Below are positions 1 to 64,000 of a stretch of DNA of 64,000 nt, piece by piece. Position numbers and translations under genes: made by a program. Numbering within the stretch: the stretch's first letter is position 1; the number at the start of each line of letters is the position of its first letter. The notes below the pieces were generated by a model. The model ran no database searches and had not been told where the DNA came from. It saw nothing but the letters and a program-made list of their open reading frames with translations. The DNA comes from Bordetella parapertussis (GTDB taxonomy: Bacteria; Pseudomonadota; Gammaproteobacteria; Burkholderiales; Casimicrobiaceae): contig CALQLA020000007.1 in NCBI GenBank assembly GCA_943331295.2, forward strand, positions 1 to 64,000. Reading direction: 5' to 3'.

Positions 1-32
1 ATCGCGGTGGAGGTGATGAGGATGGGAAGCAT
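1..32 (-). CDS. TRAP transporter large permease DctM, first ten codons only
   Basis: An ATG at 32 begins MLPILITST and runs off the left edge. It starts 10 nt after the stop of the DctQ-like small permease gene, in the usual dctP-dctQ-dctM order. The short hydrophobic start fits the first membrane helix of a DctM large permease. The identity rests almost entirely on position, since ten residues cannot be assigned alone. Confidence 0.6.
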   Translation of the reverse strand, partial: MLPILITSTA

Positions 33-41
33 CGCGGGGGC

Positions 42-584
42 CTAGATCCGGTCGCCGCCGACGCCGGGCGCGATCCCGCGGAACAGCATCGAGGCCGCCT
101 GAATCGCAAGCAGCCCGTAGCCGACCGCGACCATCAGCTGCGGAATGGCGAGCGGCGCGCGCAGCACCGTGATCGACCGCGTGTCGAGATCGAAGGATTC
201 CGCCGCCTGCCCCCACGCGTACCAAGCGAGCAGCGCGGCGAACACCAGCGTCAGCGCGCCGGCGGCGATGTCGAGCGCGCGTCGGAGCGCCGGCCCGGCG
301 AGGCCGATCAGGAGGTCGATCCGCACGTGCGCGCCGACCTTGAGGCCGTACGCAAGACCCCAGCTGCCGCCGACGGCGAGCACGTACGACGAGACCTCGT
401 CGGTGATGCCGCTGTAGGGGAGGTGGAAGTGGCGCGCCAGCGCGTCGTACGTGATGTAGAGCGACAGCACGAAGAACGACGCGCCGCTCCAGTAGGCGAG
501 GATCGTGGCGAGGGCGTCGATGCCGTTCGACAGCTTCGACGTCGCGCCCGCGCCGCGGTGCGCTGCCGCGCGAGCGTGGTTCAC
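42..584 (-). CDS. TRAP transporter small permease (DctQ-like)
   Basis: This 180-residue inner-membrane protein is the small permease of a TRAP transporter, which imports an organic acid using the sodium or proton gradient together with DctP and DctM. Four hydrophobic segments are visible, near residues 25-50, 62-85, 100-125 and 145-165. The segment after the first helix (YDALARHF) and the AHVRIDLL segment are typical of the family. The start codon is GTG at 584, without a strong Shine-Dalgarno sequence. It lies 4 nt after the receptor gene stop, so it is probably translationally coupled to it. Confidence 0.88.
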   Translation of the reverse strand: MNHARAAAHRGAGATSKLSNGIDALATILAYWSGASFFVLSLYITYDALARHFHLPYSGITDEVSSYVLAVGGSWGLAYGLKVGAHVRIDLLIGLAGPALRRALDIAAGALTLVFAALLAWYAWGQAAESFDLDTRSITVLRAPLAIPQLMVAVGYGLLAIQAASMLFRGIAPGVGGDRI

Positions 585-588
585 CGGG

Positions 589-1629
589 TCACTTCAGCGT
601 GAAGCCGACGATCGGGGCGATCGCCTCGTTGAAGGCGGGCACCGCCTTCGGCCCGGAGCGGGCAGCCCACGCGGGAACGACCTGCGTCTGCGCGATCTTC
701 TTCAGTTCCGGGATCCACTCGGGCTTGGCCGGGATCGTCGGCTTGATGCCGCGCGACAGGCACAGGTCGAGGTGCTGCTTGTTGTCGGTGGCGAGGAGGT
801 CCCAGCTCATCTTGCGCATCTCGGGCAGCAGCGACTCGAATTCCTTGCGGATGTCCGGCGGCAGCCCGCGCCACGCCTTCTCGCTGACCACGACGTAGCC
901 GGCACCCGGCCCCAGCAGCAGGTCGGTCACGTACTGGACGACCTCGTGGAACTTGAAGCCCGATGCGATCTCCGGGCCGGTGATGGCGGCGTCGATGACG
1001 CCGCGCTCCAGCGCGCTGTAGACGTCCGCGATCGGCAGCGACACGCCGGTGCCGCCCAGCGCCGTGATGTAGTCGGCCTGCGCCTTGGCGAAGATGCGGA
1101 TCTTCTTGCCCTTGATGTCGGCGAGGCTGTTGACCGGGAACTTGCTCCACAGCAGCTGCGACGTGAAGGCAAGCGTGCTGATGGTGACGCCGCCCATCTG
1201 CTTCGCGTTCGGCTCGGCGACGAGCTTCATCCACGCCTCGTAGGCACGGCGCGCCTGGTCGGTGTTCTCGTAGACGCCGACCATCTGCGCGCCCTCGATC
1301 AGCGGGAACTCGCCGGAGACGTAGCCGGTCACCACTTCGCCGGCGTCGAGCACGCCGGAGGAAAGCAGCCGGATGAGTTCCGTGCCGGTCATGCCGAGCT
1401 CGGGGAAGCTCACCACGTCGAGCTTCAGGCGCCCGTTGGTGCGCTTGGCGAGCTGCTCGGTCAGCCACACCCACTTCACCGTGAACTGCGACGACAGCCG
1501 GGTGTTGGCGACGACTTTCCAGGTGATGGGCTTGTCCTGCGCGACGACCGCGGGAGCGAAGGCCGCGGCAACGCCCGCGGCACCCATGCGCAGGACGGAC
1601 CTGCGGTCGATCGGCTTGCCGTGTTCCAT
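589..1629 (-). CDS. TRAP transporter substrate-binding protein (DctP family)
   Basis: This 346-residue periplasmic receptor captures the substrate for the adjacent TRAP permeases. The N-terminus has a Tat-type twin-arginine motif (DRRSVLRMG) followed by an alanine-rich hydrophobic stretch and cleavage near AVVAQD, so it is probably exported folded. The mature part starts with the beta strand TWKVVANTR and carries the family feature LADIKGKKIRIF near residue 165. A strong Shine-Dalgarno AGGAGG precedes the ATG. It is the first gene of the TRAP operon and diverges from an SMP-30 lactonase gene. The substrate is probably an organic acid, but the sequence does not show which. Confidence 0.92.
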   Translation of the reverse strand: MEHGKPIDRRSVLRMGAAGVAAAFAPAVVAQDKPITWKVVANTRLSSQFTVKWVWLTEQLAKRTNGRLKLDVVSFPELGMTGTELIRLLSSGVLDAGEVVTGYVSGEFPLIEGAQMVGVYENTDQARRAYEAWMKLVAEPNAKQMGGVTISTLAFTSQLLWSKFPVNSLADIKGKKIRIFAKAQADYITALGGTGVSLPIADVYSALERGVIDAAITGPEIASGFKFHEVVQYVTDLLLGPGAGYVVVSEKAWRGLPPDIRKEFESLLPEMRKMSWDLLATDNKQHLDLCLSRGIKPTIPAKPEWIPELKKIAQTQVVPAWAARSGPKAVPAFNEAIAPIVGFTLK

Positions 1630-1907
1630 TGAAAACCCTCCTGGATGTTTCGACGTTGTCTTCGGGAGCCGCCGGCCCCCGGCGCAGTTGTCGGCGACTG
1701 CAGCGCGTCGCGGCGCGATGCGCCGCTCGCGCTGGTGCGCTTGCCTGCCTGTCGCTTAGTATGCGGAGAAGCGGAGCACCGGCTCAAGCGGTGATTCGCG
1801 TAGTTTCACTGGCTGGAATTGCGGATCGCTCGCGCCGCGCCCGCCGCGGCGCGAGCTGGGCGCGATCGGCCGGCGGCGGCCGTCATTCGAAGGGAAGGGA
1901 ACCGGCG
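1630..1907. promoter_or_regulatory. Divergent promoter region between dctP and the lactonase gene
   Basis: This 278-nt stretch lies between the oppositely oriented dctP-like and SMP-30-like genes, so both promoters should be here. Good Shine-Dalgarno sequences are visible at both ends (AGGAGG for dctP, GGGAAGGGA at about 1892-1900 for the lactonase). I see no convincing operator or consensus promoter hexamers. Confidence 0.4.
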
Positions 1908-2777
1908 ATGTCGACATTGCAGCGGGTGGGCAGCACGATCGACCTGCTGGGCGAGAGCCCGATATGGTGCGAGCGCGAGCAGGCGCTGTACTGGGTCGAC
2001 GTGCGCGGCCCCTGCATCCGCCGGCACGCGATCGCGACGGGGGCCACGGAATCCTGGCCGATGCCCGAGCTCGTGGGCTCGCTGGCCGTGCGCGAGCAGG
2101 GCGGGCTGGTCGTCGCACTCGCCACGGCGCTGGCACTCTTCAATCCGCGCGACGGCGCGCTCTCGCGCATCGCGGCGCCGGAGGCGGGCATCCCGCACCG
2201 GCGGTTCAACGACGGCAAGTGCGACCGGCAGGGCCGCTTCTGGGCGGGAACGATGAACGACGTCACGCGCGGGCCCGAGGGCACGCTCTACCGCCTCGAC
2301 GCGGATCGCCGCTGTACCGCGACCTTCGGCGGCGTCCGCGCGCCGAACAGCCTCGCATGGAGCCCCGACGGCGCGACGATGTATTTCGCCGACTCGTACC
2401 TGCACGCGATCTTCGCCTATCCGTTCGACGTGGTCACCGGCGCGCTCGGCGAGCGGCGGCTGTTCGCCCCGGTCGCGCTGCCCGGCATGCCTGACGGCTC
2501 CGCGGTCGACGCCGAAGGATGCCTGTGGAACGCCGAATACGACGGCGGCCGCCTCGTCCGCTACGCGCCGGACGGTCGCGTCGACCGCGTCGTCGACCTG
2601 CCGCTGCGCCGGCCGACCAGCTGCGCGTTCGGCGGATCAGGGTTCGGGACGCTGTACGTGACGACCGCGTCGCAGAAGCTCACGGCGGCCGAGCTCGCGG
2701 CGCAGCCGCTCGCGGGGGCACTGCTGGCGCTCGACGTCGGCGTGCGCGGGCTGCCGGAGCCGCGCTACCTCGGATAG
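1908..2777 (+). CDS. SMP-30/gluconolactonase/LRE family lactonase
   Basis: This 289-residue six-bladed beta-propeller lactonase probably opens a sugar-acid or related lactone. Metal-binding residues of the family can be placed at Glu16 (LLGESP), Asn147 (APNSLAWSPDG) and Asp196 (MPDGSAVD), with the RFNDGKCD motif at residues 99-106. I chose ATG 1908 because the reading frame remains open upstream with no domain content, while this ATG follows GGGAAGGGA and begins directly at the family start. It may act with the MR-type dehydratases and aldehyde dehydrogenase downstream in a non-phosphorylative sugar-acid route. That pathway link is inference. Confidence 0.9.
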   Translation: MSTLQRVGSTIDLLGESPIWCEREQALYWVDVRGPCIRRHAIATGATESWPMPELVGSLAVREQGGLVVALATALALFNPRDGALSRIAAPEAGIPHRRFNDGKCDRQGRFWAGTMNDVTRGPEGTLYRLDADRRCTATFGGVRAPNSLAWSPDGATMYFADSYLHAIFAYPFDVVTGALGERRLFAPVALPGMPDGSAVDAEGCLWNAEYDGGRLVRYAPDGRVDRVVDLPLRRPTSCAFGGSGFGTLYVTTASQKLTAAELAAQPLAGALLALDVGVRGLPEPRYLG

Positions 2778-2827
2778 CCCGGGCGCGCCCGGTTGCGCCG
2801 GCGCGAACGGCACGCGGCCACCCGCGT

Positions 2828-3901
2828 TCAGGCCGCCGGGAGTTCCAGCCGGTAGACGCGCGTCGCGGTGCCGGCGAAGAGCGCCGCCTGATCCTCCGCC
2901 GACGCGCCCGCGGTCACGCGCTTGAACGCGTTCCACAGCACGTGGTAGCTGCACGTGCCCTTGTCCACCGGGGCATTGCTCTCGAACATCGCGCGCCCGG
3001 GTCCGAACGCCTCGATCGCGGTCTCGAGCCACGGGCGCCACGCGGCGGCGAGTTCCTGCGACGGCGGCGGCGCCGGCTGCTCGTGGAACGCGGCGCCGAA
3101 GAGCCGCATGCCGAGGCCGCCCAGCTTCACGCAGACGTTCGGATGCCGGGCCAACTTGCGGATCGACGCGCGCCACGCGGCGAACACCTCGTCGCGCCGG
3201 CCCGCATAGGGGCCGACGCCGATCGGGCCGCCGGCGTGGTCCAGCACGATCGTCGTCTGCGGAAAGGCGGCGGCGAGCGCGCCGGCGTCGTCGAGCTGCG
3301 TGTGGTACATCCACGCGTCGAACGAGAGGCCGAGCGGCGCGAGGCGCGCGAATCCTGCGCGGAAGACGGGATCGAGCAACAGCCCGGGAGGCGCGTTGCC
3401 CGTGCCGCGTGCCGCCGGATCGGCGTGCCAGTTGGACAGGTGGCGCACGCCGCGAAACCGCCCGCCGCCGGCCTCGACGTGCGCTTCCAGCACCCGCGCG
3501 ACCCGGTCGCCGAGGAGGAGGTTTGCTTCGCCGACGATGCCCGCGCAGGCGCGGAAACGTCCGTGCGCGCCGCCGGCGCTTTCCTCCGCTACGGCGTTGG
3601 CGAACGCGGTCTCGCCGACCGGCCGCAGGTCGATGTCGCCGGTCTCGCGGAAGTGCGCATGCGACTGCATGAACACCGTCGCGATCACGTTGTGGCCGCT
3701 GGCGGCGTCGTCCAGCAGATCGCCGAAGAGGTACCGGTTGCCCGGCAGGTCCCACAGGTGGTGATGGGCGTCGACGATCGGAAGCGCCGGCGCGATGATG
3801 TCCTCGCGGCGCAGCGCGAGCCACGCCGGCCGCACCGGCAGACGCACGGGCGCCGGCGGCGCCGGCGTGCTCACTCGCGGCGCGTCGGTGGTCCCGTTCA
3901 C
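2828..3901 (-). CDS. Amidohydrolase-2 family TIM-barrel hydrolase (COG3618 type)
   Basis: This 357-residue metal-dependent hydrolase belongs to the group containing L-fuconolactonase and 2-pyrone-4,6-dicarboxylate lactonase. The metal-site signature VDAHHHLWD is near residue 45, an RGVRHLSNW motif near residue 170, and VLDHAGGP near residue 240. The predicted reaction is hydrolysis of a lactone or similar cyclic substrate in the cytoplasm. It is the last gene of the eight-gene operon. It starts with GTG at 3901, abutting the stop of the EthD-like gene, so translation is probably coupled. Confidence 0.85.
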   Translation of the reverse strand: MNGTTDAPRVSTPAPPAPVRLPVRPAWLALRREDIIAPALPIVDAHHHLWDLPGNRYLFGDLLDDAASGHNVIATVFMQSHAHFRETGDIDLRPVGETAFANAVAEESAGGAHGRFRACAGIVGEANLLLGDRVARVLEAHVEAGGGRFRGVRHLSNWHADPAARGTGNAPPGLLLDPVFRAGFARLAPLGLSFDAWMYHTQLDDAGALAAAFPQTTIVLDHAGGPIGVGPYAGRRDEVFAAWRASIRKLARHPNVCVKLGGLGMRLFGAAFHEQPAPPPSQELAAAWRPWLETAIEAFGPGRAMFESNAPVDKGTCSYHVLWNAFKRVTAGASAEDQAALFAGTATRVYRLELPAA

Positions 3902-4231
3902 TCAGCGCTTCTTCGGATTCGGCGGCGTGATGTCGACCCAGACGTGGCGCTGCCGGCCGGTGAAGTGCTGGGCGATGCGCTGCGTCCACGGCGACGTCGC
4001 CACCTTCGCGTACTCGGGCGAGTCGAGCACGGCGGGCGACTCGAGGTCGTAGAGCGCCAGGTACTTGTGCGGCTCGGCGAGGTTCCGGAACCGGCGGCCT
4101 GCCAGCACGCCCGGGAAACCCGTGATCGCCGGGTAGTGCTCCTCGGCGTACCAGCGGTTGAACTCCTCCTCATGCGCAGGATCGATGTCGATCTGCACCT
4201 GCAGCAACCCACGTCCGGTCTTGTCGTTCAC
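3902..4231 (-). CDS. Small EthD-like dimeric alpha-beta-barrel protein
   Basis: This 109-residue protein has the pattern of ferredoxin-fold proteins of the EthD/DUF4286 type: a beta strand (LLQVQIDIDP), then EEEFNRWYAEEHYP and GFPGVLAGRRF. Such proteins often accompany catabolic operons and form dimers; some are enzymes or ligand binders. The GTG start at 4231 has a strong AGGAGG upstream. It sits between the alpha/beta hydrolase and the amidohydrolase genes. I cannot assign a reaction. Confidence 0.75.
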   Translation of the reverse strand: MNDKTGRGLLQVQIDIDPAHEEEFNRWYAEEHYPAITGFPGVLAGRRFRNLAEPHKYLALYDLESPAVLDSPEYAKVATSPWTQRIAQHFTGRQRHVWVDITPPNPKKR

Positions 4232-4276
4232 GTTGTCCTCCTGGTGGCGATGCGCGCCTGGGTTGCCGCGCGGGGT

Positions 4277-5059
4277 TCAGTGGCCCGGCGCGGCCAGCGC
4301 CCGGTCGAGGAATTCGGTGACCAGCGCGGCAAACCGCTGCGGCGACTGGAACGGCAGGAAATGCGCGACGTCGGGCATCAGCACGCACTCGGCCTGCGGC
4401 ACCATGTCCTTGATCCGCTGCGCGGCGTCGCCGGGCATCAGCACGTCGTGCTCGCCGGAGACCACGAGCATCGGGCACGTGATCCGCGGCAGGTCGCCGG
4501 TGATGTCGGCCTCGATGAAGCCCGCCACCGAGCGGGCGAACGTCTCGGCATCCTGCGCGGAGAAGCGCGCCACATGTCGCTCGTAGCGTTCGTCGTGCGG
4601 CAGGTTCTGCCACGCGCGGTCGGCGGCCGCGGGCAGCAGCGCGGCGATCCCCGACGTCCGCAGCGTCTCGACGCGCTTGGTCAGCATCTCCTTCGCCGCC
4701 TCGGTGCTGCCGAGGCCCGGGTTGGTCATCACCAGCGCGCGCGTCGGCTGCGGATAGCGCGCGGCGTAGGTGGCGGCGACCATCCCGCCGAGCGCGCAGC
4801 CGATGGGGACCACCGAGCGCACGCCGAGATGCGCACGCAGGTGCTCGAGGTCCGCCGCGTGGCCCGGGATCGTCACCGGGACGTCCGGCCGCCCCGACTG
4901 GCCCGCCGCCTGCAGGTCCGGCGCGATGCAGTAGTAGCGCGTCTTCCAGACGTCGATGCACTCTTCCCAGAAGCGAAGGTCGGTGCCCAGCGGGTGCACG
5001 AGCAGCAGCGCCGTGTCCTGCCGCGGGCCGTAGGTCTGGTGGTTCAAGAGCTTCTGCAT
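4277..5059 (-). CDS. Alpha/beta-fold hydrolase with Ala at the nucleophile position
   Basis: This 260-residue protein resembles 3-oxoadipate enol-lactonase and RutD-type hydrolases. An oxyanion-hole HPLG is at residues 22-25, an acid candidate lies in VSGEHDVLMP and a histidine in DVAHFLPF. The nucleophile elbow, normally G-x-S-x-G, reads G-C-A-L-G (residues 87-91; codons GGC TGC GCG CTC GGC), so the serine is replaced by alanine, preceded by Cys88. RutD proteins also have Ala here, so this is not necessarily an inactive relic. A GGAGG precedes the ATG. It belongs to the minus-strand catabolic operon. Confidence 0.85.
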   Translation of the reverse strand: MQKLLNHQTYGPRQDTALLLVHPLGTDLRFWEECIDVWKTRYYCIAPDLQAAGQSGRPDVPVTIPGHAADLEHLRAHLGVRSVVPIGCALGGMVAATYAARYPQPTRALVMTNPGLGSTEAAKEMLTKRVETLRTSGIAALLPAAADRAWQNLPHDERYERHVARFSAQDAETFARSVAGFIEADITGDLPRITCPMLVVSGEHDVLMPGDAAQRIKDMVPQAECVLMPDVAHFLPFQSPQRFAALVTEFLDRALAAPGH

Positions 5060-5137
5060 CGGATTGCCTCCGCGAATGCGTTGTGCTGCGAATGGAATCG
5101 TGGGCCGGAAATCGGCGCGCCGGTCGGTCGTCCCCGC

Positions 5138-6229
5138 CTACGCGGCGAAGCGCGCGAGCGCATCGCGGTCGAGCGCGAGGCCGAGCCCCGGCGCGGCAGG
5201 CATCGCGAGCATCCCCGCCACCGGCACCGGCACCGACTCGAACAGCCGCACGCTCCACGGCATGTACTCGACCGTCATCCCGTTCGGCACGCTGCCCACG
5301 AGGTGCACGGCGATCTCCGGCGCGAGGTGGCTCACCACCGGCACGTTGAACGCCTGCGCCAGCGCGGCGATCTTCAGCCACGGGGTGATGCCGCCGGCGC
5401 GGAACGGGTCGATCATCGCGATGTCGACCGACCCTGCCTCCAGCATGTGCCGGAACGGGGTGATGCCGTAGACGTACTCGCCGCCGGCGAGCGGCGTGGC
5501 CAGCGCCGTGGCGACGCGGGCGAGCCCCGCGTAGTCGTCGTGCGCCGCGATGTCCTCGAGCCACGCGAAGCCGACGGGCTCGAGGCGCCGGCCGATGGCG
5601 ATCGCCTGGTCGACGCCCCAGCGCTGGTTGATGTCGCACATCAGGTCGACGTCGGGGCCGATGCGCTCGCGGATCAGCGTGGCGCGCGCGACCTCGCGGC
5701 GGACCGTGGTGTCGCCGGGCAGCGCCAATTGCATCTTCATCGCGCGGTGGCCGCGGTCGACGAGGCGGCCCGCGGACGCGAGCGCGGCGTCGAGGGACAG
5801 CCCGCGCATCAGCGCGCCGCTGGCGTAAGCGGGCACCGGCGCGCCGCTGCCGCCCAGCAGCTTCCACAGCGGCAGCCCGAGCGCCTTGCCCCGGATGTCC
5901 CACAGCGCGATGTCGATCGCGGCGACCGCGAGCGTGTAGATGCCTGCCGGCCCCGCGCCGCCGGCCGCGGCCGCGAGCTTCGACACGATGCCCTCGACGC
6001 ACAGCGGGTCGCTGCCGATCGCGAGTGCGCCGAGGTCCTCGACGGCCGCGTGCAGCGAACGCGTGAGGCCCGCGCCGAGGAACGTGAAGCCGACGCCCTC
6101 GACGCCGTCGTCGGTGCCAAGCTCGAGCACCACCGTGGGCCGCGTGGCCGACGGATTCTCCGGCGCGTCGGCCAGAGGCTCGTCCGCCGGCAGCCGGACG
6201 ACGTGCGTACGGAGGTGGGTGATTTTCAT
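5138..6229 (-). CDS. MR/MLE enolase-superfamily enzyme, mandelate-racemase subgroup (copy 1)
   Basis: This 363-residue protein is probably a sugar-acid dehydratase or racemase. Metal ligands are Asp199 (DINQRW), Glu225 (WLED) and Glu251 (GGEY). The His-Asp dyad of the mandelate racemase subgroup is present as His301 (VSHLAPE) and Asp274 (MIDPFRAGG), with Glu321 in VEYMPW. The Lys-x-Lys position reads Lys165-Met-Gln167, so the second lysine, often the base on one face, is Gln. I chose ATG 6229 (MKITHLRTHV) because the open frame upstream is Arg-rich and has no domain content. It lies 22 nt downstream of the aldehyde dehydrogenase gene. Confidence 0.9.
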   Translation of the reverse strand: MKITHLRTHVVRLPADEPLADAPENPSATRPTVVLELGTDDGVEGVGFTFLGAGLTRSLHAAVEDLGALAIGSDPLCVEGIVSKLAAAAGGAGPAGIYTLAVAAIDIALWDIRGKALGLPLWKLLGGSGAPVPAYASGALMRGLSLDAALASAGRLVDRGHRAMKMQLALPGDTTVRREVARATLIRERIGPDVDLMCDINQRWGVDQAIAIGRRLEPVGFAWLEDIAAHDDYAGLARVATALATPLAGGEYVYGITPFRHMLEAGSVDIAMIDPFRAGGITPWLKIAALAQAFNVPVVSHLAPEIAVHLVGSVPNGMTVEYMPWSVRLFESVPVPVAGMLAMPAAPGLGLALDRDALARFAA

Positions 6230-6251
6230 CGGGCGGGGCGTCCGGCGCGGG

Positions 6252-7682
6252 CTAGGAGGCGTGCGTGACGAACTTGGCCACGAGGTAGCTTTCGAGCGCC
6301 TCGGTGCCGCCCTCGGAACCGTAGCCGCTGTCCTTGACGCCGCCGAACGGCACTTCCGGCAGCGCCAGCCCGTGGTGGTTGATCGAGACCATGCCGCTCT
6401 CGAACGCGTCGGCGACCGCGGCCGCGGTCTGCGCCGAGCGCGTGTACGCATACGCGGCGAGGCCGTAGGCGAGGCGGTTCGCCTCGGCGATCGCCTCGTC
6501 GAAGTCGCGGAACGGCTGTACCAGCACGACGGGCCCGAACGGCTCCTCGTTCATGATCCGCGCGCTGCGCGGCACGTTGGCGAGCAGCGTCGGCTCGAAG
6601 AAGTTGCCTTCCTTGCCGATACGGTGGCCGCCGGTCACCACCTTTCCGCCCTGGTCCACGGCGTCGGCGATGAACTGCTCCATCGCGTCGATGCGGCGCG
6701 GGTTCGCGAGCGGGCCCATCGTGGACTCCGGCGCGAAGCCGTCGCCGACCCGCACGGCTGTCGCGCGTCCGGCCAGCGCCGCGACGAAAGGCTCGTAGAC
6801 GGACTCGTGGACGAGCAGCCGGGTGGGCGACGCGCAGACCTGCCCGGCGTTGCGGAACTTGAACGCGGACAGCAGCGACGCGGCGCGCTCGAGGTCGGCG
6901 TCCTCGAACACGATCGTCGCCGAGTGGCCGCCCAGTTCCATCGTCGTGCGCTTCATGTACTGGCCGGCGAGGCTCGCGAGGTGCTTGCCCACCTGCGTCG
7001 AGCCGGTGAACGAGATCTTGCGGATCACCGGATGCGGGATCAGGTATTCGGAGATCTCCGACGGGACGCCGAACACGAGGTTCAACACGCCCGGCGGCAC
7101 GCCGGCGTCGTGGAACGCCTGCACCAGCGCCGCGCACGAGGCGGGCGTCTCCTCGGGGCCCTTGATGATGATCGCGCAGCCGGCGGCGAGCGCCGGCGTG
7201 ATCTTGCGCACCGCCTGGCTGATCGGGAAGTTCCAAGGGGAAAAGGCGGCGACCACGCCGACGGGCTCCTTCACCACGAACTGGTGGACCCCGGCGACGC
7301 GCGACGGGATCACGCGGCCGTAGGTGCGCCGGCCTTCCTCGGCGAACCAGTCGATCAGGTCGGCCGACGACTGCACCTCGCCCTTCGCCTCGCCGATCGT
7401 CTTGCCTTCCTCGCGCGTCAGCTGCGCGCCGATGTCGTCGGCGCGGGAGCGCAGGATGTCGGCGGCCTTGCGCAGCAGCTTGTAGCGCTCGAACGCGGAG
7501 ATCCTGCGCCAGACGCGGAAGCCGGCCGCGGCGCCTTCCAGCGCGCGGTCGAGGTCGTCGCGCTCGGCGACGGCGACCTCGCCGATCACCGCCCGCGTCG
7601 CGGGGTTCCAGAAGGGCAGCGTGCGGCCGGCGGCGCCGGCGCTCCAGTTGCCGTTGATGTAGAGCCCTACGCTGGTCGCCAT
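6252..7682 (-). CDS. NAD(P)-dependent aldehyde dehydrogenase (succinate-semialdehyde dehydrogenase-like)
   Basis: This 476-residue cytoplasmic enzyme oxidises an aldehyde, probably a semialdehyde acid, to the carboxylate. Family motifs are in order: FSPWNFP in the cofactor region, FTGSTQVGK, the catalytic glutamate in MELGGHS, and the catalytic cysteine in NAGQVCASP. The C-terminal motif PFGGVKDSGYGSEGG is complete. Length and layout match the GabD group. In the operon it sits between the NTF2-like gene and MR copy 1, consistent with oxidation of a pathway semialdehyde. The natural substrate is not evident. Confidence 0.92.
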   Translation of the reverse strand: MATSVGLYINGNWSAGAAGRTLPFWNPATRAVIGEVAVAERDDLDRALEGAAAGFRVWRRISAFERYKLLRKAADILRSRADDIGAQLTREEGKTIGEAKGEVQSSADLIDWFAEEGRRTYGRVIPSRVAGVHQFVVKEPVGVVAAFSPWNFPISQAVRKITPALAAGCAIIIKGPEETPASCAALVQAFHDAGVPPGVLNLVFGVPSEISEYLIPHPVIRKISFTGSTQVGKHLASLAGQYMKRTTMELGGHSATIVFEDADLERAASLLSAFKFRNAGQVCASPTRLLVHESVYEPFVAALAGRATAVRVGDGFAPESTMGPLANPRRIDAMEQFIADAVDQGGKVVTGGHRIGKEGNFFEPTLLANVPRSARIMNEEPFGPVVLVQPFRDFDEAIAEANRLAYGLAAYAYTRSAQTAAAVADAFESGMVSINHHGLALPEVPFGGVKDSGYGSEGGTEALESYLVAKFVTHAS

Positions 7683-7778
7683 GCCGGTCTGCCTCGTGTC
7701 TGTCGGGTCGATGGGGTTGCCGGGTCGCTGGGGCGCGTCGCGGTCACGCGCGTCGCGTCGAACGCGGCCGGCCCGCGG

Positions 7779-8207
7779 TCAGCGCTTGTTCTTGAGCGCC
7801 ATGTCGCCGGCGATGTCGTGGACGAGCTCCTTGCGCCGGAACAGCCAGTCGTCGCCCGCCTTGACGAACACGTCGCGGTACGTGCCGCCCATCACCGGGA
7901 TGAGGCCGTTCTCCGACTCGCGGATGACGAGGTAGTCAGACACCGAGGAGGCCGACGCGCCGTCCAGCTTGATCAGGATGTTCGCGATGTAGTGCTTGCG
8001 CTGCGGGCCCTCGCCCTTCACCGGCACGATCCCGCGCAGCAGCGCCGCGATCTCGGCGCGGCCGCGCGCGCTGCCGTAGTCGGTCATCCATTCGCCGTCC
8101 TCGGCAAACAGCGCCGCCACGTCGTCGAAGCGGCACGCGTCGAGCGCGTGGCAGTAGCGCGCCATCACCTCGCGGATCGCATCCTTTTCGTCGGCCGAAC
8201 TCACCAT
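7779..8207 (-). CDS. NTF2-like/SnoaL-type protein
   Basis: This 142-residue protein has the cone-shaped NTF2-fold pattern: an N-terminal helix (IREVMARYCHALDACRFDDVAALF), the motif EDGEWMTDYGSARGRAEI, and later strands ending with WLFRRKELVHDIAG. The family includes ring-hydroxylating dioxygenase beta-like subunits, isomerases and dehydratases, so the function is open. CAGGAGG lies upstream of ATG 8207. It lies between the IclR and aldehyde dehydrogenase genes, which suggests a role in the same catabolic pathway. Confidence 0.8.
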   Translation of the reverse strand: MVSSADEKDAIREVMARYCHALDACRFDDVAALFAEDGEWMTDYGSARGRAEIAALLRGIVPVKGEGPQRKHYIANILIKLDGASASSVSDYLVIRESENGLIPVMGGTYRDVFVKAGDDWLFRRKELVHDIAGDMALKNKR

Positions 8208-8296
8208 CCGGATTGCCTCCTGCCTGTGCTGGGGAAATGCGTTGCGATCCGCCGTAGTGCCGCCGGGCAGGCGGCCCTTCGGCGCCTAAATGCGCC

Positions 8297-9256
8297 TCAA
8301 TGCGTGCGCCGGCTGCGCCCGGCGTGCGTCGCGGCCGGGATGGGCGGCAATGCGCGCCGCGCGTCGGTGGCAGGCTCTGCTGCCGGCCAGGGCTTGGCTG
8401 CGGCGTCGGGCACCGGCGGGGGCTTCGTCGCCTCCGCCATCACCGCCCCCCCCATCGCGAGCTCCTCGCGGATCCGCTCCACCGCGGCAGCCGCGGTGAG
8501 CTTCAGCACGGCGGCGTATTCGGCGATCTTCGGCTCGCGCACGACGCTACGGAAGAACGTCATCCCGAGCGTCGCGATCACGCGTCCGGGCTCGACCAGG
8601 ATCGGCACGGCGATCGTCTGCGTGGAAAGGTCGAGATCGCTGGCGCGCAGTGCATAGCCGCGGCGCCGCGTTGCGCCGATCAGGTGGCGCACGCTGTGCG
8701 CGCCGGCGAGCACGCGGTCGTCGGGATTGTTGGCCGCCCACGCCGCGCGCAGCAGGTGCCGGCGCTCGGTGCTGTTGCAGAACGACACGTAGGCGAGGCC
8801 GTGGGCGCGGGACAGCAGCGACAGCCGCTTGTGGAACGTGGTGCGCGCGTGCGCCAGCGGGCTCAGCGGGATCGACGAGTATTCGACGACCATCGCGTCG
8901 CGGTCGAGGGTGGCCACCGAGAACGGCCACAGGTGGAAGCGCGTCAGCTCGTCGACGTGCGACTTGAGCTTCTCCACCACCAGCGGCGTGCCGTGGAAGC
9001 CGGAACTCAGCGTGCAGATCCGCGAGGCGAGCGCGTAGCCGCCGCGGCGCGAGACGTGGACGAGGAAGCGTTCCGCGCAGAGCGTCTCCAGGATCCGCAC
9101 GACGCTCGAGGCCGGGATGCCGCACTCGTCGCTGATCCCCTTGACGGTGATCGCCTGCAGCTTGTTGACGGCCTGCAGCACCGCGAGCACGCGCTGCACC
9201 AGCAGCACGTTGGCGTAGCTGCGGTGGTCCGGATCGGTCGATTTTTCGCGTGCCAT
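8297..9256 (-). CDS. IclR-family transcriptional regulator
   Basis: This 319-residue regulator has a winged helix-turn-helix over residues 20-85 (recognition helix region IPASSVVRILETL) and a C-terminal IclR ligand domain. The last 45 residues are a Pro/Ala-rich tail, longer than usual for the family. Start ATG 9256 is preceded by GGGAGGAA; the open frame continues upstream through the enolase gene only as an antiphase shadow. It is the second gene of the operon, 14 nt after MR copy 2, and probably controls the divergent promoter at 10363-10595 in response to a pathway intermediate. Confidence 0.88.
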   Translation of the reverse strand: MAREKSTDPDHRSYANVLLVQRVLAVLQAVNKLQAITVKGISDECGIPASSVVRILETLCAERFLVHVSRRGGYALASRICTLSSGFHGTPLVVEKLKSHVDELTRFHLWPFSVATLDRDAMVVEYSSIPLSPLAHARTTFHKRLSLLSRAHGLAYVSFCNSTERRHLLRAAWAANNPDDRVLAGAHSVRHLIGATRRRGYALRASDLDLSTQTIAVPILVEPGRVIATLGMTFFRSVVREPKIAEYAAVLKLTAAAAVERIREELAMGGAVMAEATKPPPVPDAAAKPWPAAEPATDARRALPPIPAATHAGRSRRTH

Positions 9257-9270
9257 GTTCCTCCCTGCGG

Positions 9271-10362
9271 CTAGTTCACGCGGTGCCGCGCCACGGCCGC
9301 CGGATCCGGGTCGGCGCCCAGTCCCGGCCCCTGCGGCACGGCCACGCGCCCCTGCCGGACCTCGGTCAGCCCGGCGAAAGGGCTGTCGTCGAGGTCGATG
9401 TTGAGCCGCTCGATGAATTCGTTGCCGCCGGCCGCGGCGACCAGGTGCAGCGTCGCCAGGAAGCCGGGACCGAGGTAGCCGCAGTGCGGCACGGTGCGCA
9501 CGCCGAAGGCCTCGGCCAGCGCCGCGATCTTGCGCATCTCGGTGATGCCGCCCACCTTGCTGACGCTGGGCTGCAGGATGTCCACCGCGCCCGCCTCCAG
9601 CAACTGGCGGAACGCGTGCAGGCCGGTCACGTTCTCGCCGGCAGAGGTGATCGCGCCGGCCGCGCGGACGCGCGCGAGCCCTTCGTAGTCCTCCGGCGGC
9701 CACACCGGCTCCTCGAGCCAGTACAGGTCGAGCGGCCGCAGCGCCTCGACCATCGCCAGCGCCTCGGGCACGCTCCACGGGCAGTTGGTGTCGACCATCA
9801 GCCCGACGCCGGGGCCGACGGCGTCGCGCGCAGCGGCGATGGCGGGCAGCGTGACCTCGTGCAGCTTGACGTGGCCGAAGCCCTGCTCCAGCGCGCGCCC
9901 GCAGCTCGCCGCCACCGCATCGGGATTGGCGCAGCGCAGCAGGCTCGAATACGCGGGCACGTCGGCGCGCGGGCCGCCGCCCAGCAGCCGGTACAGGGGC
10001 AGGCCGGCGGCCTTGGCGGCGATGTCCCACAGCGCGATGTCGACGCCCGAGAGCCCGTAGATCACCGGGCCGTTGCGACCGAAGATATGGAGCTTGCGGT
10101 GCGCGTCGGCCATCAGCTCGCCGATCGCGGCCGGATCGCGGCCGATGAAGAGCGGCGCGATCATCGTATCGATGACCGCCTTGGTGCCCGGCGCCACCGC
10201 GTGGCCGAAGGCTTCGCCCCAGCCGACCAGCCCGGCGTCGGTCTCGACGCGGACGAGCAGCATGTTGAGGCCGGGCGAGGGGCGGCCGGCGATGACGTTC
10301 ATCTGTCCGCGCGTCCGGTACGGGACGGTGAGCAGGATCGATTCGATGGCGGTGATTTTCAT
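9271..10362 (-). CDS. MR/MLE enolase-superfamily enzyme (copy 2), first gene of the operon
   Basis: This 363-residue enolase-superfamily enzyme has metal ligands Asp191 (MVDTNCPW), Glu217 (WLEEP) and Glu243 (SAGENV). The Lys-x-Lys site is Lys166-Leu-His168, and a histidine is at 293 (VPHCGYLGPG). The position corresponding to the dyad aspartate reads Ser266 in LQPSVSKVGG. The active site therefore differs from copy 1, suggesting a different step or substrate. The predicted role is dehydration or racemisation of a hydroxy-acid. It heads the minus-strand operon that ends at 2828. Confidence 0.88.
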   Translation of the reverse strand: MKITAIESILLTVPYRTRGQMNVIAGRPSPGLNMLLVRVETDAGLVGWGEAFGHAVAPGTKAVIDTMIAPLFIGRDPAAIGELMADAHRKLHIFGRNGPVIYGLSGVDIALWDIAAKAAGLPLYRLLGGGPRADVPAYSSLLRCANPDAVAASCGRALEQGFGHVKLHEVTLPAIAAARDAVGPGVGLMVDTNCPWSVPEALAMVEALRPLDLYWLEEPVWPPEDYEGLARVRAAGAITSAGENVTGLHAFRQLLEAGAVDILQPSVSKVGGITEMRKIAALAEAFGVRTVPHCGYLGPGFLATLHLVAAAGGNEFIERLNIDLDDSPFAGLTEVRQGRVAVPQGPGLGADPDPAAVARHRVN

Positions 10363-10595
10363 GGGATGAACGATACTTCAGGCGCGCTAGCCCTAGCCTG
10401 GCGCCGGCGGGTAGAGTACCGTAAACGGTCACGCCGGGCCACGTGACGGACGATCAATTCGGCGGAATTTCAGTGCGTGAAAATCGGCAAGACGGCAGTT
10501 GCCGCGGCGCTGGCGGCGGCCTACCCTAGTGCCCGCTCCGGACACGCCGGGGAACCCACGGAACCCGCCCCGGCAACGGAGCGGGGCAGTCGCCG
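10363..10595. promoter_or_regulatory. Divergent control region with two dyad-symmetric elements
   Basis: This 233-nt gap separates the minus-strand catabolic operon from the plus-strand EthD gene. Two inverted repeats lie close together. ACCGT-AA-ACGGT occurs at 10418-10429. GCTAG-CC-CTAGC occurs at 10386-10397, flanked by GGCGC (10381-10385) and GCGCC (10401-10405). Either could be an operator; the encoded IclR protein is the obvious candidate ligand. This is inference from symmetry and position. Confidence 0.5.
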
Positions 10596-11243
10596 ATGAT
10601 CGTTTCCAACAGCCTGATGCGCCGCCGCGCCGACATCGACATCCGGGCCTTCGAGCGCCACTGGCTCGATCCCCACGGCATCCTGGCGGCGAAGCTGCCG
10701 GGGTGCCGGCACTACGTGCAGAACCACATCCTCGACGTGACGGGGACCAACGCGCTGGCGCGGGCGCTGCGGATCGACGGGATTCCGCAGCTTGCGTTCG
10801 CCACGCCCGAGGCACGGCTCGCCGCGCACAATTCGCCGGAGCTCGCGGCCTGCGACGTGGATTCGCAGCAGTTCGTCGGCGCCGTCTCGCGGGTGATGAC
10901 GGAGATCGACGACGCCGTCGATTTCAGCGGCCCGGCGGGGACCGTCAAGCAGATCCTGCTGTTCGTGGCGCCCGGCGTCGCCGGCGTTCCCGCCGACGGG
11001 GAGCGGATCGCGCCCGGCGAGCTCGTCGCGCGCCTTGGCGGCGTGCGCCGGGCGGTCGTCCACGCGGTGCAGCTGCAGACCCGCGCGCCCGGCAGCAAGG
11101 TGGCCGACCTCGGCATTCCCGTCGACGGCTTCTGCGAGCTGTGGCTGGACGACATGGATGCCGTGCGGCGCAACGCGGCGCTGCTCGACCGCGAGGGCGG
11201 CGGCGTGGCGAGCTTCGTCGTCAAGGTCCACCACTTCATCTGA
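10596..11243 (+). CDS. EthD-domain protein
   Basis: This 215-residue protein contains two ferredoxin-like halves in the EthD pattern. The first has FERHWLDPHGILAAKLPGCRHYVQNHI (residues about 20-45) with the FxxHWxxPHG motif, and the second has a repeated strand-helix layout ending in SFVVKVHHF. EthD-like proteins were first found next to an ether-degrading P450, but most have no assigned reaction. It diverges from the enolase/IclR operon and is followed 21 nt later by a NIPSNAP gene. It probably belongs to the same catabolic regulon. Confidence 0.75.
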   Translation: MIVSNSLMRRRADIDIRAFERHWLDPHGILAAKLPGCRHYVQNHILDVTGTNALARALRIDGIPQLAFATPEARLAAHNSPELAACDVDSQQFVGAVSRVMTEIDDAVDFSGPAGTVKQILLFVAPGVAGVPADGERIAPGELVARLGGVRRAVVHAVQLQTRAPGSKVADLGIPVDGFCELWLDDMDAVRRNAALLDREGGGVASFVVKVHHFI

Positions 11244-11264
11244 CGCCGGAGCGCGAGGAACGCC

Positions 11265-11585
11265 ATGATCGTCGACATGCGCATCTACACCGTGAAGCCC
11301 GGACGGGTCGACGATTTCGTCGCGATGTACGGCGAGCACGCCTGGCCGCTGCAGCAGCAATACCTCGGGCACTGCCTCGGCTGGTATACCGGGGTCGAGG
11401 GCCAGCTGAACCAGGTGGTGCAGCTGTGGCGCTACGAGAGCCAGGCCGACCGCGAGGCGCGGCGGCTCGCGATGAACCGGGATCCCGCGTGGAAGGCCTA
11501 CCTGCGCCGGATGGGCGAGTCGGGCCTGCTGCTGCACACCGAGAACCGGATCCTCGCGCCGACTGCGTTCTCGCCGCAGGCCTGA
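11265..11585 (+). CDS. NIPSNAP-family protein
   Basis: This 106-residue dimeric alpha-beta-barrel protein begins MIVDMRIYTVKPGRVDDFV and contains LWRYESQADREARR, the classic NIPSNAP pattern. These proteins are common beside catabolic genes in betaproteobacteria and their role is unknown. GAGGAA precedes the ATG, and the gene is probably cotranscribed with the EthD gene 21 nt upstream. Confidence 0.85.
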   Translation: MIVDMRIYTVKPGRVDDFVAMYGEHAWPLQQQYLGHCLGWYTGVEGQLNQVVQLWRYESQADREARRLAMNRDPAWKAYLRRMGESGLLLHTENRILAPTAFSPQA

Positions 11586-11589
11586 ACGA

Positions 11590-11898
11590 TCAAACCAGTC
11601 CGCGCGCCGCCGCCGGGAGGTAGCCGACCACGCACGAGCTCGCCACGCCGATCAGGCCCGGCAGGATGAAGCTGTGGTTGATCACGTACTTGCCGATCTT
11701 CGTCGCGCCCGCGCGGTCGAACTGGATCGTCGCGAGGTCGCTCGGGTAGGTCGGCAGGAGGTAGTAGCCGTAGCAGGCGGCCGCGAAGGCGGCCACGTGG
11801 TCCGGCGGCACGCCGATCGACAGCGCGACCGGGACCATCGCGCTGATCGCCGCGGCCCGGGCGGCAGCTTGCCTTGGGTCAACGGCGGAACGATGCAT
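11590..11898 (-). pseudogene. C-terminal remnant of a Dcu-type anaerobic C4-dicarboxylate transporter
   Basis: The translated segment contains the hallmark end of DcuA/DcuB carriers: [18 protein letters not shown], then [17 protein letters not shown] and one final hydrophobic segment. Full-length proteins have roughly 430-450 residues, whereas only about the last 90 are present. Upstream of about 11870 nothing matches the family. It is best read as a truncated relic, although a short ATG-started product (102 residues) is formally possible. Confidence 0.75.
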
Positions 11899-11951
11899 CC
11901 CTGTCCTGAGTCAAGGCTTCGGCACATTCGGCGGCGGTGCCTCCGAGACGC

Positions 11952-11957
11952 TACAAT
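11952..11957 (+). promoter_or_regulatory. Possible -10 element upstream of the GT-C-like gene
   Basis: TACAAT stands in an otherwise GC-rich 205-nt gap between the Dcu remnant and the membrane protein gene starting at 12104. I see no good -35 hexamer at the standard spacing, so this is a weak call. Confidence 0.25.
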
Positions 11958-12103
11958 TCGGTGCAGTGCGAGGGCGCGTGGATCGGCATCCGCCGCCTCC
12001 ACCCCGACCGCATTCCTTGCCGCGCTGTCCCCACGAACCTGCCGTGCCCCCGATGCGAGCCGCCGGCACTCGCCCCGGGTGACCGGATGAGGCCACCGCC
12101 GCC

Positions 12104-13990
12104 ATGACACCCGACGCCCCGATGCCATCGGGCCGGCGCCCCCGAGGGTCCTGGCTGCCGCCAGCCGTCGTCGCGGCGCTGATGCTCGCCTACGTGGCGC
12201 CGTTCGCGTGGGTGAACCTCATTCCCGACGGCATCCGCGACCTGCAGGCGTCGCTCGTGATCGCGCGCGGCGGCGGCTTCCAGCGCTTCGGCCCGCTGAT
12301 CAACTTCACGTTCTACCTCGGCCCGCTGTCGCTGTACCTGCAGGCGCTGCCGCTGGTCCTCGCCTCGTCGTTCACGGCGGTCGGCCTGTGGATCGGCCTC
12401 GTCGGCAGCCTCAAGTTCCCGTTCGCGTACCTCGCCGGCCGCGCGCTCCATTCCCGGCAACTGGGACTGCTCGTGGCGCTCGCCGTGGCGCTGCCGTCGG
12501 TCGCCGGTTACCAGTGGATGTTCCTGTTCCACCCGACGCTGGTGGAACCGTTCGTGTGGGCGGCGCTGATGTTGGCGGCGCGTTGCGCGCTGCGCCCCTC
12601 CGCCACGCAGCTCTACGGGATCGCCCTGGCGGTGGGCATCGCGATCCAGTTCCACCCCACCGCCGCGTTCTACGCGCCGCTGCCGTGGGTGCTGCTGCTC
12701 GCGCAGCGGCGGGCGTTCCCGCGCTGGCCGCTGCACGCGCTGCTGCTGCTGTTGCCGCTCGCGGCGCCGTTCCTGCCGCTGCTTGCCGGCGGCCTCGATG
12801 CCGATACGTTCCGGCCGGCGGCGCTCGCCGCGGCCCGCGCCGGCGCAATGCCTGGGCCGCCGGTGCCGGTGCTGCGCGCGCTGTCCGACGTGCCGATGCT
12901 GTTCGGCGCGATGTTCTGGGACATTCCCGCGTTCATGGTCGGCGACGCGCTGGTTCCCCGGGTCGGCGCCGCGACCGGGCTCGCGATCGGCCGCGTGCTG
13001 CAGGGCGGCGTGCTCGCCGTCGCGCTGTGGGGCGCGTTCCGCCTCGGCCGCAGCCCGCGCCGGGTGCGCGTGGCCGGCGTGCTGGCGGCGCTGGCGCTGG
13101 TCGCGGGCGTGACCATCGCCAGCCTGATGCGCGAGAGCGTCGGCTTCTACACGCTCTACTTCCTGCTGCCGCTGTCCGCGTCCGTGCTGGGCATCTGCCT
13201 CTTCGCGGCCACGATGCCCGCGCGCGGCGACGACGCTGCACCCGCGCCGGCGCGGGCCGTTGCCGTCGCCGTGCTGCTCGCGCTGGCCGCCGGCCTGTGC
13301 GTCGAGACGATCCGGCAGGCGCGCGCGGGCGTGCTCGACATCTACGTCAGCGGGCTGGGCGACCTGCGCGCGTTGAGCGAGATGCGCGCGCGCGCCGGCC
13401 GCTATGCGATGACGAGCCGCGATCGCGTCGGTCCCTGGCTGTGCCGCGAACTCGCGACCGCGGACGGCGTGGTGTTGCACGGCGACCTCGCGTTCGACGA
13501 GGCCGCGAGCTTCGGTGTCGACCTGCGGATGCACTGCCCGGCACGGATCGACGCGGGACCGCTGCCTCGGCTGCTTGGTCGAGCCGACGCGGGCGCGCAC
13601 TGGCTGGCGCTGCCCGCGGCGAGCTGGCAGGCCATCGGCCGCGAGCCCGCGCTGTGGCTGGGCGAGCTCGGCGTGCGGCAGCCGGTCGCCGTGCTGCATC
13701 CGGCGAGCGCGCGCGGGCTCGACGTCAAATGGCACTACTATGAGGTAGTTCACGACCGGCAGCCGGTGACGACGCTGCGCTACGACGTGCCCGCGGGCGC
13801 GCCGCATCTGCTGGTCAGCCGGCTGAAGCCGTGGACGACGAAGCACGATGTCGCGGTGACCTGCGGCGGCGCCGTGGTGCCTGCGGCGGTCGACACGCTG
13901 GCCACGCAGGTGTACGCGCTGACGAACGCGCCGTGCGCGATCGCCGTGACCACCGACGTGCCGGAGTGGGTCGGCATCGCGCAGTTCTAG
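12104..13990 (+). CDS. Polytopic membrane protein, GT-C glycosyltransferase-like
   Basis: This 628-residue inner-membrane protein has about ten or eleven hydrophobic segments in residues 15-430 and a soluble C-terminal domain of about 190 residues. The first periplasmic loop (IPDGIRDLQASLVIARGG, then FQRFGPLINF) has the acidic residue and layout seen in ArnT/PMT-like GT-C enzymes, which transfer sugars from polyprenyl-phosphate donors. No neighbouring polysaccharide genes support the idea. The function is therefore tentative; a membrane protein of unknown role is the safe call. Confidence 0.6.
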   Translation: MTPDAPMPSGRRPRGSWLPPAVVAALMLAYVAPFAWVNLIPDGIRDLQASLVIARGGGFQRFGPLINFTFYLGPLSLYLQALPLVLASSFTAVGLWIGLVGSLKFPFAYLAGRALHSRQLGLLVALAVALPSVAGYQWMFLFHPTLVEPFVWAALMLAARCALRPSATQLYGIALAVGIAIQFHPTAAFYAPLPWVLLLAQRRAFPRWPLHALLLLLPLAAPFLPLLAGGLDADTFRPAALAAARAGAMPGPPVPVLRALSDVPMLFGAMFWDIPAFMVGDALVPRVGAATGLAIGRVLQGGVLAVALWGAFRLGRSPRRVRVAGVLAALALVAGVTIASLMRESVGFYTLYFLLPLSASVLGICLFAATMPARGDDAAPAPARAVAVAVLLALAAGLCVETIRQARAGVLDIYVSGLGDLRALSEMRARAGRYAMTSRDRVGPWLCRELATADGVVLHGDLAFDEAASFGVDLRMHCPARIDAGPLPRLLGRADAGAHWLALPAASWQAIGREPALWLGELGVRQPVAVLHPASARGLDVKWHYYEVVHDRQPVTTLRYDVPAGAPHLLVSRLKPWTTKHDVAVTCGGAVVPAAVDTLATQVYALTNAPCAIAVTTDVPEWVGIAQF

Positions 13991-14034
13991 CCGCAGTTCT
14001 GGTCGCCAGCGGGGCGAATCGAGGGAGAGCGCTT

Positions 14035-14625
14035 GTGAAGTGGCAGATGTCCGAGAATTCGGTGTTCGCGATCCTGTTGCGGTCGCCGTGGTGGATCAGC
14101 ATCGGCGTCGCCGGCGTCGTCGCCGGCGCGGGGCTGTCGCTCCTGCCCGAGAAGTGGAGGGTGCTGGGCATGACGCTGTGCCTGCCGTTCCTGGTGATCG
14201 CCGGCATCGCGGCGTGGCGGCAGTGGCAATTGCCGTCCGCGGCGCGCGTCGACCGGACGCTCGACGCGGTGCGCGCGATGTCGCGGGACGATTTCGCCGC
14301 CGCGCTGCAGTCGGGCTATGCCCGCGATGGCTATGTGGTGACGCGCGTCGACGACGGGCGCGCCGACCTGGCGCTGAAGAAGGAGTGGCAGACGGCGCTC
14401 GTCTGCTGCCGGCGCTGGAAGCTCGCGCGCATCGGCGTCGAGCCTCTGCGCGAGCTGCTGGCGGCGAAGGAGGCGCTGGAGCTGCGCGAGGGAATCTTCG
14501 TCGCGACCGGCGAGGTCACCGACACCGCGCGCAAGTTCGCCGCGGAGAACGGCATCCGCATCGTCGGCGGCGCCGAGCTTGCCCGGCTGCTGCCGGGCAT
14601 CGGCCGGGGCAGGGCCCGGGCCTGA
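14035..14625 (+). CDS. Membrane-anchored Mrr/restriction-endonuclease-like domain protein
   Basis: This 196-residue protein has two N-terminal membrane segments (about 17-35 and 44-62) and a C-terminal domain with the pattern of the Mrr_cat/DUF2034 nuclease fold: YARDGYVVTRVDDGRADLAL, then TALVCCRRWKLARIGVEPLREL and GIFVATGEVTDTARKFA. In Mrr proteins a Q-x-K motif is catalytic; here the equivalent looks like CCRRWK, so cleavage activity is doubtful. I chose GTG 14035 because GAGGGAGAG precedes it and a longer frame overlaps the upstream gene. The role is unknown. Confidence 0.65.
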   Translation: MKWQMSENSVFAILLRSPWWISIGVAGVVAGAGLSLLPEKWRVLGMTLCLPFLVIAGIAAWRQWQLPSAARVDRTLDAVRAMSRDDFAAALQSGYARDGYVVTRVDDGRADLALKKEWQTALVCCRRWKLARIGVEPLRELLAAKEALELREGIFVATGEVTDTARKFAAENGIRIVGGAELARLLPGIGRGRARA

Positions 14626-14652
14626 CCGGGACCGCCGCGCGCGGTCAGGCCC
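14618..14652. terminator. Bidirectional hairpin between convergent genes
   Basis: A perfect 11-bp inverted repeat, GGGCCTGACCG (14618-14628) and CGGTCAGGCCC (14642-14652), encloses a 13-nt loop. It contains the stop codons of both converging genes. It lacks a clear T-run, so it may act as a strong stem rather than a textbook intrinsic terminator. Confidence 0.55.
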
Positions 14653-15073
14653 CGGCGGCGGCGAGCCGGAACGCGGCGATCTTCCGGCCGGGGCCCTGGT
14701 CGACGAAGACGGCGTCGACGGCGCGGCCGACGAGCGAGGCGCCTTCGGTCGGCGCACCCGGCAGCTGCGCGTAGATCCACGGCCCCTCTTCGAGCGCCAC
14801 CGCGGCGAACACGTAGGGCGCCTCCGCGTTGAAGCTGTCGTGGTGGGTGCGGCGGACCGTCGTGTGCGAGATCACCCTGCCGCGGCCCGAGGCCGTGAAC
14901 CAGTCGAGCTCGCCGGTCTTGCAGTACGGGCAGCACGCGCGCGGATAGAACACCGCCTTCGCGCAGGCCCGGCAGCGCTGGATCACCAGCCGGCCTTCGT
15001 TGCAGCCGTCCCAGAACGGCCGGTTCTGCTCGGTGACGCGGGGTTGGGGCTTCTGCATGGCGCTCTCCATCAT
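14645..15073 (-). CDS. DUF35 OB-fold/zinc-ribbon acyl-CoA-associated protein
   Basis: This 142-residue protein has an N-terminal rubredoxin-like zinc ribbon with CRAC and CPYC cysteine pairs (residues about 29-47), followed by an OB-fold. DUF35 proteins pair with thiolase-fold proteins in lipid and steroid degradation and stabilise or support them. ATG 15073 overlaps the upstream thiolase-like stop in an ATGA arrangement, which indicates coupled translation and a heteromeric complex. It is the last gene of the CaiB/thiolase-like/DUF35 operon. Confidence 0.9.
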   Translation of the reverse strand: MMESAMQKPQPRVTEQNRPFWDGCNEGRLVIQRCRACAKAVFYPRACCPYCKTGELDWFTASGRGRVISHTTVRRTHHDSFNAEAPYVFAAVALEEGPWIYAQLPGAPTEGASLVGRAVDAVFVDQGPGRKIAAFRLAAAGA

Positions 15074-16233
15074 TCGACCCGCTCGAGGATTGCGGCGGAC
15101 GACGACAGGCCGCGCCCGTAGGCGACCATCCCGTAGCCGGAAACGAGGCCGCGCCTGGCATTCGGCACCTGCCTCGCGCCGGCGCGCCCCATCAGCTGCG
15201 CGACGGCCTCGTACACGCCGATCATCCCGCCGCTCGCCCCCGCCTGGCCGGCGGACAGCTGGCCGCCGCCAGTGTTGATCGGCAGCCTGCCGCGCGTCGT
15301 GATGTCGGTGTCGCGGATGAAGCGGTGCGCGGTTCCCGGCTTGCAGAAGCCGAGGCCTTCCAGCTGCACGAACGCCATCACCGGGTAGTCGTCGTAGAGC
15401 TGCGCGAAATCCATCCGGTCGGGCGTCGTTTCGGCGCGCGCGAACAGGCGCTCGGAGAGCCCGCTCCAGCCGCCCGGCACCGTGTAGGCGTCGTTGGCGG
15501 GATAGTTGTGGATCTCCTCGGAGGCGAGGATGCGCAGCGACGGGCCGGGCAGCGTGGCGGCGATGCGCTCCGAGGCCAGCACGATCGCGTCGGCGCCGAC
15601 GCAGGGCATCACGCAGTCGTAGAGGCGCAGGGGGTCGGCGATCGGCTTCGCGTTGAGGTAGGCGTCCATCGTCAGCGGCACCTTGAACAGGGCGTTCGGA
15701 TTGGCGAGCGCGTTGGTGCGCAGGCCAATGCAGAAGCGGCCGAAGTCCTCGCGCGTGGCGCCGTGCCGCTCCATGTACAGCCGCGTGTGCAGCGCGAACA
15801 TGCCGTTCGCGCCGCCGAAGCCCTGCGGCGACATGTACTCCTTGACCGAGCCGTTGAAGTGGTCGAGCGTCTCGTTGTGCGCGGCGACGTCGAACGAGTC
15901 GGCCGCCGCGCAGACCGCGACGTCGCAGGAGCCGTCGCGGATCGCGCGCGCCGCGTGCGCCATCCCGATCACGCCCGACGCGCCCCCGTAGAGTCCCTGG
16001 AACAGGAAGCGCGGCTCGAGCCCGATGTGCTCGGCGAGCGTCGCGACGTTGTCGGGCGCCAGCAGGAAGCACGTCGCGGCGAGGCCGTCGACCGCGCTCC
16101 ACGGCAGGCCGGCGTCGGCCAGCGCGGCGGAGCCCGCCTCGTAGAACAGCCGCTGCAGGCTCTTCGCCGACTTCTTCGCGTACGGCGTCTGGCCCGCGCC
16201 GACGATGCGCACGCCTTCGAAGATCCCGGTCAT
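15070..16233 (-). CDS. Thiolase-fold protein of the SCP-x/lipid-transfer type lacking thiolase catalytic residues
   Basis: This 387-residue protein has the whole thiolase fold, but the catalytic positions are replaced. The nucleophile segment reads GLYGGASG (Gly84 where Cys precedes ASG). The GHP histidine segment reads SAGQAGASGG, and the C-terminal Cys loop reads GMVAYGRG. Together with its DUF35 partner this resembles SCP-x-like/Ltp2-type proteins, some of which are retro-aldolases acting on CoA thioesters, rather than true thiolases. It starts 1 nt after the CaiB gene and overlaps the DUF35 gene. It is best called a thiolase-family protein of unknown reaction. Confidence 0.88.
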   Translation of the reverse strand: MTGIFEGVRIVGAGQTPYAKKSAKSLQRLFYEAGSAALADAGLPWSAVDGLAATCFLLAPDNVATLAEHIGLEPRFLFQGLYGGASGVIGMAHAARAIRDGSCDVAVCAAADSFDVAAHNETLDHFNGSVKEYMSPQGFGGANGMFALHTRLYMERHGATREDFGRFCIGLRTNALANPNALFKVPLTMDAYLNAKPIADPLRLYDCVMPCVGADAIVLASERIAATLPGPSLRILASEEIHNYPANDAYTVPGGWSGLSERLFARAETTPDRMDFAQLYDDYPVMAFVQLEGLGFCKPGTAHRFIRDTDITTRGRLPINTGGGQLSAGQAGASGGMIGVYEAVAQLMGRAGARQVPNARRGLVSGYGMVAYGRGLSSSAAILERVE

Positions 16234-16234
16234 C

Positions 16235-17479
16235 TCAGATCACTCCTGCCGCGACCAGCGCGGCGAATTCCGTCTCGGACACGCCGAGCAGGTCGATGAA
16301 GATCGCGCGGTTGTCGGCGCCGAGCTCGTTGCCCGAGTGGCGCACCTCGCCCGGCGTCTCCTGGAACTTCGGCACGACGCCCTGCATCCGCACGTGGCCG
16401 AAATCGCGGTCGGGCACCGACACGATGTTCTCCCGCGCGAGATAGTGCGGATCCTTCACGATGTCGGCGATGTCGAGCACCGGTCCCGCGACCACCTCGG
16501 CCTCCTCGAACAGCGTCATGATGTCGTCGCAGTCGCGGGTGACGAACCACGCGGCGATCATCTCGTCGAGCGCGACGTCGTTCGTGCAGCGCGAAGCGTT
16601 GTCGGCGAAGCGCGGGTCGTCGACCAGCTGCGGCATGTCCATCGCGGCGGCGAGCCGCTCGAACGTGCGCTGCGAGCTGGCCGAGATGCCGATCCAGCGG
16701 CCGTCCTTCGTCGCGTAGGTGTTGCGCGGCGAGTCCTCGGCGAGCCGGTTGCCCTGCCGCACCTTGACGATGCCGAGCTGGTCGAAGCCGATCACCTGCG
16801 ACTCGACCAGCCGGAACAGCGGCTCGTAGAGGCTGACGTCGATCTCCTGGCCGCGCCCGTCGCCGTGATCGCGCTTGTAGATCGCGAACATCGCCGACAT
16901 CGCGGCGAACGTGGATGCGACCGAGTCGGCCATCGGGAAGCCCGGCAGCGTCGGCGGCCGGTCGGGGAAGCCGGTGAACGAGGGGATGCCGGAGAACGCT
17001 TCCGCGATCGTGCCGTAGCCGCCGCGCTTCGCGTACGGGCCGGTCTGCCCGAAGCCGGAGACGCGGACCATCACGAGTTTCGGGTTGATCTTCGCGAGCT
17101 CGGCGTAGGAGAGCCCCCAGCGCTCGAACGTGCCGGGGCGATAGTTCTCGATCAGGATGTCGGCGGTGCGCACCAGCTCGCGGAAGAGTTCCTGCCCGCG
17201 CGGCTTCGACAGCGTCAGCGTGATGAGGCGCTTGTTGCGGCCGATCACCTTCCACCACAAGGACCGGCCGTCCTTCATCGGCGTCCAGTGCCGCATCGAG
17301 TCGCCGACGCCCGGCAGCTCGACCTTGATCACGTCGGCGCCGAAGTCGGCGAGCTGCGTGGCGGCGAGCGGCCCGGCGATCATGTTGCCGGCGTCGATCA
17401 CGCGCATGCCGACGAGGGGGCCCTTGCGCGGCGGAGTGGCGGTGGGCGCGTGGGAAGGCGACGGGGAGTCGGCGTTCAT
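16235..17479 (-). CDS. CaiB/BaiF (class III) CoA-transferase
   Basis: This 414-residue enzyme moves CoA between carboxylic acids. It shows the N-terminal Rossmann-like region RVIDAGNMIAGPLAATQLADFGADVIK, the family segment RVSGFGQTGPYAKRGG, and the probable catalytic aspartate in FPMADSVAS. It heads the minus-strand operon with the thiolase-like and DUF35 genes, so it probably activates the acid that they process. No Shine-Dalgarno sequence is visible before ATG 17479 (the upstream strand reads CCCTCCCCCGG). Confidence 0.92.
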   Translation of the reverse strand: MNADSPSPSHAPTATPPRKGPLVGMRVIDAGNMIAGPLAATQLADFGADVIKVELPGVGDSMRHWTPMKDGRSLWWKVIGRNKRLITLTLSKPRGQELFRELVRTADILIENYRPGTFERWGLSYAELAKINPKLVMVRVSGFGQTGPYAKRGGYGTIAEAFSGIPSFTGFPDRPPTLPGFPMADSVASTFAAMSAMFAIYKRDHGDGRGQEIDVSLYEPLFRLVESQVIGFDQLGIVKVRQGNRLAEDSPRNTYATKDGRWIGISASSQRTFERLAAAMDMPQLVDDPRFADNASRCTNDVALDEMIAAWFVTRDCDDIMTLFEEAEVVAGPVLDIADIVKDPHYLARENIVSVPDRDFGHVRMQGVVPKFQETPGEVRHSGNELGADNRAIFIDLLGVSETEFAALVAAGVI

Positions 17480-17573
17480 GGAATCCGGGGGAGGGTGGGG
17501 TGGCGGGAGATTTTTTTGGACTTCCGGGAAATGGAATTTTTCTGTTCATTTTTAATTTATTATTTGTGCAGAA
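17480..17573. promoter_or_regulatory. AT-rich divergent promoter with IclR-box-like dyad
   Basis: This 94-nt gap separates the CaiB operon from the iclR/tauD/ABC operon and is markedly AT-rich against its surroundings. A dyad AAAT-GGA-ATTT lies at 17529-17539, and TTCC-G-GGAA lies at 17522-17530, giving overlapping symmetric sites. Neither flanking ATG has a clear Shine-Dalgarno sequence, so the leaders may be very short. The adjacent IclR protein is the likely binder. Confidence 0.55.
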
Positions 17574-18383
17574 ATGAATGCCAGTCAAGTTATTCCTCTG
17601 CAGTTCACTTCCGCGCCGCAGGAGGCCGCGAAGGAACTGCCATTCGACCGCGCGCTGGCGGTGCTCGACGTCGTCACGTCGGCTGCGCGCCCGTTGTCGG
17701 TGACCGACATCGCCGGCGAATGCGGGCTGCCCGTGCCCACCGTGCATCGGCTGGTCGCGCAGCTCGAGCGGCGCGCGCTGGTCAAGCGCGTGATCGGCTC
17801 GAAGAAGTTCGTCGTCGGCTTCGGGCTCGTGCGCCTGGGGCAGGCGGCCATCGAGTCGGCGATGAAAAGCGACCGGCCGCACCAGATCCTCGTCGCGTTC
17901 GCCGACGAGATCGGCGAGCACTGCCAGATCGGGCTGCGTACCGACAACGCCGTGCTCTACGTCGACACGGCGCAGGCGCTGCGTTCGAAGGGCCTGCACT
18001 TCGAGGCCGGCCGGCGCGCGCCGCTGCACGCGACGTCGATCGGCAAGCTGTTCCTGGGCGAGTTGGGCGAAGCCGAACTCGACTGGTGGCTTGCGCACAC
18101 CCCGCTCGAGTCCATCGCGCCGCGCACCATCGTCTCGTCGGCGTCGCTGCGCACGGTGGTGCGCAAGGCCAGGACTGACGGCTGGGCGACCAGCAACGAG
18201 GAGGTCGCGGCCGGCGTCGTCGGCTGCGCCGTGCCGATCCGGGACTTCGACGGCCGGATGCTGGCGGGGCTCGGACTCTCGACGCCGAATGCCCGGGTCG
18301 CGTTCGAGGCGCTGTCCCGCTATCGACCCGCGATGGAGTCCACGGCGGCAGCGATCGCCGCGGCGCTCCTCGCGGAGAACTGA
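17574..18383 (+). CDS. IclR-family transcriptional regulator
   Basis: This 269-residue regulator has a winged helix-turn-helix at about residues 25-85 (LSVTDIAGECGLPVPTVHRL) and the IclR effector domain beyond, with the signature GVVGCAVPIRDFDGRMLAGLG near residue 215. It probably autoregulates and controls the divergent CaiB operon. The next gene (tauD-like) starts 22 nt after its stop, so it is probably in one transcript with the dioxygenase and ABC transporter. Confidence 0.92.
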   Translation: MNASQVIPLQFTSAPQEAAKELPFDRALAVLDVVTSAARPLSVTDIAGECGLPVPTVHRLVAQLERRALVKRVIGSKKFVVGFGLVRLGQAAIESAMKSDRPHQILVAFADEIGEHCQIGLRTDNAVLYVDTAQALRSKGLHFEAGRRAPLHATSIGKLFLGELGEAELDWWLAHTPLESIAPRTIVSSASLRTVVRKARTDGWATSNEEVAAGVVGCAVPIRDFDGRMLAGLGLSTPNARVAFEALSRYRPAMESTAAAIAAALLAEN

Positions 18384-18405
18384 CTTCCAGCACGGAGAGG
18401 ATGCG

Positions 18406-19404
18406 ATGGCCCCCGAACGCACGCCGGCCCACCTGATCGACGACCCTGCCGTCTGGATGGCGAAGGATTTCCCGACGCCGCGCGCGTGGGTGCGCGCGCT
18501 GCCTCAGGAGAGCGTCGACGAGCTCATCGCGTGGACGCGGCGGGCGGCCGCGCGGGGAAAGACCTACGTCGACGTCGGCAAGGCGGATTTTCCGCTGCAG
18601 CGCAGCGCGCCGCTGCTGCGGCAGGTCTACGACGACCTCGAGAACGGCGCCGGCTTCTCGGTGATCGGCAACTTTCCCGTCGACAGCTTCAGCTATGACG
18701 AGGCGCTGATCGCCTACGCCGGACTGTCGGCGCATCTCGGCAAGCTCGTCGACCAGAGCTATGCGGGCGCGATGAGGGCCGACGTGAAGGACCTGGGCCT
18801 CGCCTACGGCAAGGATGTGCGCGGTTACCAGAGCAACGCGATGCTGCGCTTCCATACCGACGGCGCGATCTTCACCGGGCTCCTTTGCCTCGGCGAAGCC
18901 GCCGAGGGCGGGCTGTCGGTGCTGGCGAGTTCCGGCGCGCTGTCGAACGTCATCCTCGCCGAGCGGCCGGACCTCTACGCGCTCCTCGAGACGGGCTTCC
19001 ACCACCACCGCCGCGGCGAGCACGCGCCGGGCGAGAATCCGGTCTCCGCCGTGCCCATCCCGGTGTTCGCGTTCTACGACGGCCTGCTGCACTGCACCTA
19101 CGACCGCAACCAGTCGCTGTGGTCCGCGGACGAGGGTATCGTGTTCACGCCGCAGCAGATCGAGTCGATGGACTACCTCGACGCGCTGATGGCGAAGCCC
19201 GAATACCAGCTCCACATGCAGATGCGGAAGGGCGACATCCAGTTCCTCAACAACTTCACCGTCATGCACGCCCGCACCGAGTACCGCGACGGCCCCGGCA
19301 CGAAGCGGCACCTCGTGCGGTACTGGATCGACGCACCGGCCAGCAAGCGGCGCGGCCTCACCACGCGCGATCTGTACGTGCGCGAGAGCCGGCTCGCGGT
19401 CTGA
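18406..19404 (+). CDS. TauD/TfdA-like Fe(II)/2-oxoglutarate-dependent dioxygenase
   Basis: This 332-residue enzyme has the HxD...H iron triad: His150 and Asp152 in RFHTDG, and His288 in TVMHARTEY. Arg305 in HLVRYW binds 2-oxoglutarate. It should hydroxylate an organic acid or amino-acid-like compound, with oxidative decarboxylation of 2-oxoglutarate. Start ATG 18406 has GGAGAGG 6 nt upstream; another ATG at 18401 is out of frame. It lies between the IclR gene and an amino-acid-type ABC transporter, which suggests the imported compound is its substrate. Confidence 0.87.
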   Translation: MAPERTPAHLIDDPAVWMAKDFPTPRAWVRALPQESVDELIAWTRRAAARGKTYVDVGKADFPLQRSAPLLRQVYDDLENGAGFSVIGNFPVDSFSYDEALIAYAGLSAHLGKLVDQSYAGAMRADVKDLGLAYGKDVRGYQSNAMLRFHTDGAIFTGLLCLGEAAEGGLSVLASSGALSNVILAERPDLYALLETGFHHHRRGEHAPGENPVSAVPIPVFAFYDGLLHCTYDRNQSLWSADEGIVFTPQQIESMDYLDALMAKPEYQLHMQMRKGDIQFLNNFTVMHARTEYRDGPGTKRHLVRYWIDAPASKRRGLTTRDLYVRESRLAV

Positions 19405-19498
19405 CGCCGCTGCGTGCTCGGGCGGCGGGGCGGGAAGCAGTGGCAGTCGCAGCAGCAGCAGAAGGTCAATCCAGGCTCACAACCACGATGAGGGAATC

Positions 19499-20344
19499 AT
19501 GATCAGAAAATTGTTGGGATTGCTCGCGGTCGCCGGCTTTCTGTCCACGGGCGCGGCGCTTGCACAGGCGCCGGCTGCCGGCGCCGAGAAATCACGCCTC
19601 GACGAAGTGATGCAGCGGGGCAAGGTGATCGTCGGCGTCACGTCCGAGGCGCCGCCGTTCGGCTTCATCGACGAGAAGGGCGAGCTCGTGGGCTTCGACA
19701 TCGACATCGCCAAGCTGATCGCGAAGTACCTGTTCGGCAAGGACGAGTCGCCGACACGGATCGAGTTCGTGAAGCAGGGCTTCGCCGCGCGCTGGCCCAA
19801 CGTCGAGTCGGGCGCCGTCGACTTCGGCATCCAGGTGACGACGATCCTGCCCGACCGCGTGCTGCGCGTCGGCTTCACCCGCCCGTACATCGACAGCGGC
19901 ATCGTGCTGGTCGTCCGCAAGAACTCCCCGTTCAAGCAGCTGAAGGACCTGAACGACGCGAAGTACACCACCGCCGTGCTGACCAACCCGCAGCAGGCCG
20001 AGCGGGCGAAGCTGCACTTCCCGAAGGCGAAGGTGGTGGTGTTCGACTCGGTTGCCGCCGAGTTCACGGCGGTCAAGACCAACCGCGCCGACGCCGCGCA
20101 GCTCGACACCCCGGTCGCCAAGTGGTACGTGAAGCAGAATCCCGACATGCGCATCCTCGAGGAAGCGATGATGCCGCCGACCAACAACGCGATCTTCCTC
20201 AAGCTGGGCGACTTCAAGTGGTGGCAGGTGCTGGACACGCTGGTCGGCGAGATGACCGGCGGCAGCCTGTACCCCGAGTACGCGGCCATCTACGAGAAGT
20301 GGTTCGGGTCGAAGCCGCTGCACGGCAAGTACTACGTCAAGTAA
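19499..20344 (+). CDS. Polar amino-acid ABC transporter substrate-binding protein (SBP family 3)
   Basis: This 281-residue periplasmic receptor has a Sec signal peptide (residues 1-23, cleavage after AALAQA). Family motifs are VIVGVTSEAPPFGFIDEKGELVGFDIDIA at 42-70 and AVDFGIQVTTILPDR, where SBP3 proteins contact the amino-acid backbone. The lobe-crossing segment KYTTAVLTNPQQAER is also present. The permeases and ATPase follow in order. The ligand is probably an amino acid or polar amine related to the TauD substrate. Confidence 0.9.
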   Translation: MIRKLLGLLAVAGFLSTGAALAQAPAAGAEKSRLDEVMQRGKVIVGVTSEAPPFGFIDEKGELVGFDIDIAKLIAKYLFGKDESPTRIEFVKQGFAARWPNVESGAVDFGIQVTTILPDRVLRVGFTRPYIDSGIVLVVRKNSPFKQLKDLNDAKYTTAVLTNPQQAERAKLHFPKAKVVVFDSVAAEFTAVKTNRADAAQLDTPVAKWYVKQNPDMRILEEAMMPPTNNAIFLKLGDFKWWQVLDTLVGEMTGGSLYPEYAAIYEKWFGSKPLHGKYYVK

Positions 20345-20377
20345 CACCGATCCACGGCAAACGGTCGGGCGCGCCTC

Positions 20378-21049
20378 GTGACGGACTTCCTCCTGATGAA
20401 GCTGCGCCTGATCGGCAGCCTGTACCCGCTGTTCTTCGACGCGCTCGAGGTCACCGTTGGCATCGCGGCGCTCGCGCTGCCGCTGGCGGTGGCGCTGGGC
20501 CTGCTGCTGGCGGCGGTGCGGTGGCTGGGGCCGCGGTGGCTGTCCGCGGCGCTGGGCGCGTGGATCGAGTTCCTGCGCAACACGCCGCTGCTGCTGCAGA
20601 TGTTCATGTTCTACTTCGGCGTCTCCCAGCTCGGCTGGCGGCTCGACGGCTTCTGGTGCGGCGTCGCCGCGATCGCCATCCAGCACTCGGCGTTCCTCGC
20701 CGAGACCTTCCGCGGCTCGATCGAGTCGATCACCCGTCGCCAGTGGGAGGCCACGCGCGCGCTGGGCATCCGCGACCGGGCGGCGCTCTGGCACATCATC
20801 CTGCCGCAGGCCGCGATCAAGGTCGCCGCCCCGATCGGCAACCAGCTCATCATTCTGGTCAAGGACACGTCGCTCGTCTCCGGCATCGCGGTGCTCGACC
20901 TCACGCTGACCGGCAAGATCATCATGGAGCGCAACGCCGCGTCGTTCGAGGTGTTCATCGTCGTCGCGACGTACTACCTGGCGCTGACGGTGATCCTCGG
21001 CCTCCTCGTCCGCTTCGTCGAGACGCGCACGCGCGCGCGGATCGCCTGA
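20378..21049 (+). CDS. Amino-acid ABC transporter permease (HisM/GlnP family), first subunit
   Basis: This 223-residue membrane protein has about five transmembrane segments and the permease motif EFLRNTPLLLQMFMFYFG at 62-79. The cytoplasmic EAA loop reads QWEATRALGIRDRAALWHIILPQA. It pairs with the next permease as a heterodimer. GTG 20378 opens the gene 33 nt after the receptor stop, and its stop codon overlaps the start of the second permease. Confidence 0.9.
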   Translation: MTDFLLMKLRLIGSLYPLFFDALEVTVGIAALALPLAVALGLLLAAVRWLGPRWLSAALGAWIEFLRNTPLLLQMFMFYFGVSQLGWRLDGFWCGVAAIAIQHSAFLAETFRGSIESITRRQWEATRALGIRDRAALWHIILPQAAIKVAAPIGNQLIILVKDTSLVSGIAVLDLTLTGKIIMERNAASFEVFIVVATYYLALTVILGLLVRFVETRTRARIA

Positions 21050-21693
21050 TGGACGTCCTGATCCAGAACCTGCCGTACCTGATGAAGGGCGCCGTCCAGA
21101 CGGTCTGGATGGCCGCGATCGCCGTCTTCTTCGGCACGCTGCTGGGACTCGTGCTCGGCTTCGCCGCCGTGTCGCGGTTCCGGGCAGTGCGCTGGCTGAT
21201 CGACGCCTACGTGTTCCTGCTGCGCGGCATCCCGGTCCTCGTGCTGATGTTCATCACCTACTACGCATTCCCGGCGATGGGCTACCGGATCTCGAGCTAC
21301 GCGGCGGTCACGATCGCGCTGATCGCGTATGCCGGCGCGTTCTACACCGACATCGTCCGCGGCGCGCTGCTGGCGGTGCCGCGCGGGCAGATCGAGGCCG
21401 GGAAGAGCCTCGGCCTCCGCCGCAAGTGGATCGTGCTGGACATCCTGCTGCCGCAGACGATCCGGCCGTCGATCCCGCCGTGGCTCAACACGTCGATCGT
21501 GATGGTGAAGAGCACGTCCTACGCGTCGATCGTCGGCGCGTGGGAGCTCACCTACGCGTCGAAGGAGATCGTCGAGCGCACGCTCGACACGTTCGAGATC
21601 TTCGGCGCCGTGATGGTGTTCTACTTCATCATCTGCTATCCGCTCTCGCTCGCGGCGCGCCGCCTCGAGAAGAAAGCCGCAGTGGTCAACTAA
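21049..21693 (+). CDS. Amino-acid ABC transporter permease, second subunit
   Basis: This 214-residue membrane protein has hydrophobic segments at about 15-38, 52-75, 82-105 and 180-205. It contains the family motif YVFLLRGIPVLVLMFITYY and the EAA loop IEAGKSLGLRRKWIVLDILLPQ. Start ATG 21049 overlaps the upstream TGA (TGATG), which defines the start and implies coupled synthesis of the two permeases. The translated frame continues further upstream without domain content, so I did not extend it. Confidence 0.9.
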   Translation: MDVLIQNLPYLMKGAVQTVWMAAIAVFFGTLLGLVLGFAAVSRFRAVRWLIDAYVFLLRGIPVLVLMFITYYAFPAMGYRISSYAAVTIALIAYAGAFYTDIVRGALLAVPRGQIEAGKSLGLRRKWIVLDILLPQTIRPSIPPWLNTSIVMVKSTSYASIVGAWELTYASKEIVERTLDTFEIFGAVMVFYFIICYPLSLAARRLEKKAAVVN

Positions 21694-21704
21694 CGGGAAA
21701 CGCC

Positions 21705-22484
21705 ATGCCCGCAATGATCGAAGTCCGCGATGTCCACAAGAGCTTCGGGCCGCTCGAGGTGCTGAAGGGCGTCTCGTTCGACGTCGCGCAGGGGGAGGTG
21801 GCCGTCATCGTCGGCGCCAGCGGGTCGGGCAAGTCGACGATCCTGCGCTGCATCAACTTCCTCGAAGATTTTCAGAGCGGGACGATCACCGTCAGCGGCG
21901 AGGCCGTCGGCTACGACGTCGACGCATCCGGACGGCGCCGGCCGCAGGACGAGAAGACCGTCGCGCTGCACCGGCAGCACGTGGGCATGGTGTTCCAGAG
22001 CTTCAACCTGTTCCCGCACAAGACCGTCGTCGAGAACGTGATGACGGGCCCGGTCCGCGCCAAGGGGATGCCGAAGGCGGCGGCGCGCGAGATCGCCGAG
22101 GCGCTGCTCGCCAAGGTGGGGCTGTCGGAGAAGCTCGACGCGCTGCCCGCGAACCTGTCGGGCGGCCAGCAGCAGCGCGTCGCCATCGCGCGCGCGCTCG
22201 CGATGCAGCCCGCGGTGATGCTGTTCGACGAGGTCACCTCGGCGCTCGACCCGGAGCTGGTCGGCGAGGTGCTGAAGGTGATCCGCGACCTCGCGCAGGA
22301 CGGGATGACGATGATCCTCGTCACGCACGAGATGCACTTCGCGCGCGACGTCGGCGACAAGCTGCTGTTCTTCGACGCCGGCACCATCGTCGAGCAGGGC
22401 CAGCCGCGCGCGGTGCTGGACAACCCCCAGAACGATCGCCTGAAGGCGTTCCTCCGCCGTTTCGCCGAAACGAACTACCTTTGA
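21705..22484 (+). CDS. Amino-acid ABC transporter ATP-binding protein
   Basis: This 259-residue ATPase powers the preceding permeases. The Walker A motif is GASGSGKST (residues about 36-44), the signature is LSGGQQQRVAIARAL, Walker B is VMLFDEVTSALD, and the switch histidine is in VTHEMHFA. I chose ATG 21705, 11 nt after the permease stop. Its 3-prime end overlaps the convergent racemase-like gene by 10 nt (22475-22484). Confidence 0.93.
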   Translation: MPAMIEVRDVHKSFGPLEVLKGVSFDVAQGEVAVIVGASGSGKSTILRCINFLEDFQSGTITVSGEAVGYDVDASGRRRPQDEKTVALHRQHVGMVFQSFNLFPHKTVVENVMTGPVRAKGMPKAAAREIAEALLAKVGLSEKLDALPANLSGGQQQRVAIARALAMQPAVMLFDEVTSALDPELVGEVLKVIRDLAQDGMTMILVTHEMHFARDVGDKLLFFDAGTIVEQGQPRAVLDNPQNDRLKAFLRRFAETNYL

Positions 22485-23599
22485 ACCGCGCCGCCTGCGT
22501 ACAGCCGCGGCATGCTGAGCGTCATCCGCGGCAGCAGCTCGATCATCGGCATCCGGTAGGCCGCGACCACCTCGTGCGCGTCGATCGCCTCGCTGCCCTG
22601 GCGGCCGAGGACCACCACCTCGTCGCCGGCGACGACGCCCGGGACGTCCGTGACGTCGATGATCGTGTGCTCGGTCGCGCGCATGCCGATGATCCGCGCG
22701 CGCTTGCCGCGGACCAGCACGGTGCCGCCTTCCGGCTGCCGGGGCAGGCCGTCCTTGAAGCCGAACGCGATCACCGCGGTCCGGAGCGATCCGGGCGCCG
22801 CCCGGTGCCGCGGATCGTCGACGGGAAAGTCGGCGGGGATCGTCTTCACCTGCAGCACGCGCGACTTGATCGCGCGGATGACCTGCCGGATGTCTGCCTT
22901 GCCGAGCCACGGCGACTCCATCATCCCGTACAGGATGCGGCCCGGGTTGACCGCGGTGAGGTTGAGCCCCGGGTAGCCCAGCAGCACGCGGCTGCTCGCC
23001 GCCATCAGCTCGAGGTTCTCCAAGCCGGCCGCCTTCGCCGTCGCGGCGGCGCGCTCGAACAGCGCGGCCTGCGGGGCGACGACGGCGGGGTCCTCGACGG
23101 CGGTGAGATGCGTGTACAGGCCGACCACGTGCAGGTTGGTGGCGCGCTTCAGCCGCGCGAACGCCTCCGGCCATTCGTCCGGCGTGAAGCCGAGCCGGCC
23201 GTAGCCGCAGTCGACCTCGACGTGCACGTCGACGCGGCGCCCGGTGCGCGCGAATGCGTCGAGGCCGTCGAAATCGTGGATGGTGGCGATGACGCCCATG
23301 TCCGCGACGGCGGCGGCGGCGTCGGGCGTCGTCGACGCATACAGCAGGATCGGCGCGTCGAGCCCGGCCGCGCGGATGCGCTGCGCGTCCTCGGGGTCGG
23401 ACACGGCGAACGCGTCGGCGCCGGCGGCGTGCATCACGCGCGCGGTTTCCTGCGTGCCGCAGCCGTAGGCGTTGTTCTTGCAGACGGCGTAGAAGCGCAC
23501 GCCCGGGGCCAGCATGGCGCGGATGGTGCTGACGTTGTGGTGGAGCGCGTCGAGGTCGATCTCGCACCACGCGGGACGCGCGGACGGGGGAAGGTTCAT
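22475..23599 (-). CDS. Alanine-racemase-fold PLP protein with altered active site
   Basis: This 374-residue fold-type III PLP protein retains the Schiff-base lysine Lys41 (AVCKNNAYGCG) and His164 (YTHLTAVED). Several other alanine-racemase residues are changed. The VRPGI segment reads VNPGR, the GYADG segment reads FGFKDG, the loop carrying the second catalytic base (VxYG) reads ADFPVDD, and the MDQ segment reads ATEHT. It is unlikely to be a standard alanine racemase. It lies convergent to the amino-acid ABC operon and divergent from the DapA-like gene, which suggests an amino-acid-related role such as a different racemase or a lyase. Start ATG 23599 begins MNLPPSARPAW. Confidence 0.8.
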   Translation of the reverse strand: MNLPPSARPAWCEIDLDALHHNVSTIRAMLAPGVRFYAVCKNNAYGCGTQETARVMHAAGADAFAVSDPEDAQRIRAAGLDAPILLYASTTPDAAAAVADMGVIATIHDFDGLDAFARTGRRVDVHVEVDCGYGRLGFTPDEWPEAFARLKRATNLHVVGLYTHLTAVEDPAVVAPQAALFERAAATAKAAGLENLELMAASSRVLLGYPGLNLTAVNPGRILYGMMESPWLGKADIRQVIRAIKSRVLQVKTIPADFPVDDPRHRAAPGSLRTAVIAFGFKDGLPRQPEGGTVLVRGKRARIIGMRATEHTIIDVTDVPGVVAGDEVVVLGRQGSEAIDAHEVVAAYRMPMIELLPRMTLSMPRLYAGGAVQR

Positions 23600-23693
23600 G
23601 GCTGATCCGATGTTGTTGGCGGCGATCGCCAGTATGAGGCGCGACCGATTTTCCGGTCGAGGCATTCTTTCATAAAACGGAATGAGGGCGCAG

Positions 23694-24611
23694 ATGAAAC
23701 CGATCGAAGGGGTGATAACAGCGCTGGTGACGGCGTTCGACCAGGACGGCGGGCTCGACCTTCCCGCGCTCCGGGCGAGCGTGCGGTTCCAGGTCGACAG
23801 CGGCGCGGCCGGGCTCTGCCCGCTGGGCGGCACCGGCGAGCCGCTGTCGATGACGGTCGACGAGCACAAGGCGGTGATCGACGCGGTGGTCGACGAGGCG
23901 GCGGGGCGGGTGCCGGTTGTCGTCGGCACGCTGCTCGGGAGCCAGGACGACATCATCGCCTGCGGCCGCCACGCGCGCGCTGCCGGTGCCGCTGCAGTGA
24001 TGGTGATCCCGCCGTACTTCATCATCGCAAAGCCTGCGCACATCCGCCGGCACTTCGAGACCATCGCCGACGCGGTCGACCTGCCGATGGTGCTGTTCCA
24101 CGGTCCGTCGCGCAGCGGCGTGCGGCTCGACGCCGACACGATCCTCGACCTGGTCACGGCGATCCCGCGTTTCGTCGCGATCAAGGAGACCTCCGGCGAT
24201 CTCGTCGTCGCCGCCGAACTGCTGCGCGGCGCGCCAGCCGGCTTCCGCGTGCTGCAGGGCTTCGACGAACTCGTGCTGCCGACGCTCTCGCTCGGCGGCC
24301 ACGGCGCGGTGCTGTCGCTGGGCTGCCTCGTGCCGGCGCTGTTCCGTCGGCTCGCCGACGCGTTCGCCGCCGGCGATCTCGCGACTGCGCGCGAGATCCA
24401 GCTCGCGATCCTGCCGCTGTGCCGCGCGATCTACGGCGAGCCCAATCCGGGGCCGCTGAAGCACGCGCTGGCGCTGGCCGGCCGATCGGCGGGCCCCACG
24501 CGGCGGCCGATCTACCCGTCGTCGGCGGCGACCTGCGACGCGCTCGCCCGCCTCGTCCCGCCGATCCTCGACGCCGAAGCGGCGGCGCGGCGTGCCCTCG
24601 CCGCGGCCTGA
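23694..24611 (+). CDS. Dihydrodipicolinate synthase/N-acetylneuraminate lyase family protein
   Basis: This 305-residue TIM-barrel protein keeps the Schiff-base lysine (Lys164, VAIKETSGD), so a class I aldol or retro-aldol reaction is likely. The catalytic tyrosine position of the family (YNxPSRTG) is Phe135 in LFHGPSRSG, and GTTGE reads GGTGE. It is therefore probably not DapA itself but a relative acting on another 2-oxo acid. I chose ATG 23694 because GAGGG lies 5 nt upstream; ATG 23682 would add four residues. Its end overlaps the dehydrogenase gene by 20 nt. Confidence 0.87.
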   Translation: MKPIEGVITALVTAFDQDGGLDLPALRASVRFQVDSGAAGLCPLGGTGEPLSMTVDEHKAVIDAVVDEAAGRVPVVVGTLLGSQDDIIACGRHARAAGAAAVMVIPPYFIIAKPAHIRRHFETIADAVDLPMVLFHGPSRSGVRLDADTILDLVTAIPRFVAIKETSGDLVVAAELLRGAPAGFRVLQGFDELVLPTLSLGGHGAVLSLGCLVPALFRRLADAFAAGDLATAREIQLAILPLCRAIYGEPNPGPLKHALALAGRSAGPTRRPIYPSSAATCDALARLVPPILDAEAAARRALAAA

Positions 24612-25578
24612 CGGGCGCTTCGTCGTCGTCATCCCCGAGCCGTTCCCGGCACGGGCGGTGGCGACGCTGCCGCCGCAGTTCGAGGTGCGGCAGGGGCGCC
24701 CGGGCGCGGCCTACGACGAAGCCGGGCTGGCGGCGCTGATCCGGGATGCCGACGCGATCGCGATCAACTCGCGCGACCCCGTGACGGCGCGGGTGATCGA
24801 GGCTGCGCCGCACCTCGTCGTCATCGCCAAGGCCGGGTCGAAGCCCACGTCGAACGTCGATCTTGCGGCGGCCGCGCGGCGCGGCGTCCGGGTCACGTGG
24901 ACCCCGGGCGCCAACGCGGTCAGCGTGGCCGAGATGGCGCTTGCGCTGATGCTGACCGTTGCGAAGCGGCTGCCGGAAGTGTCGGCGCACCTGCGGAGCG
25001 GCGGCTGGCGCAGCTACGATCTCCTCGGTGGAGAACTCTCGGGCAAGACACTGGGGCTGGTCGGCCTGGGCGCGATCGGCCGCGAAGTGGCGCATCGCTT
25101 CCGCGCGTTCGGCGGCCGCGTGATCGGATACGACCCGCATGTCGACGCGGCGACGGCCGGCGCGCTCGGCATCGAACGGGTCGAGCTGCCGGTGCTCTAT
25201 GCGGGCGCCGACATCGTTTCGCTGCACTGCGAGATGAACGCGGCCACCGCAGGGATGATCGACGCTGCGGCGCTGGCGCTGATGAAGCCCTCCGCCGTGC
25301 TGGTCAACACGGCGCGCGGCGGCCTGGTCGACGAGCCGGCGCTGCTGGCCGCCCTCGACGCCGGCCGCCTCGGTGCGGCAGCGCTGGACGTGTTCGCGCA
25401 CGAGCCGCTGCCGCCGGGCCACGCGCTTGCCCGCCATCCGCGCGTATTCGCCACGCCCCACGTCTCGGCGTTCACGCACGAGGCGAGCTTCCGCGAATCG
25501 AGCTGGGCGCTGGAGGATGCGGCCCGCGTGCTGCTGGGGCTGCCGCCGCTGCACATGCCGGGGATCGCGTTGCCGTAA
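24592..25578 (+). CDS. D-isomer-specific 2-hydroxyacid dehydrogenase
   Basis: This 328-residue NAD(P)-dependent enzyme interconverts a 2-hydroxy acid and a 2-oxo acid. The Rossmann motif is GLVGLGAIGREVA, and the catalytic residues are Arg in NTARGGLVDE, Glu in FAHEP and His in TPHVSAFTHEA. GTG 24592 starts within the DapA-like gene, overlapping it by 20 nt, which suggests coupling. It plausibly reduces the 2-oxo acid product of the DapA-like enzyme. The first 20 residues may be shorter if a downstream start is used. Confidence 0.9.
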   Translation: MPSPRPDGRFVVVIPEPFPARAVATLPPQFEVRQGRPGAAYDEAGLAALIRDADAIAINSRDPVTARVIEAAPHLVVIAKAGSKPTSNVDLAAAARRGVRVTWTPGANAVSVAEMALALMLTVAKRLPEVSAHLRSGGWRSYDLLGGELSGKTLGLVGLGAIGREVAHRFRAFGGRVIGYDPHVDAATAGALGIERVELPVLYAGADIVSLHCEMNAATAGMIDAAALALMKPSAVLVNTARGGLVDEPALLAALDAGRLGAAALDVFAHEPLPPGHALARHPRVFATPHVSAFTHEASFRESSWALEDAARVLLGLPPLHMPGIALP

Positions 25579-25590
25579 CCGCCGTGGGGA

Positions 25591-25623
25591 TAGCCCGGGT
25601 TGAGTGGAGCGAAACCCGGGCTA
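25591..25623. repeat. REP-like palindromic repeat, copy 1
   Basis: A perfect 11-bp stem, TAGCCCGGGTT (25591-25601) and AACCCGGGCTA (25613-25623), encloses an 11-nt loop. It lies just after the dehydrogenase gene. Two related copies occur at about 36.34 and 36.40 kb, so this is a dispersed element that may also act as a terminator or mRNA-end stabiliser. Confidence 0.8.
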
Positions 25624-25664
25624 CACGAGGCTCGCCACCTGTCGTGCCGGGGCACCACGCCCCG

Positions 25665-26300
25665 CCTCAAGGCGCCGGCAGGACATGCGTCAGCCAGCCG
25701 TTGACCAGCGCCGGCGAGGAAACCGAGCCGGAGGCCGGCAATGCCACCCGTGCCGCCATCGGCCGCGACGACATTCCTGAGGGACAACGTCACGTAGGTC
25801 ATGTCCGCAACGCCTGACAGCGTGACCGTGACGTTGTTGCCGTCGTATGCCGGCGGGTCCGCGATCGCATCGCCTTCGGTCACCGCGACCGTTGCCGACG
25901 TCACCGGCTTGTCGAACGCGAGGACGAGCGTCGCCGTGGCTTCCTGCCGCGGCTCGATCGTCGGGTTAGAGCCGACAAGGGACAGCGGCAGGTCGAAGAC
26001 GCCCGCGTCCGCGTGTGCCTTGCGCGAGACGGCGCCCTGCAGCGTCGCCAGGCCGCCCGCGCCGGCATTGAAGCTGTGGGCGACGGGTTGGGAGCATGGG
26101 CCGCGATGAGGGTGCTCGTGGTCGCCTTGTCGACAATCTGCGCCGGCAGCGGAGCGGGACTTCCCGCGTTGTCGGCATCGCCTGCATGGTTCGCGGCGAC
26201 GACGTGGTTGCCCGGCGGGAGGCCGCTCGTCGCGCACGCGACGGTCCGCGCATTGTGGCCACCTGCGACGCAGTCCGCGACTGTCAGGCGAACCGAACAA
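25665..26300 (-). pseudogene. Decayed surface-protein gene (Ig-like repeat plus dockerin-type C-terminal segment)
   Basis: Read on the minus strand, 26300-26090 encodes an Ig-like repeat relic (CATSGLPPGNHVVAANHAGD, then NAGSPAPLPAQIVDKATTSTL). A second frame at about 26075-25720 encodes the well-known secreted-protein segment with AGVFDLPLSL, NPTIEPRQEA, VTVTLSGVADMTYVTLSL and ADGGTGG. There is no start, no signal peptide and at least one frameshift between the parts. The remains look like the C-terminal end of a large extracellular protein. No functional product is expected. Confidence 0.65.
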
Positions 26301-26347
26301 CAGGGGATGACAGGTGCAAACCCCGCCCGCCGGGCGCAGAATGCGGC

Positions 26348-26692
26348 GTGGAAAACGAATTGCGCCCCGTCGCCAGCGCCGTCGCCGAACTCGACGACGG
26401 CCAACTGCACGCGCTCATCGAGGCGGCAAACGACCTCGTGCTGATGGCCGCGGGCCTGCTGTCGTGGATCGAGCACCTCGCCGACTGGGAATTGAACCGC
26501 CGCGCCGGCATGCACTTCCCGCTGCAGCCGCCCGATGCCGCGATCGCGCCCGAGGAGGACGAGACCAGCATCGCGGCGGCGATCCTGCTGCGCGACCAGT
26601 TCACGAAGCATCGTACCCACGACGATGATCCGATGCCCGCGCTGTTCGATGCGGTCGTCGGCATCCTCACGGGGCGGGAACGGCTGCAGTAG
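26348..26692 (+). CDS. Small conserved-looking hypothetical protein
   Basis: This 114-residue acidic, helical, soluble protein starts at GTG 26348 (VENELRPVASAVAEL). It has an amphipathic N-terminal helix (LDDGQLHALIEAAND), a Trp-rich stretch (LLSWIEHLADWELNRRAG) and a Pro/Asp/Glu-rich middle. I do not recognise a domain. Its 3-prime end overlaps the convergent, frameshifted membrane gene by 26 nt. The start is uncertain, as no good Shine-Dalgarno is seen. Confidence 0.55.
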   Translation: MENELRPVASAVAELDDGQLHALIEAANDLVLMAAGLLSWIEHLADWELNRRAGMHFPLQPPDAAIAPEEDETSIAAAILLRDQFTKHRTHDDDPMPALFDAVVGILTGRERLQ

Positions 26693-27220
26693 CGCACGCG
26701 GCACCGTCGCGCTCCCCGGCCAGCAGCGGCCGGCCGATGTAGCCGTCGAGGCCGCCCTGCCGCCAAAGCCGGATCGGCTCGATCAGGCTCACGCGGCGCG
26801 CGTGCAGGTCGGTCTTCCGGTAGCGCGGGTCGTAGCGCCACAGGCGCCAGGCGCAGAGGTAGCGAATGCGCAGCACGCGGATGCCGCCGATGATGCTGCG
26901 CGTGACCGGCCACCGCCGCAGCCGAGCGACCAACGCGCGGTGGCGCGCCCCGAAAACCCGCCAGTACCAGCCGGCAAACGCGATGTCCGCCGCCTGCCCC
27001 CAGAGGCGCTGCACGACGGGCGCCAGGAACGCGATCGGGAACAGGATCAGCACCGAGTGCAGGTGGCGAGGGCTTCGGCGGCGACCAGCACGCCGGTCCA
27101 CACGAAGCGGATCGTCGCCCCCACCGCGTCGCGGCCGGTGAAGTGGTCGACGAGCACGAACGCGACCGCGACCAGCGCCGCGAACGTGACATACCACCCC
27201 AGGGCGCGCGGACGTTGCAT
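26667..27220 (-). pseudogene. Membrane protein gene broken by a single-base frameshift
   Basis: ATG 27220 opens a frame with two hydrophobic segments (GWYVTFAALVAVAFVLVD and IRFVWTGVLVAAEALAT) that hits a stop at about 27045. From about 27060 the next frame continues smoothly with LHSVLILFPIAFLAPVVQRLWG and a basic, aromatic C-terminal part to 26667. A lost C in the ACC-TGC region at about 27058-27063 would explain this. The repaired product would be about 184 residues with three membrane segments. The family is not recognised. It lies at the end of the Rieske operon. Confidence 0.65.
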
Positions 27221-27295
27221 TGCCGGGTCTTCCGCTGCCGGGTGCGTGGCCGCGTGCGCGCAGGTTGCGCGTCGCTGTCGTCCGGGCGGGAGAGC

Positions 27296-28636
27296 CTACA
27301 CCACGTTGAGCGGCGCGAGGTCGCGGGCGATCGCGGCGCGCCGCTCGGCGTCGGGCAGGTCCTTGTGCGCGAGGTAGGCGGCGGCCACCCGGCGCGACGT
27401 CTCGAGGATCAGCGCGCGGTCGTCGCCCGCTCCCTTCGGGATGCGCACGATGGTGTCGCCGGCGAACGTCGGCACGTGGGCGCCCGTGGCTGCCTCGGGT
27501 CGCGCCGGCTCGATGCCCTGCTGCAGGTTCCGGATGCCCTTGCGCAGCGCCGCGCGCAAGAGCCGGATGCCGGCGTCGGTGACGCCCAGGTGCTCGCGCT
27601 GGTGGCTGTTGATGGGCCCCTGGCTCACCCACGCGTCCCAGTCGCCGGGCGTGGCCTGGCGCTGCTCGTAGGGCCGGTCGGCGCTCTGGCCGTAGAAGTC
27701 GACGGTGCCCCAGCCGATCTCGTCGCGCCTGGTGCGCCCCTCGGGATCGTCCAGCTGGTTCACGTTGCGCCAGGCGATCACCCAGGTGTTGGCGTCGTCG
27801 ATCGGGACGACCCAGCGCGTGAGGCTCGAGCGGCCGAAATAGCGGATGCCGTCGCCGCGCTCGAACAGCGCGCCGTTCTGCGAGAAGTTCGGCAGGAAGT
27901 GGTCGTGCACGCGCACCCAGATGTTGTCGCCGGCGCGGCGCGCGTTGGTGTAGAAGAAGCCGTAGTCGCGCTCGTGCCAATCGGGAACCGGCAGCTCGCC
28001 CCACGAATCCTCGAACTGCACGCCCGACATCCGCGTGTGCAGGAACGGCGTGTGGTACGGGTCCATCGAGTTCTCGCTGACCTGCAGCCAGTTGCACGGC
28101 GAATGGATCTGCCAGGGCACCATCTCGTTGCCGGGCAGGTCCATCACGTCGAGGTGCGGGAACGCGGGCTTGAACTCCGGCGGCCCCATGTAGGTGAAGA
28201 TCAGGTCGCGGTATTCCAGCACCGGGTAGGCCCCCTGGCACACGCGCTCCTTCAGCGGGCTGTTCGCGGGCTCGGCGGGCAGCTCGAGGATCCGCCCGTC
28301 GGTGCCGTAGCGCCAGCCGTGATACGAGCAGCGGATGCCGTGGTTGGCGATGATGCCGAACTCGAGCGACATGCCGCGATGGCTGCAATGCTTGTGGACC
28401 AGGCCCAGGTCGCCCGACAGGTCGCGGAACAGCACGAGGTCCTCGCCCAGGATGCGCACGGCGAGCGGCCTGTCGGCGAGGCGCTCCGACATGGTCACCG
28501 GATGCCAGAAGCGCCGCAGGTACTCGCCGCAGGGCGTGCCCGGCCCGACCTTCGACAGCTCGTCGTCGACCGGGCGCTCCCGCGGCTTGTAGTAGCCGCC
28601 GTAGGGTTCGTTGCCGATCCGGGGTGCGTCGCTCAT
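27296..28636 (-). CDS. Rieske aromatic-ring-hydroxylating oxygenase, alpha subunit (copy A)
   Basis: This 446-residue oxygenase subunit is of the phthalate/vanillate-oxygenase type. Rieske [2Fe-2S] ligands are Cys84, His86 (HCSHRG), Cys103 and His106 (CSYHGW). The mononuclear iron site is in ENSMDPYHTPFLH, with His195 and His200 and the bridging Asp192. It should hydroxylate or demethylate a (hetero)aromatic acid, with electrons from a separate reductase. None is adjacent; the nearest is the VanB-type protein at 44282-45232. A strong AAGGAG precedes the ATG. It lies at the 3-prime end of a tight six-gene operon. Confidence 0.93.
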   Translation of the reverse strand: MSDAPRIGNEPYGGYYKPRERPVDDELSKVGPGTPCGEYLRRFWHPVTMSERLADRPLAVRILGEDLVLFRDLSGDLGLVHKHCSHRGMSLEFGIIANHGIRCSYHGWRYGTDGRILELPAEPANSPLKERVCQGAYPVLEYRDLIFTYMGPPEFKPAFPHLDVMDLPGNEMVPWQIHSPCNWLQVSENSMDPYHTPFLHTRMSGVQFEDSWGELPVPDWHERDYGFFYTNARRAGDNIWVRVHDHFLPNFSQNGALFERGDGIRYFGRSSLTRWVVPIDDANTWVIAWRNVNQLDDPEGRTRRDEIGWGTVDFYGQSADRPYEQRQATPGDWDAWVSQGPINSHQREHLGVTDAGIRLLRAALRKGIRNLQQGIEPARPEAATGAHVPTFAGDTIVRIPKGAGDDRALILETSRRVAAAYLAHKDLPDAERRAAIARDLAPLNVV

Positions 28637-28681
28637 CGTCGTCTCCTTGTTGGGTTCGCGGATTGCGCCAGGCGCGCTCCC

Positions 28682-29704
28682 TCAGCCGGCGAGCAGCCGG
28701 GAGAGGGCATCGTTCAGGAATTTCGCGTCGGCCGGATTGCCGGCCGGGTTGCCCGCGCGATGGCCCCAGATCGACGGGATCGGCAGCAGCTGGGCATTGG
28801 GCATCAGCGCCACCTCGCGCCGGTTGTCCTCGACGGTGAAGTAGAGGTCGGTCTCGCTGGGCATGACGAAGGCGCGCGCGCGGATCGCTGCGAGCGCCCG
28901 CGGGAAGTCGCCTCCATAGAGCGGGTTGGCGCTGGCGTCGGCGTGCTGCCAGGTCCAGATGTGCGCGAGCAGGTTGTTCGCGTCGCGGCGCAGGAAATTG
29001 CCTTCCCACGACGCGACCAGGAAATCCTCGAGCGACGAGAAGCCGGCGCCGCGCCAGAGCTCATCGCGATAGAACGCCTGCGACAGTGCCCAGCCCGCGT
29101 ACACGCGGCCCATCGCGCGCAGGCCACGGTCGGGCCGGCCCGAGAACCAGCCGTCCTGGAAATTGGCGTCGGCGGTCAGCGCCGCCTTCACGCCCTCGAG
29201 GAACACGAAGTTGTGCGGCGAGCAGCGCGCGGCGCCGCAGGACACGCCGATGCGCTTCACCATGTCCGGGTAGAGCGCGGCCCAGTGATAGGCCTGCAGG
29301 CCGCCCATCGACCAGCCGTAGACGAGCTCGAGCCGCTCGATGCCGAGCACCTCGGTGACGAGCCGGTGCTGGACCCGCACGTTGTCGCAGATGGTGAAAT
29401 TCGGATAGCGCCGGCGGTCGAACGGCGGCGGCGTGTTCGAAGGCGACGACGACAGGCCGTTGCCGAACAGGTTGGGGATGATGATGAAGTACCGCTGCGG
29501 GTCGAGCGCCATGCCGGGGCCGATCATGAACTCGATGTCGGCGTGCTGCGCGCCGAACGGCGTGCAGTAGACGATCGCGTTGCTGCGGTCCGCGTTGAGC
29601 GTGCCGTAGGTCTTGTAAGCGAGCTTCGCGCCGCGGTACGTGAGGCCGGACTGCAGCGCGACGTTGCCGGCGTCGTAGAGCGTGTGGTCGGGTTGCTTGT
29701 CCAT
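28682..29704 (-). CDS. MetX-like alpha/beta-fold hydrolase/acyltransferase (copy A)
   Basis: This 340-residue protein is of the homoserine O-acetyltransferase-like branch, with nucleophile Ser132 (GWSMGG), an acid candidate in SETDLYF and His in IWGHRAG. The [14 protein letters not shown] and [15 protein letters not shown] segments are typical. No methionine-biosynthesis gene is nearby, so it is probably a hydrolase acting on an ester, amide or ring-cleavage product. It lies between the amidase and Rieske genes in one operon (gaps of 15 and 45 nt). A homologue lies at 33878-34891. Confidence 0.88.
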
Positions 29705-29719
29705 GGGTTCGGCTCGATC

Positions 29720-31003
29720 CTAGGCCGTCGCCAGCGCGCTGTCGACCCACCGCCCGACGGACAGCAGTGCGGCGTCGGCGCCGTGAAGGCCAACGAGCTG
29801 GATGCCGATCGGCAGCCCGGCCGGGCCGCTGCCCGCCGGCACGGCAAGGCAGGGCAGGTGCAGTGCCGTCCACATCCGGCAGAAGAGCGGGTCGCCGGTG
29901 CCGGCGGCGGCCAGCGGCGGCTCGCCGGCCGCGGCGGGCGTGACCAGCGCGTCGCAGCCGGCGAACGCGGCGCGCATCATGGCCGCGGCCTGCGCGACGG
30001 CCGCCTTCGCGGCGACGTAGTCCTCGTGCCGCGTGTGCCAGCCGGTCTCGCAGAACGCGGCGAACGCGGGCGTCACGCCGTCGAGGTGGCGCGTGGTCTC
30101 GAACACGTAGTTGCGCGCGGCCTCGTAAGCCATGATCGTCTTCTGGGCGTCGACCAGCGGCGTGAATTCGGGCGGCAGCACGACGTCGCGCACCGTGGCG
30201 CCGGCGCGCCGCAGCTTCTCGGCGCTCGCGGCGAGGACAGCGTGCACGCTGGCGTCGGCGGCATTCCCCTGCGGGGTGAGGCAGAGCCCGAGCACCGGGG
30301 GCGCCGGCAGCGGGGCGACGACGGCCCGCGCCGGCAGGCCGGCCAGTACCGACGACAGCAGCGCGATGTCGTCCACGCTGCGGGCGAGCACCCCGAGCGT
30401 GTCGAGCGATTCGGCGAACGGCCGGATGCCGGACAGGCTGAAGTCGCCGTAGGTCGGCTTGTAGCCGATGATGCCGCAGAAAGTCGCCGGGCGGATCAGC
30501 GATCCCGCCGTCTGCGAGCCGAAGGCCAGCGGCACCATCCGGTCGGCCACCGCCGCGGCGGAGCCGCTCGACGAGCCGCCGGGCGTGCGCTCGATGTTGT
30601 GGGGGTTGCGCGTCTTGCCCGCGGTGAAGTGCGCGAATTCGGTGGTGACCGTCTTGCCCATCATGATCGCGCCCGCCGCCCGCGCGGCGGCGACGCACGA
30701 GGCATCCCACTGCGGCTGCCGCGTCGCATAGAGCGGCGAGCCCAGGCCGGTGGGCATGTCGGCGGTGTCGATGATGTCCTTGACTGCGATCGGCACGCCG
30801 TGCAGCGCGCCGCGCGACGGTGCGCGGTCGGCCGCGCGCGCCGCGGCCAGCGCGGCGTCGGGGTCGAGGTACTGCCAGGCCTGGACGTCGCGTTCGCGGG
30901 CTTCGATGCGGTCGAGGCAGGCGCGGACGAGCGCCTCCGAGGTCAGCGTGCCGGCGCGGATGCGCGCGGCGGCTTCGGTGGCGGTGAGGTCGTTGGCGGG
31001 CAT
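29720..31003 (-). CDS. Amidase-signature hydrolase (copy A)
   Basis: This 427-residue enzyme has the Ser-cisSer-Lys triad: Lys in GVPIAVKDIIDT (residue about 74), the glycine-serine-rich GGSSSGSAAAVA, and the nucleophile region GSQTAGSLIRPA. It should hydrolyse a carboxamide to acid plus ammonia, or a related C-N bond. I chose ATG 31003 (MPANDLTATEAAARI) because the frame upstream is a shadow of the ThDP gene. It lies 22 nt after the decarboxylase beta-subunit gene in the operon. Confidence 0.9.
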   Translation of the reverse strand: MPANDLTATEAAARIRAGTLTSEALVRACLDRIEARERDVQAWQYLDPDAALAAARAADRAPSRGALHGVPIAVKDIIDTADMPTGLGSPLYATRQPQWDASCVAAARAAGAIMMGKTVTTEFAHFTAGKTRNPHNIERTPGGSSSGSAAAVADRMVPLAFGSQTAGSLIRPATFCGIIGYKPTYGDFSLSGIRPFAESLDTLGVLARSVDDIALLSSVLAGLPARAVVAPLPAPPVLGLCLTPQGNAADASVHAVLAASAEKLRRAGATVRDVVLPPEFTPLVDAQKTIMAYEAARNYVFETTRHLDGVTPAFAAFCETGWHTRHEDYVAAKAAVAQAAAMMRAAFAGCDALVTPAAAGEPPLAAAGTGDPLFCRMWTALHLPCLAVPAGSGPAGLPIGIQLVGLHGADAALLSVGRWVDSALATA

Positions 31004-31025
31004 GGTATCCAGTCGGGGACGAAGG

Positions 31026-31589
31026 TCAGGCCGCGGCGAGCGCGGCGGCGAATTTGCGGCGCAGTTCGGCGCTGTGCAGCAGCGAAAAGTCCTGCGGGTA
31101 GGTCTCGCCGGGAACGACGTGCAGCGCGACGAACACGGGGCCGTCCTCGCGCAGCACGCCGCCGATTTCCGCCGCGAACGTCGCGGCATCGGCGAAGTCG
31201 TGGACGCGGCGGTAGCCGGCGGCGCGCGCGAAGCCCGCGAAGTCGACGCGGCCCGCGCCGGGGATCGGGTGGCCGCCGTTGGCTTCGTAGGTGCCGTTGA
31301 CGCAGACGAAGTGGACGAGATTGCGCGGCGCCGCGCCGGCGATGGTGACGAGGCTGCCGAGGTTCATCAGCAGGCTGCCGTCGCCGTCGAGGACCAGCAC
31401 GCGCTTGTCCGGGCGGCCGAGGGCGAGGCCCAGCGCGTGCGACGACGCCTGGCCCATCGCCCCCACGGCGAGGTAGGTGAGGGCGCCGGGCGCGATCGCC
31501 AGCCACTCGAACGCGGCCTGGTAGACGGGCACGACGATCTCGCCGGCGTAGCGCGTGGCCAGCACCTTCAGGCAGTCGTCGCGGCGCAT
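31026..31589 (-). CDS. Thiamine-diphosphate-dependent decarboxylase, C-terminal (beta) subunit
   Basis: This 187-residue protein carries the pyrophosphate-binding half of a ThDP enzyme, with GDGSLLMNLGSLVTI and VCVNGTYEANGG supplying the GDG...N motif. Together with the preceding N-terminal half it resembles sulfopyruvate (ComDE) or phosphonopyruvate decarboxylases split over two genes. It should decarboxylate a 2-oxo acid to an aldehyde, fitting the aldehyde dehydrogenase in the same operon. ATG 31589 lies 10 nt after the alpha gene; a GTG at 31595 is also possible. Confidence 0.87.
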   Translation of the reverse strand: MRRDDCLKVLATRYAGEIVVPVYQAAFEWLAIAPGALTYLAVGAMGQASSHALGLALGRPDKRVLVLDGDGSLLMNLGSLVTIAGAAPRNLVHFVCVNGTYEANGGHPIPGAGRVDFAGFARAAGYRRVHDFADAATFAAEIGGVLREDGPVFVALHVVPGETYPQDFSLLHSAELRRKFAAALAAA

Positions 31590-31599
31590 CGGCACGCGG

Positions 31600-32139
31600 C
31601 TACTCCGGCGTCCGCGTGACGAGGAACACGAACGGCTTGGCGCGCGCCTGCGCCGCCGCGAACGCCGGGACAATCCGCGCCTCGTCGCCGCGCTGTCCGA
31701 GCCGCGCGTGGTCGATCGCCATCGCGTCCAGCACCGGCTCGACGATGCGCACGCCGTAGTGCCTGGATTGCGGCGGGTCGCGGTCGGGCTCCATGCCCTG
31801 CAGCCCGACGATCGCGCAGAGCCCGAAGCCGTAGTCGACGGCGATCGCGCGCACGGCGTTGAGCGAGTCGAACAGGCCCGTGTGCTGCATCAGCAGCAGT
31901 GCGCGCGTGCCCGTGTACGACAACCCGGCGCAGATCGACACGCCTTCGTCCTCCTTGCACACGCGGATGAGGCGCAGCGCCGGGTCGCGCGAGATCGGCC
32001 ACAGCAGGCGGTCGCTGGTGACGATGTCGGGCAGCGCGACGACGGTGGCGATGCCGGCGGCCTTGACCGCCGCGATGATGTCTGCGCCACGGACGCCGCC
32101 GCCCTCGGTCGCTGTCGTCGCCATCGCCTCCGCCGTCAT
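31600..32139 (-). CDS. Thiamine-diphosphate-dependent decarboxylase, N-terminal (alpha) subunit
   Basis: This 179-residue protein is the pyrimidine-binding half, with the cofactor-activating glutamate in CKEDEGVSICAG (residue about 63) and the following SLNAVRAIAVDYG. The first 15 residues are a low-complexity leader. It forms the active enzyme with the 31026-31589 subunit. It lies 3 nt after the aldehyde dehydrogenase gene. The pair suggests conversion of a 2-oxo acid to an aldehyde that the neighbouring dehydrogenase oxidises. Confidence 0.87.
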   Translation of the reverse strand: MTAEAMATTATEGGGVRGADIIAAVKAAGIATVVALPDIVTSDRLLWPISRDPALRLIRVCKEDEGVSICAGLSYTGTRALLLMQHTGLFDSLNAVRAIAVDYGFGLCAIVGLQGMEPDRDPPQSRHYGVRIVEPVLDAMAIDHARLGQRGDEARIVPAFAAAQARAKPFVFLVTRTPE

Positions 32140-32142
32140 CGT

Positions 32143-33684
32143 CTATGCCGCCGGCGGCGGAAACGGATTGGCGGTGCGTCCCAGCCCCAGCCAGACGCTC
32201 TTGACCTGCTGGAACTCGCGGATCGCCTCGATGCCGTTCTCGCGGCCGTAGCCGCTCATCTTGTAGCCGCCGACCGGCGAGAGCGTGCTCACGCTGCGGT
32301 AGGTGTTCACATACACGGTGCCGGCGGCGATCCGCTCGGCGAGGCGGATGCTGCGCGCCATGTCCTGCGTCCAGACGCCGGCGGCGAGCCCGTAGCGGCT
32401 GTCGTTGGCCAGCGCGAGCGCCTCGTCCTCGTCGGCGAAGCGCATCACGGCAAGCACGGGGCCGAACACCTCCTCGCGCGCGAGTTCCATGTCGGGGCGC
32501 ACGCCGGTGAAGATCGTCGGCTCCACGTACCAGCCGGCGCCGCAGCGGGCGGGATGGATTTCCCTGCCGCCCAGCACGCAGCGCGCGCCGTCGCGCTTGG
32601 CCTGCTCGATGAACGAGAGCACCTTCGCGTGCTGCTCGCGGGTGGCGACGGGGCCGACCTGCGTGGCGGGGTCCTGCGGGTCGCCGATCCGGATGTCGCG
32701 CATCGCGGCGACGAGGCGCTCGAGGAACCGGTCGTGGATGCCGGCCTGCAGCAGCAGCCGCGAGCCCGCGATGCAGGACTGGCCGAGCGACAGGAAGATG
32801 CCGGAGATCACGCCGTTGACCGCGTCGTCGAGGTTGGCGTCGTCGAAGACGATCTGCGGCGACTTGCCGCCCAGTTCCAGCGTCACCCGCTTGAAGTCGG
32901 TGGCGGCCGCGGCGGCGATGCGCCGTCCGCTCGCCTCCGAGCCGGTGAACGTGATCGTCGCCACGTCGGGGTGCGCGACCAGCGGGGCGCCGAGCTCGGG
33001 ACCGAAGCCGGTGACGACGTTGAGAACGCCCGGCGGCAGCCCCGCGTCCTCGACGAGGCGCGCGAATTCGAGCGTCGACGCCGACGCGTGCTCCGAGGGC
33101 TTCAGCACCACCGTGTTGCCGGCGGCGAGCGCGGGGGCGAGCTTCCATGCGGCCAGCATCAGCGGCGAGTTCCACGGCGTGATCGCGACCACGACGCCCA
33201 GCGGCTCGTGCCGCGTGTAGTTGAAGACGTCGGGCACGTCGATCGGGATCACCGCGCCCTCGATCTTGTCGGCGAGACCGGCGTAGTAGTGGAAGTACTT
33301 CGGCAGGTAGCGGAACTGCGCCAGCACCTCGACCAGGCGCTTGCCGTTGTCGCGCGTCTCGATGCCGGCGATCTCGTCGATCCTCGCCTCGAGCACCGTG
33401 GCGATGCGCCGCAGCAGCGCGCCGCGTGCCGTGGGCGTGAGCCCGCGCCAGGCCGGCGCCGCGAACGCCGCGCGGGCGGCGGCCACGGCGCGGTCGGCGT
33501 CTTCCGCCCGGCCGCGCGGGATCAGTGCCCAGGCTTCACCGGTCGCGGGGTTCGCCGTCTCGAACCACTCGCCGCCTACAGGGTCGCACCAGCGCCCTCC
33601 GACGAAGTTGCGATAGCGGCGCAGCGCCGGGGCGGCGGGCGCCGCGGCATCGGCTTCGAGGAAATGCGGCGTGTCGTCGGGCAT
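32143..33684 (-). CDS. Aldehyde dehydrogenase, first gene of the Rieske operon
   Basis: This 513-residue NAD(P)-dependent enzyme has TPWNSPLM in the cofactor region, the catalytic glutamate in LELGGKSPQ and the catalytic cysteine in GQSCIAGSR. The C-terminal NTYRSVSTLSPVGGYKMSGYG is complete. Its start is GTG-ATG at 33687/33684; I chose the ATG. No strong Shine-Dalgarno is visible. It precedes the split decarboxylase, probably oxidising the aldehyde that enzyme releases, and heads the operon that ends with the Rieske oxygenase. Confidence 0.9.
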   Translation of the reverse strand: MPDDTPHFLEADAAAPAAPALRRYRNFVGGRWCDPVGGEWFETANPATGEAWALIPRGRAEDADRAVAAARAAFAAPAWRGLTPTARGALLRRIATVLEARIDEIAGIETRDNGKRLVEVLAQFRYLPKYFHYYAGLADKIEGAVIPIDVPDVFNYTRHEPLGVVVAITPWNSPLMLAAWKLAPALAAGNTVVLKPSEHASASTLEFARLVEDAGLPPGVLNVVTGFGPELGAPLVAHPDVATITFTGSEASGRRIAAAAATDFKRVTLELGGKSPQIVFDDANLDDAVNGVISGIFLSLGQSCIAGSRLLLQAGIHDRFLERLVAAMRDIRIGDPQDPATQVGPVATREQHAKVLSFIEQAKRDGARCVLGGREIHPARCGAGWYVEPTIFTGVRPDMELAREEVFGPVLAVMRFADEDEALALANDSRYGLAAGVWTQDMARSIRLAERIAAGTVYVNTYRSVSTLSPVGGYKMSGYGRENGIEAIREFQQVKSVWLGLGRTANPFPPPAA

Positions 33685-33877
33685 CACGGGTCGGCAACGG
33701 GCCGCGCGGAGCGCGCGTCCGGATGATTATTTCCAAGAACAATAAGTTACTATTATGCACATCTTTCGGCGCCGAATCCCGCGCCGAATGCGCCGCAGCG
33801 CGACGGCTTGCCGCCCGGTGCCATCCGCCGGAGCGGCCCCGTTGCCGTGCAGCGCCCACCGGATCGGGAGGCAAGGC
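33685..33877. promoter_or_regulatory. AT-rich divergent control region of the first Rieske cluster
   Basis: This gap of about 190 nt contains an AT-rich core at 33721-33765. It includes ATAAGTTACTATTAT (33742-33756), whose outer arms ATAA/TTAT are symmetric. TATTAT at 33751-33756 is a possible -10 element for the plus-strand gene. The core AAGTTACTA resembles AGTTTACTA at 43348-43355 upstream of the second cluster. A shared regulator is possible. Only sequence resemblance supports this. Confidence 0.45.
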
Positions 33878-34891
33878 TTGGACGACGGCGACATCTTCGA
33901 CTTGGGCGACGTGGTGCTGCAGTCGGGCGCCACGCTGCACGGCGCGCGGATCGCGTACCGGACGCACGGGCGGCTCGATGCGGCCGGGACGAACGCCATC
34001 CTCGTCCCGACGTTCTACGGCGGGCGGCACGCCGACTACGACGGCATGATCGGGCCGTCGCACGCGCTCGACCCGTCGCGCTACTTCATCGTGGTCGTCG
34101 ACATGCTGGGCAACGGCCTGTCGTCGTCGCCGTCGAACACGCCGGTGCCGTGGAACGGCCCGCGCTTCCCGCGGGTCACGCACTGGGACAACGTGCACTG
34201 CCAGCACCGGCTCCTGACGGGGCACCTCGGCGTGCGGCGGCTGGCGCTTGCCACCGGCTTCTCGATGGGCGGCCAGCAGGCCAACCACTGGGCGGCGATC
34301 TTCCCCGGCATGGTCGAGCGGCTGGCCCCCTGGTGCGCGTCGGCGAAGACGGCGCCGCACAACTGGGTGTTCCTCGAGGGGGTGAAGGCGGCGCTGCTGG
34401 CCGACCGCGGCTTCGACGGCGGCGACTACGCGACGCCGCCGACGCGCGGCATCCGCGCCTTCGCCCGCGTGTGGGCGGGCTGGGGGCCGTCGCAGGCGTT
34501 CTACCGGAACGCGCTGTACCGCGAGCTGGGGCACAGCACGCCCGACGACCACATGACCGCGTTCTGGGAGGCGAACTTCCTGCAGTTCGACGCCAACGAC
34601 CTGCTCGCGATGCTCGACACGTGGCAGCGCTCCGACATCAGCGACAACCCCGTCCATCGCGGCGACTACGCGGCGGCGCTCGCGGCCATCACCGCGCGCA
34701 CGCTGCTGCTGCCGGGCGCGACCGACCTCTACTTCCCGGTCGCCGACAACGAGCAGCAGGCGCGGGGGATGCGCGACGCCGAAGTGCGCCCGATCCCGTC
34801 CGACTGGGGGCACATCGCCGGCGCGCCGGGGCTCCACGCGCCGGACGTCGCGTTCCTCGACGCGGCGCTCGCCGAACTCCTCGCCCGCTGA
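33878..34891 (+). CDS. MetX-like alpha/beta-fold hydrolase/acyltransferase (copy B)
   Basis: This 337-residue homologue of the 28682-29704 protein has nucleophile Ser129 (TGFSMGG), an acid candidate in GATDLYFP and His in DWGHIAG. It shares [12 protein letters not shown] and [12 protein letters not shown]-type segments with copy A. I chose TTG 33878 because GGGAGGC precedes it and the ATG at 33755 would add a basic leader inside the promoter region. It opens a divergent operon with the acetamidase and HbpS-like genes. Confidence 0.85.
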   Translation: MDDGDIFDLGDVVLQSGATLHGARIAYRTHGRLDAAGTNAILVPTFYGGRHADYDGMIGPSHALDPSRYFIVVVDMLGNGLSSSPSNTPVPWNGPRFPRVTHWDNVHCQHRLLTGHLGVRRLALATGFSMGGQQANHWAAIFPGMVERLAPWCASAKTAPHNWVFLEGVKAALLADRGFDGGDYATPPTRGIRAFARVWAGWGPSQAFYRNALYRELGHSTPDDHMTAFWEANFLQFDANDLLAMLDTWQRSDISDNPVHRGDYAAALAAITARTLLLPGATDLYFPVADNEQQARGMRDAEVRPIPSDWGHIAGAPGLHAPDVAFLDAALAELLAR

Positions 34892-34916
34892 CCGCATCGA
34901 CCCACAGGAGACACCG

Positions 34917-35861
34917 ATGGACATTTCGCGCATCGCGCCGCTCGACCGGGGACAGGTGATCAGGAAGGGCACGCTGAAGTACGCGTTCGCGGCGACCGAC
35001 TCGTTCACGTCCGAAGTCGAGCACGGCGAGATCTTCGAGGTCGAGACCGAGCTCAACATCGGCGGCCACCTGATCACGTCACTCGACGAGAAGCTCGCCG
35101 AGAAGGACGTCACGCTGCCCTTCGTGAACCCGGCGACGGGCCCCGTCCGCGTCAAGGGCGCGAAGCCGGGCGACATGATCGTCGTCAAGGTGATCAACGT
35201 CGGCGTCCACGGCCTGGGCTACACCGCGCTGTGGCCGGGCATCGGCATCTTTCCCGACTGGGTGCGCAAGCGCGAGTGGGGCATCCAGAACCACACGGTG
35301 AAGGTCGAGGACGGCATCGTCCACTGGAGCGACGCGCTGAAACTCGAGGCGAAGCCGATGGTCGGCGTGATCGGCGTCGCCCCGGTCGCGGGCGGCGTGA
35401 TCACCATCGACAACGGCACGCACGGCGGCAACCTCGACGTGCAGGAGGTCTGCAACGGCAGCCTGATCGCATTCCGGGTCTGGCACGAGGGCGCCTACCT
35501 GTACTTCGGCGACGTCCACGCGCTGCAGGGCGACGGCGAGGTCAACGGGATGGGCGCGATCGAGATCCGCGGCCACCTGCGCTGCCAGGTGTTCGTGCTG
35601 CCGGCGGACCGGAAGCTCAACTGGCCGCGGATCGAGACCGCCACCCACATCTGCACGCTGGGCTGCGCCCGGCCGCTCGACGACGCGCTGCGGATCGCGT
35701 TCGAGGAGATGATCTACTGGCTGGAGGCCGACTACGGCTTCTCGCCGAGCGACGCGTACATGCTGCTGGGGCAGATCGCCGAGGCGCGCTGCACGCAGAT
35801 GGTGAACCCCAAGTACACGTACATCTGCAAGGTGGACAAGCGCTACCTGCGGCGGCGGTAG
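34917..35861 (+). CDS. Acetamidase/formamidase family amidohydrolase
   Basis: This 314-residue cytoplasmic enzyme of the FmdA_AmdA family hydrolyses short amides such as formamide or acetamide. Family motifs include NPATGPVRVKGAKPGD, HTVKVEDGIVHW, MVGVIGVAP, NGTHGGNLDVQEV and YFGDVHALQGDGEVNG. The last stretch contains the metal-coordinating GD-x-H. CAGGAG precedes ATG 34917. It lies 25 nt after MetX-like copy B, so it is probably cotranscribed with it. It could release ammonia from a small amide produced by the pathway. Confidence 0.92.
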   Translation: MDISRIAPLDRGQVIRKGTLKYAFAATDSFTSEVEHGEIFEVETELNIGGHLITSLDEKLAEKDVTLPFVNPATGPVRVKGAKPGDMIVVKVINVGVHGLGYTALWPGIGIFPDWVRKREWGIQNHTVKVEDGIVHWSDALKLEAKPMVGVIGVAPVAGGVITIDNGTHGGNLDVQEVCNGSLIAFRVWHEGAYLYFGDVHALQGDGEVNGMGAIEIRGHLRCQVFVLPADRKLNWPRIETATHICTLGCARPLDDALRIAFEEMIYWLEADYGFSPSDAYMLLGQIAEARCTQMVNPKYTYICKVDKRYLRRR

Positions 35862-35915
35862 CGCCCGTCGCGCCGCAGCCATCCACGATTCCCCGCCCAC
35901 ACGCCAAGGACGACA

Positions 35916-36341
35916 ATGAACGATGCCCTGATCCCCGTGATGAAGCTCTCGTACGCCGCGGCGGCGCGGATACTGGCCGCCGCCGTCGCGAAGGCCGATG
36001 CGATGCAGGTCCCGCAGTGCATCGCGATCATGGACACCGGTGGCGGCCTCGTCGCCTACGCGCGCACCGACGGCGCGGCGGCGCTGGCCGGCGGGCCGGC
36101 GCTGCGCAAGGCGCAGGTGTCGGCCGAGCGGCGGCACCCGTCCGGCGCGCTGCCGAAGGAGTACGAGCTGGGCGTGGGGCTCGCGACCGACGGCCACTAC
36201 ACCAACCTGTCGGGCGGGCTGCCGATCGTCATCGACGGCCACCACGTCGGCGGCATCGGCGTGAGCTCGGGGTCGGGCGACGAGGATCTCGAGGTGGCGC
36301 GGACCGGCCTCGCGGCGATCGGTGCGAAGTCGACCTGGTAG
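35916..36341 (+). CDS. GlcG/HbpS family (DUF336) protein
   Basis: This 141-residue protein has the DUF336 pattern: SYAAAARILAAAVAKADAM, CIAIMDTGGGLVAYARTDGA, GGLPIVIDGHHVGGIGVSSGSGDED. Members bind haem, cobalamin-like ligands or act in catabolic operons, mostly without a known reaction. The stop codon TAG at 36339-36341 is itself the first three bases of a REP-like repeat. It ends the divergent operon of MetX copy B. Confidence 0.85.
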   Translation: MNDALIPVMKLSYAAAARILAAAVAKADAMQVPQCIAIMDTGGGLVAYARTDGAAALAGGPALRKAQVSAERRHPSGALPKEYELGVGLATDGHYTNLSGGLPIVIDGHHVGGIGVSSGSGDEDLEVARTGLAAIGAKSTW

Positions 36342-36370
36342 CCCGGTGTTGAGCGGAGCGAAACCCGGGA
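36339..36370. repeat. REP-like palindromic repeat, copy 2
   Basis: TAGCCCGG-T-GTTGAGCGGAGCGAAACCCGGGA is the same element as that at 25591, with one changed base in the left arm. It overlaps the stop codon of the HbpS/GlcG-like gene. Confidence 0.75.
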
Positions 36371-36394
36371 CAATCGCGGCTACGGCCACCGTCG

Positions 36395-36428
36395 CCCCGG
36401 GTTTCGCATTCGCTCAACCCGGGCTGCG
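36395..36428. repeat. REP-like palindromic repeat, copy 3 (inverted orientation)
   Basis: CCCCGGGTTTCG...CTCAACCCGGGCTGC is the reverse-complement orientation of copies 1 and 2, lying about 25 nt from copy 2. The two together form a larger inverted pair between convergent genes and may end transcription from both sides. Confidence 0.75.
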
Positions 36429-36458
36429 CAACGACGCAACATGCCGCCGGCGCGAGGA

Positions 36459-37076
36459 CTACCCCCGCATCCACGACTCCGCGAAATACAGGAACGCGGT
36501 GGTCGTCTCGAGCCCCGCCTGCACGCGCGGTTGCGGCGTCCCCGGCAGCGCGCGGCCGTTGACGAGGATCGCCGCGCGCCGCGCCTCCACCAGCAGGCTG
36601 AACATCGTGTGCTCGCGCGTGCCGGACAGCGCCGGTGGCACCTCGATGGCCGTCGGGCGACCGAGGTCCTCCCACACCAGTTCGACGGCGAGGTCGCCGC
36701 TCGCGACCGTCTCGACGTAGCGCGCGCCGCGCGGGTCGCCGCGCGTCGCCGCGTGCGTCAGCGGCAGGTAGGTCATCGCGCCGTACGCGGGCGACTCGCC
36801 GAACGGGCCGAACTTGCCGACGAAGTCGCGCATCAGCATCCGCGCGAGCGCCGTGTTGTCGGTGATCACCACGTTGTTGGCGGCCGGGTAGCCGATCGCG
36901 GCATCGGGCGCCTCGTAGAGCATCAGCGCGGTGCCGCGGCCCTGTGGCGACCACGCGACGCGGAAGAACAGCGCCAGCGCCGACCACGGGCCGTCGGGGC
37001 GCTCCTTCAGCATGATGCCGGGGTTCTCGCCGGTCCAGTCGACGCGGCCGGGATGGAGGGGGATGCCGATGGGCAT
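36459..37076 (-). CDS. Unrecognised protein, member B of a tandem homologous pair
   Basis: This 205-residue soluble protein is related over its whole length to the product of 37127-37759. Shared features are an acidic-turn motif ENPGIMLKE, the segment SPQGRGTALML, VITDNTALARML and a C-terminal TTAFLYFAESW. I do not recognise the family. It is the last gene of the operon headed by the second Rieske oxygenase and carrying the Pot-type transporter, so it may process or bind the imported substrate. ATG 37076 begins MPIGIPLHPG. Confidence 0.7.
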   Translation of the reverse strand: MPIGIPLHPGRVDWTGENPGIMLKERPDGPWSALALFFRVAWSPQGRGTALMLYEAPDAAIGYPAANNVVITDNTALARMLMRDFVGKFGPFGESPAYGAMTYLPLTHAATRGDPRGARYVETVASGDLAVELVWEDLGRPTAIEVPPALSGTREHTMFSLLVEARRAAILVNGRALPGTPQPRVQAGLETTTAFLYFAESWMRG

Positions 37077-37124
37077 GGCGGGATTCCGGTCTGGCAGGGG
37101 TTGCGCGAAAGGGGCGGCCCGGGC

Positions 37125-37145
37125 GGTCAGGCCCCGGGCCTGACC
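37125..37145. other. Perfect 21-nt palindrome between the tandem paralogues
   Basis: GGTCAGGCCC-C-GGGCCTGACC spans 37125-37145, covering the stop codon of the first paralogue (37127-37129). As RNA it would form a stable stem with a minimal loop between two cotranscribed genes. It may tune downstream expression. Its left arm resembles the right arm of the hairpin at 14642-14652. Confidence 0.6.
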
Positions 37146-37759
37146 CACGTTTCCGAGAACGCGAGGAACGCGGTGCTGATCGTGCGGCCGAAGAGCTGCC
37201 GGCTCGCGACCTGCCCGCTCAGTGCCGTGCCGTCCAGCGTCACGCTCGCTGCCTTCGCCTCGATGAAGATGCTGTACATCTGGTGCGTGCCGGTGGCCGA
37301 CTGCTCCGGGTTCACCTCGACCGCGAACGGCTCGCCCAGCGCGTCCCACGCCATCTCGGCGACAAGGTCGCCGCTCTCGACGGTCTCGACGTGGCGGCTG
37401 CGCGGGTCGCCGGTGGTGCGCGCGGCGGTGAGCGGCAGGAACCGCGCCGCCTTGAGTCCCGACTTGCCGCGGAACGTCGGCATGTTGACGACGAAATTGT
37501 CGATCAGGTAGCGGCCCAGCGCCTGGTTGTCGGTGATGAACAGGTTCGGCGCATCCGGCCAGCCGCGCCCGTTCTCGGGGTCGCCCAGGATCAGCATCGC
37601 GGTGCCGCGGCCGTGCGGCGACAGCACGACCTTGAAGAACAGCGACAGCGCGGTGAACGGGCCGTCCGCCGCGTGCTTCAGGTAAATGCCCGGGTTGTCG
37701 CCGGACCATTCGACGACTCCGGGGTTGATCGGCACGCGCTCGGCCACGCTCGTCTCCAT
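37127..37759 (-). CDS. Unrecognised protein, member A of a tandem homologous pair
   Basis: This 210-residue protein begins METSVAERVPINPGV and carries DNPGIYLKH, SPHGRGTAMLI, FITDNQALGRYL, SGDLVAEMAWDALG and a C-terminal STAFLAFSETW, all echoed in the next gene. No signal peptide or membrane segment is seen. The family is unknown to me. It follows the Pot-type ATPase gene by 32 nt. The duplication in one operon suggests a heterodimer or divergence of specificity. Confidence 0.7.
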   Translation of the reverse strand: METSVAERVPINPGVVEWSGDNPGIYLKHAADGPFTALSLFFKVVLSPHGRGTAMLILGDPENGRGWPDAPNLFITDNQALGRYLIDNFVVNMPTFRGKSGLKAARFLPLTAARTTGDPRSRHVETVESGDLVAEMAWDALGEPFAVEVNPEQSATGTHQMYSIFIEAKAASVTLDGTALSGQVASRQLFGRTISTAFLAFSETWVRPGA

Positions 37760-37791
37760 AGGGTTGTGCGGGGGGGGCGGGGCGCCGCGCG

Positions 37792-38868
37792 TCAGTGGGT
37801 GAGGACGGTGCCGCGCGTCGCGGGCCAGCTCACCGTTACCGCGGTGCCGGGCTCCTCCATCGGGTGGTCCGGGCGGACCTCGACGCTGACGCTCTGGCCG
37901 CCGTCGAGCGCGACGTCGATGTGCACGAGGTTGCCCGAGAACGTGCGACCGCGCACCCGGCCCGTCAGTGCATTCTCGTGCGTCGCCGCGCCGTTCGCGG
38001 GCGCCGCCGTCGGACGGACGGCGAGATGCTGCGGCCGCAGCCCCACGGTCACCGCGCCGGTCGCCTCCCGCGCCCCGGGCAGCTTCAGCCGGACGCCGTT
38101 GATCTCGACCACCGTGTGCGCGCCGTCGCGACCGGCGGCGGTGCCGTCGAGCAGGTTGATCTGGCCGATGAAGTCCGCGACGAAGCGCGTCACCGGGCGA
38201 TCGTAGATTTCCTCCGCGCTGCCCATCTGCTCGATCCGGCCGTCGTTCATCACGACGATCCGGTCGGACATGTGCATCGCCTCGGTCTGGTCGTGCGTGA
38301 CGTACACGGTCGTGGTGCCGAGCCGCTGCTGGATCTGCCGGATCTCGGTCTGCATCGCCTCGCGCAGCTTCAAGTCCAGCGCGCCCAGCGGCTCGTCCAT
38401 CAGCAGCACGCGCGGCGAGTAGGCGACGGCGCGGGCCACCGCGATGCGCTGCTGCTGGCCGCCGGAGAGCTCCGGCGGATAGCGGTGCTCGACGCTGGAC
38501 AACTGCACGAGCTCGAGGAGTTCCTTCACCCGCTTGCCGATCGCGACCTTGTCCACGCGCCGCTCGGTGAGGCCGAACGCGATGTTCTCGCCGATGGTCA
38601 TGTGCGGGAACAGCGCGTAGTCCTGGAACACCATGCCGATGCCGCGCTTGTTCGGCGGCAGCCGTGTGACGTCCTCGTCGCCGAGGTAGACGGTGCCGGA
38701 GGTCGGCAGCACGAACCCTGCGATCATCCGCAGCGTGGTCGTCTTGCCGCACCCCGACGGGCCCAGCAGCGTGAGGAACTCGCCCTCGCGGATGTCGAGG
38801 TCGATGCCGCGCACCGCGACGGCGTCGCCATAGCGCTTCGTGACTTGCTTCAGGGCGACGCGTGACAC
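37792..38868 (-). CDS. PotA-like ABC transporter ATP-binding protein
   Basis: This 358-residue ATPase has Walker A GPSGCGKTT (about 36-44), signature LSGGQQQRIAVARAV, Walker B VLLMDEPLGALD and His in VTHDQTEAM. It ends in a TOBE domain (about 275-350) typical of spermidine/putrescine- and iron-type importers. The start is GTG at 38868 (VSRVALKQV). It lies 40 nt after the receptor gene, with a strong hairpin in between. Confidence 0.92.
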   Translation of the reverse strand: MSRVALKQVTKRYGDAVAVRGIDLDIREGEFLTLLGPSGCGKTTTLRMIAGFVLPTSGTVYLGDEDVTRLPPNKRGIGMVFQDYALFPHMTIGENIAFGLTERRVDKVAIGKRVKELLELVQLSSVEHRYPPELSGGQQQRIAVARAVAYSPRVLLMDEPLGALDLKLREAMQTEIRQIQQRLGTTTVYVTHDQTEAMHMSDRIVVMNDGRIEQMGSAEEIYDRPVTRFVADFIGQINLLDGTAAGRDGAHTVVEINGVRLKLPGAREATGAVTVGLRPQHLAVRPTAAPANGAATHENALTGRVRGRTFSGNLVHIDVALDGGQSVSVEVRPDHPMEEPGTAVTVSWPATRGTVLTH

Positions 38869-38901
38869 GGTGTTCGAGGCTCCTGGGTTGGCCGGGGATG
38901 G

Positions 38902-38926
38902 CGCGCGGTCAGCGGCTGACCGCGCG
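38902..38926. other. 11-bp hairpin spanning the receptor stop codon
   Basis: CGCGCGGTCAG (38902-38912) and CTGACCGCGCG (38916-38926) form a perfect stem with the 3-nt loop CGG. It overlaps the stop codon of the PotD-like gene, between it and the ATPase gene on the same strand. Such a stem could protect the upstream receptor mRNA or partly stop transcription, favouring excess receptor over ATPase. Confidence 0.65.
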
Positions 38927-40003
38927 GTTCCACTGGTCGTACCAGCTGTTGACGTTGACGCCCTTGTAGTCGACGCGCAGCATCCGGTCGATGTCGGCGG
39001 GCTCGATGTTGTTGAGCGAGACGAACACCGGGTCCTCGGTGCGCAGCCGCGTCATCGCCTTCTTGTTGACGGGCCACACGCCGCTGTTCTTCGCGAACGC
39101 GATCTGGAACTCCTCGTCGAGGTAGGCGTTGATGAACGCCATCGCCGCGGCCGCGTTCTTCGTGCCCTTGACGACGCCGAGCCAGCCCACCTTCATCACG
39201 CCGACCTTGGTGGCGTTGATCCTCGGATGCGCGGCGGCCACGTTGGCGCCCGCATACTTGATCGAGCGCAGGCACCAGCCCGAGTGGGCGACCGCGGCGT
39301 AGATGTCGCCGGTCTTGAACGCCGCCACGACGTCGCCGCCGGCCTTCCAGAACTTGACACCCTTGAACGTCTTCAGCGTGTCGAGGCCGGGCTTCACGTT
39401 GTTGACGTCGCCGCCCGACGCGTAGACGATGCCGGCGAAGTTCGCGAGGCCGCCGCCGCCGGTGATGTCGGCGTACATCACGCGGTTCGCCAGCTTGTCG
39501 TTGGCGAGGTCCTTGTACGTCGTGGGCACCGGGATGCCGAGCTCGGCGAACTTGCCCTTGTCGTAGCAGATCACTTCCTGCGTCGTCCAGTTGCCGATCG
39601 CGTTGGGCGTGCGCTGCCACGGCTCGATCTGCGCGGCGTTGGGGATCGCGCTGTAGTCGAGCGGCAGCAGCAGGCCCGCGTCGACGACCTGGTCGACCTG
39701 CGCGTCGAGGATCTCGACGACGTCGAACGGCACCTCGCGGCCGCGCGCGGCGATGATCTTGGCGAGGTTGTCCTGCGGGCTGCCGATGACGAACTCGACC
39801 TTGCCGCCCAGCGCCTCGATCTTCGGCGCGACGAACTTGGCGAGGTCGTCGCGCCAGGGGCCGCCGAACGTCGCGACGCGCAGCGTCACGCCGTCGAACG
39901 GCTTGGCCTGCGCCTGCGCGCCCTGGGCGAACACGAGCGCGGACATCGCGATCACCGCGCCGGCCAGCGGCGTGCGGCAGCTTTTCCAGAGTCTGTTGTT
40001 CAT
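38909..40003 (-). CDS. PotD-like ABC transporter periplasmic substrate-binding protein
   Basis: This 364-residue receptor has a Sec signal peptide (residues 1-32, hydrophobic AGAVIAMSALVFA, cleavage near GAQAQA). The mature domain starts with LRVATFGGPWRD and carries FDVVEILDAQVDQV and the family segment KGTKNAAAAMAFINAYLD. It belongs to the spermidine/putrescine-type SBP family 8 group, whose ligands range from polyamines to organic acids. The ligand is not evident. The permeases precede it in the operon. Confidence 0.9.
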   Translation of the reverse strand: MNNRLWKSCRTPLAGAVIAMSALVFAQGAQAQAKPFDGVTLRVATFGGPWRDDLAKFVAPKIEALGGKVEFVIGSPQDNLAKIIAARGREVPFDVVEILDAQVDQVVDAGLLLPLDYSAIPNAAQIEPWQRTPNAIGNWTTQEVICYDKGKFAELGIPVPTTYKDLANDKLANRVMYADITGGGGLANFAGIVYASGGDVNNVKPGLDTLKTFKGVKFWKAGGDVVAAFKTGDIYAAVAHSGWCLRSIKYAGANVAAAHPRINATKVGVMKVGWLGVVKGTKNAAAAMAFINAYLDEEFQIAFAKNSGVWPVNKKAMTRLRTEDPVFVSLNNIEPADIDRMLRVDYKGVNVNSWYDQWNRAVSR

Positions 40004-40100
40004 GTGCTTTCCCTCGGTTTCGCCAACGGTTACGTGAACGGATTCGTGGTGCCAGGGCGCGGCAGGCAGGGCGCCCGTCGCCGCCTACTGCAAGTCCGGA

Positions 40101-40985
40101 TTACCGGCTCGACCTTGCGACGGTGTCGAGCCCGATGACACGCTGCACCAGCAGCAGCAGCCCGAGCGAGAACAGGATCACCAGCGATGCGGAGGCGAGC
40201 ACCGACGGATTGAAGTCCGTTTCGATGCCGAAGAACAGCTCGACCGGGTAGGTGAGGAACCCGGGCGCGGTCAGGAACATCGCGATCGGCACGTCGGAAA
40301 ACGACACCATGAACGCATACAGCGCCCCGGCGTGGACGCCAGGCATGATCGTCGGCAGCGTGATCCGGCGGAACGTCCGCCACGGGCTCGCCCCCATGCT
40401 GAGGGCAGCCTCCTCGAGGCGCAGGTTGAACCGCTGCAGCACCGACACCACGGTGCCGATCACGTAGGGGGTCGCGACGAACAGGTGCCCCAGGTAGAGG
40501 CCGACGAACGTCGCGTTGAGGAACAGCCCGGTGGCGTCGCCGACCACGTAGTAGAGCTTGAGGAACGCGACGCCGGTGACGACCGCCGGAATCTGCATCG
40601 GCGCCCGGAACAACGCGAGGAACAGCGACTTGCCGGGCAGCCTGCCGCGGACCACGGCGAGCGCGGCGGGAATGCCCAGCAGGCAGGCGCCGGTGGCCAC
40701 CGCGACGGCGAGCGCCAGCGACAGCCCCAGCGCGCGGAAGTGCGCCGCCGGGATCTGCCAATACCACTTGAGCGTCAGCTCCTGCGGCGGGAACACGACG
40801 CTCGAATACGCGGTGGTGCCGTCGAGCGACGAGCCGATGACCACCGCCATCGGCGCCAGCAGGAACACGTAGGCCCACGTCACCCACGCGTACTTGGCCA
40901 CGGCGCCGAGCGTCGGCCGGCGCCACCGGCGCGCCGGGGCCGGGGCCAGTGCCACGGCCCCGGCGGTGGCGTCGTTGGTCGTCAT
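40101..40985 (-). CDS. PotC-like ABC transporter permease
   Basis: This 294-residue membrane protein has six hydrophobic segments starting at about residue 35 and the EAA loop EEAALSMGASPWRTFRRITLP near residue 195. The N-terminal 25 residues are an Ala/Pro-rich cytoplasmic leader. ATG 40985 overlaps the stop of the preceding permease gene (ATGA), which fixes the start. It forms a heterodimer with the 40982-41836 protein. Confidence 0.9.
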   Translation of the reverse strand: MTTNDATAGAVALAPAPARRWRRPTLGAVAKYAWVTWAYVFLLAPMAVVIGSSLDGTTAYSSVVFPPQELTLKWYWQIPAAHFRALGLSLALAVAVATGACLLGIPAALAVVRGRLPGKSLFLALFRAPMQIPAVVTGVAFLKLYYVVGDATGLFLNATFVGLYLGHLFVATPYVIGTVVSVLQRFNLRLEEAALSMGASPWRTFRRITLPTIMPGVHAGALYAFMVSFSDVPIAMFLTAPGFLTYPVELFFGIETDFNPSVLASASLVILFSLGLLLLVQRVIGLDTVARSSR

Positions 40986-41836
40986 GCGATCACCAGCCGC
41001 GCCGCGCGCAGGCGCTTCACGAGGAACACCGAGACCAGGTTGATCAGGACCACGGCGACCAGCAGCACCGCCGCCAGCGTCGCGCCCATCCCGTACTTGG
41101 TCTCGATGATCACCGAGCGCTGGATCAGCACCGGCAGCGTGAACACGCGGCCACCGCCCAAGAGCGACGCCGACGTGAACGCGCCCATGCACATGTTGAA
41201 CATCATCAGCGCGCCGACGATCACGCCGGGCAGCGACAGCGGCAGGATGACGCGCCAGAACACGCGGAAGCGCCCCGCGCCGTGGACCGTCGCGGCCTCC
41301 TCGAGCGACGTGGGGATCGTCCGCACGACGCTGTAGAGCAGCAGCACGGCGAAGCCCATCGTGAACTGCATCAGGCCGATGACGACACCGGTGGCGTTGC
41401 CGATGATCGTGTACGGCTTGTCGACGAGGCCCAGCGCCAGCATCAGCTTGTTGAGCCCGCCGTCGGCGGAGAAGATCACGATCAGGCCGTAGACCTTGAT
41501 CACGATCGTGACGAACGACGACACGACGACGCCGGCCAGCATCAGCATCGCCCAGCGCGAGCGCATCCGGGCGATCACGTAGGCGACCGGGAAGCTCATC
41601 AGCAGCGTGCAGAACGTGGCGATCGCCGACACCTTGACGGTGAGCCACAGCGCATTGAGGTAGAACTCGTCGGTGAAGAGCGCCTGGTAGTTGGCGAGGC
41701 TCATCGTCGGCGACAGCATCCCGAGCCCGAGGTCGGCGGACAGGCTGCCGCGCAGGAACGTGAGTTGCGAGCCGGCGAGCAGCACGAAGCTGACGACGAA
41801 CGACGGGACCAGCAGCCGGTCCCAGCGGATGTTCAT
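40982..41836 (-). CDS. PotB-like ABC transporter permease
   Basis: This 284-residue membrane protein has six hydrophobic segments and the EAA loop LEEAATVHGAGRFRVFWRVILP near residue 185. Start ATG 41836 (MNIRWDRLLVPSFVV) is 25 nt after the Rieske stop; the frame upstream of it is a shadow of the oxygenase gene. Its overlap with the following permease gene suggests coupled synthesis. Confidence 0.9.
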   Translation of the reverse strand: MNIRWDRLLVPSFVVSFVLLAGSQLTFLRGSLSADLGLGMLSPTMSLANYQALFTDEFYLNALWLTVKVSAIATFCTLLMSFPVAYVIARMRSRWAMLMLAGVVVSSFVTIVIKVYGLIVIFSADGGLNKLMLALGLVDKPYTIIGNATGVVIGLMQFTMGFAVLLLYSVVRTIPTSLEEAATVHGAGRFRVFWRVILPLSLPGVIVGALMMFNMCMGAFTSASLLGGGRVFTLPVLIQRSVIIETKYGMGATLAAVLLVAVVLINLVSVFLVKRLRAARLVIA

Positions 41837-41861
41837 CGGGCCCGCCCCGGCGTGGCGGCGC

Positions 41862-43241
41862 TCATCCGGCAGCGAACCGCGGGTTGCGGCGCAGGTCGCG
41901 CAGGCCGTGCTCGATGAACTCGCGCCGCGCCGTGCCGCCCAGCGCATCGCCGGCGCGGACGACGTCCATGACGGCCTTCGCCAGCGCCTTCATCAGCGCC
42001 GCGTCCTCCTCGGGCGGGCGCGGGCGGAATGGCATCACGGTGTCCTGCACGTAGGTCGCGACCTCGCCGTCGACCTCGGGCAGCCGCGGCGGTTCGCCGC
42101 CGGAGCGCACCGCCTTGATGCCGTTCCGGATGTTCCGCCGCAGCATCGCGACGCCGCGGTCGGTGGTGCCGAGGTTCTCGGCCGCGTGCGTCGCCATCGG
42201 GCCGATCGACACCTGCGCCTCGTAGTCGCTGGGATCGCGCTGCATCACGTCGTAGGAGCGAAGCTCGGTCTGGCCGTCGAAGTCCACGGTCTGCAGACCC
42301 ACCAGCTCGCGCTTGCCGCGCTGGTGCGGGTCGATACCCGGGCCGAAGCTGCGGTAGGCGATGATCATGCAGTGGGTGTCGTCGATCGCCACGGTCCACT
42401 TGGTGATGCTGGCGCGCTTGAAGTACTTCTCCTCCTCGGCGTCCTCCCAGAAGGCGCCGACCTGGCTGAAGCTGGGGTACGTGGTCTCCTGCGTGCGCAC
42501 CCAGATCATGTCCTTCCACCGGTAGGTCAGCGTCGCGTAGACGCGCGCTGGCGTCTCGTGGAACTCGAGCAGCGGCATCACCTGCCACGCGGCCTCGAAC
42601 TGGAACCGGTTGAGGCGCGAGTGCAGGAACACCGTGTGCACCGGGTCCATCGTGTTCTCGCACACCTGCAGCCAGTTGCACGGGTAGACGATCTTGTACG
42701 GCACGAGCTCGGTGCCGGGCAGGCCGGCCATCGTGTCGTACAGCGGGAACGGCGGCATCGACGCCGCGGGGCCGAGGTAGGCGAACAGCAGCCCGTGCCA
42801 CTCGACGACCGGGTAGGCGCCGTGGCAGGTGCGCTCCTTGATCCTGGAGCCGGCCGGCTCGCCGGGCGTGTCGAGGATGGTGCCGTCGACGTCGTAGTGC
42901 CAGCCGTGGTAGCAGCAGCGGATGCCGTGGTCGGCGATGAAGCCGAACTCGAGCGACGTGTTGCGGTGGCTGCAGTGCAGGTGGAGGAGGCCGTAGTCGC
43001 CCGAGAGGTCACGGAACGCGACGAGGTCCTCGCCCAGGATGCGCAGGCGCACCGGCACGCCCTTGTGCAGTTCCTCGGTCATGCACACCGGCTGCCAGAA
43101 CCGGCGCAGGTACTCGCCGCAGGGCTTGCCGGGGCCGACGCGCATGAACTCCGGGTCGGGCTCGGGCCGTTCGTTCTTGTCGTATCCGACGTAGCGGCCG
43201 CGTGGCGCGATGATGCCGGGCTTGCGCTCGCTGCTGTCCAA
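41862..43241 (-). CDS. Rieske aromatic-ring-hydroxylating oxygenase, alpha subunit (copy B)
   Basis: This 459-residue oxygenase subunit is homologous to copy A at 27296. Rieske ligands are Cys90, His92 (HCSHRN), Cys109 and His112 (CCYHGW). The iron site is in ENTMDPVHTVFLH, with Asp199, His202 and His207. Runs such as CGEYLRRFW, RILGEDLV and FRDLSGD are shared with copy A. It starts with TTG at 43241, preceded by AGGAGG. It heads the operon with the Pot-type importer, so the imported compound is probably its substrate or precursor. The VanB-type reductase gene lies divergently nearby. Confidence 0.92.
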   Translation of the reverse strand: MDSSERKPGIIAPRGRYVGYDKNERPEPDPEFMRVGPGKPCGEYLRRFWQPVCMTEELHKGVPVRLRILGEDLVAFRDLSGDYGLLHLHCSHRNTSLEFGFIADHGIRCCYHGWHYDVDGTILDTPGEPAGSRIKERTCHGAYPVVEWHGLLFAYLGPAASMPPFPLYDTMAGLPGTELVPYKIVYPCNWLQVCENTMDPVHTVFLHSRLNRFQFEAAWQVMPLLEFHETPARVYATLTYRWKDMIWVRTQETTYPSFSQVGAFWEDAEEEKYFKRASITKWTVAIDDTHCMIIAYRSFGPGIDPHQRGKRELVGLQTVDFDGQTELRSYDVMQRDPSDYEAQVSIGPMATHAAENLGTTDRGVAMLRRNIRNGIKAVRSGGEPPRLPEVDGEVATYVQDTVMPFRPRPPEEDAALMKALAKAVMDVVRAGDALGGTARREFIEHGLRDLRRNPRFAAG

Positions 43242-43436
43242 GACGGTGCCTCCTGCTGAAGGTGCGGCGGGCCCGGCTGCGGGACCGCCGGATACGTGGC
43301 GCGGATGAATGCGAATCGTTGCCGGTTGATGATTGAAGCGAAATATAGTTTACTAACAGGCACCTTGCAATACCGCGCCGGGCGCATGCATTTGGTGCAA
43401 CGATGTGCTGCAACGCGGCAGCGCCACGGAGGTTCG
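43242..43436. promoter_or_regulatory. Divergent control region of the second Rieske cluster with TAGTTTACTA dyad
   Basis: This 195-nt gap between Rieske copy B and the SDR gene has an AT-rich core at 43326-43357. A dyad TAGT-TT-ACTA lies at 43346-43355, overlapping a possible -10 hexamer TATAGT (43344-43349) with TTGCCG at 43319-43324 as a weak -35. The AGTTTACTA core resembles AAGTTACTA at about 33.75 kb. It may be an operator for a repressor encoded elsewhere. Confidence 0.5.
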
Positions 43437-44159
43437 ATGGATCGCGTCACACTGGTCACCGGTGCCACCAAGGGCATCGGACTCGCCTGCGCGGAAGCGC
43501 TGGCCGCGCGCGGGCATCGCGTGGTCGGCCTCGCGCGGCAGCGCGGCAGCGCTTCCTTCCCGGGCACCGTGGTGGTCGCCGATGCCGCCGATCGCGCCGC
43601 GTTCGGCGCGACGGTCGCGGCGCTCGCCGGTGAATACGCGTTCACCGGCCTCGTCAACAACGTCGGCATGGTGGTGCCGCAGCGCCTCGGCGCGGTCGAC
43701 CTCGACGTTTACGACCGCACGTTCGAGATCAACGTGACCAGCGCGCTGCTCGCGGCGCAGGCGGTGCTGCCGGCGATGAAGGCGGCGCGCTTCGGGCGGA
43801 TCGTCAACATCGGCAGCGAGGTGGTGCTGGGGCTGACCGAGCGCACCGCCTATGCCGCCGCGAAGGCCGCGCTCGCGAGCTTCACGCGCACCTGGGCGCT
43901 CGAGCTCGCGGCCGATGGAATCACCGTCAACACCGTGGCGCCGGGGCCCGTCGACACCGATCTCTTCACGCTGAACAATCCCCCGGGCAGCGCGGTCCGC
44001 CAGCGCAAGCTCGAGCGGATTCCGGCCGGGCGGATCGGCGTGCCGCAGGACATCGCCAATGCCGTCGGATTCTTCATGGCGCCCGAGACCGGCTTCGTCA
44101 CCGGCCAGTGCCTCTATGTCTGCGGCGGGTCGAGCCTGGGCAGCAGCTCCTTCCTGTAG
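43437..44159 (+). CDS. Short-chain dehydrogenase/reductase
   Basis: This 240-residue NAD(P)-dependent oxidoreductase has the cofactor motif TGATKGIG (residues 8-15), NNVGMV, catalytic Ser in NIGSEV, and Tyr/Lys in YAAAKAAL, followed by PGPVDTDLF. Enzymes of this kind re-aromatise cis-dihydrodiols or reduce ketones. It lies divergent from Rieske copy B, which fits a role as dihydrodiol dehydrogenase, but this is inference. ATG 43437 has GGAGG 5 nt upstream. Confidence 0.9.
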   Translation: MDRVTLVTGATKGIGLACAEALAARGHRVVGLARQRGSASFPGTVVVADAADRAAFGATVAALAGEYAFTGLVNNVGMVVPQRLGAVDLDVYDRTFEINVTSALLAAQAVLPAMKAARFGRIVNIGSEVVLGLTERTAYAAAKAALASFTRTWALELAADGITVNTVAPGPVDTDLFTLNNPPGSAVRQRKLERIPAGRIGVPQDIANAVGFFMAPETGFVTGQCLYVCGGSSLGSSSFL

Positions 44160-44281
44160 CATCTGCTGCGCAGTCGACGCGGCGCGCGGCGCATCCCCTC
44201 GCCACTGCCGGCGCCGCGAATCGACCCTCGCCGTCACAACTTCCGTCACGACTCCCGCCCGCTTCCCCGCCCGCCAACCCC

Positions 44282-45232
44282 ATGCTGCTTCTCGTCAATG
44301 CCATCCACGTCGAGGCGGAGGACATCCGCTCGTTCGAACTCGTCGACCCCGAGGGCGTCGATCTCCTCCCGTTCACCGCCGGCAGCCACGTCGACGTGAC
44401 GCCGCCCGGCAGCCCGATCCGCCAGTACTCGCTGTGCAACGACCCGGCGGAGCGGCATCGCTACGTGCTGGGCGTGCTGCGCGAGCCGGGCGGGCGCGGC
44501 GGCTCGCGGCTGATGCACGAGGCGGTGGGGGTCGGCGACCTGCTGCAGGTGTCGGCGCCGCGCAACCATTTCGCGCTCGACGAATCGGCGGACCGGTACC
44601 TGCTGGTCGCCGGCGGCATCGGCGTGACGCCGCTGCTCGCGATGGCGCACCGGCTCTGCGCGATGGGCGCCGAGTTCAAGCTGCACGTCTGCGCGCGCAG
44701 TCCCGAACGCACGCCGTTTGGCGCGGAGCTCGCGCGCCACGCCGTGGCCGGCCGGGTGCACTTCCACCACGATGGCGGCGATCCCGCCAGGGGGCTCGAT
44801 GTCGCCGGGCTGCTGGCCGACGTGGTTCCGGGCATGCATGTCTATTGCTGCGGCCCCGCGGGGTTGATGGAAGCCGTGCGCGCGGCGTCCGCGCACTGGC
44901 CGCCGGCGCGCATTCATTTCGAGCACTTCGCGGCACCGCCTGCCGCCGCCTCCCCCGCCACGGGCGCGGACGGCGAGTTCGAGGTCGAGATGCTGTCGAC
45001 CGGCGCCGTGTATCCCGTTCCCGCGCAGCAGTCGATCCTCTCGGTGCTGCTGGCTGCCGGGCTGCCGGTCCCGAGCTCGTGCGAGGCGGGCGTCTGCGGC
45101 ACCTGCCGCACCCGGTACGTCGCCGGAACACCCGATCATCGCGACTTCATCCTGACCGACGACGAGCGCGCCGACAGCGTGATGATCTGCGTGTCGCGCG
45201 CTGCCGGCGGCCGGCTCGTGCTCGATCTTTGA
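44282..45232 (+). CDS. VanB/PDR-type oxygenase reductase (flavin plus [2Fe-2S])
   Basis: This 316-residue electron-transfer protein has a flavin-binding barrel (IRQYSLCNDP, the RxYSLxN motif), an NAD-binding domain (LVAGGIGVTPLL, CCGPAGLM) and a C-terminal plant-type ferredoxin with CEAGVCGTC at about 278-286 and a last cysteine in MICVS. It transfers electrons from NAD(P)H to a Rieske oxygenase. It is the only reductase in the window, so it probably serves copy B and perhaps copy A. Start ATG 44282 is the first in-frame ATG after the gap. Confidence 0.92.
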   Translation: MLLLVNAIHVEAEDIRSFELVDPEGVDLLPFTAGSHVDVTPPGSPIRQYSLCNDPAERHRYVLGVLREPGGRGGSRLMHEAVGVGDLLQVSAPRNHFALDESADRYLLVAGGIGVTPLLAMAHRLCAMGAEFKLHVCARSPERTPFGAELARHAVAGRVHFHHDGGDPARGLDVAGLLADVVPGMHVYCCGPAGLMEAVRAASAHWPPARIHFEHFAAPPAAASPATGADGEFEVEMLSTGAVYPVPAQQSILSVLLAAGLPVPSSCEAGVCGTCRTRYVAGTPDHRDFILTDDERADSVMICVSRAAGGRLVLDL

Positions 45233-45240
45233 CCCGCGCC

Positions 45241-46641
45241 CTACGCCTTCTGCGGACCGCCGTCGGGACGGGCATCGTGCCAGCGCGTCGCCTGCTGGTA
45301 CGCGGTGCCCAGCGCGAACAGCACGTCCTCGCGCCACGGCCGCGCGATCAGCTGCGCGCCGACCGGCATGCCGTCGACGAAGCCGCAGGGCAAGGACAGC
45401 GCCGGCAGCCCGAGGTAGTTGACGAAGCGGCACGCGCGCGCCGATTCGCCGAAGAACCTCGCGATGCCCGCGGCGGTGTCGCTGCCGCAATCTTCGTATC
45501 GCGGCGCGACAGTCCCGACGACCGGCAGCAGCACGGCGTCGACCGTGGCGAACGCGCGGGCGAGGAAGTGCGCGAGCAGCGCGGGCCGCACCGCGAGCGC
45601 GTCCTGCTGCCGGCGCGGCGGGATGAAGAGCCCCGGCACGATCGCGCTCCTCGCGGCGAGCGAGATCCGGTCGGGACAGTCGGCGAGCGCCTGCCCGTGG
45701 AGCAGCGCGGCATCGGTGCGGACCAGCACCTGGTGCAGTCGCGTCAGCAGCAGGAGGTCGGGCAGCTCGACTTCGCGCTGTCGCACGCCGAATTCCGCAA
45801 GCGTCGCCGCAACCGATTCGACGCACGCCAGCACCCGCGGATCGGCGCCGGCGGCGAACGGCGCGAGGGCGTGCCCGAGGGTGAGCGTCGCGACGTCGAT
45901 GCGCATGCCCGCATCCGCTGCCGGGAATGCGGCACCCGGCAGTCCACGATCGGCGATCGCCGCCTGCAGCAGCCGGCAGTCGGCGACGCTGCGCGCGGCG
46001 GGGCCCACGGTGTCGAGGGCGCGCGCGCGGGCGACGACGCCGGCGTTGCTCACGCTGCCCAGCGTGGCCTTCAACGCGGTGACGCCGCAGAAGGCCGCGG
46101 GCAGGCGCAGCGAGCCGCCGGTGTCGGATCCGATCGCGGCGGGCACCATCCCGGCGGCCACCGCGGCCGCAGTGCCGGACGACGAGCCGCCGGTGATGCG
46201 CTCCGGGTCCCACGGATTGCGGCAGCGGCCGTAGTGCGCGTTGTCGCCGGTGCCGCCGGCGGCGAACTCGTCGAGGCCGAGCGTGCCGACCAGCACGGCG
46301 CCCGCGGCGTCGAGCCGCGCGACGACGTCGGCGTCGTGCGTGCCGATGCGATCGGCGAGGAGGCGCGACCCCGCGGTGGTCGGCCGCCCGCGCCGCAGGA
46401 AGATGTCCTTGATCGCGATCGGCGCACCGTGCAGCGGGCCCTGCGCGCGGCCGGCGCGGCAGGCGGCATCGCGCTGGCGGGCGGTGGCGAGCGCGGCATC
46501 GGCGTCGACCGCGATGAACGCGCCGACGGCGCCGTCGCGTTGCGCGATGCGTTCGAGGCAGCCGGCGACAGCCGCCTCCGAGGTGATGCGGCGTTCGCGC
46601 AGCGCCTCCGCCAGCTCGACCAGCGACGGCTCGGGCATCAT
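45241..46641 (-). CDS. Amidase-signature hydrolase (copy B), GatA/AtzE-like
   Basis: This 466-residue enzyme has Lys in GAPIAIKDIFLR (about residue 79), GGSSSGTAAAVA and the nucleophile region GSDTGGSLRLPA, as in GatA and AtzE (1-carboxybiuret hydrolase). Its ATG overlaps the stop of a small 88-residue gene, the arrangement seen for AtzG-AtzE heteromers. It is predicted to hydrolyse a C-N bond of an amide or ureido compound. It lies downstream of that gene and convergent with the reductase gene. Confidence 0.9.
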   Translation of the reverse strand: MMPEPSLVELAEALRERRITSEAAVAGCLERIAQRDGAVGAFIAVDADAALATARQRDAACRAGRAQGPLHGAPIAIKDIFLRRGRPTTAGSRLLADRIGTHDADVVARLDAAGAVLVGTLGLDEFAAGGTGDNAHYGRCRNPWDPERITGGSSSGTAAAVAAGMVPAAIGSDTGGSLRLPAAFCGVTALKATLGSVSNAGVVARARALDTVGPAARSVADCRLLQAAIADRGLPGAAFPAADAGMRIDVATLTLGHALAPFAAGADPRVLACVESVAATLAEFGVRQREVELPDLLLLTRLHQVLVRTDAALLHGQALADCPDRISLAARSAIVPGLFIPPRRQQDALAVRPALLAHFLARAFATVDAVLLPVVGTVAPRYEDCGSDTAAGIARFFGESARACRFVNYLGLPALSLPCGFVDGMPVGAQLIARPWREDVLFALGTAYQQATRWHDARPDGGPQKA

Positions 46642-46904
46642 GGCGGGGTATCGGACGGGTGCGGCGTACCGGCCGGCGGCTGCGGCGCGGACGGCGGAGG
46701 CGTTGCCGCGGGTCGCGTCGCGCCGGCGACCAGCGCCGCATCGAACGACGATCCGTCGCCGGGACCGAAGCGCGCGAGCGCCTCGTCGCAGGCGCGCTCC
46801 AGCGCCGCCACGTCGGCGGCGATCGCCGCGGCGCGTTCGGGCGTGATCGCGAGCGCGGGGTACCGGCGCGCGAGTTCGAGGATGCGGTCGAGGTCGACGG
46901 TCAT
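46638..46904 (-). CDS. AtzG/GatC-like small amidase subunit (DUF4089 type)
   Basis: This 88-residue protein has a helical N-terminal part (residues 1-45, with ALAITPERAAAIAADVAALE) resembling GatC/AtzG, and a Pro/Thr/Ala-rich tail of about 30 residues. The stop overlaps the amidase start (ATGA), which suggests a stable complex. In AtzG-AtzE the small subunit wraps around the amidase and is needed for its solubility and activity. The assignment rests on length, helical pattern and context. Confidence 0.75.
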   Translation of the reverse strand: MTVDLDRILELARRYPALAITPERAAAIAADVAALERACDEALARFGPGDGSSFDAALVAGATRPAATPPPSAPQPPAGTPHPSDTPP

Positions 46905-46961
46905 GGCGGGGTGCGTTGCGGGCCCGGCCGAGCATACAAGATTCCCGGGGGAGACGGCGCC

Positions 46962-48716
46962 ATGAACGATCCGCGGCATCCGGAGCAGCCGGTCGACGGC
47001 GGTGAAAGCGCGATGGGCTGGGGCAGCGACGTCGCGGCCGCGATGCTGCGCCGGCTCGGCATCGAGTACATCGCGCTCAATCCCGGCGCCAGCTTCCGCG
47101 GCTTCCACGACAGCCTCGTCAACCACCTTGGCAACCGCGACCCGCAGATGTTGCTGTGCCTGCACGAGGATCACGCCGTGGCGATCGCGCACGGCTACGC
47201 GAAGGCGAGCGACCGCGCGATGGCGGTGGCGCTCCACGCCAACGTCGGCCTGATGCACGCGCTGATGGGCATCTTCAATGCGTGGTGCGACCGCGCGCCG
47301 GTGTTCGTCCTCGGCGCGAACGGGCCGGCCGACGCGACGCGCCGCCGGCCGTGGATCGACTGGATCCACACGATGAAGGATTCCGGCGCGCTTCTGCGCC
47401 ACAGCGTCAAGTGGGACGACGAGCCGCGCTCGGCGCAGGCGCTCGTCGAGAGCATGCTGCGCGCCGGCGCGCTGATGCGCACGCCGCCCAGGGGACCGGT
47501 GTTCGTCTCGCTCGACGTCGGGCTGCAGGAGTCCCCGCTGTCCGCACCGGTGGCGATGCCGCCGACCGAGCGCTACGCGCCGGCCGAGCCGCCCTGCGCG
47601 TCGGCGGAGGTCGTCGCGCGCGTGGCCGACCTGCTGGTGGGCGCGCGGCGGCCGGTGCTGATGATCGGGCGCACCTCGCGGTCGCAGGCGGCGTGGGACG
47701 CCCGCGTCCGCCTCGCCGAACTGGTCGGCGCGCGCGTGACGACCGACCTCAAGTCGGCGGCGGCATTCCCCACCCGCCATCCGCTGCACCTGCCCGGCCT
47801 CACGCTGCGCAACAGCCCCGCCGCGCTCGCCGCGGTCGAGGCGGCCGACGCCGTGCTGCTGCTCGACTGGGTCGACGCGGCCGGGTTCTTCGACGCGCAG
47901 GGCGGCGACGTCGCGGCGACCGTGGTCCAGTGCGGACTCGACTCGTACCTGCACGGCGGCGCGTCGGCCGAGCACTACGGCCTGGCACCCGCCGACCTGT
48001 CGATCCTCGCCGAGCCCGAGCGTTTCGTCGTCGAACTCGTCGCTGCCGTCGAGGCGCGCCTGGGCGGCGTCCCGCGCTGGACGGCGGCGGTCGCTGTGGC
48101 GCCCGCGGCCACGGTGGCCGCGGCGGCGCTCAAGGCAAGCGACGCGCCGATCGCGCCCGCGGACATCGCATGGGCGCTCGGGGTGCTGCGCGACCGGCAC
48201 CTGCTCACGCTGGCGCGCGTGCCGATCGCGTGGGACGGCGACACCTATGCATTCACCGGACCGCTCGACTTCCTCGGCTACGACGGCGGCGGCGGCCTCG
48301 GCTCGGGGCCGGGCAACACCATCGGTGCGGCGCTGGCGCTCGCGGGCACCGGTCGCGTGGTCGCCGGCATCCTCGGCGACGGCGATTTCCTGCAGGCGTC
48401 GGGCGCGCTGTGGACGGCCGCGCGCTATGCGATCCCGGCGCTGTTCGTGATCTCGAACAATCGCGCCAACCTCACCGACGTCGCGCACCAGGACCTGATG
48501 GCGAGGGAGCGCGGCCGGCCGCGCGCGAACCGCTGGATCGGCCAGCTGATCGACGGGCCCGCGGTCGACCTCGCCGCGCTGGCGCGCGCGCAGGGCGTCG
48601 CGGCGGCGGGGCCGGTGACGACCTTCGGCGAGCTGCTGCCGGCGCTCGAGGCGGCGCTGGACGCGGTCGCGGGCGGCGTGCCCTACCTGCTCGACGTCCT
48701 GGTCGAGCGCGGGTGA
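46962..48716 (+). CDS. Single-chain ThDP-dependent enzyme (acetolactate synthase/benzoylformate decarboxylase superfamily)
   Basis: This 584-residue enzyme has the activating glutamate in LHEDHAVAIAHGYA (residue about 65), a central domain with RPVLMIGRTSRSQ, and the C-terminal ThDP motif GDGDFLQASGALWTAARYAI followed by ISNNRAN. It belongs to the decarboxylase/carboligase superfamily. The context (amidases, Rieske oxygenases) suggests a 2-oxo-acid decarboxylase rather than branched-chain synthesis. It diverges from the amidase genes; GGGGGAGA precedes ATG 46962. Confidence 0.88.
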   Translation: MNDPRHPEQPVDGGESAMGWGSDVAAAMLRRLGIEYIALNPGASFRGFHDSLVNHLGNRDPQMLLCLHEDHAVAIAHGYAKASDRAMAVALHANVGLMHALMGIFNAWCDRAPVFVLGANGPADATRRRPWIDWIHTMKDSGALLRHSVKWDDEPRSAQALVESMLRAGALMRTPPRGPVFVSLDVGLQESPLSAPVAMPPTERYAPAEPPCASAEVVARVADLLVGARRPVLMIGRTSRSQAAWDARVRLAELVGARVTTDLKSAAAFPTRHPLHLPGLTLRNSPAALAAVEAADAVLLLDWVDAAGFFDAQGGDVAATVVQCGLDSYLHGGASAEHYGLAPADLSILAEPERFVVELVAAVEARLGGVPRWTAAVAVAPAATVAAAALKASDAPIAPADIAWALGVLRDRHLLTLARVPIAWDGDTYAFTGPLDFLGYDGGGGLGSGPGNTIGAALALAGTGRVVAGILGDGDFLQASGALWTAARYAIPALFVISNNRANLTDVAHQDLMARERGRPRANRWIGQLIDGPAVDLAALARAQGVAAAGPVTTFGELLPALEAALDAVAGGVPYLLDVLVERG

Positions 48717-48766
48717 GATGACCGTCGCCAGCGTTCGCCGCGCTCGCCTCGACCGCGGCGTCCGGC

Positions 48767-48779
48767 GATAATCACGGCG
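48767..48779 (+). promoter_or_regulatory. Possible -10 element directly upstream of the EamA gene
   Basis: GATAAT at 48767-48772 lies only 7 nt before ATG 48780, and there is no Shine-Dalgarno sequence between. If it is used, transcription would start at or near the ATG, giving a leaderless mRNA. This is based on position alone. Confidence 0.35.
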
Positions 48780-49721
48780 ATGAGTGCCTTCCCCCGGCGC
48801 GCGGTCCCGCGCGCCCTCGCCGTGTCGCCCTACGTGTACCTGACGCTCGCGCCGCTGTTCTGGGCGGGCAACTGGATCCTCGGCCGCGGCATGCACGTCG
48901 CCGTGCCGCCGATGACGATGACGATGTATCGCTGGCTGTTCGCGGTGCTGTTCATGCTGCCGTTCGCGTGGCCGCATCTCGCCCGCGACTGGCGCAACGT
49001 CCGCGCGCACTGGCGGATACTCGTCGTGCTGGGCGTCGTAGGCATCGGCTCGCACAACGCGCTCGCCTTCCTCGGCCTCAACTACACGACCGCGACCAAC
49101 GGCGTCATCCTCAATTCGTTCATCCCGGTGATGATCATCGCGCTGTCCTGGGTGTTCCTGCGCCAGCGGCTGTCGGCGGCGCAGCTCGCCGGCGTCGTGC
49201 TATCGCTGTGCGGCGTGCTCGCCATCCTGTCGCACGGCAGCCTGGCGCAGCTGGCGGCGTTCCGCTTCAACGCCGGCGACATCTTCGTGATGATGTCGAT
49301 GCTGCTGTGGGCGGTCTACACGATCTGCCTGCGCTGGCGGCCCGAGGCGCTGCATCCGCTCACGTTCCTGTTCGTGATCAGCTGCGTGGGCGTGCTGGAA
49401 ATGCTGCCGCTGTCGCTGCTGGAGATGGCCGCTGGGCAGCACATCGAATGGAGCGTCGGGGTCGTCCTCGCGTTCGCCGGGATGGGCCTGCTGTCGTCGT
49501 TCCTCGCGTACGTGTTCTGGACGCACGGCGTGGAGGCGGTCGGCGCCAACGTGGCCGGCCTGTTCCTGCACCTGATGCCGGTGTTCGGCACGCTGCTCGC
49601 GTGGGCGTTTCTCGGCGAGACGCCTCAGGCCTTCCACGTCGCCGGGATCGCGATGATCCTGACGGGAATCCGGATCACCAGCCGCCGGCGGGCGATCATC
49701 GTGCCGGCGGAACTGGAGTAG
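48780..49721 (+). CDS. EamA/DMT-superfamily transporter
   Basis: This 313-residue inner-membrane protein has ten hydrophobic segments arranged as two EamA halves. The first begins LAPLFWAGNWILGRGM and contains NALAFLGLNYTTATNGVI; the second has HGVEAVGANVAGLFLHLMPVFGTLLAWAFLGE. DMT exporters move metabolites such as amino acids or amines. The substrate is unknown. It is downstream of the ThDP enzyme gene, but a separate promoter is possible. Confidence 0.9.
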   Translation: MSAFPRRAVPRALAVSPYVYLTLAPLFWAGNWILGRGMHVAVPPMTMTMYRWLFAVLFMLPFAWPHLARDWRNVRAHWRILVVLGVVGIGSHNALAFLGLNYTTATNGVILNSFIPVMIIALSWVFLRQRLSAAQLAGVVLSLCGVLAILSHGSLAQLAAFRFNAGDIFVMMSMLLWAVYTICLRWRPEALHPLTFLFVISCVGVLEMLPLSLLEMAAGQHIEWSVGVVLAFAGMGLLSSFLAYVFWTHGVEAVGANVAGLFLHLMPVFGTLLAWAFLGETPQAFHVAGIAMILTGIRITSRRRAIIVPAELE

Positions 49722-49803
49722 CGCGCCGACGGGGCGTGGCGCCGCGACGTCGCGGGGGATGGCGCCGGCCGGCCCTGTCCCCCCGCTGGAGCGGCGTCGG
49801 TGC

Positions 49804-50190
49804 CTATGCGCCGGAGCCGGGCCTCTGCCGGCGTGCCGCGAGGAGCGCACCGGTCGATCCGAGGAGGCCCGCGAGCAGCGCGAGCATCCACTCGGCCAGT
49901 GTCGGAATCGCCGTATTCGCGGCGTTCACGGCGCCGCCGAAGGACTTCGTTCCGCCGCAGGAGGCACCGTCGACGGCAAGCACGACGAACTGGAAGCCGC
50001 CTGACGACTTCGGCGTTCCCGAGAGGATGCCGGCGGACGAGAGCGTCAGTCTGACCGGCAGCGCGCCGGAGGACAGTTCGAACGTGTAGGGTCCGCCGCC
50101 ACCGCTGATCGAGTGCGCCTGGCTGTAGCGCACGCCGACGAACCGACCTGCCAGAACACGTTGCAGGCCGAGCCGCCGTTGATCGTCGCA
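49804..50190 (-). pseudogene. Fragmented DUF3494/Ig-like/IPTL-CTERM surface protein gene
   Basis: On the minus strand, about 50190-50135 encodes the DUF3494 (ice-binding-like) tail INGGSACNVFWQVGSSA. After a frame change, ATG 50133 opens a 109-residue frame with a putative-Ig segment (PYTFELSSGALP, LSSAGILSGTP) and a C-terminal IPTL-CTERM sorting signal (IPTLAEWMLALLAG, basic RRQR end). The upstream body and signal peptide are missing. It is probably a decayed exported-protein gene, although the 109-residue piece could be translated. Confidence 0.65.
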
Positions 50191-50313
50191 AGCCGCCGGA
50201 ATGGAATTCCGGCAGGCGCACAGGCTTGCGTGCGGTGCCGCACGTTGCGCCGCAGGAGCGGCTGCGCTCGTCTCCGGGTCGGCGCCGCCGCCTTCGCGCC
50301 GGGGCGCGCGGGG

Positions 50314-50904
50314 CTACCGCCGTGGCGGTGGCGGCGCGTAGGCGGAACGCGGGCCGTCGTCGACGACCGACACCGACACCGCGACCCGCACCTGCGGGCC
50401 CGGGTCGTAGGGCAGCCGCACCGTGGCATCGCGCCCGCCGTAACGGTAGGTGACGTCGTAGCCGCGGATGACGTCCTGCCAGTCGTCCACGGTGCGGCAG
50501 CGCTGCACCACCTGCTGCGTGGGAGGGCCGTAGGCGACGGCGCTGCCCTGCGCGTTCTTGCTGGCGATGCTGTTGCCGGCCAGTGCGCCGACGATCGTGC
50601 CGGCAACCGTCGCGACGTCGTTGCCGCGCCCGCTGCCGATCTGGTGCCCGACGACGCCGCCGACGACGCCGCCGATGATGGTGCCGGCCGCGGTCGAGCC
50701 GCTGCCGGACGAGGCGACGGGCTGCGGGTTGTCGACGGTGACCGTCTCGTTCCAGCATTCCTGGCGCGGTGCCGCGATCCGCTCGACGACGGGGCGCGCA
50801 CCCAGCACCGGTGCGAGGTCGGTGAAGTCGGCGGCGGCAGCCGGTGCCGCACCCATCGCGGCGGCGAGCGCCGCAGTGGCGGTGACGAGGATCGAAATTC
50901 GCAT
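50314..50904 (-). CDS. Glycine-zipper 2TM-domain periplasmic/outer-membrane protein
   Basis: This 196-residue exported protein has a Sec signal peptide (residues 1-25, cleavage near AAAADF), a Gly-rich 2TM zipper at about 75-110 (GTIIGGVVGGVVG, then GTIVGALAGNSI), and a beta-rich C-terminal region (CRTVDDWQDVIRGYDVTYRYGGRDA). Relatives are associated with the outer membrane and envelope stress. I chose ATG 50904, because the longer frame above it lacks a signal sequence at its start. Confidence 0.88.
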   Translation of the reverse strand: MRISILVTATAALAAAMGAAPAAAADFTDLAPVLGARPVVERIAAPRQECWNETVTVDNPQPVASSGSGSTAAGTIIGGVVGGVVGHQIGSGRGNDVATVAGTIVGALAGNSIASKNAQGSAVAYGPPTQQVVQRCRTVDDWQDVIRGYDVTYRYGGRDATVRLPYDPGPQVRVAVSVSVVDDGPRSAYAPPPPRR

Positions 50905-51037
50905 GACGGTGCACTCCTGACTGTGTTCCAAGGGCGCCGCCTCGCGACGGCGCGGCGCCAGATCGGGCAGCCAGACAGACACGCGAACCGCGGCGAAGTT
51001 CCATCCGGCGCGCGCGTGCGAGAATGCCGGCTCGTTC

Positions 51038-52309
51038 ATGCCTTCCCCTCCCGCGCCTTCGTCGCAGTCGGTCATCACGCACCGGCCTTTCGTCCTCCTG
51101 TGGACGGGGCGGGTGCTGGCGACGATCGCGTTCCAGATGCAGTCGGTGGCGGTCGCCTGGCACGTCTACGCGCTGACCGACAGCGCACTCGATCTCGGCC
51201 TCGTCGGGCTGTTCCAGTTCCTGCCGATGCTGCTGCTGTCGCTCGTCACCGGCCACGTCGCGGACCAGTACGACCGGCGACGCATCGTCGTGCTGTGCCA
51301 GGTGGTGAAGCTGGCGACGGCCGTCGTGTTCGCCTATGGCGCCGTGTACGGCGGCCTCACGCGCGGCGTCATGTTCGCGATCGTCGCGGTGCTCGGCGCG
51401 GCGCGCGCGTTCGAGATGCCCACGTTGCAGGCGCTGCTGCCGTCCATCGTGCCCGAGTCGCTGCTGCCGCGCGCGATCGCCGGCACGGCCTCGGGCAACC
51501 AGCTGGCGACGATCGGCGGCCCCGCGCTGGGCGGCGTGCTGTACGCGATCAGCCCGGCCGCCGCCTACGTCACCTGCGGCGCGCTCTACGTCGCCGGTGC
51601 GCTGTTCATCGCGGCGCTGAAGACGCGGCCGTTGGCGCGCCGGCGCGAACCCGTCAGCGTGGAATCGCTGCTCGCGGGCATCCGCTTCATCCGCGACCAT
51701 CCGGTGATGCTGGGCGCGATTTCACTCGACCTGTTCGCGGTGCTGCTGGGCGGCGCGACCGCGCTGCTGCCGATCTACGCGCGCGACATCCTGCACGTCG
51801 GCCCGACCGGCCTCGGCGTGCTGCGCGCCGCGCCGGCGGCGGGCGCGCTCGTCACCTCGCTCTGGCTCGCCCACCGTCCGCTGGGACGGCGCGTCGGGCG
51901 CACGATGTTCGTCGCGGTGGCCGTGTTCGGCGCCGCGACGGTCGTGTTCGCGCTGTCGGAGTCGTTCCTGCTGTCGCTCGCGATGCTGGCGCTGCTCGGC
52001 GCGGCGGACATGGTCAGCGTGATCATCCGGCTGTCGCTGGTGCAGCTCGAGACGCCCGACGCCATGCGCGGCCGCGTCAGCGCCGTCAACTCGGTGTTCA
52101 TCGGCTCGTCGAACCAGCTGGGCGAATTCGAGTCGGGCCTCACCGCCGCGTGGTTCGGCGTCGTGCCGGCCGTGGTGCTGGGCGGCCTGGGCACGCTCGT
52201 CGTGGTGCTGCTGTGGCTGCGCCTCTTCCCGGCGCTGGCCGCCGCCGACCGGCTCGTCTCGCGGCGGCACGCGCACGCCGGCGGTGATGCGCGGGTGCCG
52301 CCGAAGTGA
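51038..52309 (+). CDS. Major-facilitator-superfamily transporter (EntS-like)
   Basis: This 423-residue inner-membrane protein has twelve hydrophobic segments. The loop between helices 2 and 3 contains GHVADQYDRRR, the MFS motif A, and the first helix starts FVLLWTGRVLATIAFQMQ, as in EntS-like exporters of siderophores and other small molecules. The substrate is unknown. It diverges from the glycine-zipper gene. Confidence 0.9.
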   Translation: MPSPPAPSSQSVITHRPFVLLWTGRVLATIAFQMQSVAVAWHVYALTDSALDLGLVGLFQFLPMLLLSLVTGHVADQYDRRRIVVLCQVVKLATAVVFAYGAVYGGLTRGVMFAIVAVLGAARAFEMPTLQALLPSIVPESLLPRAIAGTASGNQLATIGGPALGGVLYAISPAAAYVTCGALYVAGALFIAALKTRPLARRREPVSVESLLAGIRFIRDHPVMLGAISLDLFAVLLGGATALLPIYARDILHVGPTGLGVLRAAPAAGALVTSLWLAHRPLGRRVGRTMFVAVAVFGAATVVFALSESFLLSLAMLALLGAADMVSVIIRLSLVQLETPDAMRGRVSAVNSVFIGSSNQLGEFESGLTAAWFGVVPAVVLGGLGTLVVVLLWLRLFPALAAADRLVSRRHAHAGGDARVPPK

Positions 52310-52395
52310 CCGCGCCGCGGGCGCACGGCGATGCCGGCGGTCGCAGAACGGCAATCGGCGTACCATCACGGGCGCAGCACGACAGGAGAACGGCG

Positions 52396-52620
52396 ATGTT
52401 CAAGATGGAAGTCGAGGATGGCCACGGCGTCTGGTCCGACGTGCGCGGCACCGACGGCAACGTGCTGACGTTCACCGACGAGGACGCGGCGCGGGCGAAG
52501 CTAGCGGAGCTCTACCCGGTGATCGTGCAGATGGAGAAGTACGGCGGAGGCAAGCGCACCCGCGTCGTCCGCGTGTTTCGCTCGGACGAGGAGTGGAAGG
52601 AAGGCACGCCGCCAAGCTGA
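52396..52620 (+). CDS. Small hypothetical protein
   Basis: This 74-residue soluble protein begins MFKMEVEDGHGVWSDVRG and ends in a charged tail (RVFRSDEEWKEGTPPS). CAGGAGAAC upstream of ATG 52396 is a good Shine-Dalgarno. I do not recognise the family. The frame before the ATG is open but lacks a good start. Confidence 0.65.
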   Translation: MFKMEVEDGHGVWSDVRGTDGNVLTFTDEDAARAKLAELYPVIVQMEKYGGGKRTRVVRVFRSDEEWKEGTPPS

Positions 52621-52640
52621 GGGCTACGCCGACGGGGCCT

Positions 52641-52997
52641 TCAGGCGGCGTTGCGTTCGATCCACGCCGCGAACGCATGCAGGTACTTCCCGACGAACGC
52701 CCTGGTCGCCTCGACCGCGAAGCCGCCCTTGTCGTCGAACCGCGCGCCCGGCACCGACCGGTTGAATTCGGGCGTCACGAACAGCACGGCGTCGGCCGCG
52801 GCGATCCCGTCCTTGAACGCGCGTACGGCGGCAGTCGGCTCGGCCTCGTGGTCGGCGTTGAAGAGCGGCAGGTCGCCGATCTCGACGATCGAGAGCTTCA
52901 GTTCGGGCGGAGCGATCGCCGCCATGGCCAGCGCCATCCTCCTGTTGAGCGAATCCTTGCGCAGGCTGCCGACCAGTACGGCCACGTTGCGGGGCAT
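52641..52997 (-). CDS. NADPH-dependent FMN reductase family protein with internal deletion
   Basis: This 118-residue protein begins with the FMN-reductase start VAVLVGSLRKDSLNRR and holds LSIVEIGDLPLFNAD and VLFVTPEFNRSVPG. It then jumps directly to the family's C-terminal end (ARFDDKGGF, ATRAFVGKYLHAFAAWI). The usual protein has about 180-185 residues, so about 65 residues including the second FMN-binding part are absent, without a frameshift. It is probably non-functional or strongly altered. Confidence 0.75.
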   Translation of the reverse strand: MPRNVAVLVGSLRKDSLNRRMALAMAAIAPPELKLSIVEIGDLPLFNADHEAEPTAAVRAFKDGIAAADAVLFVTPEFNRSVPGARFDDKGGFAVEATRAFVGKYLHAFAAWIERNAA

Positions 52998-53239
52998 GAG
53001 CGGTTCTCCTTTGGGATCAACGACGATGCGCCGGTTCCCGCGCGAAGCGGCGACCGCCAGGCAAGATTGCCACCCCAGTATCGCAGCGCCGGCCCTGTGC
53101 GATGCGTGCGATTACGCACGGAGCGGCGCGATCCTGGGCGCGCGGCGTGCCGCGCAGCTTGGCCCGCGCGCTAGACTCGCGCGGTTGCCGCCGGCGTGTC
53201 GATCCGGCGGCTCGCCGCCACCCCCACCGAAATCCGCGA

Positions 53240-53749
53240 GTGAACCCATCCCCTCCACCGGCGACGCAGGTGCCGCCCAGTGCCGCTGCCAAGGGCATGC
53301 GGGTCGTCGCCATGCTGGAGGCGGGAAAGGGCGTCCTCGTGCTGATGGTCGGCTTCGGCCTGCTCGCGTTCCTGCGCGACGACGTGCAGACGCTGGCCGA
53401 GAACCTGCTCCTCTCGCTGCATCTCAATCCGGCAAAGCGCATCCCGCGCATCTTCCTCGAAGCGGCGAGCCACTTCTCCGACGTGCGGATGTGGCTGCTC
53501 GCCGCGCTCGCGTTCCTGTATGCGGCGCTCCGGCTCACGGTGGCGTGGGGGTTGTGGTCCAGCCGTCGCTGGGCCGAGTGGCTGGCCGTGGCGAGCGGCG
53601 GCATCTACATCCCGTTCGAGATCTACGCCGTGATCGAGCGCGTGTCCTTGACCACCGTGGCCACGCTGGCGCTGAACGTCGCCGTCGTCGCCTACATCGG
53701 CGGGATGCTGTGGCGCGAACGCGAACAGCATGCCCGCCGATCCGCATAG
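53240..53749 (+). CDS. DUF2127-family integral membrane protein
   Basis: This 169-residue membrane protein has four hydrophobic segments, and the DUF2127 pattern AMLEAGKGVLVLMVGFGLL and AALRLTVAWGLWSSRRWAEWL, with FEIYAVIERVS. The function is unknown. I chose GTG 53240; ATG 53298 (MRVVAMLEAG) would remove a 19-residue Pro/Ala-rich leader and is nearly as likely. Confidence 0.8.
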   Translation: MNPSPPPATQVPPSAAAKGMRVVAMLEAGKGVLVLMVGFGLLAFLRDDVQTLAENLLLSLHLNPAKRIPRIFLEAASHFSDVRMWLLAALAFLYAALRLTVAWGLWSSRRWAEWLAVASGGIYIPFEIYAVIERVSLTTVATLALNVAVVAYIGGMLWREREQHARRSA

Positions 53750-53773
53750 CGGCAGCCGGCTGCGGGACGCCGG

Positions 53774-54073
53774 CTATCGCGCCGGCGGCGGGCCATCCGG
53801 CCGCATCCCCGGCGGCGGGCCGAATCCCGGGCCGTGGCCCTGCGCGCATTCGTAGCCGCTCGGACAAAGGTCGCCGAAGATCGCCGCGCGGTTGGCTTCG
53901 GCCTGGGCGCGGTCGGCAGCAACTTGCGCCTTCGCCGTCGCGAGCCCCGTCGCATTGCCGGTGATCGTGTACACCTCGACGAGGATGCGGTCGTCGCCGA
54001 GATTGGCCTCGTCCTGCAGCACGATCGGCAGCGCGTCGGCGCGCAGCGCCTGCATGTCGGCGTCGAGCTTCAT
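53774..54073 (-). CDS. Truncated hypothetical protein with upstream winged-helix relic
   Basis: This 99-residue frame (ATG 54073) encodes a helical, Ala-rich region (ALRADALPIVLQDEAN, TAKAQVAADRAQAEANRAA) and a Gly/Pro/Met-rich tail. Upstream of the ATG the same frame stays open to 54260. It holds VTLPPTEFSLLAAFLDRPRE, which closely resembles the OmpR-type winged-helix start of response regulators, with no start codon. The gene may be a decayed fusion. I cannot assign a function. Confidence 0.45.
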   Translation of the reverse strand: MKLDADMQALRADALPIVLQDEANLGDDRILVEVYTITGNATGLATAKAQVAADRAQAEANRAAIFGDLCPSGYECAQGHGPGFGPPPGMRPDGPPPAR

Positions 54074-54252
54074 CCGCGCCGACGTGTAGCCGTGCGGGCC
54101 GCGCGTGCCCTCGATCAGCGCCTCGCGCGGCCGGTCGAGGAACGCGGCCAGCAGCGAGAACTCCGTCGGCGGCAGCGTGACCGCGTTGGCGTGCTCGTCC
54201 TCGAGGCGCCGGCGGCGAAAGAACAGCGGTCGGGGGCCGGTTTTACCCGGGT

Positions 54253-54837
54253 TTACACTTCATGTGGCGGGGGGGGCGGCGTGTCGTCCGCGGCCATCAG
54301 CCGCGCCCAGCCGTCGGCGCCCAGGCGCTCGAGCGTGGCGAGGTTGCGGTCGATGATCGACGCCGCATCCGGATAGGCGGCCACCGCGCGCTCGATGCTG
54401 TCCTCACGCAGCAGGTGCAGCGTCGGATACGGCGAGCGGTTGGTGCAGTTCTCGACCGCGTCCGGCATCGTGCCGGCGAACCGGTAGCGCGGATGGAAGC
54501 TCGCGACCTGCAGGATGCCGGTGAGATCCAGCGCCTCGAGCGTCGCGTCGGCGATGTCGAGGAAATCGTTGTAGTCGAGGAAATCCGTCAGCGCGTGCGG
54601 ATGGATGAGCAGCGTCGTCTCGACCGCGGCCGGGTCGGCGGCGGCGAGCAGCTGCAGCTCCGCGGCGAGGTCGGCGACGAGGTCGTCCGCGGTGCGCGCA
54701 TCGCTCACCGCATAGCGCACCTGGCGCTTCACGTGGACCGCCTTCGCGAACGGGCACAGGTTGAGCCCGATGACGGCGCGCTCGAGCCAGCTTTCGGTGG
54801 CGCGGAGGACGTCGGGGTCGGCAGGGTCGTTGATCAT
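54253..54837 (-). CDS. DUF1415-family protein
   Basis: This 194-residue cytoplasmic protein has the DUF1415 pattern: a WLERAVIGLNLCPFAKAVHV start, then LLIHPHALTDFLDYNDFLDIAD and VASFHPRYRFAGT, and NRSPYPTLHLLRE. The function of the family is unknown. I chose ATG 54837 (MINDPADPDVL); the longer frame adds only a basic leader. Its 3-prime end carries a proline run before the stop. Confidence 0.9.
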   Translation of the reverse strand: MINDPADPDVLRATESWLERAVIGLNLCPFAKAVHVKRQVRYAVSDARTADDLVADLAAELQLLAAADPAAVETTLLIHPHALTDFLDYNDFLDIADATLEALDLTGILQVASFHPRYRFAGTMPDAVENCTNRSPYPTLHLLREDSIERAVAAYPDAASIIDRNLATLERLGADGWARLMAADDTPPPPPHEV

Positions 54838-54958
54838 GGGCAGTCGGGAAAGGGAGGGGCCGGCGGCGCCCGGAACCGCACTGTAGCGCCTGTTCGGTCG
54901 CCACGGGCGGGTCGCGGCGCGTCGTCGACCGCGCACCCGCTGTGGCATCCTACGTCCC

Positions 54959-56197
54959 GTGAGCGAGCATTCCCCCGCTGCGGCCGGAATCGAGAGCCCC
55001 CGACCGTGGCGGCTCGTGCCCGGCCTCGGCATCGCGCAGATCATCGCCTGGGGCTCGCTGTACTACTCGATCTCGGTCCTCGCCGCCGCGATCGGCGCCG
55101 AACTCGCGCTGTCGCCTTCCGGCGTCTTCGGTGCGTTCTCGCTGGGCCTTGCGATGTCGGGCGTCGCCGCGCCGGCAGCGGGGCGCGCGATCGACCGGTT
55201 TGGCGGGCGGCGGGTGCTCGCGGCGGGCTCGGTCGTCGCCGCCGTCGCGCTGTGGTGGATGTCGCGCGCCGCGTCGGCGGTCGAATACTATCTCGCGTGG
55301 TGCGTCGGCGGCGTCGCGATGGCGATGACGCTCTACGACGCGGCGTTCGCGACGCTTTCCCATCACTTCGGCACGTCGTACCGCAAGGCGCTGACGGCGC
55401 TGACGCTGTTCGGCGGCTTCGCGAGCACGGTGTTCTGGCCGCTGTCGCAGCTGGGCCTCGCCCAGCTCGGATGGCGCGACACGCTGCTGGCCTTCGCGGC
55501 GCTGCAGGTCGCCGTGTGCCTGCCGCTCCACGCGTGGCTGATCCCGCCCGGATGCGGACCGGCGCCGGCCGCGCCCGCGGTCGGCGGCGCGGCGCCGCCG
55601 CGGGCCCGGGTCGCGCCGCTGTCCGGCCGTTTCGTCGCGCTGGCGGCGGCGTTCGCGCTCAACGCGTTCATCATCTCCGCAGTGTCGGCGCATCTGATCG
55701 GCCTGCTGACGGGCAGCGGCGTCGCGCCGGTGGATGTCGTCTGGATTGCGGCACTGATCGGCCCGATGCAGGTCGCCGGGCGCGTGCTCGAGATCACGGC
55801 GGGCCGCAACCTGCGCCCGGTCACCACGGCCGTCGCCGCCTTCTCGCTGTTCTTCATCGGCCTGCTGGCGCTTGCCGCTGTGTCCGGGCCGCGCGCGGGC
55901 ATGGCGCTCGCGTTCGCCGTGCTCTACGGGCTTGCCAACGGCGTGATGACGATCGTGCGCGGCACCATTCCCGCGGCGCTGTTCGGCCGCGATGCGTACG
56001 GCAGCCTGCTGGGCCGCCTCGCCGCGCCCGCGTTCGCCGCCAAAGCCGCGGCCCCCGTCATGCTCGCGTCGCTCGCGGCGCCGCACGTGGCGCCGGGGGG
56101 GTCGCTCGCGCTGCTGCTGGCGCTCGCGGCTGCGTCGTTCGTGCTGTTCCTGGTCGCGATCCGGCGACGGCCGGACGGCCGCCGTGCCGATGCATGA
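54959..56197 (+). CDS. Major-facilitator-superfamily transporter
   Basis: This 412-residue inner-membrane protein has about twelve hydrophobic segments. The helix 2-3 loop reads GRAIDRFGGRR, matching MFS motif A, and the first helix begins GLGIAQIIAWGSLYYSISVL. The type resembles putative monocarboxylate permeases. The start is GTG at 54959. The substrate is unknown; it is divergent from the DUF1415 gene. Confidence 0.88.
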   Translation: MSEHSPAAAGIESPRPWRLVPGLGIAQIIAWGSLYYSISVLAAAIGAELALSPSGVFGAFSLGLAMSGVAAPAAGRAIDRFGGRRVLAAGSVVAAVALWWMSRAASAVEYYLAWCVGGVAMAMTLYDAAFATLSHHFGTSYRKALTALTLFGGFASTVFWPLSQLGLAQLGWRDTLLAFAALQVAVCLPLHAWLIPPGCGPAPAAPAVGGAAPPRARVAPLSGRFVALAAAFALNAFIISAVSAHLIGLLTGSGVAPVDVVWIAALIGPMQVAGRVLEITAGRNLRPVTTAVAAFSLFFIGLLALAAVSGPRAGMALAFAVLYGLANGVMTIVRGTIPAALFGRDAYGSLLGRLAAPAFAAKAAAPVMLASLAAPHVAPGGSLALLLALAAASFVLFLVAIRRRPDGRRADA

Positions 56198-56328
56198 TGC
56201 CGACGCCCTGACCGGATGCGGCCGGGGCGGCCGTTCAATTGCCCGCCGACCGGGCCCCCGCCGCCGGCTTACAATGACGGCCCGGGCGCGGTTCGTCCCG
56301 CCTCTTCCCTCGCCCGCATCGGTTCCTC

Positions 56329-57267
56329 ATGTCCACACTCAACGATCCCGTCGTCGTCCGCGAAGTGGGCCTGCGCGACGGCCTGCAGAGCCTCGCCCGC
56401 GTGCTGCCGACTGCGCACAAGCAGGAATGGATCGCCGACGCCTACGCCGCCGGCCAGCGCGAGATCGAGGTCGGGTCGTTCGTGCCGGCGCACCTGCTGC
56501 CGCAGCTCGCGGACACCGGTGAGATCGTCGCCTACGCGAAGACGCTGCCGGGGCTTGTCGTCTCGGTGCTCGTGCCGAACCTGAAAGGCGCCGAGCGCGC
56601 GCTCGCGTCCGGCGCCGATGCGCTGCTGGTGCCGTTGTCGGCGAGCCATGCCCCCAGCCTCGCGAACCTGCGCCGCGCGCCGGACGACGTCGTTGCGGAG
56701 ATCGCGCGCATCCGCGCCGCGCGCGACGCCGCCGGGTCGAAGTGCCTGGTCGAGGTCGGCATCAGCACGGCGTTCGGCTGCACGATCCAGGGGCGCGTGG
56801 AACCCGCCGAGGTGCTGCGCCTCGTGCAGGCGGCGATCGACGCCGGCGCCGACGCGGTCGGGCTCGCCGATACCGTCGGCTACGCCGACCCGGCGATGGT
56901 GCGCGAGCTCTTCGAGCGGGCCGCGCGCGTCGCCGGCCCGCGCCTCGCGTGCGCCCACTTCCACGACACGCGCGGGCTCGGCATGGCCAACGTCTATGCG
57001 GCGTGGGAGGCGGGCATCCGCCGCTTCGACGCTTGCCTCGCCGGCATCGGCGGCTGTCCGCACGCGCCGGGCGCCAGCGGCAACGTCGCGACCGAGGACG
57101 TCGCCTACCTGTTCGCGAGCATGGGCGTGTCCACCGGCCTCGACTTCGACCGGCTCATCGCGTTGCGCGCCAGGGTGGCGGGCTGGCTCGACGGCGAGAC
57201 GCTGCACGGCACGCTGTGGCGCGCGGGACTGCCGAAGACGATGCGCGCGGCGGCGCTCGCGGCGTGA
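56329..57267 (+). CDS. Hydroxymethylglutaryl-CoA lyase-like enzyme
   Basis: This 312-residue TIM-barrel enzyme should cleave a hydroxyacyl-CoA such as HMG-CoA. The signature REVGLRDGLQ is at residues 9-18, EVGSFVPA at about 45, metal-binding His residues are in CAHFHDTRG, and the cysteine-containing loop is AGIGGCPHAPGASGN. These motifs are intact. It is coupled to the next CaiB CoA-transferase gene (TGA overlaps a GTG), so the pair may process a branched hydroxy acid. Confidence 0.9.
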   Translation: MSTLNDPVVVREVGLRDGLQSLARVLPTAHKQEWIADAYAAGQREIEVGSFVPAHLLPQLADTGEIVAYAKTLPGLVVSVLVPNLKGAERALASGADALLVPLSASHAPSLANLRRAPDDVVAEIARIRAARDAAGSKCLVEVGISTAFGCTIQGRVEPAEVLRLVQAAIDAGADAVGLADTVGYADPAMVRELFERAARVAGPRLACAHFHDTRGLGMANVYAAWEAGIRRFDACLAGIGGCPHAPGASGNVATEDVAYLFASMGVSTGLDFDRLIALRARVAGWLDGETLHGTLWRAGLPKTMRAAALAA

Positions 57268-57272
57268 CGGGC

Positions 57273-58490
57273 ATGAACGAAGCCTCCCCTTCCGTCGCAC
57301 CGGCCGCACCGCAGCCGCTTTCGGGCCTGCGCGTCGTCGAGTTCACGCACATGGTGATGGGCCCGACCTGCGGGATGATCCTCGCCGACCTGGGCGCCGA
57401 GGTGATCAAGATCGAGCCGATCGACGGCGACCGCACGCGAACGCTGCTGGGCGCCGGCGCCGGCTTCTTCCCGATGTTCAACCGCAACAAGAAGAGCATC
57501 GCGATCGACCTGCGCCATCCCGCGGGCGCCGGGGCCGCGCGGCGCCTCGCCGCGAGCGCCGACGTCGTCGCGGAGAACTTCAAGCCGGGGACGATGGCGA
57601 AGTACGGCCTCGACTACGCGGCGCTGTCGGCGGCGAACCCGCGCCTGATCTACGTCGCGCACAAGGGCTTCCTCCCCGGGCCCTACGACCACCGCACGGC
57701 GCTGGACGAGGTGGTGCAGATGATGGGCGGCCTCGCGTACATGACCGGCCGTCCCGGCGATCCGCTGCGCGCCGGCACCAGCGTCAACGACATCATGGGC
57801 GGCATGTTCGGCGCGATCGGCGCGCTGGGCGCGCTGATCCAGCGCGGCATCACCGGCCGCGGGATGGAGGTGCAGTCGGCGCTGTTCGAGAACAACGTGT
57901 TCCTGATGGGCCAGCACATGCTGCAGTTCGCGATGACGGGCCGGCACCCGGCGCCGATGCCGGCGCGCGACAACCCCTGGGCGATCTACGACGTGTTCAC
58001 GGTGCGCGGCGGCGAGCAGATCTTCCTCTGCGCGGTCAGCGACGCGCAGTGGCTGGTGTTCTGCGACGCGCTGGGCTTCGCGGACCTCAAGGCTGATCCG
58101 TCGCTCGCGACCAACAACCAGCGGGTGCAGGTCCGGCCCGCGCTGCTTGCGACGCTGCGCGAGCGCCTCGCAGGGCGCGGCGCCGACGAGCTCGCGGCGC
58201 TGTTCGAGGCGGCCGGGCTCCCGTTCGCGCCGATCCGCAAGCCCGAGGACCTGTACGCCGACCCGCATCTCGCTGCGACCGGGGGACTCGCCGATGTCCG
58301 GCTGCCCGACGGCGACAAGGCGGGGCAGACGGTGAAGGCGCCGCTGTTCCCGCTCGCGCTCGACGGCGAGCGCCTCGGCGTGCGCCTCGACCCGCCAACG
58401 CTCGGCGCGCACACGCGGGAGCTGCTGGGCACCGTCGGCTATGCCGCCCCCGAAATCGACGCGCTGTTCGCGCAGGCGGCGGTCGCCTGA
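57273..58490 (+). CDS. CaiB/BaiF (class III) CoA-transferase
   Basis: This 405-residue enzyme has RVVEFTHMVMGPTCGMILADLGAEVIKIE at about 20-48 and the probable catalytic aspartate in TSVNDIMGG, typical of the family. It should activate an acid with CoA for the lyase encoded upstream. I chose ATG 57273; GTG 57264, which overlaps the lyase stop, is the alternative. It is followed by a Bug-type receptor. Confidence 0.92.
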   Translation: MNEASPSVAPAAPQPLSGLRVVEFTHMVMGPTCGMILADLGAEVIKIEPIDGDRTRTLLGAGAGFFPMFNRNKKSIAIDLRHPAGAGAARRLAASADVVAENFKPGTMAKYGLDYAALSAANPRLIYVAHKGFLPGPYDHRTALDEVVQMMGGLAYMTGRPGDPLRAGTSVNDIMGGMFGAIGALGALIQRGITGRGMEVQSALFENNVFLMGQHMLQFAMTGRHPAPMPARDNPWAIYDVFTVRGGEQIFLCAVSDAQWLVFCDALGFADLKADPSLATNNQRVQVRPALLATLRERLAGRGADELAALFEAAGLPFAPIRKPEDLYADPHLAATGGLADVRLPDGDKAGQTVKAPLFPLALDGERLGVRLDPPTLGAHTRELLGTVGYAAPEIDALFAQAAVA

Positions 58491-58528
58491 ACGGCGGCGC
58501 CCTCGCGTCCACGAAGGCGAACCGCGCC

Positions 58529-59527
58529 ATGACACGCAACCCCCTGGTCCGTTCGCGCCGCTCGCTGCTGCGGGCGATGGCCGGTGCGACGCTCGGCATG
58601 CTCCCGGGGATCGGCGCCGTCCGCGCGCAGGTCGGCGAGAAGACCATCCGCATCATCCTGCCGGTGGCCACGGCGTCAGGGGTGGACACGATCACGCGCG
58701 CCGCGGCGCCGGCGCTCACGAAGGCGCTGGGGCATCCGATCGTGATCGACAACCAGGCGGGCGCCGGCGGCATCGTCGGCACCTCCGCGCTGGTGCGCTC
58801 GCCGCCCGATGGCATGACGCTGTCGGTCGTGTCCAACAACCACGTCATCTATCCCGGTGTCTACAAGTCGGTGCCGTTCGACCCGATCGCCGACATCACG
58901 CCGATCGCCGTGATCGGATCGACGCCGATCGTCCTCGTCGTCAATCCGAACCGCATCCCGGCGAAGAACGCGCAGGAGCTGATCGCGCTCTTGAAGGCCA
59001 ACCCGGGCAAGTACAACTACGGCTCGTCGGGCAACGGCACCATCCTGCATCTCGCCGCCGAGATGTTCATGGACGAGGCAGGCGTCAAGGCGACGCACGT
59101 GCCCTACAAGGGCGTGGGCCCGATGCTGACCGACCTGATCGGCGGGCAGGTCGAGATGGGAACGCTGTCGCTGCCGTCGATCCAGCAGCACCTGAAGAGC
59201 GGTGCGCTGCGCGCGATCGGCACCGGCACCGCGACCCGGCTGGCCGCCGCGCCCGATATCCCGACGATGACGGAGCAGGGAATGCCCGGCTATCTCGTCG
59301 AGGGCTGGTTCGCCGCGATCGGGCCGGCGAAGATGGCGCCGGCCGACGTGAAGCGGATCAACGAGGCGTTCGTCGCCGCGTTCGCGTCGCCCGAGGTGCG
59401 CGAGGCGATGGCGAAGCAGGGCAACACGATCAACGTCAGCACGCCGGAGTACGCGGCGCAGTTCTTCCGCAGCGAGCTCGTGAAGTACGCGAAGCTCGTG
59501 AAGAAGGCCGGCATCGAACTGCAATGA
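58529..59527 (+). CDS. Bug-family (TctC-like) tripartite tricarboxylate transporter receptor
   Basis: This 332-residue periplasmic receptor has a Tat-type signal (SRRSLLRAMAG at about 12-22, cleavage near AVRAQV). Mature motifs are IRIILPVATASGVDTITRA, VIDNQAGAGGIVG, NYGSSGNGTILHLAAEMF and HVPYKGVGPMLTDLIGGQVEMG. Bug proteins are abundant in Burkholderiales and bind carboxylates; many lack adjacent permeases, as here. It may capture the acid handled by the CoA-transferase/lyase. Confidence 0.93.
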   Translation: MTRNPLVRSRRSLLRAMAGATLGMLPGIGAVRAQVGEKTIRIILPVATASGVDTITRAAAPALTKALGHPIVIDNQAGAGGIVGTSALVRSPPDGMTLSVVSNNHVIYPGVYKSVPFDPIADITPIAVIGSTPIVLVVNPNRIPAKNAQELIALLKANPGKYNYGSSGNGTILHLAAEMFMDEAGVKATHVPYKGVGPMLTDLIGGQVEMGTLSLPSIQQHLKSGALRAIGTGTATRLAAAPDIPTMTEQGMPGYLVEGWFAAIGPAKMAPADVKRINEAFVAAFASPEVREAMAKQGNTINVSTPEYAAQFFRSELVKYAKLVKKAGIELQ

Positions 59528-59689
59528 CGCGGCCGCGGCGCGGGCGGCGCGCCCGGCAGGCGTAGGGCCATGTCGGCGCTGCGGTTTCGCCCGCATGTCT
59601 TCTACCTGTGTTCGGACCCGGCGCTGCGCGTGCGATTCGGTCGCGCGTTGTCCGGCAACCCGGGCTACGCCGGCGACACCTGCATCCGT

Positions 59690-60187
59690 TCAGCGTGGCG
59701 CGCAGGGCGCGTCCTTCGTGCAGCGGTCGCCGATCACCGCGACGCCCTGGACTTCGATCAGCATCCCGGGCTGCGCGAAGCCGCTCACGGTGATCAGCGC
59801 GCTCGCGGGGTAGCTGCCCTCCGGGAACATCTCCTTGCGGATCTCGACCAGCTTGTCCCCGTTGCGCACGTCGTTGATGAACACCGTCATCGTGACCATG
59901 TTGCCGAGGCTGCCGCCGGCTCGCTTCAGCGGGGCGTCGAGCGCGCGGAACACCTGCCGCGCCTGCGCCTCGAAGTTGCCGGAGAGATCGCGGCCAGTGT
60001 CGTCGCGCAGCGCGGTCTGGCCGGCGAGCCAGACCGTGCGCCCGCCCTCGGTGACGACCGCGGGCGAGTAGGCGCGGGCCTTCTGGCGCTCGCTCGTCGG
60101 CGCGAGGTAATCGGCGGCCGCCGCGCTCCACGCGCAGGCGAATCCGGCGAGAAGCAGCAACGTAGCGTACATTGGGCGCGGGAGCAT
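59690..60187 (-). CDS. Exported RidA/YjgF-family protein
   Basis: This 165-residue protein has a signal peptide (MYATLLLLAGFACAWSAAAA, cleavage near residue 25) and a RidA-type domain (YSPAVVTEGGRTVWLAGQTA, GGSLGNMVTMTVFIND, and the C-terminal ALITVSGFAQPGMLIEVQGVAVI). RidA enzymes deaminate reactive imines in the cytoplasm; a periplasmic version is less usual. CAGGAG stands before ATG 60187, which I prefer to ATG 60172. Confidence 0.87.
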   Translation of the reverse strand: MLPRPMYATLLLLAGFACAWSAAAADYLAPTSERQKARAYSPAVVTEGGRTVWLAGQTALRDDTGRDLSGNFEAQARQVFRALDAPLKRAGGSLGNMVTMTVFINDVRNGDKLVEIRKEMFPEGSYPASALITVSGFAQPGMLIEVQGVAVIGDRCTKDAPCAPR

Positions 60188-60320
60188 CCGGAAAACTCCT
60201 GTAGGTTCGATACCGGCACCAGGGAAACCACGATGAAACAGAGGCATGAAGCCAACGCCACCGGCGCACCGGCGCGCGGCGCGGGCGCCGTAATGATACT
60301 GCGCCGGAAGGAAAGCCGCG

Positions 60321-61487
60321 ATGCGCGCTGAACACGCGGCAGCCGCCGTGCCGGCCCTCCTGCAATGGACGGAAGCCGGCGTCGCGATGACGGCGCGCTG
60401 GCAGTCGGAGGCGGGCCTGCCGCCGCCCAAGCGCATCCAGCCGGCCGACGACACGCTGACCGCCGACACTGCCTATCGCCTTGCCTGTGAAGGCACCGCC
60501 TTCGTCTGGCGCGGCGATTTCCAGAACGCGCGGCAGCTGCTGCAGGCGCTGACGCGCCGCGCGGAGCGCAAGCCGCGCAATCCGCCGGTTCCCTCGACGG
60601 TGCCGGGCGCCGCGTTTCGCGCCAACCGGCACGCGCAGGCGCAGCGCGCGCGCATCCTCGGCATGCTGCTGATCCCGGTGGACGCCGACTACGGCATCCC
60701 GCTGCGGCGCGCGCCCGACGCGCGCACGGCGCTCGAGGAGGCGCTCGGCCGCGGCACCGGCGCGATGGTGATGTCGCTGCGCGAACTGCAGGGGCTGATC
60801 GGCGCGCACGAGTGGCGCAAGAAGGGCGTCGAGGTGCCGGCGCTGAAGGGCCGCATCCATCCGCACTACGGCGTGTTCGCGCCGATCCGCAGCGAGTACG
60901 TGGGCCTCCTCGCGCGCGCGCCGCTGACGACGACGACGCTGGCCTGGGACATCGGCACCGGCACCGGCGTGCTGGCGGCGGTGCTCGCCCGCCGCGGCGT
61001 GCTGCGGGTCGTCGCGACGGAGACGGATCCGCGCGCGCTGGCCTGCGCCCGCGACAACATCGCGCGCCTCGGCGTCGCCGACCGGGTGACCGTCGTCGAA
61101 GCCGACCTGTTCCCGGGCGGACGCGCGCCGCTGATCGTCTGCAATCCGCCGTGGGTGCCGGCGAACCCCTCGTCGGCGCTGGAGCGGGCGATTTTCGATC
61201 CCGACTGCCGGATGCTGAAGGGTTTCCTGTTCGGGCTGGCGGCGCATCTGGAGCCGAAGGGCGAAGGCTGGCTGCTGCTGTCCGATTTTGCCGAGCAGCT
61301 TGGCTTGCGGACCCGGGCTGACCTGATGGGCTGGATCGATGCGGCGGGACTCGTCGTCGTCGGCCGCCTCGACGTGCGCCCCGACCACCCGAAGACAAGG
61401 GAGAACGCCGACCCGCTGCACGCGGCGCGCGCCGCCGAGATGACGACGCTGTGGCGGCTGGCGGCGAAGCCGCCTACACCGGCCTGA
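60321..61487 (+). CDS. SAM-dependent methyltransferase (HemK/PrmC-like core)
   Basis: This 388-residue enzyme has a SAM-binding motif I in WDIGTGTGVLAAVLARRG (about 213-230), acidic motif II in VVATETD, and the catalytic-type NPPW motif IVCNPPWVPAN, as in N5-glutamine and rRNA/DNA methyltransferases. The N-terminal 190 residues are a family-specific extension with HPHYGVFAPIRSEY. The substrate is unknown. Its end overlaps the convergent DUF6587 gene by 14 nt. Confidence 0.85.
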   Translation: MRAEHAAAAVPALLQWTEAGVAMTARWQSEAGLPPPKRIQPADDTLTADTAYRLACEGTAFVWRGDFQNARQLLQALTRRAERKPRNPPVPSTVPGAAFRANRHAQAQRARILGMLLIPVDADYGIPLRRAPDARTALEEALGRGTGAMVMSLRELQGLIGAHEWRKKGVEVPALKGRIHPHYGVFAPIRSEYVGLLARAPLTTTTLAWDIGTGTGVLAAVLARRGVLRVVATETDPRALACARDNIARLGVADRVTVVEADLFPGGRAPLIVCNPPWVPANPSSALERAIFDPDCRMLKGFLFGLAAHLEPKGEGWLLLSDFAEQLGLRTRADLMGWIDAAGLVVVGRLDVRPDHPKTRENADPLHAARAAEMTTLWRLAAKPPTPA

Positions 61488-61782
61488 CGCGGATTTCGCG
61501 CCGCTCGGAGCTGCCCGCGGGGGCCGGCGGCGCGACGGGAGCCGGCGCGCCGCCGGCAATCGGCTGCGGGCAATCGCCGCAGTTCGCGCAGCCGCTGCCG
61601 CACCCGGACGACCCGGCCTTCGGCTCCATCCGCGCCGCGAGCCCAGGCAGTCCCGCGCGCCGCGCCGCGCGGGCGGCAGCGCGGGCGACCGGATGGCGCA
61701 GCGCCGCCGGCAGCCAGCGGCCCGCAACGTAGAGCAGCGCGGCGCCGACGATCAGACCGACGACGATCGCGTCGACCATCAT
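61474..61782 (-). CDS. DUF6587 family small membrane protein, FeoB-associated
   Basis: This 102-residue protein has one N-terminal membrane helix (VDAIVVGLIVGAALLYVAG), a basic amphipathic middle and a cysteine-rich GCGSGCANCGDC motif near residues 60-71, then a Pro/Ala tail. Such proteins accompany FeoB in betaproteobacteria and may handle ferrous iron. ATG 61782 overlaps the FeoB stop (ATGA), so the two are coupled. Confidence 0.85.
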   Translation of the reverse strand: MMVDAIVVGLIVGAALLYVAGRWLPAALRHPVARAAARAARRAGLPGLAARMEPKAGSSGCGSGCANCGDCPQPIAGGAPAPVAPPAPAGSSERREIRVRPV

Positions 61783-63656
61783 CCGGCCCCGAGTGCCAGC
61801 GCCGCGCGGTACGTGACGAACGACGCGCCGTAGGCCAGTGCGAACAGGTATCCCGCCATCAGCAGCGGGTAGCGCCACGAATTGGTCTCGCGCTTCACCA
61901 CGGAGAGCGTCGAGATGCACTGCGGCGCGAACACGTACCACGCGAGCAGCGACAGCGCGGTGGCGAGCGACCACTGCGCGGCGATCACCGGGATCAGCGT
62001 CTGCGACAGCTGCTCGCCGGTCTGCGACAGCGCGTAGACGGTGCCGAGCGCGCCGACCGCGACCTCGCGCGCGGCGAGCCCCGGCACCAGCGCGATGCAG
62101 ATCTGCCAGTTGAATCCGATCGGCGCGAACACGTGCTCCAGCAGGTGGCCCAGCATGCCGGCGAAGCTGTAGTTGATCGCCGGCTGCACGCTGCCCGGCG
62201 GCGGCGCGGGGAACGTGCTGAGGAACCACAGCACGATCATCAGCGACAGGATGATCGTCCCGACGCGGGACAGGAAGATCCGCGTTCGCTCCCACAGGCC
62301 GAGCGCGAGGTTGGGCAGGTTCGGCCAGTGGTAGTCGGGCAGCTCCATCAGCAGCGCCGGCGGCAGCGCGCGGCCGCGCGCCCGCTTGGCCAAGAACGCG
62401 ACGCCCATCGCCGACAGCACGCCGGCGACGTACAGCGCGAACAGCACGACGCCTTGCAGGTTGAAGATGCCGGCGACCACCCGATCCGGGATGAACGCGG
62501 CGATGATCACCGCGTAGACGGGCAGCCGCGCCGAGCACGTCATCAGCGGCGCGATCATGATCGTCACCAGCCGGTCGCGCGGATTCTGGATCGTCCGCGT
62601 GGCCATGATGCCGGGGATGGCGCAGGCGAAGCTCGAGAGCAGCGGCATGAACGCGCGGCCCGACAGCCCCGCGGTGCCCATCAGCCGGTCGAGCAGGAAC
62701 GCCGCGCGCGGCAGGTAGCCCGATTCCTCGAGCACGAGGATGAAGAAGAAGAGGATCAGGATCTGCGGCAGGAACACGAGCACCGAGCCGACGCCGGCGA
62801 CGATGCCGTCGACGAGGAGGCCGCGCAGCAGGCCCTCGGGCAGGTTCGTCGCGATGACGCTGCCGAACCATGCGGCGCCGTCCTTGATCGCGTTCATCGG
62901 CGCCTGCGCCCAGCTGAACACGGCCTGGAAGACGAGGAACATCAGCACCGCGAGCAGCAGCGGGCCGGCCAGCGGATGCAGCACCACGCGGTCGACGCGC
63001 TCGGTCGCGCGCAGGCCGGCGGCATCCCGCGTGATGCAGGCGTCGAGGATGCGGCGGACCTCGCGGTGCGTGTCCTCGATGCTCGGGTCGGCGTCGCCCG
63101 CGGCCGCGCCGGGCGTGGCCGGGGTGGCGGGCGGAAAGTGCAGCGCGTCGAGTGCCTCGACCAGCGGCGCATCGCCGCCGTGGCGGACGGCGACGGTCTC
63201 CACCACCGGCACGCCGAGCAGCCGCGACAGCGCGCCGCTGTCGATGACCATGCCGCGGCTCTTCGCGACGTCCATCATGTTGAGCGCGACCACCATCGGC
63301 AGCCCGAGTCGCCGCACCTCGAGGACGAGGCGCAGGTTGAGCCGCAGGTTGGTCGCGTTGACGACGCACACGACGCCGTCGGGCGCCCGTTCGTCGCGCC
63401 GCCGGCCCATGATCACGTCGCGCGTGATCGCCTCGTCGGGTGTCGTGGCCTGCAGGCTGTAGGCGCCGGGCAGGTCGAGGATGCGCCAGTGGCGCCCGCC
63501 GCGCGACGCGAAGCTGCCCTCCTTGCGCTCGACCGTCACGCCCGCATAGTTGGCGACCTTCTGCCGGGCACCGGTGAGGCGGTTGAAGAGCGCGGTCTTG
63601 CCGCAGTTGGGGTTGCCGATCAGCGCGAGCAGCGGCGGGGCGATGCCGGTGGTCAC
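61779..63656 (-). CDS. feoB: Ferrous iron transporter FeoB
   Basis: This 625-residue inner-membrane Fe2+ importer has an N-terminal GTPase: G1 GNPNCGKTALFN (about 13-24), G2 region NYAGVTVERKEG, G3 DLPGAYS and G4 NMMD. This is followed by a helical spacer and two Gate/Nucleoside-recognition membrane domains, with the conserved FLPQILILFFFILVLEESGYLPR. Start GTG 63656 overlaps the FeoA stop. It is somewhat short for the family because the C-terminal region is compact. Confidence 0.95.
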   Translation of the reverse strand: MTTGIAPPLLALIGNPNCGKTALFNRLTGARQKVANYAGVTVERKEGSFASRGGRHWRILDLPGAYSLQATTPDEAITRDVIMGRRRDERAPDGVVCVVNATNLRLNLRLVLEVRRLGLPMVVALNMMDVAKSRGMVIDSGALSRLLGVPVVETVAVRHGGDAPLVEALDALHFPPATPATPGAAAGDADPSIEDTHREVRRILDACITRDAAGLRATERVDRVVLHPLAGPLLLAVLMFLVFQAVFSWAQAPMNAIKDGAAWFGSVIATNLPEGLLRGLLVDGIVAGVGSVLVFLPQILILFFFILVLEESGYLPRAAFLLDRLMGTAGLSGRAFMPLLSSFACAIPGIMATRTIQNPRDRLVTIMIAPLMTCSARLPVYAVIIAAFIPDRVVAGIFNLQGVVLFALYVAGVLSAMGVAFLAKRARGRALPPALLMELPDYHWPNLPNLALGLWERTRIFLSRVGTIILSLMIVLWFLSTFPAPPPGSVQPAINYSFAGMLGHLLEHVFAPIGFNWQICIALVPGLAAREVAVGALGTVYALSQTGEQLSQTLIPVIAAQWSLATALSLLAWYVFAPQCISTLSVVKRETNSWRYPLLMAGYLFALAYGASFVTYRAALALGAG

Positions 63657-64000
63657 GATGGTTCGGGGTCCGGGCTGTCATTCGCGCCGCCGGGCCGTCC
63701 CAAGGCGCGAATTGCACCCCCTTGGGGGGCAGCGCCGCGGCGAACGCCGCAAGCGCGGGGGTCGTCCAATGCCACGAGGGCGGCTTCGTGGCGGCGCAGC
63801 GCGAACGTCGAGTTGCCGATGCGCACGGCGAGCGGGTCGCCGGACGGGAACGCGCGGTGCAGCACGCGGACGGCTTCGCCGGGCAGGAATCCCAGTTCCT
63901 GCAGCCGCGCCGTCAGGTCCACGCCGTCGGCGCCTGCACCGGCGCCCGCGCCGAGGACGCGCGCGACCGTGGCCGGGCGGCCGACGGGCAGGGCATCGAG
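63653..64000 (-). CDS. feoA: FeoA-domain protein, 5-prime end beyond the window
   Basis: The frame is open to the right edge and reads LDALPVGRPATVARVLG, then LTARLQELGFLPGEAVRVLHRAFPSGDPLAVRIG and TFALRRHEAALVAL, the complete FeoA SH3-like fold except the first few residues. It ends with a 35-residue polar tail. FeoA helps FeoB import ferrous iron. The overlap of its stop with the FeoB GTG shows coupling. Confidence 0.88.
   Translation of the reverse strand, partial: LDALPVGRPATVARVLGAGAGAGADGVDLTARLQELGFLPGEAVRVLHRAFPSGDPLAVRIGNSTFALRRHEAALVALDDPRACGVRRGAAPQGGAIRALGRPGGANDSPDPEPS

Follow-up and report, generated by a model that had tools for sequence, protein, structure and literature searches.

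Six minus-strand genes, read from position 33684 down to 27296 of the analysed DNA (a stretch of 64,000 nucleotides, hereafter the window), encode in this order an aldehyde dehydrogenase (ALDH), the alpha and beta subunits of a split ThDP decarboxylase, an amidase, a MetX-like hydrolase and a Rieske oxygenase alpha subunit. Given that a sequence-only reading of this DNA had likened the ThDP pair to ComDE and phosphonopyruvate decarboxylase (Ppd), and had regarded a Rieske oxygenase beside such a pair as exceptional, we wondered what the pair is, whether the combination occurs elsewhere and what kind of pathway it could serve.

The six-gene operon

All six operon genes are real. Their Pfam and/or NCBIfam matches agree with the gene names (Table 1), and all carry the coding signature of this genome, with a GC3 of 0.93–0.96 and a second-position GC of 0.47–0.58. 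The gene content proposed in the sequence-only reading is thus borne out, as is the claimed spacing: the five intergenic gaps calculated from the coordinates are exactly 3, 10, 22, 15 and 45 nt. A search for terminator-like sites between 26.8 and 37.9 kb found none.

The ALDH, for which a GTG at 33687 offers an alternative start, reaches the cut-off of none of the NCBIfam models shown and is 75% identical to the ALDHs of two related loci, L031 and L074. The ThDP pair has the signature of the split ThDP superfamily, with the KEDEG glutamate in alpha and GDGSLLMNLG...VN in beta, and the beta gene is present as a single copy in the window's genome. The amidase is 39–52% identical to amidases of related clusters (tblastn to L074, L080, L101 and L148). 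"MetX" is a loose name for a hydrolase of the NF005757/PRK07581 family; a MetX homoserine acetyltransferase was rejected on a TIGR01392 score of 140 bits against a cut-off of 500. The motifs of the Rieske oxygenase are intact (CxH...CxxH from residue 84 and the D/H/H iron site DPYHTPFLH at 192), no beta subunit adjoins it, and a PDR/VanB-type reductase is encoded in the window, as in alpha-only Rieske systems. It clusters with the Rieske proteins of related ThDP loci, with up to 63% identity.

Table 1. Genes of the operon and its surroundings, with window coordinates
Feature	Coordinates	Strand	Basis and remarks
ALDH, NAD(P)-type	32143..33684	-	first operon gene; PF00171, 592 bits
ThDP decarboxylase alpha subunit, PYR domain	31600..32139	-	TIGR03845, 71 bits; KEDEG motif with catalytic Glu; tree
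ThDP decarboxylase beta subunit, PP domain	31026..31589	-	PF02775; TIGR03846, 102 bits; GDG...N ThDP motif
Amidase-signature (AS) amidase	29720..31003	-	PF01425; GGSSSGS motif
PRK07581-family alpha/beta hydrolase ("MetX-like")	28682..29704	-	NF005757, 513 bits, cut-off 332; GWSMG motif
Alpha-only Rieske non-haem iron oxygenase	27296..28636	-	last operon gene; PF00355 + PF19301
Second PRK07581 hydrolase	33755..34891	+	divergent to operon; NF005757, 456 bits; start uncertain, likely internal
Acetamidase/formamidase (FmdA)	34917..35861	+	PF03069
HbpS/GlcG-like haem-binding family protein	35916..36341	+	PF03928
Small protein C10, unnamed family	36459..37076	-	paralogue of C7
Small protein C7, unnamed family	37127..37759	-	confident beta-rich structure model
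Polyamine/opine-type ABC transporter ATPase	37792..38868	-	TIGR01187, 371 bits, cut-off 355.6
ABC transporter solute-binding protein	38909..40003	-	PF13416
Two ABC transporter permeases	40101-40985 and 40982-41836	-	relatives beside ThDP pair elsewhere
Second alpha-only Rieske oxygenase	41862..43241	-	PF00355 + PF19301; 51% identity to operon Rieske
Short-chain dehydrogenase/reductase	43437..44159	+	reading frame and sequence; assigned by eye, without Pfam
Rieske reductase, PDR/VanB type	44282..45232	+	PF00111
Second AS amidase, AtzE-like (below cut-off)	45241..46641	-	PF01425, 295 bits

Genes around the operon

The functional locus probably extends to about 46.7 kb and includes the Rieske reductase, the second Rieske oxygenase and the ABC transporter. 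The reductase is 65% identical to a protein adjoining the ALDH-ThDP genes of L031 and was the sole match at E<=1e-20 in a search of the window's genome; it is the likely electron donor to both Rieske oxygenases. Permease pairs 51–57% identical to that of the window adjoin the ThDP pair in L037, L075, L101 and L102, and a 45% relative of the solute-binding protein lies beside the Rieske and ThDP genes of L101. The second amidase is matched at 63% next to the reductase and ALDH of L031, which gives weak support because the match is an 81-residue fragment.

Relatives of each small protein, C7 and C10, occur in 15 of the 20 Rieske-ThDP loci described below. C10 had no match in Pfam or NCBIfam, and the C7 model had no significant match in the PDB. 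C7 was rejected as a pathway marker: its family is present in 18 of 300 Burkholderiales genomes, and the contexts that were inspected have neither ThDP pair nor Rieske.

The Rieske-ThDP pairing in other genomes

Among the 80 genome loci closest by ThDP beta, 19 have a Rieske orthologue (46–63% identity) at a distance of 0.6–4.6 kb from the ThDP pair, and a Ruegeria plasmid brings the total to 20. Their companions include an aminotransferase (18 loci), AllG (16), an amidase (10) and an ALDH (7). The combination is therefore not the exception it was taken for, and a published case exists in lumichrome catabolism of Nocardioides simplex, where the split ThDP decarboxylase LumK/LumL is encoded beside a Rieske dioxygenase (PMC12746152). 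Many unrelated proteobacteria share the pairing, which therefore looks less like a peculiarity of this genome than like a genuine, uncharacterised pathway.

The window represents a variant of this arrangement. AllG was not found in its genome and the cluster aminotransferase has no close copy there (best match 36%), so the pathway in the window differs from that of its relatives. It also carries an extra amide-utilisation module. Next to the other ThDP loci surveyed, nothing convincingly matches the PRK07581, FmdA and HbpS genes, which for this reason may act on a different substrate. The PRK07581 hydrolase belongs to a kind that occurs in clusters for amide/urea utilisation: its plasmid relatives adjoin amidases, FmdA, a heme-binding protein and a urea-type ABC transporter, and in Paraburkholderia (L165) a haem-binding protein keeps similar company with FmdA and a PRK07581 hydrolase.

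These observations bear on whether chance has brought together two unrelated modules in the six genes, ALDH-ThDP on the one hand and amide utilisation (amidase, PRK07581, FmdA, HbpS) on the other, with the Rieske oxygenase in either. We consider this unlikely. It would account for the PRK07581 relatives in amide/urea clusters that have no ThDP genes, and for the missing counterparts of PRK07581 and FmdA at the surveyed ThDP loci. However, ThDP-Rieske clusters contain relatives of the amidase, the ALDH, the Rieske oxygenase and both small proteins, and the PRK07581 hydrolase is located within the tight operon.

The lumichrome case raises another explanation, in which the pair is a LumK/LumL-like heterocyclic-acid decarboxylase that decarboxylates an N-heteroaromatic carboxylate ahead of the Rieske step, the compound degraded being an N-heterocycle of the quinoxaline or pyridine type. 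In its favour, the genes for LumK/LumL, a two-subunit ThDP decarboxylase, share a cluster with those for a Rieske dioxygenase, amide hydrolases and transporters (PMC12746152). Yet the window genes scanned, which are part of the window's ORFs, included no P450, xanthine-oxidase-type enzyme or extradiol dioxygenase such as the lum cluster has, and the window Rieske is alpha-only whereas that of lum is alpha-beta. In the relatives, the aminotransferase could supply a 2-oxo acid, and the ALDH suits an aldehyde product. We therefore find a heterocyclic-acid decarboxylase quite improbable here.

The ThDP pair in relation to ComDE and Ppd

The best profile matches of the ThDP pair are ComD, ComE and Ppd, all under the equivalog cut-offs. 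Alpha scored 71 bits against TIGR03845 (cut-off 148), beta 102 bits against TIGR03846 (cut-off 221), and the two 45 and 111 bits, respectively, against the Ppd model TIGR03297 (cut-off 312.5). All 139 ThDP pairs were placed in a FastTree tree, and a closer phylogeny was restricted to 44 rows, LumK/LumL not included. In this phylogeny, which the sequence-only reading had suggested as a check, ComDE (support 100/100) and Ppd (100/99) formed clades separate from each other, and the window pair lay outside both in a third, proteobacterial clade of 30 rows (97/98). In the same LumK/LumL-free tree, the pair did not group firmly with any characterised decarboxylase of an aromatic pathway. The window clade has the motifs (L/V)PDI.T and YE(A/V)N in contrast to VPCKQL/VPCS(F/Y)L and YGSTGDQ/HDSTGxQ in ComDE/Ppd. 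Profile cut-offs, tree and motifs together rule out membership of ComDE or Ppd, and the pair, as far as sequence can tell, is a distant relative of both that belongs to neither. The earlier comparison with ComDE/Ppd thus stands as a family-level resemblance in the profile matches, but not as evidence that a ComDE or Ppd enzyme is out of place in this operon. We know of no enzyme of the 30-row clade with a demonstrated substrate.

The earlier reading implied that the pair decarboxylates sulfopyruvate or phosphonopyruvate in an organosulfonate or phosphonate pathway that has acquired a Rieske oxygenase. This is highly improbable: the top profile matches and the nearest solved structure (annotated as a putative phosphonopyruvate decarboxylase beta subunit) speak for it, but the cut-offs are missed widely, tree and motifs differ, the SDR, ADH and hydroxyacid oxidase that neighbour ComDE on plasmids are absent from the operon, and so is PEP mutase, the neighbour of Ppd, which did not turn up among the identified genes of the surroundings either.

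A proposed catabolic pathway

The locus most likely serves the catabolism of a nitrogenous, possibly N-methylated, compound that is degraded through a 2-oxo acid. On balance, and with modest confidence, we favour one transcription unit within a catabolic locus of ~27.3–46.7 kb that provides a Rieske/amidase/ThDP/ALDH route for this compound. The adjacent ABC transporter would import it, and the alpha-only Rieske oxygenase, with electrons from the PDR-type reductase, would hydroxylate or dealkylate it. The amidase and the PRK07581 hydrolase(s) may cut amide or ester bonds to release ammonia or methylamine. In the relatives, the 2-oxo acid could arise from an amino acid through a HisC-like aminotransferase. 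The ThDP enzyme, with the glutamate on alpha and the diphosphate-binding GDG motif on beta, would decarboxylate the 2-oxo acid to an aldehyde, which the ALDH would oxidise to a carboxylate. The reactions, their order and the released amine are what we infer.

N-methylglutamate-pathway genes in the relatives might use up the methylamine. GmaS/MgsA/B-like genes are adjacent to the cluster in L031, and GmaS/MgsABC-like genes in L074. The window's genome encodes orthologues (78–87% identity) on contig C9, followed by SoxA/SoxB-type genes; the methylamine link is thus one of adjacency in two loci and of a separate contig in this genome.

More tentatively, the clusters could represent a widespread, undescribed pathway of marine and soil Proteobacteria for an N-methylated or N-heterocyclic amino acid, for example of the methylhistidine type. 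Transamination, split-ThDP decarboxylation and ALDH would shorten the side chain, the Rieske oxygenase and the two small proteins of an unnamed family would open or demethylate the nitrogenous part, and amidase/AllG would free methylamine for the N-methylglutamate pathway. In this view the window holds a variant linked with a module for amide utilisation. The literature on homarine, trigonelline and methylhistidine as substrates yielded no matching described cluster. If the proposal is true, a large ThDP clade distant from ComDE/Ppd would consist of catabolic decarboxylases that partner Rieske oxygenases, and would perhaps tie a nitrogen compound to methylamine use. The cultured marine bacterium Ruegeria conchae has a candidate cluster, and growth screening could find the substrate.

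Comparison with known systems

ComDE shares the split PYR/PP architecture, the ThDP motifs and distant homology with the window pair, and differs in its own clade, the equivalog cut-offs that the window pair does not reach, other conserved motifs and other neighbours. AepY/Ppd belongs to the same branch of the ThDP superfamily but is a single fused chain, in a separate clade and with PEP mutase alongside, whereas the window enzyme consists of two chains.

The Rieske components resemble the tert-butyl alcohol hydroxylase and reductase of Methylibium petroleiphilum PM1, Mpe_B0555/B0554 (PMC4517660). An alpha-only Rieske and a PDR/VanB reductase on a Methylibium plasmid are 42% and 47% identical, respectively, to those of the window, and we infer from position and order that they are these two genes. 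In contrast, neither a split ThDP pair nor an amidase or an aminotransferase lies beside the Methylibium system, and its substrate is a tertiary alcohol.

LumK/LumL with LumA-D is similar by description: a two-subunit ThDP enzyme of about 20 + 23 kDa, whose catabolic cluster also encodes a Rieske oxygenase and amide hydrolases. It differs in that its alpha-beta Rieske comes with a ferredoxin and a reductase, and in having its own P450, xanthine oxidase and extradiol dioxygenase (PMC12746152).

The Ruegeria conchae plasmid NZ_CP081104 provides an annotated example in a named organism. Its cluster has its own aminotransferase, DUF1116/AllG, AstE-like deacylase and Sox-type genes, and lacks the PRK07581 hydrolase and FmdA, both present in the window; with the window it shares the Rieske oxygenase, the ALDH, the amidase, ThDP alpha and beta and both small proteins.

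Organization of the six-gene operon

The sequence-only reading described six closely spaced genes for an aldehyde dehydrogenase (ALDH), the alpha and beta subunits of a split ThDP enzyme, an amidase, a MetX-like hydrolase and a Rieske oxygenase. Base-level examination bore out this content on the minus strand, with intergenic gaps of 3, 10, 22, 15 and 45 nt from the ALDH to the Rieske gene, and the arrangement is both real and conserved. The codon-position GC of all six genes follows the pattern typical for genuine genes of the window genome, and an obvious Shine-Dalgarno sequence (AAGGAGA) is present upstream of the Rieske gene only. No terminator-like sites were found across the operon region, which would fit transcription as a single operon while falling short of proof.

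Features of the six-gene operon and the surrounding locus
Feature	Position	Strand	Remark
ALDH	33684..32143	minus	base-by-base check, family match
ThDP alpha	32139..31600	minus	base-by-base check, family match
ThDP beta	31589..31026	minus	base-by-base check, family match
Amidase	31003..29720	minus	base-by-base check, family match
MetX-like hydrolase	29704..28682	minus	base-by-base check, family match (PRK07581)
Rieske	28636..27296	minus	base-by-base check, family match
Second PRK07581 hydrolase, formamidase-type amidase, HbpS-like protein	33755-36341		divergent to operon
Two paralogous small proteins	36459-37076, 37127-37759	minus	upstream of operon
Polyamine/opine-type ABC transporter	37792-41836		upstream of operon
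Second Rieske			upstream of operon; 51% identical to first
PDR/VanB-type reductase	44282-45232		upstream of operon
Second amidase	45241-46641		upstream of operon
Full-length three-domain ThDP enzyme (TPP_enzyme_N/M/C)	46962-48716	plus	just past second amidase

Identity of the ThDP pair

The likeness of the pair to sulfopyruvate decarboxylase (ComDE) and phosphonopyruvate decarboxylase (Ppd) holds at the level of the nearest profiles, as the closest NCBIfam models for the two subunits are ComD, ComE and Ppd, but membership fails because the scores lie far under the equivalog cut-offs and both tree placement and motifs differ. When 44 alpha-beta pairs were concatenated and compared in a tree, ComDE and Ppd formed distinct clades with supports of 100/100 and 100/99, respectively. 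The window pair falls outside both and belongs to a third, mostly proteobacterial clade that counts 30 rows (support 97/98); its neighbor there is L031, a locus from a Rhodoferax-like MAG with 72% identity. The alpha and beta motifs are VPCKQL and YGSTGDQ in ComDE and VPCS(F/Y)L and HDSTGxQ in Ppd, whereas the window clade has (L/V)PDI.T and YE(A/V)N while retaining the catalytic Glu and the ThDP motifs. We therefore rejected a misplaced ComDE, given the sub-cut-off scores, the separate ComDE clade and the differing motifs. The separate clade, the divergent motifs and the retained catalytic Glu and ThDP motifs place the pair, as judged from sequence, in an uncharacterized subfamily of decarboxylase-type ThDP enzymes. 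The beta subunit is present as a single copy in the window genome.

Recurrence of the Rieske association

A Rieske oxygenase beside such a pair had been regarded as exceptional, yet the association recurs in 20 loci. We surveyed the 80 nearest loci ranked by ThDP beta, together with a Ruegeria conchae plasmid; a Rieske orthologue with 46-63% identity was found in 19 of the 80 and the plasmid supplied the 20th, with Rieske-to-beta distances of 0.6-4.6 kb. These Rieske loci also contain a HisC-like aminotransferase (18/20), an AllG-like (DUF1116) protein (16/20), two small unnamed proteins (15/20 each), an amidase (10/20) and an ALDH (7/20), all of which are almost missing from the surveyed loci lacking the Rieske gene, with Fisher values for these co-occurrences that are inflated by kinship of the loci. 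The window Rieske clusters with the betaproteobacterial cluster Rieskes (support 87/88), and the window version is a variant without the aminotransferase and AllG.

A more distant ThDP alpha-beta pair, at locus L155 on a Bradyrhizobium guangxiense plasmid (NZ_CP022220), has no Rieske gene and is accompanied by an amidase, an ALDH, a polyamine-type ABC transporter and an aminotransferase. This context suggests that the ThDP family is used by several parallel pathways.

The larger locus and a putative amide module

The functional locus probably extends beyond the six genes. The upstream reductase is 65% identical to its counterpart beside the ALDH and ThDP genes in L031 and is the sole match in the window genome at E<=1e-20. 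The divergent gene group resembles that on a Paraburkholderia plasmid, which groups a PRK07581 hydrolase, an amidase, FmdA and a heme-binding protein, and further PRK07581 relatives were found amid amidases and urea-type transporters. Since PRK07581 relatives occur in such clusters, the window looks like a ThDP-Rieske module fused to a putative amide-utilization module. With the three-domain enzyme past the second amidase, the region holds both split and fused ThDP enzymes. Other catabolic-looking genes, for enolase-superfamily, EthD-domain and thiolase-like proteins and a class III CoA-transferase, lie at 9271-17479.

The two small proteins share 47% identity, and searches of Pfam and NCBIfam assigned neither to a family. 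For the protein encoded at 37127-37759, AlphaFold gave a confident model (pLDDT 93.7, pTM 0.89) that had no significant match among PDB structures, so this protein may adopt an undescribed fold. The family occurs in 18 of 300 Burkholderiales genomes, and the ThDP pair and Rieske gene were absent from those family contexts inspected.

Possible link to methylamine metabolism

GmaS/MgsA/MgsB-like genes adjoin the ThDP genes in L031, as do GmaS/MgsABC-like genes in L074, a ThDP-Rieske locus (Mgs names assigned by eye in both). Orthologues with 78 and 87% identity, followed by SoxA/SoxB family genes, are present on contig C9 of the window genome, whose GmaS-type protein scores as a type III glutamate-ammonia ligase. 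The C9 region at approximately 36-47.5 kb (L162, 8100-19526) comprises an N-methylglutamate pathway-like operon (GmaS/Mgs), then regulators and SoxA/SoxB-type genes. The GmaS/Mgs gene order on C9 is that found beside the cluster in L074, and SoxA/SoxB-type genes lie inside the cluster of several marine relatives. The GmaS/Mgs and SoxA/SoxB genes near the clusters and on C9 suggest, without proving it, that the pathway releases an N-methylated amine.

Predicted role and comparison with known systems

Among the Rieske proteins found, the closest with a likely known function is 42% identical and encoded on the Methylibium PM1 plasmid, where it adjoins a PDR/VanB reductase near a B12-dependent mutase gene set. 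From gene position, we infer that this pair is the tert-butyl alcohol hydroxylase Mpe_B0555 and the oxidoreductase Mpe_B0554. Because the nearest function-linked Rieske is probably a tert-butyl alcohol hydroxylase, an aromatic substrate should not be assumed. The most likely role predicted for the locus is the degradation of a nitrogenous compound via a 2-oxo acid and an aldehyde.

As far as our searches show, the ThDP-Rieske arrangement is uncharacterized. In lumichrome catabolism, LumK/LumL form a split ThDP decarboxylase that acts before a Rieske dioxygenase, and the authors of that work call two-subunit ThDP decarboxylases rare (PMC12746152). The lumichrome cluster likewise combines a split ThDP enzyme with a Rieske oxygenase, but its partner genes differ from those of the window.
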